DNA of 42,360 nucleotides from Chloroflexota bacterium (GTDB lineage: Bacteria; Chloroflexota; Dehalococcoidia; UBA2979): assembly GCA_009839925.1 (NCBI GenBank), contig VXOS01000152.1, forward strand, positions 1 through 42,360, read 5' to 3'. The position numbers were made by a program, and so were the translations under genes. Below, one piece after another: positions 1 to 42,360 of this stretch. The notes under the pieces were generated by a model that had not been told where the DNA came from, ran no database searches, and saw only the letters and a program-made list of their open reading frames with translations. Every line of letters starts with the position of its first letter. Position 1 is the stretch's first letter.

Positions 1-805
1 TCAGGATCTCCATGATCCCGTTCATGTTGTCCATGAAGAACCGCACCGTGCCCGCCGAGTAGTTCGCCTGCGGACCGTTGCCCTCGTAGCCGCCGCGCGT
101 GTCGACCGGGTTCCCCGAGCCGATGTGGAAGTTGATGCTCAGGCCCAGGTCCTCGGCCGTGTGCCACACAGGGTTCCAGTGCGGGTCGGCGAGCATCGGT
201 GCGTCGCCGAAGTAGTGCGGCTGCTGCGGGAAGAGCACGCCCTTGTGGCCCAGCTTGGCGCAGCGCTCGATCTCCTTGACCGTCTCGTCCACATCCCAGA
301 AGGGCACCGCCATGATCGGCAGCAGCCGGTCCGGGTTGAGGCCGCACCACTCGTGCAGGAAGTCGTTGTAGGCGCGCACGCAGGCGAGCATCAGCTCGGG
401 ATCCTCGAGCTTGAGGAAGTTCTGGTTCCCGAAGCCCGCCACGTTCGGATAGATGACGTGGGCGTACATCCCGTACTCGTCCATGCGCTCCAGGCGCTTC
501 TCCGCGTCATAGGCGCCCGGGTCGAAGTCCTCGATCGTCGAGGGGTGGGCCGGCGGCCACTCGCGCCAGCCGGCCATCGTCGTGATGCCGATCGGCGAGG
601 ACGGCTGGCCGTTGAGGATCCAGATGTCGCGCGGAGTCTCCGGGTCCGCCTTCGGATCCCACTGCCTCGCCGTGTCCCAGGGAATGGTGCGGACGTGGGG
701 GACTGCGTCACCCCACCGCTTGGTCGACACGCGCGAGGTGAAGAGGTCGTACGGTTCCGTCACGTGCGTATCGACGTCGATGACCTTGATTTCGTCGGTG
801 ATCAT
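1..805 (-). CDS. Amidohydrolase-2 family metal-dependent hydrolase (C-terminus cut by window edge)
   Basis: Read on the minus strand, the ORF starts at ATG 805 behind a GGAGG-type site (the complement of CTCC at about 811-814) and stays open to base 1, giving 268 residues without a stop. The start IKVIDVDTHVTEP has the D-x-H-x-x-E metal-binding strand typical of amidohydrolase 2 (TIM-barrel, gamma-resorcylate decarboxylase/ACMSD-like) proteins. A later INFHIGSGNP segment supplies a second metal-ligand-type His. Family members hydrolyse or decarboxylate small carboxylic compounds; the substrate cannot be read here. It sits 208 bases downstream of the amidase on the same strand and may belong to the same catabolic group. 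The last catalytic Asp region lies outside the window. Family is secure, reaction is not. Confidence 0.85.
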   Translation of the reverse strand, partial: MITDEIKVIDVDTHVTEPYDLFTSRVSTKRWGDAVPHVRTIPWDTARQWDPKADPETPRDIWILNGQPSSPIGITTMAGWREWPPAHPSTIEDFDPGAYDAEKRLERMDEYGMYAHVIYPNVAGFGNQNFLKLEDPELMLACVRAYNDFLHEWCGLNPDRLLPIMAVPFWDVDETVKEIERCAKLGHKGVLFPQQPHYFGDAPMLADPHWNPVWHTAEDLGLSINFHIGSGNPVDTRGGYEGNGPQANYSAGTVRFFMDNMNGIMEIL

Positions 806-816
806 GCTGCCTCCAG

Positions 817-851
817 CGCGAGGCCGTCACGGAGGAGCAGTCAGCCTCGCG
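817..851. repeat. 8-bp inverted repeat upstream of the amidohydrolase
   Basis: CGCGAGGC (817-824) and GCCTCGCG (844-851) are perfect inverted arms separated by 19 bases, just upstream of the amidohydrolase start and its ribosome site. It could be an operator or a 5'-leader hairpin. There is no T-tract, so an intrinsic terminator is less likely. Confidence 0.35.
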
Positions 852-1013
852 AAGACTCCGGACCGGGAGCAGGTCCGTTGGGTGGATGGTGGCGGGCCAC
901 GCTGAGAGCGCCGCGTTCCCCCTCGCCGTATTACGCACGCAGTCTAGCGGGCGTGGCTCCTCAGTGGGCACTGGATTCCCGGCGGATCGAGGTTCAGCAG
1001 GCCGATGGCCGAG

Positions 1014-2456
1014 CTACCCGGCCACCGGCGCGTGCCCGGTCCCGTCGCCGGCAACGGCGACCGGCGCCACCGCCCCGAGCAGCCAGCGCGCGATCGCCGT
1101 CATCGCGGCGTCCTGCTGCGGCTGGCCGAAGACCTGCACGCCGACGGGCATCCCGCCGACGCTCATCAGCGGCATGCTCACGGCGGGGGCGAACAGCATC
1201 GAGCTTGGGAAGTTGAACACCGGGTCGCCGGTCGGGCGCGGGGCAAGCGGCTTGCCCGGCTCGTCGCCGAGCCAGACGTGCGCGGGGCCCGGGCAGGAGA
1301 GCGTGATGATCGCATCGGCGGATCCGGCGAGGGCGGCGTGCGCCGCCTGGGTAGCCTCACGGGCGAGCAGCGCCGCCCGGTAGTCGTCCACCGACATCGC
1401 CTCCGCCCGGGCAAGCACTGCCTTTGCCCGCTCGCTCACGCCGTCGGGGTGCTGATCGACGAGGTTCCGCGTCGCCCAGCGGTTCTCCCAGCCCGTGATC
1501 GCGTTGCATACCTCGCGAGCATCGCCGATCGCCTGCTCCAGCGACTCGATCAACGGACTGTCGCGCCGCCCGAGCAGCTGGACGCCAAGCTCGCGCAGCT
1601 GCCCGAGGACCGAGGCGAAGCCCTCCTTACTGGCGTCATCGAGCTCAGCCCAGCCCTGAGTCTCGAGCACGATCAGCCGCTCTGGCCTGCGGGGCGCGGG
1701 GGTGGTGGTGGGCCCGTCCAGTCCGGGCCAGCCGCGATCGCCTCCGGCGCGGCGCGCGATCTCGATCGCGACCTGCCACATGTCCTCGATGCAGCCGGCG
1801 TGGACGCCGTGGGTGCTCATGCTCGTCGCCTGCCGCTCGCCGCGGTTGATGCCTCCCTGCGTCGGCTTGAGGGCCACGTTCCCGCAGTAGCCGGCGGGCC
1901 GGATGATCGAGCCGCCGACCTGCGAGCCGAGCGCCGCCGGGAGCATCCGCGCCGCGACCGCTGCCGCCGAGCCCGACGAGGAACCGCCGGGCGAGCGCCG
2001 CTCGTCGAACGGGTTGGTCGTCGGCCCGGGGTGGGAGCCACCGAGCTCGGCCGTGACGGTCTTGCCGAGGACCACGGCGCCCGCCTGCCGCAACGCCCAG
2101 ACGGCCGCGTTGTCCCGCTGCGGGAAGTTCCCGCGGAGCCCCTCGCAGCCGTACTCGGTCGGCATGTCCTTCGTCTCGAGCAGGTCCTTGATCCCCACCG
2201 GCATGCCGTCGATCGGGGAGCGCGGCTCGCCGGCCGCCCAGCGCTCCGTGCTCGCGTCCGCGGCAGCTCGCGCCAGGTCCGGGCGGAGGTGCGCGAATGC
2301 CCGCACGACCGGCTCGCGCTCCTCGATGGTGGCGAGGCAGCGCTCGAGGAAGGCGCGGGGCGTGTCATCGCCCGTCCGGAACCGCCGGGCGGCGTCATGG
2401 AACGTCAGGGGCTCGTAGGTCCGCGGGTCGTAGCCGGTCGCGGTAGCCTGCGCCAT
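1014..2456 (-). CDS. Amidase (amidase-signature family)
   Basis: This 480-residue protein is of normal length for an amidase-signature hydrolase, which cleaves C-N amide bonds through a Ser-cisSer-Lys triad. Lys90 lies in PVGIKDL, the Gly/Ser-rich loop GGSSSGSAAA spans about 157-166, and the nucleophile is Ser183 in GSQVGGSIIRPAGY. The common GxDTGGS version is replaced by GSQVGGS, which points to a small-molecule amidase rather than GatA. It starts at ATG 2456 behind GAGG, 13 bases after the enoyl-CoA hydratase stop, so the two are probably co-transcribed. No GatB or GatC is nearby, which also argues against a tRNA amidotransferase role. Substrate unknown. Confidence 0.9.
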   Translation of the reverse strand: MAQATATGYDPRTYEPLTFHDAARRFRTGDDTPRAFLERCLATIEEREPVVRAFAHLRPDLARAAADASTERWAAGEPRSPIDGMPVGIKDLLETKDMPTEYGCEGLRGNFPQRDNAAVWALRQAGAVVLGKTVTAELGGSHPGPTTNPFDERRSPGGSSSGSAAAVAARMLPAALGSQVGGSIIRPAGYCGNVALKPTQGGINRGERQATSMSTHGVHAGCIEDMWQVAIEIARRAGGDRGWPGLDGPTTTPAPRRPERLIVLETQGWAELDDASKEGFASVLGQLRELGVQLLGRRDSPLIESLEQAIGDAREVCNAITGWENRWATRNLVDQHPDGVSERAKAVLARAEAMSVDDYRAALLAREATQAAHAALAGSADAIITLSCPGPAHVWLGDEPGKPLAPRPTGDPVFNFPSSMLFAPAVSMPLMSVGGMPVGVQVFGQPQQDAAMTAIARWLLGAVAPVAVAGDGTGHAPVAG

Positions 2457-2469
2457 CGCTCAGCCTCGC

Positions 2470-3327
2470 TCAGCGGCCCTTGAAGACCGGGGTGCGCCGC
2501 TCGCCGAGAGCCGCACGGGCCTCGGCGGCGTCCTCCGAGGCCTCGGGAATGGGCGAGGCGTTCGAGGCCAGCACTGCCGTGTGTTCGAGCGTCGTGTCCA
2601 TGGCCGCCCGGATCACCCGCTTGTTGATCCACGAGACCAGCGGCGGGTTGCGCATGATCCGGTCGCACAGCGCCCGCACTTCCGTCTCGAGGTCCTCGGA
2701 GGGCACGAGCCTGTTGAGGACGCCCCACTCGGCGGCCGTCTCGCCATCGAGGTTGCCGGTGAAGGAGAACTCGAGCGCGCGGCCGAGCCCGGCGAGCCGC
2801 GTCAGATAGTAGGCGCCGCCGTTCTCGATGATCTGGCCGACCTGGTGGTAGGACATGAACCGCGTGAGTTCGCTGCCGTAGCGGATGTCGCACTGCAGCG
2901 CCATGTCCATCCCGAACCCCGCGGCCACGCCATTGACCATCGCCACGGTCGGCTTGCGGATGAACGAGATGTCCTTCATCAGCTTGGTGATGCCGTAGTA
3001 GAGGTGCTGCCGCGTCGCGTCCAGCCCGCCCGCCTCGTACGGCGCGTTGCCGAGGAAGTTGTCGCCCGGCTCGAAGTCGCCGAGGTCCGTGCCCCTGACG
3101 TTCAAGCCCGCGCAGAAGCCGCGGCCCACGCCGGTCAGCACGATCACCCGGACGTCCGGGTCGTCGTCGCCGGCGCGCATGTACTCGCCGACCTTGGCCA
3201 GCGTGCCGGTCCGCTCCGCGCCGCCGACTGCGGCGTTGAGCATCTCCGGGCGATTGAACTTGATCCAGAGGATCCCGTTGTCCTCCTTCTCGTAGAGGAG
3301 GTACGGGACGAGCTCGAGTTGCTGCAT
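2470..3327 (-). CDS. Enoyl-CoA hydratase/isomerase (crotonase) family protein
   Basis: This crotonase-fold protein has 285 residues. The chosen start is ATG 3327, preceded by AAGGGG; the open frame runs much further upstream but without crotonase sequence. Oxyanion-hole segments are visible at GRGFCAGLNV (about 69-78) and NGVAAGFGM (about 132-140). The distal catalytic Glu is kept in GRALEFSFTG, but the proximal Glu of classical hydratases (the PE motif) is replaced in MSYHQVGQII. That single-Glu pattern is known from isomerases and other crotonase reactions, so hydration should not be assumed. It probably forms an operon with the amidase downstream, and perhaps with the SDR 122 bases upstream. 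Confidence 0.85.
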   Translation of the reverse strand: MQQLELVPYLLYEKEDNGILWIKFNRPEMLNAAVGGAERTGTLAKVGEYMRAGDDDPDVRVIVLTGVGRGFCAGLNVRGTDLGDFEPGDNFLGNAPYEAGGLDATRQHLYYGITKLMKDISFIRKPTVAMVNGVAAGFGMDMALQCDIRYGSELTRFMSYHQVGQIIENGGAYYLTRLAGLGRALEFSFTGNLDGETAAEWGVLNRLVPSEDLETEVRALCDRIMRNPPLVSWINKRVIRAAMDTTLEHTAVLASNASPIPEASEDAAEARAALGERRTPVFKGR

Positions 3328-3338
3328 GATGAACCCCT

Positions 3339-3362
3339 TCGGACGTCTCGGACGCTCGGACG
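3339..3362. repeat. Three direct TCGGACG heptamers in the crotonase leader
   Basis: TCGGACG occurs at 3339-3345, 3348-3354 and 3356-3362, spaced 9 and 8 bases, immediately upstream of the crotonase gene. A TACACT -10-like hexamer lies just beyond them on the minus strand. They may be regulator half-sites or chance slippage in GC-rich DNA. Confidence 0.3.
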
Positions 3363-3449
3363 CGCCAGAGTGTAGCGCCTCCGTCGGGGACGCCGACACT
3401 CGCCGGGCCGGACACGCACGTCGACGCCGAGTGACCTCCGAGGGGCCGA

Positions 3450-4304
3450 TCAGCCGTGGAACAGCACCGGCGGTCCTCCCGAGGCGATCGCCTCGGTGCG
3501 ACGCCGTACCTGTTCGACCGCCGTTTCCGGTTGCGTGAGCACATAGAAGCGCTCCTCGCGGATCGCCTCGCAGACCAGCTCCGCGATCTGCTCGGGGGTG
3601 CGGTACTCGTCCGCGGGCTCCGACTGCCGGTCGCGCATGCGCGCCTCGTAGCGTTCGCGCTCCAGCGCCAGCCGCTCCTCGTCGCCGGGCTCGCGGTACT
3701 CGGCGGGCCGCTCGCTCTTCGCGATCCCGCCGGAGATGCGACCGGGGATGAGGAGCGAGGCCCGCACCTCCGAGCCGGCCTCCGCGAGCTCGTGGTGCAG
3801 CACCTCCGTCAGCGTCACAATCGCGCCCTTGCTCACCACGTACGGACTGTTGCCGCGACGCCCGCCGAACGCCGGGACGGTCGTGGTGTTCACGATGTGC
3901 CCCTCGCCCTGCGCCAGCATGATCGGCACGAACACGCGGACGGCGTGCACGGTGCCCCAGAGGTTGCCGTCGAGCGTCCAGCGCCAGTCCGCATCGCTCG
4001 CCTCCCAGAGCGTCGCGCTGCGGGGGTTCACGCCGACGTTGTTGCACAGCACGTGCACCGCGCCGAACTCCTCCAGCGTGCGCTCCGCGAGCGCCTGCAC
4101 CGCCGCGAGCTTCCCGACATCCGTCGGCACGGCGAGGCAACTCGCGCCCGCCGCCCGCAGCTCGGCCTCCGCGCTCGCCAGGCCCGAGGCGTCGATGTCC
4201 GCCAGCACGACCCGCATCCGCTCCTCCGCGAAGCGTCGCGCCAGCACGCGCCCGAGGTTGCCGACTCCCGCGACGATCGCCACCCTGCCGCTGAGTTCTT
4301 GCAC
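3450..4304 (-). CDS. Short-chain dehydrogenase/reductase
   Basis: This classical SDR has 284 residues. I place the start at GTG 4304 (VQELSGRVAIVAG) because AGGGGG lies 7-8 bases upstream and the Rossmann strand begins there; the longer open frame to 4466 adds only Arg/Ala-rich sequence. The dinucleotide motif reads AGVGNLGR, the structural motif NNVG, and the catalytic YVVSK is intact. At the usual catalytic Ser position, 13 residues before the Tyr, there is Thr in IVNTTTVPA. It is an NAD(P)-dependent oxidoreductase of unknown alcohol or ketone substrate. It diverges from the SDR-like gene at 4423 and lies upstream of the crotonase and amidase on the same strand. Confidence 0.88.
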   Translation of the reverse strand: MQELSGRVAIVAGVGNLGRVLARRFAEERMRVVLADIDASGLASAEAELRAAGASCLAVPTDVGKLAAVQALAERTLEEFGAVHVLCNNVGVNPRSATLWEASDADWRWTLDGNLWGTVHAVRVFVPIMLAQGEGHIVNTTTVPAFGGRRGNSPYVVSKGAIVTLTEVLHHELAEAGSEVRASLLIPGRISGGIAKSERPAEYREPGDEERLALERERYEARMRDRQSEPADEYRTPEQIAELVCEAIREERFYVLTQPETAVEQVRRRTEAIASGGPPVLFHG

Positions 4305-4422
4305 CTCGTTCCCCCTCGCCGCTGCGCCAGCCGGAGACTCGCGCCGAAACCCAGGCTGGATGCTAGTCTCCGCGCCGGCGGCCCGCGAGCGCGCCCGTGC
4401 CGGGCGCGAAGGGAGCGAGCGC

Positions 4423-5169
4423 TTGACGCCCGAACGCGATCTCGAGGGTAAGACCGCGCTCGTCACCGGCTCCGGCCGCTACCTCGGCCGCGCCATCCTC
4501 CTGGAGTTCGCGGCTCGCGGCGCGAACGTCGTCATCAACGCGCGCAGCAACCGCGCCGAGGCCGAGGCCGTCGCGGGGGAGGCCCGCGCGCTCGGAGCGG
4601 ACGCCCTCGTCGCCCTCGGCGACGTTGGGGACGGGGACGCGGTGCGCTCGATCGTCGGCGAGGCGCTGGGGCGCTTCCCCTCGATCGACATCTCCGTGAG
4701 CAACGTCGCCACGCGCCCGCACCAGGACGTCCTCGACGTCAGCCCCGAGGAGTGGCGGCGCGCGCTCGCGACCAACCTCGACGCCTCGTTCCATCTCGCG
4801 CAGGCGGTCGCGCCCTCGATGATCGAGCGGGGCTGGGGCCGCATCATCCACATCGGCGGCGGGTTCGGGGTCGCGCCCGGCCGGGTTCACACGCTGGTCG
4901 GCAAGGCCGGCCTGCTCGGCCTCACGAGAACGCTCGCCGCCGACCTCGGGCGCTACGGCATCACCGCCAACCTGGTCGCCCCCGCCGCCGTCGACGTGAG
5001 CGGCGAGCGCGGCGGGGCGCCGCCCGCGAGCGGACCGGACGCGGTGCCCGCGGGCCGCTGGGGCACCCCCGAGGATGTCGCCTGGGCCTGCGCCTTCCTC
5101 GCCTCCGAGCGTTCGGGCTTCATCACCGGCCAGACGCTGTACGTGAACGGCGGACGGATGATGCGCTGA
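4423..5169 (+). CDS. SDR-fold protein with degenerate active site
   Basis: This SDR-fold protein has 248 residues. The start is taken as TTG 4423 (LTPERDLEGKTALVTG), with GGGAG upstream; the open frame begins much earlier but only this part is SDR. The nucleotide loop is TGSGRYLG, with Tyr at the usual central Gly, and the C-terminus SGFITGQTLYVNGG is typical of FabG-like proteins. The catalytic segment is unusual: IHIGGGFG replaces the Ser region, and HTLVGK stands where YxxxK is expected, so both Ser and Tyr appear lost while the Lys remains. It may bind cofactor without ordinary dehydrogenase activity. It is divergent from the SDR at 3450. Confidence 0.8.
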   Translation: MTPERDLEGKTALVTGSGRYLGRAILLEFAARGANVVINARSNRAEAEAVAGEARALGADALVALGDVGDGDAVRSIVGEALGRFPSIDISVSNVATRPHQDVLDVSPEEWRRALATNLDASFHLAQAVAPSMIERGWGRIIHIGGGFGVAPGRVHTLVGKAGLLGLTRTLAADLGRYGITANLVAPAAVDVSGERGGAPPASGPDAVPAGRWGTPEDVAWACAFLASERSGFITGQTLYVNGGRMMR

Positions 5170-5171
5170 AG

Positions 5172-5207
5172 GCCGGGTTGCCGGCTCGCCGCTTCCCGCG
5201 GAGCGGG
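5172..5207. terminator. Two short hairpins between convergent genes
   Basis: GCCGG-gttg-CCGGC (5172-5185) and CCCGC-gga-GCGGG (5195-5207) lie in the 40-base gap between the convergent SDR-like and ferredoxin genes. Their position suits a bidirectional terminator, but neither has a T-tract. Confidence 0.4.
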
Positions 5208-5209
5208 CC

Positions 5210-5404
5210 TCACTCGTCCTCGATCGAGATCGCGCCCGTCGGGCAGCCCTTGACGGCGTACTCGGCCGACTCACGCAGGTCCTCGGGGAGTGGATCGACG
5301 AGAACCTCGGGGGCGCCGTCCCTGCGCTCCCTGAAGAGCTTGCGGTGATAGATGAAACAGTCACCGACGCGGCTGCACTGGTCGAGGTCGATCTTGACCC
5401 GCAT
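5210..5404 (-). CDS. Ferredoxin, [3Fe-4S] type
   Basis: This 64-residue ferredoxin begins at ATG 5404 behind AGGAG. Only three Cys are present in cluster positions: Cys10, Cys16 (C-x5-C in CSRVGDC) and Cys54 in GCPTGAISIED. This is the spacing of the single-cluster [3Fe-4S] ferredoxins that pass electrons to cytochromes P450 in actinobacteria. It is acidic and small, as expected for a soluble electron carrier. No P450 or ferredoxin reductase is present in the window, so its partner is unknown; the nearest genes are the divergent CoA-transferase at 5651 and the convergent SDR-like gene. Confidence 0.9.
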   Translation of the reverse strand: MRVKIDLDQCSRVGDCFIYHRKLFRERRDGAPEVLVDPLPEDLRESAEYAVKGCPTGAISIEDE

Positions 5405-5439
5405 GGCTCTCCTGCTGGCCTCCGCTACGCGGGATCGAC

Positions 5440-5589
5440 ATGATACCCGAACCTCCGACAGTTCCGTTCGTCCAAAGATTCGGGCCGCGGCCGCGCCGGC
5501 GCCCAACCGCGGGAAGCGGGCGCCGTGCGACTCGATCTGTAGACTCGACGCGCGGCCCAGCCCATCGGGTGACGCCTCCGCGGCTGGGC
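5440..5589. promoter_or_regulatory. Divergent promoter region with inverted repeat
   Basis: In the 246-base gap between the divergent ferredoxin and CoA-transferase, a minus-strand TATCAT (complement of 5440-5445) lies about 36 bases from the ferredoxin start. A plus-strand TAGACT sits at 5540-5545. The perfect 8-bp inverted repeat GCCCAGCC (5555-5562) and GGCTGGGC (5582-5589), spacer 19, lies between that hexamer and the CoA-transferase start. No convincing -35 was found for either. Confidence 0.35.
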
Positions 5590-5650
5590 TGCCGAGCTTG
5601 CCGCTGCAGCGGGCGACAACGTCAGGTCGGCGCAGGATCCGGAGGTTGCG

Positions 5651-6859
5651 ATGGCGGGACCGCTGAGCGGGATTACGGTGCTCGACTTCACGTGGGCGAT
5701 GGCGGGGCCGTACGGGGTGATGATTCTCGCCGACCTCGGGGCGGAGGTGTGGAAGATCGAGACGCCCTTCCAGACGGAGCGGCGGCGCGGGAACGGGCCG
5801 TACGTGCACGGGGTCAGCACGTACTTCTTCTCGATCAACCGGGGCAAGAAGAGCATCATGCTCGACCTCAAGGCGCCCGAGGCGACGGAGATCGTGCACC
5901 GGCTGGTGCCGCGCGCGGACGTGGTCACCGAGAACTTCTCGCCGGGGACCATGGAGCGCCTCGGGTTCGGCTACGAGGCGCTCTCGAAGCTGAATCCGGC
6001 GCTGGTCTACGCCTCGACGTCCGGGTTCGGGCAGACCGGGCCGTATCGGGAGCGAGGAGCCGTGGACATCATCGCCCAGGCGATGGGCGGGATCATGAGC
6101 ACCACCGGGCACGAGCGCGATCCGCAGCCCTCGCGCGCGGGGTACTCGATCGGCGACATGGCCGGGGGGATCTTCACCGCGATCGGGGTGCTGTCCGCGC
6201 TGGTCGAGCGCAGCTCGAGCGGCCTCGGGCAGCACGTGGACGTCGCGATGGTCGACAGCCAGGTGGCGCTGATGGAGAACGCGATCGTGCGCCACTTCGC
6301 GACGGGCGAGGTACAGCCACGGGCCGGGCTGCGGCACCCGCTGAGCACGCCGCACCAGGCGTTCCCGGCGAGCGATGGCTGGTTCGTCGTTTCGGGTGTA
6401 CGGGACCACGGCTGGCAGCTCTTCTGCGGGATGATCGAGGCGGACGAGCTGGCAGTGGATCCGCGCTTCTCGGAGAACGCGCTGCGCACGCAGAACTACG
6501 AGGTGCTGGAGCCGCTGATGTTCGCGGCCACGCGGCGGAAGCCGCGGGAGCACTGGCTGGAGACGCTGAAGGACCAGTTCCTGGTGGCGCCGCTGAACAA
6601 CGTCGCGGACGTGGCCCGGGACCCGCATCTGCAGGCGCGCGACATGTTCCGCGAGCTGCCGACGTGGACCGGCGGGACGCTGACGGTGTCGAACACTCCG
6701 GTGAAGCACTCGCGAACGCCAGGTGGGGCCGAGCGCGGGGCGTCGAAGCCCGGAGAGCACACCCGCGAGCTACTGGACAGCGTCGGGTTCCTCGAGGCCG
6801 AGATCGACGACCTCGTGGCGCGCGGCGTGATCGCCGAGGAACCGGCGGAGGACGAGTAG
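5651..6859 (+). CDS. CaiB/BaiF family (class III) CoA-transferase
   Basis: At 402 residues this is a full-length family III CoA-transferase. These enzymes move CoA between carboxylic acids through an aspartyl-CoA anhydride intermediate. Asp169 in YSIGDMAGG falls at the catalytic Asp position (Asp169 also in formyl-CoA transferase), and the N-terminal GPYGVMILADLGAEVWKIE and FSINRGKKSIMLDLK segments are family hallmarks. The start ATG 5651 has GGAGG 7 bases upstream. Its neighbours are a ferredoxin (divergent) and a lactonase (convergent), so it is a single-gene unit. Acid substrate unknown, but it is expected to be catalytically active. Confidence 0.92.
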   Translation: MAGPLSGITVLDFTWAMAGPYGVMILADLGAEVWKIETPFQTERRRGNGPYVHGVSTYFFSINRGKKSIMLDLKAPEATEIVHRLVPRADVVTENFSPGTMERLGFGYEALSKLNPALVYASTSGFGQTGPYRERGAVDIIAQAMGGIMSTTGHERDPQPSRAGYSIGDMAGGIFTAIGVLSALVERSSSGLGQHVDVAMVDSQVALMENAIVRHFATGEVQPRAGLRHPLSTPHQAFPASDGWFVVSGVRDHGWQLFCGMIEADELAVDPRFSENALRTQNYEVLEPLMFAATRRKPREHWLETLKDQFLVAPLNNVADVARDPHLQARDMFRELPTWTGGTLTVSNTPVKHSRTPGGAERGASKPGEHTRELLDSVGFLEAEIDDLVARGVIAEEPAEDE

Positions 6860-6876
6860 CGCCTCGACGGGAGCGC

Positions 6877-7896
6877 CTACGGCAGCGTCGTGGGTAGCAC
6901 CCACATCGGCGTCTCGCCGAGGTCGTAGGTCTCGAGCGGCGCGAGCGTCCCGCGCTCGCCGTCCACCCGGTACGAGGTGAGACGGCCGGACTCGAGCCCG
7001 CTGGCGAACACGAAGCTCCCACTGGGGTCGAGGCCGAACGCGCGCGGGACCGGCTCGGCCGCGACGCGCCCCGTAGCCGTCAGCAGCCCCGTCGTTTCAT
7101 CGACGGCAAAGCTCGCGACGCTGTTGTGGCCTCGATTCGGTGCGAGCAGGAACCGTCCCGACGGGGTGATCTGGATCTGCGAGCAGGTGCTGTGCCCGTC
7201 GAAGTCGGCGGGAAGCGTCGAGACGGTCTGCACGGGGGCGAGCGTCCCGCTGCCTCGGTCGAACGTCCAGGCGGTGACGCTGCAGCCCTGCTCGTTCGAG
7301 GTGTAGACGAGGTCCTTGTTCGGGTGGAAGCAGAGGTGACGCGGCCCGTCCGCGCCCTCGGGCTTCGCGGCGGACGGATCGTTCGGCGTCAGCTCCCCGC
7401 TGACTTCGTCGAACCGGAACTGGAAGATCGCGTTCGGCCCCCGGTTCTCGATGTGCGGAACGAAGACGAAGCGGTTCGAGGCGTCGGCCTGGATCGAGTG
7501 CGCCCCGGTCGCCGTGTCGAGCCAGTGCACGGCCGGCCCGCCGAGGGCGCCGCGCGCGTCCAGCGGGTGCACCGCCACCTTGCCGATGAAGTAGTAGGAC
7601 GAGAACAGGAAGTTCCCGTTGCGGTCGGTGGCGACGAAGTTCGGCTCGCCCTCGAGGGGGACCGTCCCCGTCAGCGAGAGGTCGCCCGTGCCGGGGTCGA
7701 TGTCGAAGCTGGACATCAGGCGTTCGCCGCGACGCCCGACGTACATGCGCCTCCGCTCCGGATCGAGGGCGAGCGGCGCCGGCCCTCCCGACACCTCGAT
7801 CTCGTGTCGCTGCGTCAGCCGGCCGTCGGCGGGGTCCATGACGAAGCGCAGGATTTTGTCGTCGCCCTGGAGTGAGACGTAGACGTAGGTGGTCAT
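6877..7896 (-). CDS. Lactonase-type seven-bladed beta-propeller protein
   Basis: This protein has 339 residues. The start chosen is ATG 7896 (MTTYVYVSLQGDDKI) behind GAGGGAG; upstream in-frame sequence is Arg-rich and not coding-like. Repeated blade strands end in motifs such as GPRHLCFHPN and LVYTSNEQG, plus similar ones near 100 and 290, as in the 6-phosphogluconolactonase-like propeller family (PF10282 type). No signal peptide is evident, so it is probably cytoplasmic. It may hydrolyse a sugar or other lactone; family members are often annotated as 6-phosphogluconolactonase without proof. It diverges from the permease gene at 8139. Confidence 0.85.
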   Translation of the reverse strand: MTTYVYVSLQGDDKILRFVMDPADGRLTQRHEIEVSGGPAPLALDPERRRMYVGRRGERLMSSFDIDPGTGDLSLTGTVPLEGEPNFVATDRNGNFLFSSYYFIGKVAVHPLDARGALGGPAVHWLDTATGAHSIQADASNRFVFVPHIENRGPNAIFQFRFDEVSGELTPNDPSAAKPEGADGPRHLCFHPNKDLVYTSNEQGCSVTAWTFDRGSGTLAPVQTVSTLPADFDGHSTCSQIQITPSGRFLLAPNRGHNSVASFAVDETTGLLTATGRVAAEPVPRAFGLDPSGSFVFASGLESGRLTSYRVDGERGTLAPLETYDLGETPMWVLPTTLP

Positions 7897-8138
7897 TGGT
7901 TGCGCTCCCTCGGATCGCGCGGCCTTCCAGGCCCCGGACAGGCTAGAGCACGCGCCCCGCGCGTAGCGAATCGATCTCCTCGGCGGGGATCCGCGGGACG
8001 GCGATCGACGCGGCGCGATCGTCGTCCGGCGCTTCCTGTCTCGTGTAGCCTGCGTCGCAGCAACCAGGTACTGAGCCGGGCGGCGGCGAGGCGAAGCCGG
8101 GAGCTGCCGCAGCGGCATGAGCGGGTCCGCGATTAACG

Positions 8139-9875
8139 ATGCTCAGTAACGAGCACATCCGCTACGAGCCCGACGAGCGCCCTCCATCCCCGCTGACGCT
8201 CACCGTGGCGTCGCAAGGCATGGTGCTGGCCCTCTCGAACACGGTCACGATCGTGACCATCTTCGCCGTCGCATACAACGACGACGGGAGCTACCTCGCC
8301 TGGGCCATCTTCGCCGCCCTGATCATCGCCGGCCTCGCCATCGCCCTCCAGGCCACGACGCTCGGACGGTTGGGCCCCGGCCACATCCACCTGATGGGCC
8401 CCGGCGCTCCCTTCCTGGCGGTGTGCGTGCTGGCCGTCAACGAGGGCGGACTGGCGCTCATGTCGACCCTCGTCGTGGCATCGTCGCTGGTTCAGTTCGC
8501 GGTCGCTGCCTGGCTCGCGCGACTGCGGCGGCTGATCACGCCCGTCGTCACGGGCGTCGCGTTCATGATGATCCCCGTCACCGCGATCCCGATCGCGATC
8601 GACCGGCTGGACGAGGTGCCGGCCGGCGTGGAGCCGGGGGCAGGTCTGGCGGTCGGTGCCGCGACGCTGGGCACGGTGGCGCTCCTGATGCTGCGCGGTT
8701 CGGGCCTGTGGCGTCTGTGGGCGATGCCGATAGCGATCGTCGTGGGGTGCGCCGTCGCGGTGCCGCTCGGGGTGTACGACGCCCGGGAAGCGCTCGACGC
8801 CCCGTGGTTCGCACTCCCCGATTTCTCGGCGTGGCCGGGCTTCGGCCCCGTGCTGGACGAGGACTTCTGGGCGCTGCTGCTCGTGTTCTTCATCGTGAGC
8901 GCCGTGGTGGCCGTCAAGGCCAGCAACGAGGGCGCCGTGATTCAGCAAGCCTCGCGGCGCCGCCCGCGCAGCATCGACTTCCGTGGCGTGCAGGGGACGA
9001 TGAACGTCGGCGGGGTCGCGATCCTGCTCTCGGGCATCGCCGGAACGCCGCCCACGATCATCTATCTGCCCTCCACCATCGCGCTGATCGGATTCACGGG
9101 GGTGGCCGCGCGCCGGGCCGGCATCTACATGGGGGCGATGCTGATCGGGCTGGCCCTGCTGCCGAAGGTCGTCGCCGTGCTGCTCACGATTCCTCGGTCG
9201 GTGACCGGGGCGCTGCTGATGATGGTCATGGGCCTGCTCTTCGTCGAAGGGATGCGCACCGTCTTCCGGGACGGGCTCAACCAGCAGCGCGCCTTCATCG
9301 TGGGCGTCTCGCTCTCGATCGCGATTGGCTTGCAGAGCCAGAACGTCCTCGCGGAGGTCATCGGCGGCCCCTGGGGCGTGGCGCTCGGCAACAGCGTGGT
9401 GGTCGGCGTGCTCGCCGCCGTGGTGATGACCGTCGTCCTCGAGATCACCGCCGCCCGCCAGAGGCGGCTGGAGACCGAGCTGGACGCCTCGGCCTTCCCC
9501 GGAATCGAGACGTTCCTGCGCGAGCTCGGTTCCGCCATGCGCTGGAACCAGGCCTCGACCGACCGGCTGTGCGCGGCGGGCGAGGAGACGCTGTCCACCA
9601 TGCTGCAGCTGCGCGACGACTACGAGGCCGACAAACCGCCGCGGCTCGTGCTGATCGCGCGTCCCGGGACCGAGGCGGTCGAGCTGGAGTTCCTGGCGGT
9701 GTTCTCGGAGGAGAACATCGAAGACCGCATTGCGTACATCAGCGAGCAGGCCGAGACGCCGGAGGTGGGCGACATCTCGTTCCGCCTGCTGCGCCACTAC
9801 GCCTCGTCCGTACGCCATCGGAAGTACTACGGCGTCGACATCGTCGCCGTGCAGATCGAGGGCTCGCGCCAGTGA
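8139..9875 (+). CDS. NCS2-type (xanthine/uracil) permease with extra C-terminal GHKL-like domain
   Basis: At 578 residues this is about 130 longer than usual NCS2 nucleobase permeases. Residues about 20-430 are strongly hydrophobic with around 12-14 membrane spans. The segments TPVVTGVAFMMIPVTAI and LSGIAGTPPTIIYLPS, followed by IGFTGVAARRAG, match the conserved NCS2 core in position and character. Residues about 445-578 are soluble: WNQASTDRL, AGEETLSTM, NIEDRIAYIS and ISFRLLRHYASSVRH. This tail resembles the C-terminal half of RsbW/anti-sigma GHKL domains but lacks a clear DxGxG nucleotide motif; that assignment is inference. A paralogue with the same layout lies at 24232. No good ribosome site is seen at ATG 8139. 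Confidence 0.8.
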   Translation: MLSNEHIRYEPDERPPSPLTLTVASQGMVLALSNTVTIVTIFAVAYNDDGSYLAWAIFAALIIAGLAIALQATTLGRLGPGHIHLMGPGAPFLAVCVLAVNEGGLALMSTLVVASSLVQFAVAAWLARLRRLITPVVTGVAFMMIPVTAIPIAIDRLDEVPAGVEPGAGLAVGAATLGTVALLMLRGSGLWRLWAMPIAIVVGCAVAVPLGVYDAREALDAPWFALPDFSAWPGFGPVLDEDFWALLLVFFIVSAVVAVKASNEGAVIQQASRRRPRSIDFRGVQGTMNVGGVAILLSGIAGTPPTIIYLPSTIALIGFTGVAARRAGIYMGAMLIGLALLPKVVAVLLTIPRSVTGALLMMVMGLLFVEGMRTVFRDGLNQQRAFIVGVSLSIAIGLQSQNVLAEVIGGPWGVALGNSVVVGVLAAVVMTVVLEITAARQRRLETELDASAFPGIETFLRELGSAMRWNQASTDRLCAAGEETLSTMLQLRDDYEADKPPRLVLIARPGTEAVELEFLAVFSEENIEDRIAYISEQAETPEVGDISFRLLRHYASSVRHRKYYGVDIVAVQIEGSRQ

Positions 9876-9909
9876 TTGCGCGCCAGACTTGACACTCACG
9901 CACAATGCT

Positions 9910-9924
9910 GCACGGAGTCCGTGC
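9910..9924. repeat. Palindrome GCACGG-agt-CCGTGC
   Basis: A perfect 6-bp inverted repeat with a 3-base spacer lies 34 bases after the permease stop and 26 bases before the DUF1330 start. It could be a weak terminator or an operator; there is no T-tract. Confidence 0.35.
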
Positions 9925-9950
9925 AGGCACGAATGAAGGGGGTTGCGCAG

Positions 9951-10238
9951 GTGAAGGGCTACATGCTCATTGACACCGAGGTCTTCGACCAGGAGGTGTT
10001 CGCCGAGTTCGCCGTCAAGATCGTGGAGGCCATGGAGGCCCACGGCGGGAGGTTCCTCGCGCGCGGCGGGACGACCGAGGTCATGGACGGCGACTGGGAG
10101 CCGAACCGCATCGTGATCATGGAGTTCGATAGCTTCGAGCGGGCACAGGGGTTTGTGCGTTCAGAGGAGTACGAGGCGCTCCAGGACCTTCGCGCGCGGT
10201 GCATGCACGCCAGGGTGATACTCGTCGAAGGGGTATAG
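9951..10238 (+). CDS. DUF1330 family protein
   Basis: This protein has 95 residues, the usual family length. GTG 9951 (VKGYMLIDTEVFDQEVF) is preferred over ATG 9933 because AAGGGGG lies 9 bases upstream and DUF1330 proteins start with this Lys-Gly-Tyr strand. It has the dimeric alpha-beta barrel pattern: beta strand 1, an Ala-rich helix, GGRFLARGG, then RIVIMEFDSFERAQGF and a final beta strand. Family function is not established. The gene follows the permease by 75 bases and converges on the CoA-transferase at 10248 with only 9 bases between stops. Confidence 0.85.
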   Translation: MKGYMLIDTEVFDQEVFAEFAVKIVEAMEAHGGRFLARGGTTEVMDGDWEPNRIVIMEFDSFERAQGFVRSEEYEALQDLRARCMHARVILVEGV

Positions 10239-10247
10239 CCCCGACGC

Positions 10248-11495
10248 CTAGATCGCGCCGCCCTCGCGCAGCGACTCGATCTCCCCGGCGTCGAGGCCGA
10301 TCTCGGCCAGCACCTCGGCGGTGTGCTCGCCGACGAGGGGGGCGCGGCGCGTGATCGCCAGCGGGGAGTCGGAATACAGGCCCCAGATCCCGGGGTAGCG
10401 GAAACTGTCGTCGAGCTCGGGGTGCTCGACGTCGACCCAGTAGCCGCGGTCCTCCCAGTGCGGGTCGGCGAGGATCTCGTCGACGCTGCGCACGGCGCCC
10501 CACGGCAGCCCGCGCTCCTGCGCTCCCCGGCAGGCCTCCTCGGCGGTGATCTGCGGGAAGAAGGCGTGCAACACGTCGGCGATGTGCTCCTGGCTCTCCT
10601 CGACCACCTGCGCGTCGCGGTAGCGCTCGTCGAGCAGGTCGTCGGCGGCGCCGTACTCGTCCATCCACTCGGCGAAGATGCGGACCCGCTCGGGCGAGAT
10701 CCGCTGGTTGAACATCGCGTTGATGTAGGTCCCGTCCTTGCAGAGGTACTGCGTCCGGGGGCGCGGCATCGACCAGGCCGAGTGGCGGCCGGTCTGGCGG
10801 CGGACGACGCGGCCGGTCGAGAAGTAGGTGGGGATCGCCGACTCCGTGGTGAGCGAGCAGGCCTCGTGGATCGAGACGTCGAGGTGCTGTCCCTCGCCGC
10901 TCATGTCGCGGTAGACGATCGCGGCGCTGATCGCGACGAGGGCGAAGTGGCAGCCGATGTGCCAGGCGTTCCCGCCGCCCGGCGCGATGGGCGGCGCGTC
11001 CGGATCGTCCTCCTCGTCGTAGCCGCACTGCGCCATCTGGCCGCCGGCCGCCAGCTGCACGAGATCGGTGGTCTGGAAGTCGCGCCAGGGGCCGTCCTGG
11101 CCGAAGGGCGTGAGCGAGCAGTAGATCAGTCGCGGGTCCGCGCCGCGCAGCTCGTCCGGCCCGAGGCCGAGCGCCGCCAGCCGGCCGGGCGGCCGGGCCT
11201 CGAGGAAGACGTCGGCCCCGGCGACGAGGCGACGCAGCACGGCGGCGCCCTCGGCGCTCTCGATGTCGACCGTGATCGCGCGCTTGCCGCTGTTGTAGTG
11301 CCAGAACGAGAGGCTGCGGTCGGGGTGCGGCTCATCGCGGTACCAGGGGCCGACCCGGCGCTCGGGCGCGCCTCCCGGTGGCTCGACCTTGACCACGTCG
11401 GCGCCGAGGTCGGCGAGCAGGCGTCCGCACCACTGGCCCTGCTCGCCCGCCAGCTCGACCATTCGGAGATCGGCCAGGGGCCCGCCGGGCCTCAC
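10248..11495 (-). CDS. CaiB/BaiF-family protein lacking the catalytic Asp (likely non-catalytic subunit)
   Basis: This family III CoA-transferase homologue has 415 residues and keeps the N-terminal fold markers (RLLADLGADVVKVEPP, WHYNSGKRAITVDIE) and GEGQHLDVSIHEA. Aligned to its neighbour, the catalytic Asp position reads Trp178 or His179 in GGGNAWHIGCHFAL, so it should not form the aspartyl-CoA intermediate. It starts with GTG 11495, overlapping the stop of the next CoA-transferase in a GTGA (4 bases), so the two are translationally coupled. This active/inactive pairing is what is known for heteromeric class III transferases such as benzylsuccinate CoA-transferase. I infer a heterodimer with the product at 11492. 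Confidence 0.85.
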   Translation of the reverse strand: MRPGGPLADLRMVELAGEQGQWCGRLLADLGADVVKVEPPGGAPERRVGPWYRDEPHPDRSLSFWHYNSGKRAITVDIESAEGAAVLRRLVAGADVFLEARPPGRLAALGLGPDELRGADPRLIYCSLTPFGQDGPWRDFQTTDLVQLAAGGQMAQCGYDEEDDPDAPPIAPGGGNAWHIGCHFALVAISAAIVYRDMSGEGQHLDVSIHEACSLTTESAIPTYFSTGRVVRRQTGRHSAWSMPRPRTQYLCKDGTYINAMFNQRISPERVRIFAEWMDEYGAADDLLDERYRDAQVVEESQEHIADVLHAFFPQITAEEACRGAQERGLPWGAVRSVDEILADPHWEDRGYWVDVEHPELDDSFRYPGIWGLYSDSPLAITRRAPLVGEHTAEVLAEIGLDAGEIESLREGGAI

Positions 11496-12880
11496 GAGGA
11501 GGCTCCGGAGCCGGCCGCCGCCTCAGCCTCGAGGTAGGGCTCGACCGGCAGGTTCTCCGGCCAGATCGAGTCGTCGCGGTAGCCCTCGCCAAGCTCCTGC
11601 TCGCTGAGGCCCAGCAGCCCGCACAGCACCTCGCGATTGTGCTCGCCGATCAGCGGGGCGGCCCTGCGCGAGCTGGTCTCGATGGCCGATCCGCGGAACG
11701 GGAGGTTCTGGTAGCCCATCGGGCCGAGCCCGGCGTGCGGCAACTCGGTGAACATCTCGCGATGGCGGAGCTGCGGATCGCGCCTGACCCGGTCCTCGTT
11801 GCTCTGGACGGGCATGGCGGGGACACCGGCGGCCTGGCAGCGCTCGGCCAGCTCGTACTTCTCAAGGCCCTGCGTCCACGCCTCGATCTGCCGGTCCAGC
11901 TCCTCCTGGTGCTCGATGCGGCTGTCGTTCTCCGCGAAGCGGGGCGCGCGCGCCCACTCGGGGTCGCCCATCACCCCGATGAGGGCGCGCCACTGCTCGT
12001 CGTCGCGGCAGACGATCGCGCACCAGTCGTTGTAGCCGCCGGGGGCGGTGCGGTAGGCGTTGTGCGGGGCGACCATCGGGCCGCGGTAGTTGTCGAGCAG
12101 CGGCGTCCCCGGCCAGTGCGTGCGGTTGCCGGGCGGGAAGCCCTCGCGGCGCATCGCGCGGCCGTTGACGGTCGCGTCGAGGATCGCCGCCCCGGAGAGC
12201 GCGATCCCGGAGCCGACCTGCGAGAGGTCGACATGCTGGCCGCGCCCGGTCATGTGCCGGTGGTGCAGCGCCGTCATCACGGCGATCGCGCCGTAGATGC
12301 CTCCCGTATCGTCGAGGTAAGACCAGCCCCAACCGGCCGGCGGCTCGCCCGGCAGCCCGGAGAGGAACGTCATGCCGGAGAGGGCCTGCGCGCTCGGCCC
12401 GTAGGTGCGGAAGGGGTGATCGCGGCCGGTGTGTCCGAGCGCGGAGAGCGAGACGTAGATGATGTCCGGCTTGATCTCGCGCAGCTGCTCGTAGCCCAGC
12501 TCCCAGCGCTGCATCACCCTCGAGGTGAAGTTCTCGATCACCACGTCCGAGACGGCGATCAGGCGCTTCAGCAGTTCGCGGCCGCGCGGGTTGCGGAGAT
12601 TGAGCGTGACGCTGCGCTTGTTGACGTTCTTCTCGCTGAACCAGTGGCTGTTGTTGAGGTTCGGCTCGATGTGCTCGGGCCGGCCGGTGTTCGTGTAGCG
12701 GTCGTTGTGATGGACGGAGCCGTGCGCGGGCCACTCCACCTTGATCACCTCCGCGCCGAGCGTGCCGAGGATGCGCGTGCCCCAGGGGCCGGCGCGCACC
12801 CAGCTGAGATCGACGACGCGTACGCCCTCGAGGGCGCGCGCTCCGCTGCCGGGCGACCGCCTGGATTGCTCGGGGCTCAT
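11492..12880 (-). CDS. CaiB/BaiF family CoA-transferase (catalytic subunit)
   Basis: This 462-residue family III CoA-transferase has a likely catalytic Asp190 in GWSYLDDTGGIYG. The N-terminal GPWGTRILGTLGAEVIKVEW and NVNKRSVTLNLRNP segments are family signatures. It is longer than the standard 400 residues because of insertions after the first Rossmann half and a C-terminal tail (SIWPENLPVEPYLEAE). It begins 7 bases after the DUF35 stop and overlaps the following CaiB homologue by 4 bases, so it is the third gene of a minus-strand operon beginning at 14663. It probably loads an acid with CoA for the thiolase-like/DUF35 enzyme of the same operon. Confidence 0.9.
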   Translation of the reverse strand: MSPEQSRRSPGSGARALEGVRVVDLSWVRAGPWGTRILGTLGAEVIKVEWPAHGSVHHNDRYTNTGRPEHIEPNLNNSHWFSEKNVNKRSVTLNLRNPRGRELLKRLIAVSDVVIENFTSRVMQRWELGYEQLREIKPDIIYVSLSALGHTGRDHPFRTYGPSAQALSGMTFLSGLPGEPPAGWGWSYLDDTGGIYGAIAVMTALHHRHMTGRGQHVDLSQVGSGIALSGAAILDATVNGRAMRREGFPPGNRTHWPGTPLLDNYRGPMVAPHNAYRTAPGGYNDWCAIVCRDDEQWRALIGVMGDPEWARAPRFAENDSRIEHQEELDRQIEAWTQGLEKYELAERCQAAGVPAMPVQSNEDRVRRDPQLRHREMFTELPHAGLGPMGYQNLPFRGSAIETSSRRAAPLIGEHNREVLCGLLGLSEQELGEGYRDDSIWPENLPVEPYLEAEAAAGSGASS

Positions 12881-12887
12881 CGCTGCC

Positions 12888-13358
12888 TCAGTTCTCGAAG
12901 CGCCAGCCGTCCGCCGCCTCGCCGCTGACCCGCCAGCGCGGCACGACGAAGGCGTCGTCCGGCGCGTGATCGTAGACCACCTCGACGGGGGCGCCGATCG
13001 CCGCGGCGTCCTCGTCGTCGACCAGCACGCCGCCGATGCGCACGGGCTCGCCGTTCGCGTTCGCGCAGTCGGGCAGCTCGACGAGGGCGACGACGTAGGG
13101 GACCGCCTCGCGGAAGGCGGCGAGCACCGGATGGCAGACGACGACGTAGCCCGCGATCACGCCCCGGCCCTCGGCCTCGTGCCAGCCGAGGTTCATCGAG
13201 CGGCACGAGGGGCAGACCGGGCCGGGCGGGAACCAGCGGTACGCGCAGTCCTCGCAGCTGGGGACGAGCAGGCGATGCGCGGCCGTGCCCTCCCACCAGC
13301 CGGCGCTGTCGAGGTCGGGCTGGTGGTTGATCAGCGAGTAGTCGATTGGACCCGGCAT
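12888..13358 (-). CDS. DUF35 (zinc-ribbon plus OB-fold) partner of thiolase-like enzyme
   Basis: This protein has 156 residues. A rubredoxin-like zinc ribbon is formed by Cys35, Cys38, Cys49 and Cys52 (CEDC and CPSC). An OB-fold of about 80 residues follows, with the characteristic stretches VPYVVALVELPD and RIGGVLVDDE. DUF35 proteins bind acyl-CoA and associate with thiolase-fold enzymes such as the HMG-CoA synthase/acetoacetyl-CoA thiolase complex or Ltp2 aldolases. It lies 18 bases after the thiolase-like gene in the same operon, which supports a stable complex. It starts at ATG 13358. Confidence 0.9.
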   Translation of the reverse strand: MPGPIDYSLINHQPDLDSAGWWEGTAAHRLLVPSCEDCAYRWFPPGPVCPSCRSMNLGWHEAEGRGVIAGYVVVCHPVLAAFREAVPYVVALVELPDCANANGEPVRIGGVLVDDEDAAAIGAPVEVVYDHAPDDAFVVPRWRVSGEAADGWRFEN

Positions 13359-13376
13359 CGTGCCTCCCCGGCGCTG

Positions 13377-14663
13377 CTAGCGGCGCAGCGCGACGGACCA
13401 GCCCTGGGCGGTGCCGCCACCGCCGACGCTGAACGAAACCGTCGGCGGGCTCGGGTTGTCCCAGTTGTCGCGCCGCCGGTCCTCGCGGCTGCGGACCTGG
13501 CGGCAGCCGCCCGCACGGTCGTAGCTGTGCTCGCCGTCCGCCCAGCCGGGGCAGTAGTCGTCGGCCTGACCGCGCAGCTGGCGTGTCGTCTCGATCAGGT
13601 AGCCGGCGCCGTGGGCGTAGCCCTCGGAGAGCTGGCCGCCGTTGGTGTTCTGCGGCAGCTCGCCGTCGAGGCCGATCCGACCGTCGCCGATGAAGGCTCC
13701 GCCCTCGCCCTCGCCGCAGAAGCCGAACGCCTCCAGGTACTTCATCGGCGTGGTCGTGAAGTTGTCGTACATCGTCACGATGTCGACGTCGCCGCGGTCG
13801 ATGCCGGCGTTGGTGAAGGCGCGCTCGCCGACGTGTTTGCTCCAGCCGGCGTTGACGTCCTCCAGCGCCCAGACCCAGTCCGGGCGGTAGGACGAGGCGC
13901 GGGCGTTCCCGCCGAGGATGTAGACCGGCGGCTGCGCGAGGTCCCGCGCCCGCTCCGCCGAGGTGAGGATCAGGCAGGCGGCGACATCGTTCTCCTGGCA
14001 GCAGTCGAGCAGCCGGAAGGGCTTGGTGATCCAGCGCGAGTTCTGGTGGTCGTCGATGCTGATGACCTCGCGGCGCGTGGCCTTCGGGTTGTTGGTCGCG
14101 GCCTGGCGCTGGGTGACGGCGAGCTCGGCCATGTTGAGCGTGCTGTAGCCGTAGCGGTGGAGGTAGGCCATCGCCTCCATCGCGAAGCGGGTGGGCGCGC
14201 CGCGGATCCCCCACGGGATCTGGTACTGATTGATGCCGCTCGCCAGCTGCGGACGCGCGGCCCCGGGTCCCGATCCTCGCGCCGTGGGGGCGCCGCCGCC
14301 CATGCGCACGCCGGAGCGGCCGTTCATCGAGCGGAAGATCGCGATCACCTCGCAGTGCCCGCCCTCCAGCAGGCCGACGGACTGGTGCACGAGCTGGCCG
14401 ATGCTGTTGCCGCCGCCGAGGATGTCGACGCCGACGTTGGTGCGGATGCCGAGCGCCGTCGCGACCTGGTCGTTCGTGCAGGAGTCGCCGGCGGCGGTCT
14501 GATGGCTCGTGATGCCGTCGATCTCGTCGACGGCGAGGCCCGCGTCGCGGGCGGCCTTGAGGATCGCCTCGCAGGCCATCGAGAGCGTGGTGCGGCCAGA
14601 CCAGCGCGAGTAGTCGGTCTCGCCGACGCCGACGATGCAGTAGCGGCCGCTGACCCGGCTCAT
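13377..14663 (-). CDS. Thiolase-like lipid-transfer protein, probable Ltp2-type retro-aldolase
   Basis: This protein has 428 residues; ATG 14663 (MSRVSGRYCIVGVGETDYS) with GGGGAG upstream is preferred over in-frame ATG 14714. The thiolase/SCP2 fold is clear, but the nucleophilic Cys position reads ILGGGNSIGQ, without Cys. The usual GHP motif near the C-terminus is replaced by NTNGGQLSEGYAHG. Tyr299 (MYDNFTTTP) and Tyr349 (EGY) are 50 residues apart, the spacing I recall for the two essential tyrosines of Ltp2 steroid side-chain aldolase. With the DUF35 gene next to it, a retro-aldol cleavage of a beta-hydroxyacyl-CoA is more likely than thiolysis. It is the first gene of the operon leading to two CoA-transferases. 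Confidence 0.82.
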   Translation of the reverse strand: MSRVSGRYCIVGVGETDYSRWSGRTTLSMACEAILKAARDAGLAVDEIDGITSHQTAAGDSCTNDQVATALGIRTNVGVDILGGGNSIGQLVHQSVGLLEGGHCEVIAIFRSMNGRSGVRMGGGAPTARGSGPGAARPQLASGINQYQIPWGIRGAPTRFAMEAMAYLHRYGYSTLNMAELAVTQRQAATNNPKATRREVISIDDHQNSRWITKPFRLLDCCQENDVAACLILTSAERARDLAQPPVYILGGNARASSYRPDWVWALEDVNAGWSKHVGERAFTNAGIDRGDVDIVTMYDNFTTTPMKYLEAFGFCGEGEGGAFIGDGRIGLDGELPQNTNGGQLSEGYAHGAGYLIETTRQLRGQADDYCPGWADGEHSYDRAGGCRQVRSREDRRRDNWDNPSPPTVSFSVGGGGTAQGWSVALRR

Positions 14664-14687
14664 CGCGCGCTCCCCGCCCCGAGAAGC

Positions 14688-14714
14688 ACTATAGCGGCGT
14701 TGTGGGCTCGGCAA
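14688..14714 (-). promoter_or_regulatory. Probable promoter of the thiolase-like/DUF35/CoA-transferase operon
   Basis: On the minus strand TTGCCG (complement of 14709-14714) and TATAGT (complement of 14688-14693) are separated by 15 bases, and the start codon is 25 bases beyond. The -10 is good; the spacer is short for a housekeeping promoter. Confidence 0.45.
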
Positions 14715-14792
14715 GGCGAATCAGGCGGGGGCGTTCCGCTCCGTCACACCGTCGGCCTCACTCGATGAGGATCCGTCGGAGTGCGACGGCTC

Positions 14793-15032
14793 CTACCACA
14801 CCTCGTCGCCGTGCGGCGCACCCCATCCCTGTTCAGGGTGCTGATGCCCCGGATGCATCCGGGCGACGAGATCCGCAAGGTCGGGCTTCCGCTTGCGCAG
14901 TACGACCTCGTCGGCCCGCGAGATGATCTCGATCGCCGAGCCTTCCTGCACACCCCACTGCTCGGCGATGGACCGCGGAATACGGACCACGAGACTGGAG
15001 CCCCACTTGGCGACGTGCGACCTGATGCCCAT
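14793..15032 (-). CDS. MazE/AbrB-type antitoxin-like DNA-binding protein (orphan)
   Basis: This protein has 79 residues. The N-terminus MGIRSHVAKWGSSLVVRIP and the following EGSAIEII strand form the swapped-hairpin AbrB fold of MazE antitoxins. The C-terminus WGAPHGDEVW matches the toxin-binding tail of MazE, which usually runs into mazF. Here the stop is followed by only about 130 bases before the next gene, and no MazF frame is present, so it is an orphan or the toxin has been lost. Start ATG 15032 has a GGGGG ribosome site. Such proteins usually repress their own promoter; a GATAAT hexamer lies 23 bases upstream. Confidence 0.85.
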   Translation of the reverse strand: MGIRSHVAKWGSSLVVRIPRSIAEQWGVQEGSAIEIISRADEVVLRKRKPDLADLVARMHPGHQHPEQGWGAPHGDEVW

Positions 15033-15054
15033 CTCGACCCCCTACCGCATTCCC

Positions 15055-15060
15055 ATTATC
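15055..15060 (-). promoter_or_regulatory. -10 hexamer GATAAT upstream of the MazE-like gene
   Basis: The complement of 15055-15060 reads GATAAT, 5 of 6 to consensus, 23 bases upstream of ATG 15032. No clear -35 is seen at 16-18 bases. Confidence 0.4.
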
Positions 15061-15158
15061 CGCACTCTTGCGAGCTACCGAGGAGTGCTGAACCGTTACC
15101 AGGCCGGACCGCTTCGGCGACAGCGAGTCGATCGCGCACCAAGAGGTCGCGCTGCCTC

Positions 15159-15164
15159 TATCAT
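15159..15164 (+). promoter_or_regulatory. -10 hexamer TATCAT upstream of the crotonase at 15210
   Basis: TATCAT lies 46 bases before ATG 15210. The same hexamer or TATGAT recurs before several other genes of the window. The -35 region is not recognisable. Confidence 0.35.
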
Positions 15165-15209
15165 CGCCCCGGCGGGGCGCGAGGCCCGGCCTTGTCAGGG
15201 GAGCAGCCG

Positions 15210-15974
15210 ATGTCGCTCATCGAGTACGAGCAGCAGGACCATGTGGTGACGATCGCGCTCAACCGGCCCGAGCGCCTGAACGCGATGGGGGGCACGCTTC
15301 GCGACGACCTCTGCGAGGCGTGGGTGCGCTTCAACGAGGATCCCGAGGCTCGCGTCGCGATCTTCACCGGGCGCGGCCGCGCGTTCTGCGCCGGACGCGA
15401 CCTCAAGGAGTCGCTCGAGGAGGGGCACGGCGGGCGCAGGGGCTATACCGAGATCCTCAGCCAGGACCTCGTGCCGCAGACGTCGAAGCCGACGATCGCG
15501 GCGGTGCACGGCTACGCAATCGCGGCCGGGTTCGTGATGGCGCTGGGCTGCGACATGATCGTGGCCGCCGAGGGCACGAAGTTCCAGATGCAGCAGATCC
15601 GCCACGGCGGCACGATCGGGCACTACAGCCTCGCGATCCTCGAGCAGTTGCCGTGGCAGTCGGCGATGGAAATGCTGCTCGGCGGCGTCGAGCTTGACGC
15701 GCAGCGGGCGCACGAGCTCGGGTTCGTGAATCACGTGGTCCCGCCGGATCAGCTGCTGGAGAAGGCGGGGGAGATGGCGGCGAACCTCGCGGCCCTGCCG
15801 CCTGTGCACCTCCAGCGCACGAAGCAGCTGCTCACCGAGGTCCGCCCGCGGCCGACGCAGCAGATTCGCGACCTCGAGCGCGAGACACGGGAGTTCGTCG
15901 CGGGGCTCGAGGACACCACGGAGTCGATGCGGGCCTGGGTGGAGCGCCGGGCGCCGGTCTACCGCGGACGCTGA
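15210..15974 (+). CDS. Enoyl-CoA hydratase/isomerase (crotonase) family protein
   Basis: This crotonase-family protein has 254 residues, typical length. ATG 15210 with GGGGAG upstream is chosen; the frame is open to 14781, but that part is not crotonase-like. Oxyanion-hole segments are GRGRAFCAGRDL (about 54-65) and VHGYAIAAGF (about 99-108). The distal Glu is Glu154 in SAMEMLLGG, while the proximal Glu of true hydratases is missing (QQIRHGGTIG), as in the crotonase at 2470. The reaction may therefore be isomerisation or another CoA-thioester enolate reaction. It is followed after 19 bases by the luciferase-like gene, so the two form an operon. Confidence 0.88.
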   Translation: MSLIEYEQQDHVVTIALNRPERLNAMGGTLRDDLCEAWVRFNEDPEARVAIFTGRGRAFCAGRDLKESLEEGHGGRRGYTEILSQDLVPQTSKPTIAAVHGYAIAAGFVMALGCDMIVAAEGTKFQMQQIRHGGTIGHYSLAILEQLPWQSAMEMLLGGVELDAQRAHELGFVNHVVPPDQLLEKAGEMAANLAALPPVHLQRTKQLLTEVRPRPTQQIRDLERETREFVAGLEDTTESMRAWVERRAPVYRGR

Positions 15975-15993
15975 TCAGGAGAGGAGCGCACTC

Positions 15994-17181
15994 GTGAAGC
16001 TCGACATCTTTACGGAGATCCAGAAGGCCCGCGCGAGCTGGGGCGACGACCACGAACAGGACGTCATCGAGGAGTCCCTGGAGCAGGCTCGCCTCGCGGA
16101 CGAGCTCGGCTACGAGTGCTGGTGGCAGGTCGAGCACCACGGGGCCACCGAGTTCAGCTACAGCTCGGCTCCCGAGCTGCTGCTCACCGCGATCTCGCAG
16201 CAGACGAGCCGGCTGCGGCTGGGCCACTCGGGTGTGCTCGCGCCGTTCAAGGTGAACCACCCGATCCGCGTCGCCGAGCGTGCGGCGACGCTCGACCGGC
16301 TCAGTCACGGTCGCGCCGAGGTCGGATTCGCGCGATCGGGCGGCCTCGAATGGGAGACGTTCGGCGTCGACCCCGAGAGCTCGCTGGATCAGGTCCGGCA
16401 GTGCATGCAGATGGTGAAGGGGATGTGGACGGAGAGCCCCTTCTCCTTCCAGAGCGAGCTGTTCGAGATCCCCGAGCGCAACATCATCCCGAAGCCCCTG
16501 CAGCAGCCCCACCCACCGATGTGGCAGACCACCTCCAGCCCGGACTCGTTCCGGATGGCGGGTGAGCTCGGCGTCGGCGTGCTGGCCACCACGCTGATGC
16601 AGCCGCTGGACGTGATGGCGATGTTGCTTGTCGAGTACCGGGACGGCCTCAAGGACTGCGAGCCTGTCGGCGACTTCGTCAACGACCAGACCGCCGTGTT
16701 CACGTTCGTGCACTGCGCCGAGACCACGCGGGAGGCGATCGAGAGCGGAGCCGCCGCCGCCGCGATGTGGTACGTGAACTCGGCGCCCGCGGTCTTCAAG
16801 GTGGACCCCGAGATCTTCTACGACTCGATCCGCGGCGAGGTCCTTGAGGGCGCGGCCTCGCGCATCACGGTCAGCGAGGGCGAGACAGCGGCTCCGGCGA
16901 GCGACGAGGATCTGGACGACCCCAACCCGGTGGTGCGGCTGCTCCGGCACGCCGCGGCCGGGCGGGATATCTCGCCCGAGGAGGCCTACGAGACGCTCGA
17001 TCCGCTGGACTCGGTCATCATCGGCGATGTCGAGACCTGCCTGCGCAAGATGCAGCGCTACAAGGACATCGGCGTGGACCGCCTGATGTGCTTCATGCAG
17101 ATCGGCGATCTCGGGCACGACTCGATCATGCGAAGCCTGCGAATCACCGCCGAGGAGTTGATGCCCGCGCTGGCCGACTAG
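15994..17181 (+). CDS. Luciferase-like (LLM class) flavin-dependent monooxygenase
   Basis: This protein has 395 residues. GTG 15994 follows AGGAGAGGAG. The bacterial-luciferase TIM barrel is recognisable from LADELGYECWWQVEHH (the EHH signature), LGHSGVLAPFKVNHPIRVAE and ERAATLDRLSHGRAEVGFARSG segments. It uses reduced FMN or F420, and the sequence does not decide which. An acidic insertion near 300-320 (SDEDLDDPNP) precedes the C-terminal barrel strands. Co-transcription with the crotonase at 15210 suggests oxidation of a CoA-linked or ketone intermediate; this is inference. Confidence 0.9.
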   Translation: MKLDIFTEIQKARASWGDDHEQDVIEESLEQARLADELGYECWWQVEHHGATEFSYSSAPELLLTAISQQTSRLRLGHSGVLAPFKVNHPIRVAERAATLDRLSHGRAEVGFARSGGLEWETFGVDPESSLDQVRQCMQMVKGMWTESPFSFQSELFEIPERNIIPKPLQQPHPPMWQTTSSPDSFRMAGELGVGVLATTLMQPLDVMAMLLVEYRDGLKDCEPVGDFVNDQTAVFTFVHCAETTREAIESGAAAAAMWYVNSAPAVFKVDPEIFYDSIRGEVLEGAASRITVSEGETAAPASDEDLDDPNPVVRLLRHAAAGRDISPEEAYETLDPLDSVIIGDVETCLRKMQRYKDIGVDRLMCFMQIGDLGHDSIMRSLRITAEELMPALAD

Positions 17182-17230
17182 CTGTCCCCGCAGTCGCCGC
17201 CGGCTGCGTCGTGGACCGCTTCGCCCCTGA

Positions 17231-17260
17231 CCTGCAACCGCGGAGGCCGCGGGCTGCAGG
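17231..17260. terminator. Strong 12-bp hairpin after the luciferase-like gene
   Basis: CCTGCA-a-CCGCGG-agg-CCGCGG-gc-TGCAGG folds into a 12-bp interrupted stem with a 3-base loop, 50 bases after the stop. There is no T-tract, so it may act as a Rho-assisted terminator or RNA stabiliser. Confidence 0.5.
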
Positions 17261-17264
17261 CCCG

Positions 17265-17294
17265 TTGGAACCTTCCGCTGAGACCGTCGAAAAT
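17265..17294 (+). promoter_or_regulatory. Candidate promoter of the Rossmann oxidoreductase gene
   Basis: TTGGAA (17265-17270) and GAAAAT (17289-17294) are separated by 18 bases, with the ATG 36 bases further. The -10 overlaps a perfect GTCGA-aaata-TCGAC inverted repeat (17286-17300), which could be an operator. Confidence 0.4.
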
Positions 17295-17329
17295 ATCGAC
17301 AGACCCACGCTGGATAGCGGAGGACCGGG

Positions 17330-18289
17330 ATGCACGCGCCGCTGCCTGTGATCGTGCAGGGGTTGGGGCCCATCGGGCGGCTCATCGCCGAGGCCGCACT
17401 GGCGGATCCCTTCCTTGAGGTCGTCGGCGCGGTCGAGATCCGGCCGGAGCTGGCCGGACGGCCGCTCTCGGACTTCGTAGACGGCGCACCGGAGGTCGCG
17501 GTGCGGCCCACGCTCGCCGAGGCCGTGGCCGACTCGGGATCGGCGGGCGGCATCGTCCTGCATTGCACCGGCTCCTACCTCGATCGGGTCGCCCCGCAGA
17601 TCGAGGAGGCGCTGCGCCAGGGGCTGCACGTCGTCTCGACCTGCGAGGAGCTGACGTTCGCCGAGGCGCGCCACGCGGAGATCGCAGCCACTCTCGATCG
17701 GCTCGCACGAGGAGCCCAGCGCACGGTCGTCGCGACGGGCGTCAATCCCGGATTCCTGATGGACGCGCTGCCCGCCTCGCTGGCCTCGATCTCGCACAGC
17801 ATCAGGTCGGTCGTGGTGCGGCGCGTACAGGATCCATCGAGGCGGCGGACGCCCTTCCAGCAGAAGGTGGGGATGGACCTGTCACCCGAGGAGTGGGAAG
17901 AGCGGCGCGCTGCGGGCGGCTTCGGCCATGTCGGTCTCACGGAGTCGGCGCGGCTGCTCGCCGCCGCGCTGGGCTGGACGCTGGTCGACTGGCAGCACGA
18001 GATGGTCCCCTGCCGCGCGGAGCGTCAGGACCTGGTCACGGGCACCCTCGAGACGCTTGAGGGTTCGACCTCCGATGGCCGCACCGTCCGCCTACACTTC
18101 GAGGCGAATGCCGCGGTCGCCGAGGAGTACGACGAGATCGTCGTGGACGGCACGCCGCCGCTCACACTGCGGTTCGAGGGCGGGGTCTTCGGCGACGACG
18201 CGACGGTGGCGGCGGTGCTGCGGGCCGCACGCGTGATCCCGAACACGCGTCGTGGGCTTGCGACCGTACTCGACCTGCCGCTGCGCTGA
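17330..18289 (+). CDS. Dihydrodipicolinate-reductase-like NAD(P)-binding oxidoreductase
   Basis: This protein has 319 residues; ATG 17330 has GGAGGA upstream. An N-terminal Rossmann fold with VIVQGLGPIGRLIAE is followed by VLHCTGSYLDRVAPQI and a central ATGVNPGFLMDALP motif. These features mark the dihydrodipicolinate reductase/2,4-diaminopentanoate dehydrogenase-like family. Such enzymes oxidise or reduce amino- or keto-acid-like substrates with NAD(P). No lysine or diaminopimelate genes are near, so a biosynthetic DapB role is unlikely. It is separated by 38 bases from the next gene and probably co-transcribed with it. Confidence 0.8.
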   Translation: MHAPLPVIVQGLGPIGRLIAEAALADPFLEVVGAVEIRPELAGRPLSDFVDGAPEVAVRPTLAEAVADSGSAGGIVLHCTGSYLDRVAPQIEEALRQGLHVVSTCEELTFAEARHAEIAATLDRLARGAQRTVVATGVNPGFLMDALPASLASISHSIRSVVVRRVQDPSRRRTPFQQKVGMDLSPEEWEERRAAGGFGHVGLTESARLLAAALGWTLVDWQHEMVPCRAERQDLVTGTLETLEGSTSDGRTVRLHFEANAAVAEEYDEIVVDGTPPLTLRFEGGVFGDDATVAAVLRAARVIPNTRRGLATVLDLPLR

Positions 18290-18327
18290 GGCCGCTCCGC
18301 GACGCGGTACGAGAAGGCTTGACGAGC

Positions 18328-19410
18328 GTGGCTCAGACTCGACGGCGCTTCGACACCCGGCCCTTCCGCGATCGCCTCGCCGACGTCGCGCTCGACGGCG
18401 GCTACGGCGAGGTCAACGCGCGCCTCTCCGAGGCCGGCTTCGGCGACGGTCTTCCCCTTGTCCCCCCAACGGAGGAGCGCATCGGGGCAATGCTGGCCGG
18501 CGGCGGCTTCCCGGCCTACTCGCAGCTCCCGATGCTCGCGCCCGCGCGCGTCCCGCCCACGGCCTGGGAGATCGCGGCGAACGCGGTGCTGGCGGGCTGC
18601 GCGCCCGAGCATCTCTCCGTGGTCGTCGCCGCCGTCGAGGCGGTCGCCGATCCCGACTTCAACCTGACCGGCATCCAGGCAACGACCGGCGCGGCGACCC
18701 CGCTGCTGATCGTCGGCGGGCCTGTCGTCGCGGAGATCGGGATGAACGCCGGGGCGAACAGTCTGGGGCAGGGATCGCGCGCGAACGCGACGATCGGCCG
18801 AGCGCTCCGGCTGGTGCTCCAGAACGTGGGGCTCGCCGTTCCCGGCCTCTCGGACATGGCGACGCAGGGTCAGCCCGGCAAGTACACCTGGTGCGTCGCG
18901 GAGAACGAGGCCGACAACCCCTGGCCGCCGCTGCGAGTGGCGCTCGGCCTCCCCGCCGGCGCGAGCGCGGTGACCGTCGTCGGAGCCGTCGGCAACGTCG
19001 AGGTGGTGCTGCCCGCCACGAGCCCGGAGGATGTCGCCGACGTCCTCGCCGGCTCGATGACGGTCGAGGGGAATGCCGGGGGCGAGGGCACGTTCGGCGG
19101 CGGGCAGGCGCTCGTGCTGCTTCCCCCGGAGAGCGCCTGGTTCCTCGATTCGCACGGTTGGGATCGGCGGCGGCTCCAGCGCGAGCTCTTCGCGCGCGCC
19201 ACAGTGAGCTACGAGGAGCTGACCCCCGCCATCGTGGAGCGCGCGATCGTGCGCCGTCGGGAGCTCGGGCTGGCGGACGAGGGCGTCCTGCGGGTGGCCC
19301 GCACGCCAGAGGACGTACTGATCGTCGTCACCGGCGGCGTGGGAACGAAGGCGACGTTCGTCCCGACCTGGCCCGGCGGGACGCGCGCGATCACGGTCAC
19401 GTTGCCGTAG
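18328..19410 (+). CDS. Conserved protein of unknown function (DGLPLVPPT-type)
   Basis: This protein has 360 residues. GTG 18328 (AQTRRRFD) is preferred to TTG 18319 because AGAAGG is 10 bases upstream. Distinct conserved-looking stretches are GDGLPLVPPTEERI, NAVLAGCAPEH, FNLTGIQATTGAATPL, GANSLGQGSRANATIGRAL and GQPGKYTWCVAENE. I recognise this as a recurring uncharacterised family in environmental bacteria, sometimes found beside UGSC-type (seleno)proteins, but I know no assigned reaction. One Cys lies in each of the AGCAPEH and TWCVAENE motifs, and no signal peptide is evident. The context (Rossmann oxidoreductase upstream, DUF3179 lipoprotein downstream) does not define a role. Confidence 0.75.
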   Translation: MAQTRRRFDTRPFRDRLADVALDGGYGEVNARLSEAGFGDGLPLVPPTEERIGAMLAGGGFPAYSQLPMLAPARVPPTAWEIAANAVLAGCAPEHLSVVVAAVEAVADPDFNLTGIQATTGAATPLLIVGGPVVAEIGMNAGANSLGQGSRANATIGRALRLVLQNVGLAVPGLSDMATQGQPGKYTWCVAENEADNPWPPLRVALGLPAGASAVTVVGAVGNVEVVLPATSPEDVADVLAGSMTVEGNAGGEGTFGGGQALVLLPPESAWFLDSHGWDRRRLQRELFARATVSYEELTPAIVERAIVRRRELGLADEGVLRVARTPEDVLIVVTGGVGTKATFVPTWPGGTRAITVTLP

Positions 19411-19494
19411 CCCGATCTCGGCCACGGACGAGCATCGAGTCCCGCGTGAAGCTCTCGCCCGAGGGGCACGATGTTCGGGTCAGCGCCCCGCGGA

Positions 19495-19525
19495 TTGCTC
19501 GCTCCGCTCGCCGCCCCGATATGAT
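19495..19525 (+). promoter_or_regulatory. Candidate promoter of the DUF3179 lipoprotein gene
   Basis: TTGCTC (19495-19500) and TATGAT (19520-19525) are 19 bases apart, leaving a leader of roughly 50 bases before ATG 19582. The -10 is 5 of 6 to consensus; the spacer is long. Confidence 0.4.
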
Positions 19526-19581
19526 CGATCTCAGGCGTGAACCCGCGAACGCCAACCGCCGCGGAGTGCGGGGTGAGATCG

Positions 19582-20961
19582 ATGCGGCTTGCATGTCTGG
19601 CGATCGCGCTGGCGGCGGCCATCCTCGTCGCCTGTGCGGACGGGGAGGACGCGAGCCCGTCCGCTGCGCCCACCTCCGCGCCCGCGTCGCCCTCGCCCGC
19701 CCCGGGGCCGAGTGTCGAGCGAGACCTGAGCTTCCTCGCGGACTCCACCCCCGACTTCGAGACGGCGAGGATCAGGAGAGTCGGGGAGTCCGGCGATATC
19801 CGGCTCGCGTGGATGATCGTGGACATGATGCGCTTCGTCCCGCCCGGACCCTCGGGCGTCCATGGAGCACTGGTGACCGCCTTCTCGAGACTGACGGGAC
19901 AGCCCGAGGATGCCGTCGACTTCTGGGTCAAGGCCAGCAACCACCTGCTGGCGAACGACGTCCCCGCGCCGGACGGGTACCGGGAGTGGAAGGGCAGGGT
20001 CTACACCTGGTTCGTCGAGGAGTGGGCGCCGTTCTTCGACGACGCGGACGCCGAGGTCGACTGGCGCCTCATCTCCTGGGGCGGCGTGGGGATCGACGAT
20101 CGACCGATCAGAGGGTTCGAGGACCAACCGATCGAGGCGGTCGACCCGTTCTGCGGCTGTATCCCGGCGCTCGAAGATCCGGCCGTCACGGACGCCACCG
20201 GCGGGGACTGGTATCCGGACGATCGGCTGGTCTTCGGCGTCGTGTTGAAGGGCGAGGCTCGCGCCTACCCCAGGCACCAGATGCAGGTGCACGAGATGGT
20301 CAACGACACCCTCGGCGGCAGGCGAATCGCTCTCGCCTACTGCACGCTCTGCGGCACGGCCCAGGCGTTCTTCACCGACGTGCTCCCCGCTGGCGTCACG
20401 ACGCCCACGGGTACGCTCGAGTTGCGCACGTCCGGCCTGCTGTCCCGTTCGAACAAGGTGATGTTCGACCTGCATACGTCCTCGTTCTTCGACACGTTCC
20501 GGGGCCGTGCCATCAGCGGGCCGCTGCAAGAAGCCGGCGTCGAACTGGAGCCGCTCACGGTCGCCGTCGCCACGTGGGGCGAGTGGAAGGCCGGCCACCC
20601 CGGGACGACGATCGTGGCCGAGGACGGCGGCATCGGGCGGATCTATCGCGACGACCCGCTCGGAGGGCGAGACGATGACGGGCCGATCTTCCCGATCGGC
20701 GACGCGGACCCGCGCCTGCCGGTGCAGGATCAGGTCCTCGGAGTTCGCACGGACGACGTGACGGTCGCGTTTCCCGAGGTGATCGTGCGGGCGGCGCTGG
20801 CGCAGGGCCTGCCCGTCGAGCACGAGGGCGTCACGGTCGGGCTCGTCGCGGGCGCGCTTACCGCCTTCGATCGCGATGGCGAGCCGATCGCGACGCATCA
20901 GTCCTTCTGGTTCGCCTGGAGCCAGTTCTTCCCGGAGACCGAGGTGTGGTCCGGGAGCTAG
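19582..20961 (+). CDS. DUF3179 domain lipoprotein
   Basis: This protein has 459 residues. ATG 19582 is chosen because it gives a canonical lipoprotein signal (MRLACLAIALAAAILVAC, lipobox ILVAC), and a GGGGTGAG ribosome site precedes it. A low-complexity Pro/Ser/Ala linker follows the Cys, then a domain with AYCTLCGTAQAFF, the Cys-x-x-Cys-containing strand typical of DUF3179, and further HPGTTIVA and YRDDPLG motifs. The protein should be anchored at the outer face of the cytoplasmic membrane. Function is not established; the CxxC suggests metal or thiol chemistry. A CGC in DPFCGCIPAL is a second Cys pair. Confidence 0.85.
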   Translation: MRLACLAIALAAAILVACADGEDASPSAAPTSAPASPSPAPGPSVERDLSFLADSTPDFETARIRRVGESGDIRLAWMIVDMMRFVPPGPSGVHGALVTAFSRLTGQPEDAVDFWVKASNHLLANDVPAPDGYREWKGRVYTWFVEEWAPFFDDADAEVDWRLISWGGVGIDDRPIRGFEDQPIEAVDPFCGCIPALEDPAVTDATGGDWYPDDRLVFGVVLKGEARAYPRHQMQVHEMVNDTLGGRRIALAYCTLCGTAQAFFTDVLPAGVTTPTGTLELRTSGLLSRSNKVMFDLHTSSFFDTFRGRAISGPLQEAGVELEPLTVAVATWGEWKAGHPGTTIVAEDGGIGRIYRDDPLGGRDDDGPIFPIGDADPRLPVQDQVLGVRTDDVTVAFPEVIVRAALAQGLPVEHEGVTVGLVAGALTAFDRDGEPIATHQSFWFAWSQFFPETEVWSGS

Positions 20962-21004
20962 CGGGCCGGACGGAATCCGCACCGTCGCCTGCCGTAGCGC
21001 GTGC

Positions 21005-21010
21005 TAGCAT
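21005..21010 (+). promoter_or_regulatory. TAGCAT -10 element placed for a leaderless transcript
   Basis: TAGCAT ends 9 bases before GTG 21019, where no ribosome site is visible. The spacing would place transcription start at or next to the start codon. No -35 is evident. Confidence 0.3.
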
Positions 21011-21018
21011 CGCTTCCC

Positions 21019-21960
21019 GTGGCCACAGTAGCCGTCATCGGCGCCGGGGCGGTCGGCTCCTATTACGGCGCGCGCCTCGCGCAGGCCGGGCACGACGTAC
21101 GCTTTCTGCTCCGCCGCGACTACGACGCCGTCGCCGAGCGCGGGCTCCGCATCGAGTCGCACCACGGCGACTTCGCCCTCCAGCACCCCACCATCGCCCG
21201 AGACCCGGTCGCCATCGGGCCCGTGGATTGGGTGCTCTGCGGCCTCAAGAGCACCGCGCTCGCCGAAGCAGCCGCCCTGATCCGCCCCTGCCTCACGCCC
21301 GGGACGCGCGTGCTCGCCATCATGAACGGCCTCGGCATCGAGGAGCGCCTCGCCGCCTCGCTCGGCGCCGAACGTGTTTTCGGCGGCCTCGCCTTCACCT
21401 GCATCAACCGGGGCGAACCCGGCGTGGTCCACCACATCGAGTACGGCCAGATCGGCATCGCGCACCTCCGCGACGACCCGGACGAACTCGACCGCGCCCT
21501 CGCGCTCTGGCAGGACGCGACTGTCGAGGTCACTCGCCAGCCCTCGTTGCTGCGCGCGCGCTGGGAGAAGCTCTGCTGGAACGTGCCGTTCAACGGCCTC
21601 ACGGTCGCGGCCGGCGGCGTCGACACCGAGGTGATCGTCAGCAACCCCGCGCTGCGCGCCGAGGCGCGCGCGCTGATGGAGGAGGTCGTCGCGGCCGGCA
21701 ACGCCGATCTCGCCGCCGCCGGCAGCCCCGAGCGCATCGACGGCGAAGCCGTGATCACGCGGATGTTCACCCTCACCGACGTGATGGGGCCCTACCGGCC
21801 CAGCACCCTCATCGACTACCTCGAGGGCCGGGCCATCGAGGTCGACGCCATCTTTGCGGAACCCGCCCGCCGCGCGCATTACCTCGGCGTCCCGACCCCG
21901 CGGATGGAGCTGCTGACCGCGCTCCTCGCGCGGCTCGATCCGGGCACGCGCGAGGGCTGA
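21019..21960 (+). CDS. 2-dehydropantoate 2-reductase family (ApbA/PanE-like) oxidoreductase
   Basis: This protein has 313 residues from GTG 21019 (ATVAVIGAGAVGSYYG); an in-frame GTG at 21001 would add six residues. The N-terminal Rossmann motif GAGAVGSYYGARLAQAGH binds NADPH. The catalytic Lys lies in RARWEKLCWN, followed by NGLTVAAGG, as in ketopantoate reductases. The family also contains reductases for other alpha-keto acids, and with no other pantothenate gene nearby the panE role is only possible. It is the last gene before the 310-base leader of the polyketide operon. Confidence 0.88.
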   Translation: MATVAVIGAGAVGSYYGARLAQAGHDVRFLLRRDYDAVAERGLRIESHHGDFALQHPTIARDPVAIGPVDWVLCGLKSTALAEAAALIRPCLTPGTRVLAIMNGLGIEERLAASLGAERVFGGLAFTCINRGEPGVVHHIEYGQIGIAHLRDDPDELDRALALWQDATVEVTRQPSLLRARWEKLCWNVPFNGLTVAAGGVDTEVIVSNPALRAEARALMEEVVAAGNADLAAAGSPERIDGEAVITRMFTLTDVMGPYRPSTLIDYLEGRAIEVDAIFAEPARRAHYLGVPTPRMELLTALLARLDPGTREG

Positions 21961-22270
21961 TGGGGTGGCCGCCTGCGGCCCCTCGCGCCGGCTCGTCCCA
22001 GGACAACCGTTATCCGCCTGAGCGCGACGAACTCCTGCGTGAGGGTGGCGTTGTCGTCTCCTGCGTCCCCCTACTCCGCACCACTTCCCCGGACGCTACT
22101 CAGTGCAAGAAAGTACGGGAGTCATACGAAAATGAAGGTCTTCTTGACACAGGTATCACACAGTCCGCAAGGTATCATCCGCTGGTCCGGCAATACGGTC
22201 CGGAAACAGCACGGATTACCCGGCGCGCACGCTGCGCGGTGGGTGGAGTCCGACAGCAAGGAGGTCCGGA
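21961..22270 (+). promoter_or_regulatory. 310-base leader of the polyketide operon, with direct repeats
   Basis: No gene is seen here. The stretch 22100-22180 is clearly poorer in GC than its surroundings. It contains TTGACA (22144-22149), a TATCAT (22173-22178), the direct repeat AGGTATCA at 22151-22158 and 22170-22177 (19 bases apart), and GGTCCGG at 22184-22190 and 22197-22203 (13 apart). A third copy of GGTCCGG overlaps the ACP ribosome site (22263-22269). TTGACA to TATCAT is 23 bases, too long for a simple promoter, so an activator-dependent promoter is possible. Paired heptamers are the kind of site used by SARP or LuxR-type activators, but the period differs from the 11 or 22 bases usual for SARPs. 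Confidence 0.5.
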
Positions 22271-22516
22271 GTGGCATCGAACGAAGAGCGTCTGATCAGC
22301 CTTCTCGACGAGAACCTGACGATCGAAGGGCGGAACGCGGGCGATCCGATCGACCTCGATCGCAATATCGCCGAGGCCGGGGTGTCTTCCCAGGACATTG
22401 CGGCGTTTCTGAGACTCGTGAACGAGGAATTCGGCACCTCGATCTCGGCCGGCGACTGCGGCGACCTGCTCACCCCGCGCAGCCTCCTGGAGTACGTGGA
22501 CGCGAACGCGGCCTGA
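22271..22516 (+). CDS. Stand-alone acyl carrier protein
   Basis: This protein has 81 residues, starting at GTG 22271 behind a near-perfect AGGAGGT site, which suggests high expression. Helical ACP pattern: helix 1 (ERLISLLDENLTI), loop with IDLDRNIAEAG, then VSSQDIAAFLRLVNEEFG, where Ser40 takes the phosphopantetheine position of the usual DSL motif (here SSQ), and a last helix SLLEYVDANAA. It is acidic, as ACPs are. It is the first gene of the polyketide operon, followed by a phosphopantetheinyl transferase. Because the PKS ends in a KS without its own ACP, this protein may act as that module's carrier in trans; this is inference. Confidence 0.8.
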   Translation: MASNEERLISLLDENLTIEGRNAGDPIDLDRNIAEAGVSSQDIAAFLRLVNEEFGTSISAGDCGDLLTPRSLLEYVDANAA

Positions 22517-22569
22517 CCACGACAGTCGCCTGCCAGCCGCCGGAACGTGCCGAAGCTCGGACGTTCCCT

Positions 22570-23286
22570 GTGGCTCCGGTTCGAGCGCCCTGGTGGCGGC
22601 ACTACACCAGGGTCGGCTCGGCCACGGTTCTGCACGTCGACCTGGCTCCGGACCCGGAGCGAGAGTGGGCCGCGCTCGCTTGCCTGGATGAAGGCGAGCT
22701 GGCTCGGTGGAGCCGGTTCGTATACTCCGGACCACGTCGCCAGTTCGTCTTGAGCCGGGCCGCGGTCCGCGCCGTGCTCTGCGCGGAACTCGGGTGCAGG
22801 AATGACGAGTTGGCGTTCGGGGTCTCGCCGCACGGTAAGCCCTTCGCCAGGGTACGGGACCGGCAAGCCGACATCAGCTTCAGTGTCAGCCATGGCGGCT
22901 GGCACGGCCTGATCGCAATAGCACCTGGGGGACGCCTGGGCGTCGATATCGAGGAACGCGTGGAGCGCCGCAGGCTCGACCTGCTCATCGAGGCGGCCCT
23001 GGGCGAGGAGGAAACCGCCGAGGTGACCTCGGCGACCGGTTCTGAGCAGCTCCACCTGTTCTTCAAGCTCTGGACGATGAAGGAAGCCCTCGTAAAGGCT
23101 CACGGTCTTGGCATGGGGCTGGACGCGACCACGTTCGAGATCCCACGGGGAATGCGCCGCATGGACGTCAGCGGCACGCTAGTGTTACCACAGATGCCGG
23201 ACGTCACGTGGCGCCTGGAAGACCTGGGCGAGGAGCGCTTCGCGGCGGCGATCGCCCACGAGCTTGCTCCCGAAGCCAGACCGTAG
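22570..23286 (+). CDS. 4'-phosphopantetheinyl transferase, Sfp type
   Basis: This protein has about 238 residues from GTG 22570; the start is uncertain because no strong ribosome site is visible and the frame is open far upstream, overlapping the ACP gene. Sfp-type motifs are clear: FGVSPHGKPFA, SFSVSHGGWHG, the Mg-binding GVDIEERVERRR and FFKLWTMKEALVKAHG. Such enzymes attach phosphopantetheine from CoA to carrier-protein serines, here the free ACP (Ser40) and the PKS ACP (Ser1786). It follows the ACP gene by about 53 bases and precedes the hydrolase by 15. The Sfp class, rather than AcpS, fits a secondary-metabolite role. Confidence 0.92.
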   Translation: MAPVRAPWWRHYTRVGSATVLHVDLAPDPEREWAALACLDEGELARWSRFVYSGPRRQFVLSRAAVRAVLCAELGCRNDELAFGVSPHGKPFARVRDRQADISFSVSHGGWHGLIAIAPGGRLGVDIEERVERRRLDLLIEAALGEEETAEVTSATGSEQLHLFFKLWTMKEALVKAHGLGMGLDATTFEIPRGMRRMDVSGTLVLPQMPDVTWRLEDLGEERFAAAIAHELAPEARP

Positions 23287-23301
23287 CGCGGAGGCAACGC
23301 G

Positions 23302-24210
23302 GTGACGAGGTCGGACGCGATTTGGGAGCTGCCGGAGCCAAGCTCGACGCTGGACGTCCCGGTCGGCGACGACACCGTTATCACCCTCCGGCGTCACGGG
23401 AACCCCGCTGGACCGAGGCTGGTCCTGAGCCACGGCAGTGGCCTGGCCATCGACCTGTACTACCCGTTCTGGTCCCTGCTGACGGACGACTTCGACCTGA
23501 TCGTCTACGACCTGCGGAACCACGGGCGCAATGCACTGGGTCCGCTCGCGGGTCACCATGTCCCGGCACTGGCACGGGATCAGGATCTCGTGTTCGCCGC
23601 CATCGACGCCCACTACGGCAAAGAGCCCAAGATCGGCGTGTACCACTCCGTCTCATCGCTGGTGACGCTGCTGGCGCCCAGCAACGGCAGCGAGCTGGCG
23701 GCCCTCGTCATGTTCGATCCTCCGCTTCGAAAGCCGGGGTTCACACGCGAGGAGTACGACGAAGCATCCCTTCGCAATGCGGCAATGGCACGAGAGCGGA
23801 TGCGCCACTTCGCCAGCAGGAAGATCCTGGCCGACCTCGCGGTGCTCTCCCCCAACTTCCGGCACGTGGTGCCGGGTGTGCTTGAACTCCTGGCCGAGAC
23901 GACGCTCCGCCAGAACCCGTCCGGAGATGGATACGAGCTGAGTTGCCCCCCGGAGTACGAGGCTCAGCTGATGGAGTACGGGCGGATCTATGCGGTCGGC
24001 GTGGACCTGCTGGGCTTCGACTGCCCGCTCAAGGTCATTGGCGCGGATCCGACGCTTCCGTACGCGTTCCTTCCCACAATGGATCTCTCGGAGATGGTGG
24101 GAGTGAACTATGACTTCCTCCCGGACGCGACGCACTTGCTGCAACTGGAGCAGCCGGAGAACTGTGTTGCCCTGATGCTCGAGTTCCTCGAGGAGCAGCG
24201 AATCATCTAG
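23302..24210 (+). CDS. Alpha/beta hydrolase
   Basis: This protein has 302 residues; GTG 23302 follows GGAGG. Alpha/beta-hydrolase features are the oxyanion loop LSHGSG (about 42-47), VYDLRNHGRN and a C-terminal THLLQLEQPE carrying the likely catalytic His. The nucleophile elbow reads GVYHSVSSLV, with Ser116 in H-S-V-S-S rather than GxSxG, which is unusual. Its place between the phosphopantetheinyl transferase and the transporter of the polyketide operon suggests release, editing or modification of the acyl product, since the PKS has no thioesterase domain. A purely tailoring lactonase or esterase role is equally possible. Confidence 0.8.
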   Translation: MTRSDAIWELPEPSSTLDVPVGDDTVITLRRHGNPAGPRLVLSHGSGLAIDLYYPFWSLLTDDFDLIVYDLRNHGRNALGPLAGHHVPALARDQDLVFAAIDAHYGKEPKIGVYHSVSSLVTLLAPSNGSELAALVMFDPPLRKPGFTREEYDEASLRNAAMARERMRHFASRKILADLAVLSPNFRHVVPGVLELLAETTLRQNPSGDGYELSCPPEYEAQLMEYGRIYAVGVDLLGFDCPLKVIGADPTLPYAFLPTMDLSEMVGVNYDFLPDATHLLQLEQPENCVALMLEFLEEQRII

Positions 24211-24231
24211 AGGTCCCGGGAGAAGACCGCC

Positions 24232-25971
24232 ATGGCAGCGGCAGGCGTCAACGAGCAGCTGCAGTACGAGCCGCAGGAGTCGTGCCCGCCGCTGCTCGCG
24301 CTCAGCGTCGGGCTCCAGGGCGTCGTGCTGGTGCTGGCGCCGACGGTGCTGATCGTGGCCATCACCGTCCGGGCGGCGAGCCAGGACGAGGGCTACCTGA
24401 CATGGGCCGTGTTCGCCGCCCTGATCATCAACGCGATCATCACCGCGCTGCAGGCCAACCAGTTCGCACGAATGGGAGCGGGGCTGGTGGTGATCACCGG
24501 TCCCACCATCCAGTTCGTCGTCGTGACCGCCGCCGCCATCGCGGAGGGCGGGCCGGCGCTCATGGCCAGCCTGATGCTGGTCTCCTCGCTCTTCCAGTTC
24601 GCGCTGGCGGCCTGGCTGCCGTTCCTGCGCCGGATCATCACTCCCGTCGTCTCGGGCACCGTCTTGATGCTGATCGCCGTCACCGTCGTGCCGGTCGCGT
24701 TCGCACGGCTGGCGGAGGTGCCCGACGGCGCCCCGGCGGGCGCCGGGCCCGTGGTCGCGCTCGCGACGCTCGTCGCCTCGACGGTGCTGGCGTTGCGCGC
24801 GACCGGCGCGTGGAGGCTCTGGTCGGCGTTCATCAGCATCGGGGTCGGCACCGCGATTGCCGCGGCCTTCGGGATCTACGACCTGCAGCGAGTGATCGAT
24901 GCGCCGTGGCTCGGCATCCCGGAGGCGCAGTTCCCGGGCGTCGATCTCACCCCCGGCGTGGAGTTCTGGGCGCTCCTCCCCACGTTCGCGATCCTCACGC
25001 TCGTGCTCGGCATCAAGGTCATCAGTGACTGCATGATCATCCAGCAGGCGTCGCGCCGCGAGGCCCGAGCCGTCGACTTCCGCCAGATCCAGGGCGCGGT
25101 GAACGCGAACGGCGTGGGCATGGTGCTGGCCGGCATCGCCGGGACGCCCCCGACGTTCGCGTACTCCTCGTTCAGCGTCTCGCTGATCAGCCTCACGGGC
25201 GTGGCGGCGCGGCGCGTCGGCTACGCGATCGCCGCGATCTTCCTCGTGCTGGCGTTTTTCTCCAAGTTCGCCGCGCTGCTGCTCAGCATTCCCGATCCCG
25301 TGATGGGGGCCTACCTCCTGCTGGTTCTGGGGCTGTTCTTCGTCGGCGGCATGCAGACGGTCGTCCGCGACGGGCTCGACGCGCAGAAGGTCCTCGTGGT
25401 CGCGCTGGCGTTCGCGGTCGGCCTCCGTGTCGACGGGCAAGACATCCTCGTCGACGCGTTCGGGGAGACGCTGGGGAGCCTGCTCGGCAACGGCGTGATG
25501 GCTGGTACGGCTGTCGCCATCCTGCTCACGGCGTTCATCGAGTGGACCAATCCCCGCCCCGAGCGCCTTCGCGCCGAACTCGGCATGGCGGCGCTGCCGC
25601 GCATCGACGAGTTCCTCCGTGGCGTGGCGGCGGGCCTGAACTGGAACGAGGCGTCAACGGAGCGCCTGCGCTCGGCGGGCGAGGAGACGCTGTCCACCCT
25701 CGTCATGTCCGAGGACGGCCGGTCGACGACCGGCGAGGCAAGGCTCACCGTCACCGCGCGCCCCGCGGGCGCGGCCGTTGACCTGGAATTCGTGGCGGCA
25801 ACAGACCAGGAGAACCTCGAAGACCGCATCGCCTACCTGAGCACCGAGTTACAGATCCCCGAGCCGAACGAGATTTCGCTCCGGCTGCTGCGGCACTACG
25901 CGTCCGCGGTCCGGCATCAGAAGTACCATGGCCTCGACATCGTCACCGTACGAGTCGAGGGATCTGCGTAG
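24232..25971 (+). CDS. NCS2-type permease with extra C-terminal GHKL-like domain (PKS operon)
   Basis: This protein has 579 residues, a paralogue of the permease at 8139 with the same two-part layout. ATG 24232 follows GGGAGAAG. Residues about 20-430 form the multi-span membrane core (ITPVVSGTVLMLIAVTV and LAGIAGTPPTFAYSS, ITGPTIQFVVV). Residues about 445-579 carry WNEASTERL, AGEETLSTL, NLEDRIAYLS and ISLRLLRHYASAVRH, nearly the same as in the first copy. NCS2 proteins are proton or sodium symporters for purines and pyrimidines. A natural-product operon location suggests uptake or export linked to the polyketide, or regulation through the soluble domain. The PKS start codon lies 88 bases after its stop. 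Confidence 0.8.
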   Translation: MAAAGVNEQLQYEPQESCPPLLALSVGLQGVVLVLAPTVLIVAITVRAASQDEGYLTWAVFAALIINAIITALQANQFARMGAGLVVITGPTIQFVVVTAAAIAEGGPALMASLMLVSSLFQFALAAWLPFLRRIITPVVSGTVLMLIAVTVVPVAFARLAEVPDGAPAGAGPVVALATLVASTVLALRATGAWRLWSAFISIGVGTAIAAAFGIYDLQRVIDAPWLGIPEAQFPGVDLTPGVEFWALLPTFAILTLVLGIKVISDCMIIQQASRREARAVDFRQIQGAVNANGVGMVLAGIAGTPPTFAYSSFSVSLISLTGVAARRVGYAIAAIFLVLAFFSKFAALLLSIPDPVMGAYLLLVLGLFFVGGMQTVVRDGLDAQKVLVVALAFAVGLRVDGQDILVDAFGETLGSLLGNGVMAGTAVAILLTAFIEWTNPRPERLRAELGMAALPRIDEFLRGVAAGLNWNEASTERLRSAGEETLSTLVMSEDGRSTTGEARLTVTARPAGAAVDLEFVAATDQENLEDRIAYLSTELQIPEPNEISLRLLRHYASAVRHQKYHGLDIVTVRVEGSA

Positions 25972-26059
25972 CGATGGACGGAAGCGAGTAGGATCGATGG
26001 GCGAGACCAGCGAACCTGCCCGTATGCCGTTCAGCGCGCGTGACGGCGGAGGAGCCGCA

Positions 26060-29000
26060 ATGACCGAGCCGCTGGCGATCATCGGCATGGCCTGTCGCTT
26101 CCCCGGCGCGCCGGACCTCGATGCGTACTGGGCGCTGCTCGAGGAGGGCCGCAACGCCGTCACCAGGTCCATCCCCGGGTCCGGGGTCGGACGTACCAGC
26201 GACGCATTCGGGGAGCGCGAGAGCGCGAGCGAGCTCGCCCGCTTCGGCGGCTTCCTGACCGACGTCGACCTGTTCGATGCGGCGTTCTTCCGGATGTCTC
26301 CACTCGAGGCACAGATCGTGGATCCACAGCAGCGGCTGACGCTGGAGACGACCTGGCGGGCGCTGGAGGATGCGGGGCTGAACCCCGATCGACTCAGGGG
26401 CACGCGCACCGCCGTATTCACGGGCGTCAGCAACATGGAGTACCGCGAGGTGGTCTTCCGGGCGCTGGATCAGTCGCCGGAGTCCGTCGGGCGCGCGGCC
26501 AGGCTCTACGCCAACCTCAGCACCAACCTCAACGGCATCAGCGGCCGGCTTGCCTTCCTGCTCGGCCTCGAGGGCCCGGCGATGGCGGTGGACACCGCCT
26601 GCTCGTCCTCGCTGGTCGCCACGCACGAGGCGGCCATGGCGCTGCAACACGGGGAGGCGGACCTCGCCGTCGTCGCCGGGGTCAACCTCATCCTGGACCC
26701 GCGCCGCTCCGAGTCGTACGCGGAGGCGGGGACACTCTCGCCGGAGGGCCAGTGCAAGGCGTTCGACGCCTCGGCGGACGGCTGGGTGCGCGGCGAGGGC
26801 TGCGGCGTCGTCGTCTTGAAGCGGTTGAGCGACGCGGTTGCCGATGGAGATCGTGTCTGGAGCGTGCTTCGCGGCTCGGCCGTCAACCACGACGGCGCCA
26901 GCACGAACTACGCGGCGCCGAACGACCTCGCACAACGGAGGGTCTTCCGTGAAGCGCTGGCCAGGGCCGGCGTTGCGCCGGCCGAAGTGGACTACGTTGA
27001 GGCGCACGGGACGGGAACGCCTGTCGGCGACCCGATCGAGCTCTCCGCCGTGGCGGCGGTGTACTCGGAGGGGCGCGACCCCGAACGCCCGCTGCTCATC
27101 GGGTCCGCGAAATCCAACCTCGGCCACCTGGAACCGGCTGCCGGCGTGGCCGGCCTCATCAAGACCGTGCTCGCTGTCCACCACGGGGTGATCCCCCGTC
27201 ACCTGCACTTCGAAACCCCGAACCCGGCGATCGATTGGAATCTGCCGGTACGGGTGGCTGCGGAAACCACCGCCTGGCCGGATCGGCCGGGTAACCCACG
27301 GCTGGCAGGAGTGAGTTCGTACGGAATGACGGGCACGAACGCACACGTCGTCCTCGAGGGCTACCAGGACGCCGAGGCCGAGCCCAGCATCGAGCCGGGG
27401 CGGCCGACCAGCGTCGCCAGTCGTGTCACGGTTGCGCTCCCGGAACCCTTCGCTGATCTCGACCTGCCGGAGGGGTCCGTCAGCAAGCGGTCCCCCCGGA
27501 TCCTCCCGCTGTCGGGCAGGGACGAGGCCTCACTCCGCGAACTCGCCGAGAGCTACGTGTCCTGGCTCGATCGCACGCCGGCGACGGACACCACGCTCCC
27601 GGACATTGCCTGGACGGCGGGCGTCGGCCGCAGCCACTTCAGCCATCGCGCGGCCCTGCTCTTCCCCGACGCGGAGTCCCTGAGCGAGCAGCTGACCGCA
27701 CTTGCGGATGGCGCCACGAGAGTGAGGCCGGGCTCGGCGAGCAAGGTGGCCTTCGCGTACACCGGGCAGGGCAGCCAGTGGCTCGGCATGGGCCGGGACC
27801 TCTACGAAACCGAACCGATCGCGCGGGCCGTGATGGACCGCTGCGAGGCCGTGCACCTCGATGAACGGGGCAAGTCTCTCCTCGACGTCATGTTCGGCGG
27901 CGAGAGCGCCAGGCCGCTCCTCGACCAGACCGACTGGGCTCAGCCCGCCCTCTACGCGCTCGAGTGTGCGATGACGGCGCTGTGGGCGAGTGTCGGGGTC
28001 CAACCCGATGTCGTGATCGGGCACAGCTTCGGTGAGCTGCCCGCTGCGCAGGCGGCGGGCGTGTTCAGCCTCGAGGATGGCATGCGACTGGCGATCGTTC
28101 GCGGCCAGCTCATGTTCGACACCGAGCCGGGAGCGGGGGTGGCCATCTTCGCCCCGCGCGCGGACGTCGAAGCGGCCATCGAGGAGATCAACGCCGTATC
28201 CGAGCGTGGCCTGCTCGGCATTGCCTCCGACAACGGCCTCAATCAGGTCGTGACCGGCCTCGCGGACGAGGTCGACGCGATCTCGGCGCACTTCGAGGCA
28301 CAGGAGATTCGTGCACGACGCATGGATTTCGCACGGGCCGCCCACAGCCCGCTCCTGGACCCGATGCTGCCAGAGCTCGAGGCGTCCGCGAACGCAATCG
28401 ACGTCGAACCACCGGGGGTGGAGTTCGTCAGCAACATCGACGGCGAAGCCATAGACGCGGGGGTCGCGCTGGACGGCGCGTACTGGAGACGGCACGTGCG
28501 CCAGCCCGTCGCGTTCGCGGACAGCGTCAGGACCCTGTCAGACCTCGGCGTGGACACGGTGATCGAGATCGGGCCGCACGCCGTGCTCGGGCCGATGATC
28601 AGCATGATCTGGCCGCAGCCGCCGGGCACTCCCGGGTCAGTAGTCGCCATTCCCAGCATGCAGCGTCCCGAGGTGCGGGGCGGGACGGAGGCGGCCAGCG
28701 GATTCACCGAGGCAGTCGCCGAGGCGTACACGGCCGGCCTCGATGTCTCGTTCGAAGGTCTGTTCACGGGCGAGGAGCGACGCCGCATCTCGATCCCCGG
28801 ATACCCGTTCCAGCGCAGCTCCTACTGGTTCAAGGCGCCCCGGCAGCGACGTACGGCCGTCGGCCATCCGCTGCTCGGCCTGCGACACGAGTCGCCGAAC
28901 GGCGAGATCTCTTTCGAGTCCGAGATCGAGCCGTCCGACCCGCCGTGGTTGCAGGAGCACCGCGTGTTTGGGCGCGTGGTGGCGCCGGGCGCGTTGTACA

Positions 29001-32000
29001 GCGCGCTGGCGGCCTCGGCGCTGCTGTCCGAGGGCGCCACCGTGCTCATTGATGACCTGCAGCTGTTCAGTCCGCTGATCTTCCCGGAAGGCGCCGAGGG
29101 CGAGGAGCTGAGCCGTCGGCTGCAGATCATCGTCGGGCGGCCGGACGAGCACCAGCGCCGGCACGTTGAGATCTTCAGCAAGGGCGCCGACACGGACTGG
29201 ACGCTGCACGCCAGGGGCAGCGTCCCGGCGACGGCTCCGCTGGACGGAGCGGGGGCCTCGATCGATGTCGAAGCGGCGAAGGCCCGCATGACTCCCGGCG
29301 ACCCGCGAGAGCTGTACCGCGCGAGAGGCAGCGTCGGAGTCGAGCTTGGCCCGCCCTTCCGCGGGCTGACCGCGCTCTGGCAGGGGCAGGGTGAGGCGCT
29401 TGGGGAGATCGCCCTGCCGAGCCTGGTGGACCCGAACGGGATCGAGGTCCACCCGCTGCTGCTGGACGCCTGCTCCCAGGTCATGTCGGCGGGCCGCAGC
29501 ACAGCCGAAGGCGACACGACCGTCTACATGCCGTTCGGCTGGGAGCGGCTCTGGCTGAACGGTCCCTTGCCCGACCGCCTGGTCTGCCGGGCGGAGCTGC
29601 GCGATGCAGGCGCCGGCGCGAGCGTGTCCGACGAGCCGGCCGAGGTGCTGAAGGCCGACCTCTGGATTTACGACGAGGATGGCGTCGCCATCGGTGAAGC
29701 CAGCGGCTTCACGGTGAAGCGCGCGACGCGCGCAGCCCTTCTGGCTGCGTTGGACACGACCGATGACCTGATGCACGAGGTCGTCTGGCGCGAGCGCCCC
29801 CTCGGCGAGTCGGAGCAGGCGGCGGAGCCCGCCGAGCGCGACGAGGCCGGCGGCGACTCGCCCGGCTTGTGGATTCTCGCGGCCGACCACGGCGGCGTCG
29901 CCGATCGAATTGCCGCAGCACTGACTACGCGCGGCCAAACAGTAGTCCTGGCCGGCGATGCAGCCGTGGATGCGAGCAGCCGCGAGTCCTGGCGGTCGCT
30001 GATCGAGGGGCTGCCCGAGGGCGCGCCGTTGCGCGGCGTCGTGCACCTCGCGGCGCTCGACGGGCACGGCGCACGTGCCAGTACCGAGCAGCTGCAGGAC
30101 GACGTCACGCGCGGCATCGGGAGCGCCCTCGCGCTCGTCCAGGGACTGCTCGACGCGGACGCTTCCCCGCAAGACGGCGCCTGGTTCGTGAGCCGCGGCG
30201 GACAGGTGCTGCACGAGGAGCAGCGTGGCGAGCTCGCCGGCGCGATGCTCTGGGGCTTCGGCAAGGTAGTCGCGCGCGAACTTGCCCAGCTGCCGGCCCA
30301 CATCATCGACCTCGATCCGGACGAAGCCGAGATCCCCGACGCTCTCATTGACGAGCTGCTCAACCCCGACCGGGAAGAACTCGTCGCCTACCGGGCGGGG
30401 ACCCGGTACGTGCAACGGATCGTGCGAGGCAGGGACGGCGCCGCGCAGGCGCCGCCGCCCGACGACGCGGCCAGTCGCGTTCGCGGCGACCGCACCTACC
30501 TCGTAACGGGCGGGCTCGGCGGCGTCGGCGGCGCGACGGCCGGGTGGCTCGCGGACAACGGCGCCCGGACGATCGTCCTCAACGGACGTCGCGCGCCAGG
30601 GGACGCCGCCGAGGAGGTCATCCGCGCGCTGCGCGAGCGCGGCGTCGAGGTGCACGTGGAGCTGGCCGACGTCGCGGACGCGGAGCAGCTGCGCGCGCTG
30701 ATCGCGCGCATCGACGCGAACCTCCCGCCGCTCGGCGGCGTGGTCCACAGCGCGGTGGCCCTGTCGGACGGCGCGCTCATCAACCAGACCTGGGCCGGGT
30801 TCGAGGAGGCGATCTGGGCGAAGGTGCTCGGAGGCTGGGAGCTGCACCGCCAGACGGAGCACCGCGACCTCGACCTCTTCATCCTCTACACGAGCATGGC
30901 GGGGGTGCGCGGCAATCCCGGGCAGTCCAACTACGCAGCAGCGAACACATTCTGCGACGAGCTGGCGCGGCACCGGCGCGCGCTCGGTCTGCCCGGCCAG
31001 TCCGTCCAGTGGGGAGCCTGGGGAACCGTCGGCGGCGGCGAGCAGCGACGCGATCGGATCGAGAGCGTGGTAGAAGCCTCCGGCTACGACTGGATGACCC
31101 CGGCGCAGGGCATCCGCGCGCTCGATCGACTCGTGCGAGAGGACCTCGCGGTCGCCGGGGTCACGTTGATCGACTGGGACGTCTACGCGGCCTCGCTGCG
31201 CACCGTCCCGCCGCTCATCGAGGAACTGCTGTCCGCACCGACGCAGTCCGATGGAGACGAGGCGGCCGAGGATCTGATCTCGCGCCTGCGCGAGGCGCCC
31301 GAACAGCAGCGCTACGGGATCGTCGAGGAGGCCCTCCAGGGCTTGCTCCAGGACCTGCTGCGAATGCCCTCGCCGCCGGATCCCAGCGTCACGTTCTTTG
31401 ATCTCGGTCTCGACTCGCTCATGGCGCTGGAGCTGCGGGCGCGGCTCAACCTCGCCCTCGGTGGCGCGCACACGGTCTCCAACACGATCGCCTTCGACTA
31501 CCCCGACACGGCGAGTCTCGCCGGGCACCTCGTCGAGGTGCTGGACAGCGAGGGCGAGCAGGCCCCGCAGCCGGCAGCGCTGCCCGCGGCGCCCCGCCCG
31601 CCACGGCAAACCGCGGAGGACGCGATCGCCATCGTCGGCATGGCCTGCAAGTTCCCGGGCGCGGACGACCTCGCGGCCTTCTGGGAGCTCCTCGAAGCGG
31701 GCGCGAGCGGTGTCAGCGACGCACGCAACGGCTCCGGCCCCTGGGCCGACTTCTTCGGCGACGCCGCTGCGGGTGATGACCCGTATCGCCGCGCGGGCTT
31801 CGTGGAGGGCGTCGATCAGTTCGACGCCTCGTTCTTCCGCATCTCGCCCATCGAGGCGCGGAATATGGACCCGCAGCTGCGGATGCTGCTCGAGACGACC
31901 TGGCACGCCCTCGAGGATGCGGCCATCGATCCCGACTCGCTGCGGGGCAGCCGCACCGGCACCTACGCCGGGATCGGGCTCGGCGAGTACCGCGACGTGA

Positions 32001-34111
32001 TGACCCTGCGCGGCAAGCCGATCGGCTACGTCGGCATCAACGGCAGCACGTCCATTGGCCGCGTGGCCTTCACGCTCGGGCTCGAGGGGCCGGCGCTGCC
32101 GGTCGAGGTCGCCTGCGCGTCCTCGCTGGTCGCCGTGCACCACGCCGTGACGGCGCTGCGCAACGGCGAGATCAACCTCGCGCTCGTCGCCGGCGTGAAC
32201 GCCGCGCTCTCACCGGATGCGACGCTCAAGATGGCCGAGCTCGGGATGCTCTCGTCCGGGGGCGAGTGCCGGGCGTTCAACGCCGGGGCGGACGGGTTCA
32301 TCCGCGGCGAGGGCTGCGGCGTCGTGGTCCTCAAGCGCCTGAGCGAGGCGCTGGAGGACGGTGACCGCATCTGGGCCGTCGTCCGGGGCTCGGGCGTCAA
32401 CCAGAGCGGCGTCAGCGCCGGCCCGACGGCGCTGAGCGGACTGGCCCAGCAGCACGTGATTGAGCAGGCGCTGTCGAGCGCCGGCGTCGATCCGGCGGAC
32501 GTCGACTACCTCGAGGCGCACGGAACCGCCTCCGAACTGGGAGATGCGATCGAGCTCGAGGCCGCGGCGGCCGTCTACGGCCGCGGGCGCGAAACGGAAC
32601 GCCCACTGCTCGTGGGGTCGGTCAAGACCAACATCGGCCACATCGAGTCGGCGTCGGGGATGGCCGGCCTGATCAAGACGGTGCTTTCGATGCAACGCGG
32701 GATGATCCCCGCTCACCTGCACTTCCGGGAACCCTCGCCGCACGTCGAGTGGGAGCGGCTGCCGCTGCTGGTGACCGACTCGGCCACCGAGTGGCCGCAG
32801 CGCCCCGACCGGGAGCCGCTGGCGGCAGTGAGCGCCTTCGGCATCACGGGAGCCAACTCCCACGTCATCGTGGAGGGCTATACATCGGATGCGCCCGCTC
32901 CGGGGACGTGGGCTCCCGGAGCGCCGCAGCCCGTCGCACTGCCCTCGCCTGACGGCGCGGAGCTACCCGCGCCGTCCGAGGTCGGGGGCGCCACGCGCCT
33001 CCTGCCGCTGTCGGCCAAGTCGCACGATGCCCTGCGCGACCTCGCGCGCGACTACCTCGTGTGGATCGGGACGCCGGAGGGCGCACCGTCCGAGTCGACG
33101 CTGGCGGATGCCGCGTGGACGGCGGGGGGCGGGCGCAGCCACTTCTCCCACCGCGCCAGCGTGGTGTTCACCGACGCAGGCACGCTTCGCGATGGCCTGC
33201 ACGCGATCGCGGACTCCACCGACAGCCCCGAGCCGCAGGCAGCCCGGCGCGTCGGCTTCGCCTACGACGCCGGACGGGTCGCCCCCTCGGCGGCCCGGGC
33301 GCTGTACGGCAGCGAGCCCGTCGTGCGGGCAGTCCTCGACCGCTGCGAAGAGGTGTTCCAGGCCGAACGCCAGGCCTCGCTGCTCGGCGCGCTGTTCAGC
33401 GATGACGCGCCCGACAGCGCTGAGGATGCGGCGTGGCGAGAGCCCGCCGACTATGCGCTGCAGTGCGCGCTGACGGCCCTCTGGTCGAGCGTGGGGATCC
33501 GGCCCGATGCCGTGCTGGGGCACGGCGTCGGGGAGCTGGCGGCGGCGCAGGCCGCCGGGGTCGCCAGCCTCGAGACCGGGCTGCGCCTCGCAATCGCTCG
33601 CGCGGGCCTGGCGCAGGACAACGGCGAGAGCCCCGACGCAGACTCCGCGCTGGCCATGTTCGAGGCGGCTTTCGGCGGTACTTCGCCATCGCGGGCGTCG
33701 ATCCCGGTCGTGAGCAGCGAGACCGGGGAGCCCGTCGGCGCGAACACGACGCTCGACGCGGCCTACTGGCTGCGCCAGGCGCGACTGCCGGCGAGCGCCG
33801 CCGACGGCTCGGACGGGCTCGGCGGGCTGGGCGTGGACGTTGTGGTGGACATCGGAGCGAACGGACGCTCCCCCGGACGCGGCGGCCGACCACGACGCCG
33901 CACCCACGATGATCCCGAGCCTCGTGGACGGGCCGGAGGCGGCGTTGAGCCCTCGGAGGCTTTCGTGCGGGCGGTGGCGCGGGCCTACGAGGCGGGACTG
34001 GACGTTTCGTTCGGCGGCCTGTTCGCGGGCGAGCTGCGGCGCCGCGTGGCGATTCCCGCTTACCCGTTCCAGCACCGCCGCTACTGGCTCGAGCCCGCCC
34101 GCCGAGGCTAG
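26060..34111 (+). CDS. Type I polyketide synthase, KS-AT-DH-KR-ACP-KS-AT(inactive)
   Basis: This PKS has 2683 residues; ATG 26060 (MTEPLAIIGMACRFPG) has GGAGGAG 6 bases upstream, whereas the open frame extends to 25928 inside the permease gene. KS1 (about 3-430) has Cys181, His316 (EAHGTGT) and His356 (NLGH). AT1 (about 560-890) has GQGSQ and Ser656 (GHSFGE); its specificity motif reads RAAH, neither the malonyl HAFH nor the methylmalonyl YASH type. DH (about 930-1230) has His967 in HRVFGRVVAPG and the pair Asp1136/Gln1140. KR has TGGLGGVG near 1480, Ser1612 and Tyr1625, and LSD near the B-type LDD position. ACP carries Ser1786 (GLDSL). KS2 (about 1852-2275) keeps Cys2019, His2154 and His2194. 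AT2 is dead. No ER or thioesterase. A reduced, unsaturated chain is expected, perhaps built iteratively. Confidence 0.93.
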   Translation: MTEPLAIIGMACRFPGAPDLDAYWALLEEGRNAVTRSIPGSGVGRTSDAFGERESASELARFGGFLTDVDLFDAAFFRMSPLEAQIVDPQQRLTLETTWRALEDAGLNPDRLRGTRTAVFTGVSNMEYREVVFRALDQSPESVGRAARLYANLSTNLNGISGRLAFLLGLEGPAMAVDTACSSSLVATHEAAMALQHGEADLAVVAGVNLILDPRRSESYAEAGTLSPEGQCKAFDASADGWVRGEGCGVVVLKRLSDAVADGDRVWSVLRGSAVNHDGASTNYAAPNDLAQRRVFREALARAGVAPAEVDYVEAHGTGTPVGDPIELSAVAAVYSEGRDPERPLLIGSAKSNLGHLEPAAGVAGLIKTVLAVHHGVIPRHLHFETPNPAIDWNLPVRVAAETTAWPDRPGNPRLAGVSSYGMTGTNAHVVLEGYQDAEAEPSIEPGRPTSVASRVTVALPEPFADLDLPEGSVSKRSPRILPLSGRDEASLRELAESYVSWLDRTPATDTTLPDIAWTAGVGRSHFSHRAALLFPDAESLSEQLTALADGATRVRPGSASKVAFAYTGQGSQWLGMGRDLYETEPIARAVMDRCEAVHLDERGKSLLDVMFGGESARPLLDQTDWAQPALYALECAMTALWASVGVQPDVVIGHSFGELPAAQAAGVFSLEDGMRLAIVRGQLMFDTEPGAGVAIFAPRADVEAAIEEINAVSERGLLGIASDNGLNQVVTGLADEVDAISAHFEAQEIRARRMDFARAAHSPLLDPMLPELEASANAIDVEPPGVEFVSNIDGEAIDAGVALDGAYWRRHVRQPVAFADSVRTLSDLGVDTVIEIGPHAVLGPMISMIWPQPPGTPGSVVAIPSMQRPEVRGGTEAASGFTEAVAEAYTAGLDVSFEGLFTGEERRRISIPGYPFQRSSYWFKAPRQRRTAVGHPLLGLRHESPNGEISFESEIEPSDPPWLQEHRVFGRVVAPGALYSALAASALLSEGATVLIDDLQLFSPLIFPEGAEGEELSRRLQIIVGRPDEHQRRHVEIFSKGADTDWTLHARGSVPATAPLDGAGASIDVEAAKARMTPGDPRELYRARGSVGVELGPPFRGLTALWQGQGEALGEIALPSLVDPNGIEVHPLLLDACSQVMSAGRSTAEGDTTVYMPFGWERLWLNGPLPDRLVCRAELRDAGAGASVSDEPAEVLKADLWIYDEDGVAIGEASGFTVKRATRAALLAALDTTDDLMHEVVWRERPLGESEQAAEPAERDEAGGDSPGLWILAADHGGVADRIAAALTTRGQTVVLAGDAAVDASSRESWRSLIEGLPEGAPLRGVVHLAALDGHGARASTEQLQDDVTRGIGSALALVQGLLDADASPQDGAWFVSRGGQVLHEEQRGELAGAMLWGFGKVVARELAQLPAHIIDLDPDEAEIPDALIDELLNPDREELVAYRAGTRYVQRIVRGRDGAAQAPPPDDAASRVRGDRTYLVTGGLGGVGGATAGWLADNGARTIVLNGRRAPGDAAEEVIRALRERGVEVHVELADVADAEQLRALIARIDANLPPLGGVVHSAVALSDGALINQTWAGFEEAIWAKVLGGWELHRQTEHRDLDLFILYTSMAGVRGNPGQSNYAAANTFCDELARHRRALGLPGQSVQWGAWGTVGGGEQRRDRIESVVEASGYDWMTPAQGIRALDRLVREDLAVAGVTLIDWDVYAASLRTVPPLIEELLSAPTQSDGDEAAEDLISRLREAPEQQRYGIVEEALQGLLQDLLRMPSPPDPSVTFFDLGLDSLMALELRARLNLALGGAHTVSNTIAFDYPDTASLAGHLVEVLDSEGEQAPQPAALPAAPRPPRQTAEDAIAIVGMACKFPGADDLAAFWELLEAGASGVSDARNGSGPWADFFGDAAAGDDPYRRAGFVEGVDQFDASFFRISPIEARNMDPQLRMLLETTWHALEDAAIDPDSLRGSRTGTYAGIGLGEYRDVMTLRGKPIGYVGINGSTSIGRVAFTLGLEGPALPVEVACASSLVAVHHAVTALRNGEINLALVAGVNAALSPDATLKMAELGMLSSGGECRAFNAGADGFIRGEGCGVVVLKRLSEALEDGDRIWAVVRGSGVNQSGVSAGPTALSGLAQQHVIEQALSSAGVDPADVDYLEAHGTASELGDAIELEAAAAVYGRGRETERPLLVGSVKTNIGHIESASGMAGLIKTVLSMQRGMIPAHLHFREPSPHVEWERLPLLVTDSATEWPQRPDREPLAAVSAFGITGANSHVIVEGYTSDAPAPGTWAPGAPQPVALPSPDGAELPAPSEVGGATRLLPLSAKSHDALRDLARDYLVWIGTPEGAPSESTLADAAWTAGGGRSHFSHRASVVFTDAGTLRDGLHAIADSTDSPEPQAARRVGFAYDAGRVAPSAARALYGSEPVVRAVLDRCEEVFQAERQASLLGALFSDDAPDSAEDAAWREPADYALQCALTALWSSVGIRPDAVLGHGVGELAAAQAAGVASLETGLRLAIARAGLAQDNGESPDADSALAMFEAAFGGTSPSRASIPVVSSETGEPVGANTTLDAAYWLRQARLPASAADGSDGLGGLGVDVVVDIGANGRSPGRGGRPRRRTHDDPEPRGRAGGGVEPSEAFVRAVARAYEAGLDVSFGGLFAGELRRRVAIPAYPFQHRRYWLEPARRG
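33250..34090 (+). other. Decayed acyltransferase domain at the PKS C-terminus
   Basis: Within the PKS, the second AT reads GHGVGE with Gly2489 in place of the catalytic Ser, and FAYDAGRVAPS in place of the GQGSQ region. About 85 residues corresponding to the small subdomain and the AT1 RAAHSP motif are missing. From about 33858 to 33950 the coded protein is Arg/Gly-rich, while another frame reads PTMIPSLVDGPEAA, which parallels AT1 VVAIPSMQRPEV. This indicates two compensating indels. Homology resumes at EAFVRAVARAYEAGLDVSF and the post-AT linker AYPFQHRRYWL ends the protein. Confidence 0.8.
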
Positions 34112-34124
34112 CCCGCAGTCGGGC
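34111..34124. terminator. Hairpin GCCCG-cagt-CGGGC at the PKS stop codon
   Basis: A 5-bp stem starts at the last base of the PKS stop codon, in the 94-base gap between the convergent PKS and AddA-like genes. No T-tract follows, so terminator function is tentative. Confidence 0.35.
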
Positions 34125-34205
34125 GACGCCGCATACCACGACCACGCATCGCTGGCTTGTGGCCGTCCTCGATCTACCCGTGCGCCAAGGTCGCTCCGCC
34201 GCGCC

Positions 34206-37200
34206 CTACTCCGGTTCCTCGAGGAACCCTGCGTCGGCGGGCTCGAGCAGCACGCCGGCGTCGACACGCTCGCGCGCCTCGGCGAGCGCCAGCTCGACCT
34301 CGGCGGGCGGTGGGCTCGCCAGCTCGCCGCTGCGCAGGAAGAGCAGGCCGGCGCTCGCCGGCTCGCCGACGGCGGCCTCAAGGGCGCGCTGGTAGAGCCC
34401 GATCTGCACGGCGTAGTGGCCCGCCGCCGCCTGCGTCGAGGTCCCATCCAGCCGGTCGCTCTTGAAGTCGATCACGTGCCAGCCGTCCGCGTCGCGGTAG
34501 ACGAGGTCGATGCTGCCGTGGACCGGCACGCCGTCCCAGTCCCAGGCGAAGGGCAGCTCGAACCAGCGCTCGACGTCCGGTGAGGACAGCGCGTCGGCGA
34601 CCGGCGAGCCCTCGTAGCGATCGAGCAGCTCCCGGACCTCGGTGGCCAGCGCCTCCGCCGTCGCGTCGTCGAGGGCGCGGTCGCTCTGCTCCCGGGCGAT
34701 CTCGACCAGCCGCTCGCCATCGAGGGAGTCGGGTGCGCCCCGGGAGACCTCGAGGGCGCGGTGCACGATCAGGCCGCGCAGCGCCGCCAGGCCGTCGCCG
34801 CGCCCGTAGTACTGCCGGTCGGTCTGCGGAGGGCGCAGCGCGGTGACGGGCGTGCTCGCGCGCAGCGGGATGACGGGCGGCCGCTCCAGCAGCGGCGGGA
34901 CGTAGTCCTGCTCCTCGGAGGCGGCGGGAGGCCGCAGGACCGGCGGGGGTTGCCGACGTGCGAGGGCGCTCGTGTCTGGTGGCAGCGGCTCGCGCAGCTC
35001 GATCTCACGCAGGGCGCCGCTCTCGTGCGCGTCGCGCACCGTGTGCAGCCAGCCGCGGCCGCCCGACGCGTCGCCGGAGATGTAGAGGTAGTCACCCGCT
35101 CGCATCGCCGCGACGTAGAACAGGCGCCGGTGCTCTTCCGCGTCCTCCGTCTGATCCTGTTGCTGCAGGTGCGCGTAGAAGCCGGGGCGGGGCCGCCTGT
35201 CGTCGTCCTCGTCACGCTCCAGTGTGACGGAGACGCCGTCCTCGCGATGCCAGCGGACCGCGTCCCAGGTCGCCAGCGAGGCGACGTGCGCCTCCGGCAC
35301 GAAGACGATCGGGAACTCAAGGCCCTTCGCACCGTGCACCGTCATCAGCTGCACCGCGTCCGGGCGGTCGAGCGTGGCCGGCCCCTCGTGCGGGTCGAGG
35401 TCGTCGCGACGTTGCTCGAGGTAGGAGACCACCTCGGAGAGCGGGTGCCCGGCCAGGGTGCGCACGATGCGCAGCAGCTTGCGGATGTTCGCGCGGGCCT
35501 GCTCGCCGCCGGCGAGCGGCGCCCACGATGCCTCGAAGGCGCTGCGCTCCAGCGCCAGCTCGAGCAGCGCGTCGGCCGGCAGCGAGGCGGCGGCGCGGCG
35601 CAGCCCGGCGAGCGTCTCGGCAGCGTGCGCGCAGCGCGCGCGGTCTTGGCCGCCAACCTCCGAGGGCGGATCGGCGAGCGCCGCCCGGAGCCGCCTGCCC
35701 CGCTCGCGGCGCAGCGCGAGCAGGGTGTCGTCGGCGAGGGCGAAGAAGGGCGAGCGCAGCACGCCGCTGAGCGCGAGCTCGTCCTGCGGCTCCGCCAGCC
35801 AGCGCAGCAGGTTGATGCAGTCGAGCACCTCCTGCCGCGTGAAGAAGCCGGTGCCGCTCGGCGTCGCGGCCGCCACGCCGTGCGTGTTGAGGGCCTGCTG
35901 GAAGACGTGCACGTTGGCGAAGCGCCTCAGCAGGATCGCGATGTCGCCGGGCCGCGCCGGGCGCATCCGGTCGTCGTGCCGGTCCCAGACCAGCCGCCCT
36001 TCGTCGAGCAGTTCGGCGATCTCCCCCGCGACGGCGTCCGCCTCGACGCGTCGCCGGTCGTAGCCGGAAGCCCCGCCCGCGATCTGCGTCAGCGTGAGGT
36101 GCGGGCCGCCGGACGGCGCGGCGGCGGGGCGGCCCGTCATCGGTGGTAGCGCCGCGAGGTCCAGATCCGTCCCCTCGAAGACCTCGCCGAAGAGCTCGTT
36201 GATGCGGCTCACGAGGTCGTCGTGGCTGCGGAACGAGCGGCTGAGCGGGAGCAGCGGCCCACCGCGTGAGGCTACGAGGTCCTGCAGCGCGGTGAAGCGG
36301 TGCACGTCCGCGCCGCGGAAGCGGTAGATCGACTGCCGCGCGTCGCCGACGAGGAAGAGCGCCGGCCTCGCCCCGTCGCCGTTTCCGCCCGCGATCAGCT
36401 CAATCAGCTCCGCCTGCACCGGGTTGATGTCCTGCGATTCGTCGACCATCAGGTGGAGGAAGCGCCCGCGCACCGCGGCGGCCACGGCCGGGTGGTCGCG
36501 CAGCAGGTCGACGGCGCCCAGCTCCAGATCGAGGTAGTCGAGGGCGTTCTGTGCCTGCTTCGCCGCCTCGTAGCGTCGCACCGAGTCCTCGAAGAGCGCG
36601 CGCAGCCCGGCGAGCACCTCGAGGGCCGGCCCGTCGTGTTCGTTCCAGGCCGGCAGCTTTCCCGCATCGTCGTCGAGCTCGCGCAGGTCGCGCATCGCAT
36701 CCTTAACGCTTACGGCAGCCGGGGCGTTACCCCCGCTCTGGAGGTTGGTTTGCGATCGCGCCTCGGCGAGGAGAGCGGCGAAGTCCCCCCACTCCCCTGC
36801 CTCGCGGGCCGCGGTGAGCGGCTGAAGGACGGCGCCCGCCACCTCGGCGAGGCGCTCGGTCACGTTGCCGGCGTCGCGCCTGATCTGCCACGCGATCTCC
36901 TCGGCCTGTCCTCGGATCGCCGTCTGCCGAGGCTCGTAGTGCGCCTCGAGGGTGGCGCGCACGTACGAGGGCCAGTCGGCGCTGTACGCGCCCATCGCCG
37001 CGAAGGCGGCCCCGACGGCGTCGCGCTGCGCGACCATGCGCGGGAGCTGGAGGCCGGCGTGATAAACGCCGAGCCCGAGCAGCGCGCGGGTGCGCTCGCC
37101 GCCGACCTCGGCGGCCGCGTCGATCGCCTCGATGCAGGCGGCGCGGCGCAGCAGCTCCGCCTCGTCGTCGGCGAGGACGGCGGCCGCGGGGTCGAGACCC

Positions 37201-37514
37201 GCCTCGACGGGGTGCTCGCGCAGCAGGCGCAGGCCGAGCGAATGCACGGTCCCGATCGCCGCCTCGTCGAGCAGCGCGCGGTGCTGCTCCAGCGCGGGGT
37301 CCGACATCACTTCGCGGCGCACGCGGTCACGCATCTCCGCGGCGGCCGCCTCGGTGAAGGTGATCGCCGCGATCTGCGGGATCGAGCACTCGCGCAGCAG
37401 CTGCACGTAGCGCTCGACGAGCACGCGCGTCTTGCCGCTGCCCGCGCCCGCCGAGACCGCGAGGTCCGAGGCGTCCGCCTCGATGATCGTCCGCTGCTCG
37501 GCGGTCAGCTCCAC
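34206..37514 (-). CDS. addA: AddA-type helicase-nuclease (UvrD-like) subunit
   Basis: This protein has about 1102 residues from GTG 37514 (ELTAEQRTIIEADASD), chosen because GAGG lies 8 bases upstream; the open frame to 37991 reads into the upstream gene out of frame. Walker A SAGAGSGKT is at 21-29, followed by AITFTEAAAAEM. Walker B reads MVDESQD instead of the common DEFQD, and motif VI region is MTVHGAKGLEFP. The C-terminal nuclease shows VHGSIDLVYRD and VIDFKSDR plus QIGLYQRAL, a complete PD-(D/E)xK site. AddAB processes double-strand breaks for RecA recombination. The gene overlaps the AddB stop by 10 bases, so the two are translationally coupled. Confidence 0.9.
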   Translation of the reverse strand: MELTAEQRTIIEADASDLAVSAGAGSGKTRVLVERYVQLLRECSIPQIAAITFTEAAAAEMRDRVRREVMSDPALEQHRALLDEAAIGTVHSLGLRLLREHPVEAGLDPAAAVLADDEAELLRRAACIEAIDAAAEVGGERTRALLGLGVYHAGLQLPRMVAQRDAVGAAFAAMGAYSADWPSYVRATLEAHYEPRQTAIRGQAEEIAWQIRRDAGNVTERLAEVAGAVLQPLTAAREAGEWGDFAALLAEARSQTNLQSGGNAPAAVSVKDAMRDLRELDDDAGKLPAWNEHDGPALEVLAGLRALFEDSVRRYEAAKQAQNALDYLDLELGAVDLLRDHPAVAAAVRGRFLHLMVDESQDINPVQAELIELIAGGNGDGARPALFLVGDARQSIYRFRGADVHRFTALQDLVASRGGPLLPLSRSFRSHDDLVSRINELFGEVFEGTDLDLAALPPMTGRPAAAPSGGPHLTLTQIAGGASGYDRRRVEADAVAGEIAELLDEGRLVWDRHDDRMRPARPGDIAILLRRFANVHVFQQALNTHGVAAATPSGTGFFTRQEVLDCINLLRWLAEPQDELALSGVLRSPFFALADDTLLALRRERGRRLRAALADPPSEVGGQDRARCAHAAETLAGLRRAAASLPADALLELALERSAFEASWAPLAGGEQARANIRKLLRIVRTLAGHPLSEVVSYLEQRRDDLDPHEGPATLDRPDAVQLMTVHGAKGLEFPIVFVPEAHVASLATWDAVRWHREDGVSVTLERDEDDDRRPRPGFYAHLQQQDQTEDAEEHRRLFYVAAMRAGDYLYISGDASGGRGWLHTVRDAHESGALREIELREPLPPDTSALARRQPPPVLRPPAASEEQDYVPPLLERPPVIPLRASTPVTALRPPQTDRQYYGRGDGLAALRGLIVHRALEVSRGAPDSLDGERLVEIAREQSDRALDDATAEALATEVRELLDRYEGSPVADALSSPDVERWFELPFAWDWDGVPVHGSIDLVYRDADGWHVIDFKSDRLDGTSTQAAAGHYAVQIGLYQRALEAAVGEPASAGLLFLRSGELASPPPAEVELALAEARERVDAGVLLEPADAGFLEEPE

Positions 37515-40435
37515 TGCTTCCACCTCGTGAACTGGTTGACGCGACAGATGTGCTTGAAGTCGCAGTAGCGGGGGCAGGGCGTGACCTGCGGATTGACCCG
37601 GAAGTCGCCAGCGGCCACCGAGGACCGCACCACCTCGGCGTGCCGGGCAGCGTCCTCGATCAGCGCGGCGTCCGCCGGGTCCGCGCTGTCCAGCGCCCAC
37701 TCGTTCGCCCGGGGGTCGAGGTAGGCGTAGCGGGCGATCAGCCGCTCCACGGCGAGCTGCTCGCGCGAGGCGAGCGCGTAGAGCTGGAGCTGCAGGCGCT
37801 CCCCGCGCTCGACGGACCGGCGGGTGATCGCGCGCCCGCTCTTGTAGTCGACGATCTGCGCGAGGTCCGGCCCCACATCGACGCGGTCGATGTTGCCCCG
37901 CAGCCGCAGCTCCGGCTCGATGCCGGGCAGCGCGACGTCGACCCTCGCCTCGATCCCGTGGACCGCCGTCGTGCCGAACGTCTCGTTCCACTCCGCCTCG
38001 CGGCGGATCAGGCGCTCGAGGTTGTCGGCGGTGTCTTTCCAGTCGAGGCGCCAGAGTGCCGCCCGCCCGAAGTGGTACTTGCGGGGTGCGTCCAGCCAGA
38101 GCTCTTGTCCATGCTCGCGCATGCGCCGGATCGCCTCGTCCGCCGTCGTGGGAACGAGTGGGCGGCCGGCCTCTGCCAGCGGGCCGAGCACTGCCTCCAT
38201 GATGTCGTGGATGACCGTCCCGCGTGTCGCCGCATCGGCCTCCACGAGCTCGTCCTCGACCTCGTAGAGCCTCAGCCCGTAGCTGGCGAAGAACTGGAAG
38301 GCGCAGGTGCGGTAGCTCTCGATGCGCGTCGCACTCCAGCGCACCTCGGGCCCGACCAGTCGCTCCCGCGCGCTGCCCGCCGAGGTGAGGTCGCCCTCGT
38401 GGCGGCCGGCGTTCGCGAAGGAGCTTCGCTGCTGCTCGATCGGCGCCGCCGTGCGCACGACCGGCCAGGCCGCGAGGTCCGCAGGGCGGCGGCGCTCGCC
38501 GCGCTGCCAGCGCGCGCTGAGCGTGACCGCCAGCTCGCGTTGCGAGGCGGCGTCGTGCGGTTCGACTTCGGCGGACTCGTCGGCTGCCTCCTCCTCGTCG
38601 AAGTACCAGGAGGCGGGGACGGGGCGGCCGGCGTCATCGAAGCGCGGGCGCCACAGCGAGGTCGCGCCGTCGGCGCGCGTCGAGGCTGAGCGCCACAGCT
38701 CGTCCTCCGTCGAGCGGGGCTCGGGGGGCAGCGCCAGGCCCGCCTCGCCCAGTCGCTCGCGCGCCTCGCGATCGAGCAGGCGGGCGGCCCGGCGCGGGGC
38801 GGGGAACTCGCCCTCCGCGAGGCCGCCGAGGAAGACGTGCGCGAAGCGCAGCCCGTGCAGCGTGTGCATCGGCGCGAACAGCACACCGCCGGCCTCGCGT
38901 AGCAGCACCGCGGGCCGCTGCATGCGCCGCTCCAGCTCCGCGGCGAACGCCTCGAGCGTGAGCGGCGTCCCGCCGAATCGCTCGTCGATCGCGCGCAGCG
39001 CGTCGAGGTCGGCGCGCAGCGCCGCCGCCTCGACCTCGAGGCTCTCGTAGCCCTCGACGGAGGCGCGGACGAGGCCGCCCGGGCCGAGCAGCGCGTCGTC
39101 GAGCGCCTGCGCCCACTCGCCAGCCGTGCGGGCTTCGCCGCCGAGCAGATCGCTCAGCGCCTCGGTGGCCTGTTCGAGGCCGTCGTGCGCGGCTCGCAGG
39201 CGGACGGCATAGCCGGCGCGGCCGGCGCCGGCGGCGCGCACGGCCTCGTCGGCCAGCGCCCCCCGCAGCCGCTCGAGCCGCTCGAGGCCCGAGAGCAGGT
39301 GCTGCCTTCGCCCGACACGCAGCAGGTGATCGACAGTGTCGCCCTCGATGCCCCAGCGGCTGCGATCGAGGAAGGCGGAGCGCAGCAGCTCGGCCAGTCG
39401 CGCGAGCCGCCAGTCGTGCTCGGGCAGGCGCAGCAGCGCCAGCACCCAGGTCCCGAACGGCCTCGATGCGAGGCGCTCTCCGGCGGCGGGGTCGAAGGGC
39501 AGCTCGTACTCCGCGAAGACGCGGCGGGCGAGCGCGAGGTGCTGCGAGGCCTGACGGAAGGCGACGGCCACGTCCGAGGGCCGTAGCGCCTCCTCCTCTC
39601 CCAGCCGCTGCTTGATCGCACGCGCGATCCCGCGCAGCTGCACCTCGGCGTCGAAGGCGCGGTGGGCGCTGGTGGTGGCAATACCGTCGGTCTCCGGCAG
39701 CTCCTCGACGGTCGCGACGCCAGCGAGCGCTCCGAGGCGCGCCGCCGTCCAGCGCGCACGCTCGCTCGCCCCACGATCGATCGCGACCAGCACGCGGGTG
39801 TGGTCCGCGAGCGCGGCGATGAGCGACTGCTCGCGCGGGTTGAGGAACTCGAACGAGTCGACGAGCACGAGGCCCGGCAGCCCGGGAGCGCCCGCAATCG
39901 CCTCCGCGGCCAGCGAGGGCGCCTCGGCGGGGTCGTGCCAACCGCGCTTTGCCAGGTCGCGCCGGTAGGCGGCGTAGATGTCGGCGAGCGCGACCAGGTC
40001 GGCGCTCTCCGTGGCCGCGGCAGCCCCGGCGAACGCCGCGGGCTCGATGTCGGCCGCCACCAGCTCCGTCACCGCCTCGGCGATCAGCGCGTGCAAGCCC
40101 GGCTTGTCCGCGATCGGCGCGAAGCGGCTGGCCTCGCCAGAGTCGATGCGATCCTTTGCGACGCGTCGCAGCAGGTCCGCCGCCACGTCCCGCGACAGCG
40201 TTCGCCCGGCGGCGTGCAGGCGTGCGTACTGCGCCAGCGTCGAGACATCGAGGCTGAGCGCGACGCCGCACGCCGCGACGAGGCGGCGGCGGAACTGGTC
40301 GCCGTGCCGCGCCGTCGGCACGAGCACGAGCGTCGGGGCGAAGCGGTCGTCCTGGTAGCGCCTCGCGGCGTGATCGACGAGCCGCCCGGTCTTCCCGGAC
40401 CCGGCGGGCCCGCACACCATCACCAACTCGCCCAT
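37505..40435 (-). CDS. addB: AddB-type helicase-nuclease subunit
   Basis: This protein has 976 residues, ATG 40435. The N-terminal Walker A GPAGSGKT is at 9-16, followed by LVLVPTARHGDQFRRRL, as in AddB/RexB. The middle is a degenerate helicase, with APMHTLHGLRFAHVFLGGL. The C-terminal nuclease has RLRGNIDRVDV and IVDYKSGRAI with QLQLYALA. An iron-sulfur cluster is likely, with Cys711 (YRTCAFQFF) and Cys954, Cys958, Cys964 near the C-terminus; the spacing C-x3-C-x5-C has one residue more than the C-x2-C of Bacillus AddB. Shorter than Bacillus AddB (about 1160), as in several other phyla. Operon with the AddA gene downstream. Confidence 0.88.
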   Translation of the reverse strand: MGELVMVCGPAGSGKTGRLVDHAARRYQDDRFAPTLVLVPTARHGDQFRRRLVAACGVALSLDVSTLAQYARLHAAGRTLSRDVAADLLRRVAKDRIDSGEASRFAPIADKPGLHALIAEAVTELVAADIEPAAFAGAAAATESADLVALADIYAAYRRDLAKRGWHDPAEAPSLAAEAIAGAPGLPGLVLVDSFEFLNPREQSLIAALADHTRVLVAIDRGASERARWTAARLGALAGVATVEELPETDGIATTSAHRAFDAEVQLRGIARAIKQRLGEEEALRPSDVAVAFRQASQHLALARRVFAEYELPFDPAAGERLASRPFGTWVLALLRLPEHDWRLARLAELLRSAFLDRSRWGIEGDTVDHLLRVGRRQHLLSGLERLERLRGALADEAVRAAGAGRAGYAVRLRAAHDGLEQATEALSDLLGGEARTAGEWAQALDDALLGPGGLVRASVEGYESLEVEAAALRADLDALRAIDERFGGTPLTLEAFAAELERRMQRPAVLLREAGGVLFAPMHTLHGLRFAHVFLGGLAEGEFPAPRRAARLLDREARERLGEAGLALPPEPRSTEDELWRSASTRADGATSLWRPRFDDAGRPVPASWYFDEEEAADESAEVEPHDAASQRELAVTLSARWQRGERRRPADLAAWPVVRTAAPIEQQRSSFANAGRHEGDLTSAGSARERLVGPEVRWSATRIESYRTCAFQFFASYGLRLYEVEDELVEADAATRGTVIHDIMEAVLGPLAEAGRPLVPTTADEAIRRMREHGQELWLDAPRKYHFGRAALWRLDWKDTADNLERLIRREAEWNETFGTTAVHGIEARVDVALPGIEPELRLRGNIDRVDVGPDLAQIVDYKSGRAITRRSVERGERLQLQLYALASREQLAVERLIARYAYLDPRANEWALDSADPADAALIEDAARHAEVVRSSVAAGDFRVNPQVTPCPRYCDFKHICRVNQFTRWKQWS

Positions 40436-40550
40436 CGCCCGCGATTGTAGCGAGCGCCGCGCCAGGCCTCGCGCATCACGCCGAGTCCGACACGGTCGTC
40501 ACACCGCGACCTTCGAGGCAGCCTCGATGCGGCCGCTCGCGCCGGCTGTG

Positions 40551-41261
40551 CTAGCGGTAGTCCGCCCGGGATGAGTCCTGCATCGCGGCGAAGTGTCGCT
40601 CTACCCGTCCTGTCAGCAGCATCAAGGCAATAGCCGCGAGCCACAGCACAAAGGCGACACCGCTGATCCGGTGGACGATCGTTGCGGCATCCACCCAGAT
40701 GAATTGCATCGCGATACCGAGCACCAGCGACGCCGGGGCGATCCGCCGGATCGCGCCGCCGGCCCTCCACTGTCGTTGCGCCGCAACCAGCAGCGCCAGC
40801 CCCGCGGCCGCGAACCCGAGCTTGCCGGTGATCCAGCGGACGCTCTCGATCGCCTCGGTGGAGGCATCCACGACGTTGAGGACAGCGGCCTCCGACGCGG
40901 CCGGCGCGGCTGCGGCCAGCGCGATGGCGCACACGCCGGAGCCGGCGGTGAAGGCGCCCGAGACGGCGAGCAGCAAGGGGGCGAGCGGAGTCCCGAACCG
41001 TTCCCGAACGATCCAGGTTCTCCAGAGGAACCATGCCGCGGCGATCAACGTGAGCCCGGAGCTGAGGCGCGCAGCGCCGCTCAGGCTGTACATGACCTTG
41101 TTGGCGGCAATGGCGCGGATCGATTCCAGCAGCTCAGGCTGGTCGGTATCCGCGGAGACGCGCGCGAACACCATCACGACTGTGGCGGCCGCGGTGAGCA
41201 GCAGCAGCAGGCCAGCCCCGCGGATAGCGGGATCCCTGGGTCGGCTGGGCGTGGTCGTCAC
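40551..41261 (-). CDS. Small integral membrane protein of unknown function
   Basis: This protein has 236 residues. Six hydrophobic spans are visible at about 15-35, 62-82, 92-117, 143-163, 174-192 and 200-218, with short polar loops and an Arg-rich C-terminal tail (GRVERHFAAMQ). Start ATG 41261 follows GAGG within the sequence complementary to 41266-41275. I do not recognise the family; the length and pattern resemble DUF-type membrane proteins without transport motifs. It lies about 70 bases after the binding-protein gene on the same strand and 115 bases upstream of the AddB gene; neither spacing proves co-transcription. Confidence 0.7.
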   Translation of the reverse strand: MTTTPSRPRDPAIRGAGLLLLLTAAATVVMVFARVSADTDQPELLESIRAIAANKVMYSLSGAARLSSGLTLIAAAWFLWRTWIVRERFGTPLAPLLLAVSGAFTAGSGVCAIALAAAAPAASEAAVLNVVDASTEAIESVRWITGKLGFAAAGLALLVAAQRQWRAGGAIRRIAPASLVLGIAMQFIWVDAATIVHRISGVAFVLWLAAIALMLLTGRVERHFAAMQDSSRADYR

Positions 41262-41332
41262 GGGTTGACCTCACCTGTCATCTCACCTGCCGCCTCATTC
41301 TCGCAGCAGCGCCTCGGGGTGGCGGAGTCCGC

Positions 41333-42343
41333 CTACGGCAGCACCCCCGCCGAGCGCAGCAGGCGCAGCGTGCCCTCGAGGTCCGCGAGATCGCTGAGGT
41401 CGATGTCCGGCGGCTGCAGCTCGGCGATGGGCGTCAGGTGGGACGCGGCGGGTACGCCCGCGATCAGCGGGTACTCGGAGTTCGTCTCGGCGTAGTAGCG
41501 CTGCGCCTCCTCGCCGAGCATGAACTCGAGGAACTCGCGCGCCTCGTCGCCGCGTTCCGAGGTGCGGAGCACGCCGGCGCCCGCCACGTTGACGAGCGTG
41601 CCGATGTCGCCGGGGCCGGTGTGGTAGTTGCGCGCGGGGAAGCCCTCGCCCTCCTCCGCCAGGAAGCGGTGCAGGTAGTAGTGGTTGACGAGGCCCAGCT
41701 CGATCTCGCCGCGGCCGACCGCCGCGACGATCGAGACGTTGTTCGGGAACTCGGCCGCGTCGTTCGCCTTCATGCCCTCGAGCCAGGCGCGCGCGGCCTC
41801 CTCGCCCTCGCCGACGCGCAGCGCGGTGACCCACGCCTGGAATGAGCCGTTGGGAGGCGCCCAGGCGACGCGGCCGCGCCACTTCGGGTCGGTCAGCTCG
41901 AGGATCGAGGTCGGCAGTTCGGAGGGATCGAGGACGTCCGTGTTGTAGATCAGCACGCGAGCGCGGCCCGAAAGCCCGACCCACTGCCCCTCGCGGGAGC
42001 GGTAGGCCGACGGCACGAGGTCGAGCACATCGTCGTCGAGATCGGTAAAGAGCCCGGCGGCCTGCACTGCGCCGAGCGCGCCGGCGTCCTGAGCGATGTA
42101 GATGTCGGCCGGGCTCTGCTCGCCCTCCTCGATGAGCAGCGCGGCCAGCTGCGCCGTGCCGCCGTAGCGCACCTTGACGTTGATGCCGGTCTCCTCGGCG
42201 AAGCGCTGGAGGAGCGGACCGATCAGGTCCGGGCTGCGGCCCGAGTAGATCGTGAGCTCCCGCTCGTCGTCGTCGCCGGCGGGGGCGGGGGGCGGCGCGC
42301 GCCCGGCCGCGCGCGCCGCCGCCCCCCCCCGCCGCCAACACAC
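41333..42343 (-). CDS. Ferric-iron-type ABC transporter substrate-binding protein (N-terminus unresolved)
   Basis: This protein has 336 residues as read from GTG 42343, but the true N-terminus is doubtful. The mature-looking part begins at RELTIYSGRSPDLIGPLL, the usual start of FbpA/FutA-like binding proteins. Family features include GINVKVRYGGTAQLAALL, ADIYIAQDAGALGAVQ, VLIYNTDVL and LVNHYYLHRFL, the Tyr pair that binds Fe(III). A lipobox or signal peptide is expected but not seen. The start region is a GC-only stretch with a run of nine C (plus strand, about 42322-42330), so a frameshift or assembly edge may hide the signal sequence. Permease and ATPase genes would lie outside the window. 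Confidence 0.82.
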   Translation of the reverse strand: MCWRRGGAAARAAGRAPPPAPAGDDDERELTIYSGRSPDLIGPLLQRFAEETGINVKVRYGGTAQLAALLIEEGEQSPADIYIAQDAGALGAVQAAGLFTDLDDDVLDLVPSAYRSREGQWVGLSGRARVLIYNTDVLDPSELPTSILELTDPKWRGRVAWAPPNGSFQAWVTALRVGEGEEAARAWLEGMKANDAAEFPNNVSIVAAVGRGEIELGLVNHYYLHRFLAEEGEGFPARNYHTGPGDIGTLVNVAGAGVLRTSERGDEAREFLEFMLGEEAQRYYAETNSEYPLIAGVPAASHLTPIAELQPPDIDLSDLADLEGTLRLLRSAGVLP

Positions 42344-42360
42344 CGCCCGCCACTGCTAGA

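Follow-up and report, generated by a model that had tools for sequence, protein, structure and literature searches.

Related transporters and anti-sigma factors

Transporters of the SLC26/SulP family are composed of a membrane domain and a cytosolic STAS domain, and the reason why these transporters carry STAS is a long-standing question. SLC26 and SLC23 share a 7+7 inverted-repeat architecture, deletion of STAS reduces SLC26 transport, and SLC4 and SLC23 have been said to hold no carboxy-terminal domain (PMC6497670). STAS antagonists are also the proteins that bind RsbW in partner switching (PMC8256260). In the NCS2/NAT permeases (UraA, XanQ, UapA, PbuX), the residues E356 and Q408 of UapA have been reported to be absolutely necessary for transport (PMC3405029).

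The DNA analysed here, a stretch of 42,360 nucleotides from a member of the Chloroflexota (contig VXOS01000152.1; the window), encodes permeases with a C-terminal tail that relate to all of these systems. With SLC26/SulP-STAS proteins they share a plan in which a cytosolic domain derived from partner switching is appended to a membrane domain of 7+7 inverted repeats, but the tailed permeases have the opposite, RsbW-like partner and a PF00860 membrane domain; no STAS domain was matched in the window permeases, the tail fold being GHKL. The likeness to the working mode of SLC26-STAS may be drawn as an analogy only. With the anti-sigma kinases RsbW, SpoIIAB and UsfX the tail shares fold, topology, the catalytic Glu and ancestry, and it differs from them in being fused to a permease, in having lost the N-box Asn, G1 and G2, and in usually having no adjacent STAS gene. 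The SLC5-STAC histidine kinases (CbrA, CrbS, RpuS) are transporter-GHKL-fold fusions as well, but the tailed permeases belong to a different transporter family, have no STAC, phosphoacceptor-helix or receiver domains, and their GHKL domain is inactive as judged by motif; the window permeases match PF00860/NCS2 models alone and lack the SLC5 domain joined to STAC and a histidine-kinase core that marks those kinases. From the NCS2/NAT permeases, with which the tailed proteins have the PF00860 fold, the length of the membrane part and a TM1 Gln in common, the window copies are set apart by a Lys in TM8, a replacement in TM10 and the added GHKL tail. Going by sequence, the tailed proteins are members of the PF00860 superfamily that fail the substrate-anchor features of the NAT/NCS2 nucleobase transporters. 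No description of this fusion architecture was found in the open-licence literature, and it may be annotated elsewhere.

Tailed permeases in the window and in its genome

A preliminary description of the window had reported two permease ORFs with a conserved tail of about 135 residues. Both are real and lie where they had been placed, and the motifs quoted for the tail are found in the sequence:

24232..25971, + strand: NCS2-superfamily permease with a C-terminal pseudo-GHKL domain, 579 aa (ORF; PF00860, 130.7 bits)
24301..25428, + strand: permease domain of this protein, PF00860 positions 4-382 (domain match)
25564..25968, + strand: its RsbW/SpoIIAB-type GHKL tail without ATP-site motifs, residues 445-579 (AlphaFold, Foldseek, motif loss)
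8139..9875, + strand: second paralogue, 578 aa, with Lys260 at the TM8 anchor (ORF; PF00860, 111.8 bits)
9465..9866, + strand: tail domain of the second paralogue (E 7e-42, 53% identity)

The curated cut-off of PF00860 is 27 bits. Between the two copies, the tails are 53% identical and the permease parts 45%. The conserved tail thus stood, whereas the count of two paralogues was too low, as the source genome, 2.86 Mb in 214 contigs, holds the tail six times, once with each of its six PF00860 permeases. In the sixth tailed permease (G000:C60:14249-15939; L011, L018, L088), permease and tail are in different reading frames, a split that marks a genuine pseudogene or is due to faulty assembly.

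Fold and ancestry of the tail

The window tail had no match in Pfam, NCBIfam, PHROGs or PDB sequence searches, and no profile match to HATPase_c_2 (PF13581) above the cut-off. Because these direct searches came back empty, homology was drawn from a structure model together with intermediate sequences. AlphaFold of the tail (14 tails) gave a pLDDT of 79.8 and a pTM of 0.75; two segments of the 141-residue construct, 59-62 and 101-109, were modelled with low confidence. The elements of the model follow the order strand-helix-helix-strand-strand-helix-helix-strand-strand, and there is no dimerisation/phosphoacceptor helix pair ahead of the GHKL domain. A Foldseek search of the PDB yielded 23 matches at E<=1e-3, of which the best was UsfX (8ih8; E 1.8e-8, probability 1.00); the top 19 are chains of UsfX, RsbW (6m37 with a TM-score of 0.85 by target length) and SpoIIAB (1th8, 1tid), and the RsbW domain of Rv1364c comes next.

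Divergent tails on the sister permeases (tree support 100/100) of the genomes G218, G388 and G319, which belong to one family in the window's own class, link the window tail to recognisable GHKL domains. The two intermediate tails that were scored against HATPase_c_2, those of G218 and G388, reached 45.2 and 36.4 bits at a cut-off of 27.4, and the HMM of window-type tails covers the G218 tail over model positions 6-133 of 135 (E 1.3e-5). When window-type tails, the intermediates and true RsbW proteins of Chloroflexota were compared profile to profile, the E values were 1e-6, 8.9e-7 and 7.6e-7, as opposed to 0.14 with an unrelated control. The earlier guess of an RsbW/GHKL-like fold is thus borne out, both by a model for which every leading PDB match is an anti-sigma factor and by intermediates that pass the HATPase_c_2 cut-off; the tail is almost certainly of GHKL/RsbW ancestry.

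A stretch of 25 residues that resembles the end of the tail (VRHQTFHRVDIVTVRVE; G388:C2:396365-396439) was seen at the end of a non-coding-looking frame (L084 1297-2142, - strand), and is either a remnant or due to chance.

ATP site, invariant residues and selection

When the tails are aligned to the genome's own RsbW (L050 1462-1881), 71 of the 72 main-clade tails have Ser, Ile, Thr, Val or Ala instead of the N-box Asn, none of the 72 retains the G1 Asp, and the last Gly of G2 has become Ser in every one of them. The Glu at the catalytic position is retained in every tail. The intermediate tails stand half-way, with a His in the N-box and with the G1 Asp and the G2 Gly retained. This loss of motifs makes it unlikely that window-type tails bind ATP.

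Invariant positions in 42 non-redundant tails are E484, E485, E519, N528, S549, L553, H562 and D569, and E530, D531, R551 and Y565 are nearly so. From the alignment, several of the invariant residues would sit in the N-box helix, in the post-G1/lid region and in G2, which is where the nucleotide used to be. In comparisons of close orthologues, the tail has pairwise dN/dS values of 0.06-0.20, similar to those of the permease, and as purifying selection on the two parts matches, the tail is not in functionless decay.

Distribution of the tail

A tail profile built from eight sequences (A1) matched in 32 of 400 sampled Chloroflexota genomes, which come from 8 of the 225 genera and from two classes or more. 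The tail-bearing genomes have 1-6 copies each, usually several, almost invariably within open frames that span roughly 570-700 aa, and the fusion is present in all paralogue groups of the tailed Chloroflexota branch. PF00860 genes occur in 173 of the same 400 genomes. In the 18 tail-bearing genomes that were checked, almost every PF00860 gene is tailed, the exceptions being contig-end fragments or partial matches and a 467-aa protein of G042, which we take to resemble the AzgA-type subgroup. Other Chloroflexota permeases that were checked end 35-67 residues past the permease domain; hidden tails in their long frames, which had been considered, were thereby ruled out, the frames being long because they extend upstream. 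A contig search with the full-length window protein gave seven loci, Chloroflexota throughout, and five remote permeases on PLSDB plasmids have no alignment past residue 433 and therefore no tail. It follows from this distribution that the tail is not common to NCS2 proteins in general, nor is it peculiar to one genome. The statement that usual NCS2 proteins lack it agrees with the other Chloroflexota permeases checked, and in the sampled Chloroflexota it is no ordinary family-wide extension.

Substrate anchors of the permease core

Two sites of the window permease correspond to known substrate anchors:

25015..25017, + strand: Lys262, which aligns with the TM8 substrate/proton anchor (UraA Glu241, XanQ Glu272, UapA Glu356) (alignments)
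25165..25170, + strand: Ser312-Ser313, where the NAT signature has Gln/Glu-Asn in TM10 (alignments)

In alignment with UapA, UraA and XanQ, the TM8 anchor is Lys262 in the 24232 copy and Lys260 in the 8139 copy. The 76 tailed proteins have Lys (39), Glu (25), Gln (9), Arg (2) or Tyr (1) at this position, and on the maximum-likelihood tree these types fall into few clades, with five changes overall. The TM10 Gln/Glu-Asn pair is altered in all 76, to a Ser/Pro-type or other pair, and the TM1 Gln (Q29) is retained as in NCS2/NAT permeases. Since the anchors in both TM8 and TM10 are replaced, it is doubtful that Lys-type proteins transport nucleobases. The positive charge at the TM8 site suggests an anionic substrate, and an anion in place of a neutral nucleobase may tentatively be considered for the Lys-type proteins.

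The PKS locus and other neighbours

The window copy at 24232 is flanked by genes of a polyketide pathway:

22039..23286, + strand: 4'-phosphopantetheinyl transferase (PPTase), ACPS domain at residues 300-405; the true start is probably downstream of the listed ORF start (domain match)
23302..24210, + strand: alpha/beta hydrolase, which stops 21 nt ahead of the permease ATG (domain match)
25928..34111, + strand: type I PKS, KS-AT-DH-KR-ACP-KS-AT; the listed ORF overlaps the permease stop

The gene order, all on the + strand, is PPTase, alpha/beta hydrolase, permease, type I PKS, and the true start of the PKS may lie later than listed because the KS starts at residue 47. A tailed permease adjoins homologues of the hydrolase (57-62% identity) and of the PPTase in ten other genomes from four families (f38, f49, f52, f87), and at nine of these ten loci a PKS is also present. 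The same PKS locus is found in a near relative of the window (L001), and in G042 the PPTase alone lies beside a tailed permease. At most of these loci in other genomes, permease and hydrolase are encoded on opposite strands and converge. In a scoring of 64 loci, where the neighbourhood extended to at most 6.5 kb, or less if the contig ended, the hydrolase, PPTase and PKS neighbours were found at 12 of 32 Lys-type loci versus none of 32 Glu-, Gln- or Arg-type loci. The recruitment of one copy to the PKS operon had thus been seen correctly and recurs in several families, with the qualification that the orientation varies and that L116 and L117, the nearest relatives of the window copy in other genera, are found away from the PKS locus. 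Isolate names of the contigs suggest sponge metagenomes as a source of the PKS-linked paralogue group.

Other neighbours were observed as well. Downstream of the PKS, the window encodes AddA-like (UvrD + PD-(D/E)XK) and AddB-like helicase-nuclease proteins (34206-40435, - strand). Beside the 8139 permease there are two adjacent family III CoA-transferases (10248-12880, - strand), and remote CoA-transferase matches (28-29% identity) lie near the Arg-type relatives of this copy in G218 and G388 (L104, L109). Near the second Lys-type clade, to which the C60 copy belongs, a sCache/dCache sensor protein is encoded (L096 5201-7216, - strand, and 11 more loci with the same ORF cluster).

Possible functions of the tail

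The reading that is somewhat favoured is that the tail is a regulatory domain of the transporter, a pseudo-GHKL domain. In a Chloroflexota branch of NCS2 (SLC23-fold), an RsbW/SpoIIAB-type GHKL domain was fused past the last transmembrane helix, and this domain later lost its ATP site, kept its fold and acquired new invariant polar residues. As a non-catalytic cytosolic module, the tail may recognise either a protein partner or a small ligand, the latter in what was once the nucleotide pocket and has since been remodelled, and such binding could be passed on to the permease's elevator movement, similar to STAS in SLC26. An anion transported by the Lys-type proteins might, for instance, belong to the neighbouring pathway, as a carboxylate or acyl-type compound that is either its precursor or its product. 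Full-length AlphaFold (14 sequences) reached a pLDDT of only 53.7, and because of this poor model the docking of the tail on the permease could not be judged.

Rather unlikely is a membrane-anchored partner switching, in which the tail binds a sigma factor or a STAS protein, and the permease is a substrate-responsive receptor (transceptor) that releases or captures this partner. The tail fold is identical to that of anti-sigma factors, and the genome holds a separate classical set of STAS protein, response-regulator/PP2C phosphatase and genuine RsbW (G000:C147:35344-37286), which adjoins a periplasmic ligand-binding-protein-like gene. A SulP-STAS domain is encoded on contig C94 of this genome. 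Moreover, in three f49 genomes a Glu-type tailed permease and a SulP protein with a STAS domain are encoded 1.5-9 kb apart, which places the two halves of the partner switch on neighbouring transporters:

G033:C2:10440-13864: SulP-STAS and tailed permease, f49
G117:C8:126301-132379: SulP-STAS and tailed permease, f49
G157:C77:27642-38055: SulP-STAS and tailed permease, f49

Signalling by transporter-GHKL fusions is known from the SLC5-STAC kinases such as CbrA (PMC7096432, PMC9100948). On fosmid pPS11G3 (ORF15-ORF19), a 557-aa 'permease' similar to SupE (ABE03914) is encoded beside anti-anti-sigma genes in the swf/sup PKS region of a sponge symbiont (PMC3908369), and it may belong to the family of the tailed transporters and have its STAS partner next to it. 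A STAS gene was sought beside the tailed permeases, but it is no regular neighbour and is absent there in most genomes, and the idea of an adjacent STAS partner was dropped as such a neighbour is not conserved; most copies have no conserved partner gene (STAS, PP2C or sigma, of which STAS was the one tested) next to them. Partner switching by phosphorylation would also need the kinase motifs that are gone, and it would need partners for each of the two to six paralogues per genome.

It is unlikely, too, that the tail is a structural module only, whose RsbW-like dimerisation would stabilise the permease dimer without any sensing. RsbW and SpoIIAB are dimers, and the fold has been kept. SLC23 proteins are dimers themselves (PMC6497670). 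The most conserved residues, however, are polar and lie in elements of the former pocket and not across a hydrophobic interface, which argues against a purely structural module.

The preliminary description had also considered nucleotide sensing, and an active sensor in which ATP or ADP binding gates transport by energy charge would agree with the GHKL ancestry, with the invariant catalytic Glu, and with the G1 Asp and G2 Gly of the intermediates. As N-box Asn, G1 Asp and G2 Gly have all been lost from window-type tails, a nucleotide-binding sensor is unsupported and very improbable. A vestigial tail without function, for which the missing catalytic motifs could speak, can practically be dismissed in view of a purifying selection on par with that of the permease and of residues that are invariant across paralogues of 40-50% identity.

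Implications

Returning to the regulatory pseudo-GHKL domain, a far-reaching and most speculative version of it is a mirror image of SLC26, in which the RsbW half as regulatory domain would dock STAS, either of SulP or of free anti-sigma antagonists, and in which the PKS-linked copies would gate the export or uptake of an anionic product of the pathway. If this were true, two transporter families and a sigma circuit would share one switch.

More generally, the tailed permeases represent a sister transporter fold with an independently acquired and then inactivated RsbW, which would permit a direct comparison to SLC26-STAS, and both domains, STAS and the RsbW-like tail, are open to deletion, swapping and assay. 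The tailed permeases have replaced residues that were thought indispensable for NCS2 transport and may thus serve to test a substrate change within this fold, and one of their paralogue groups is linked to a recurrent polyketide locus.
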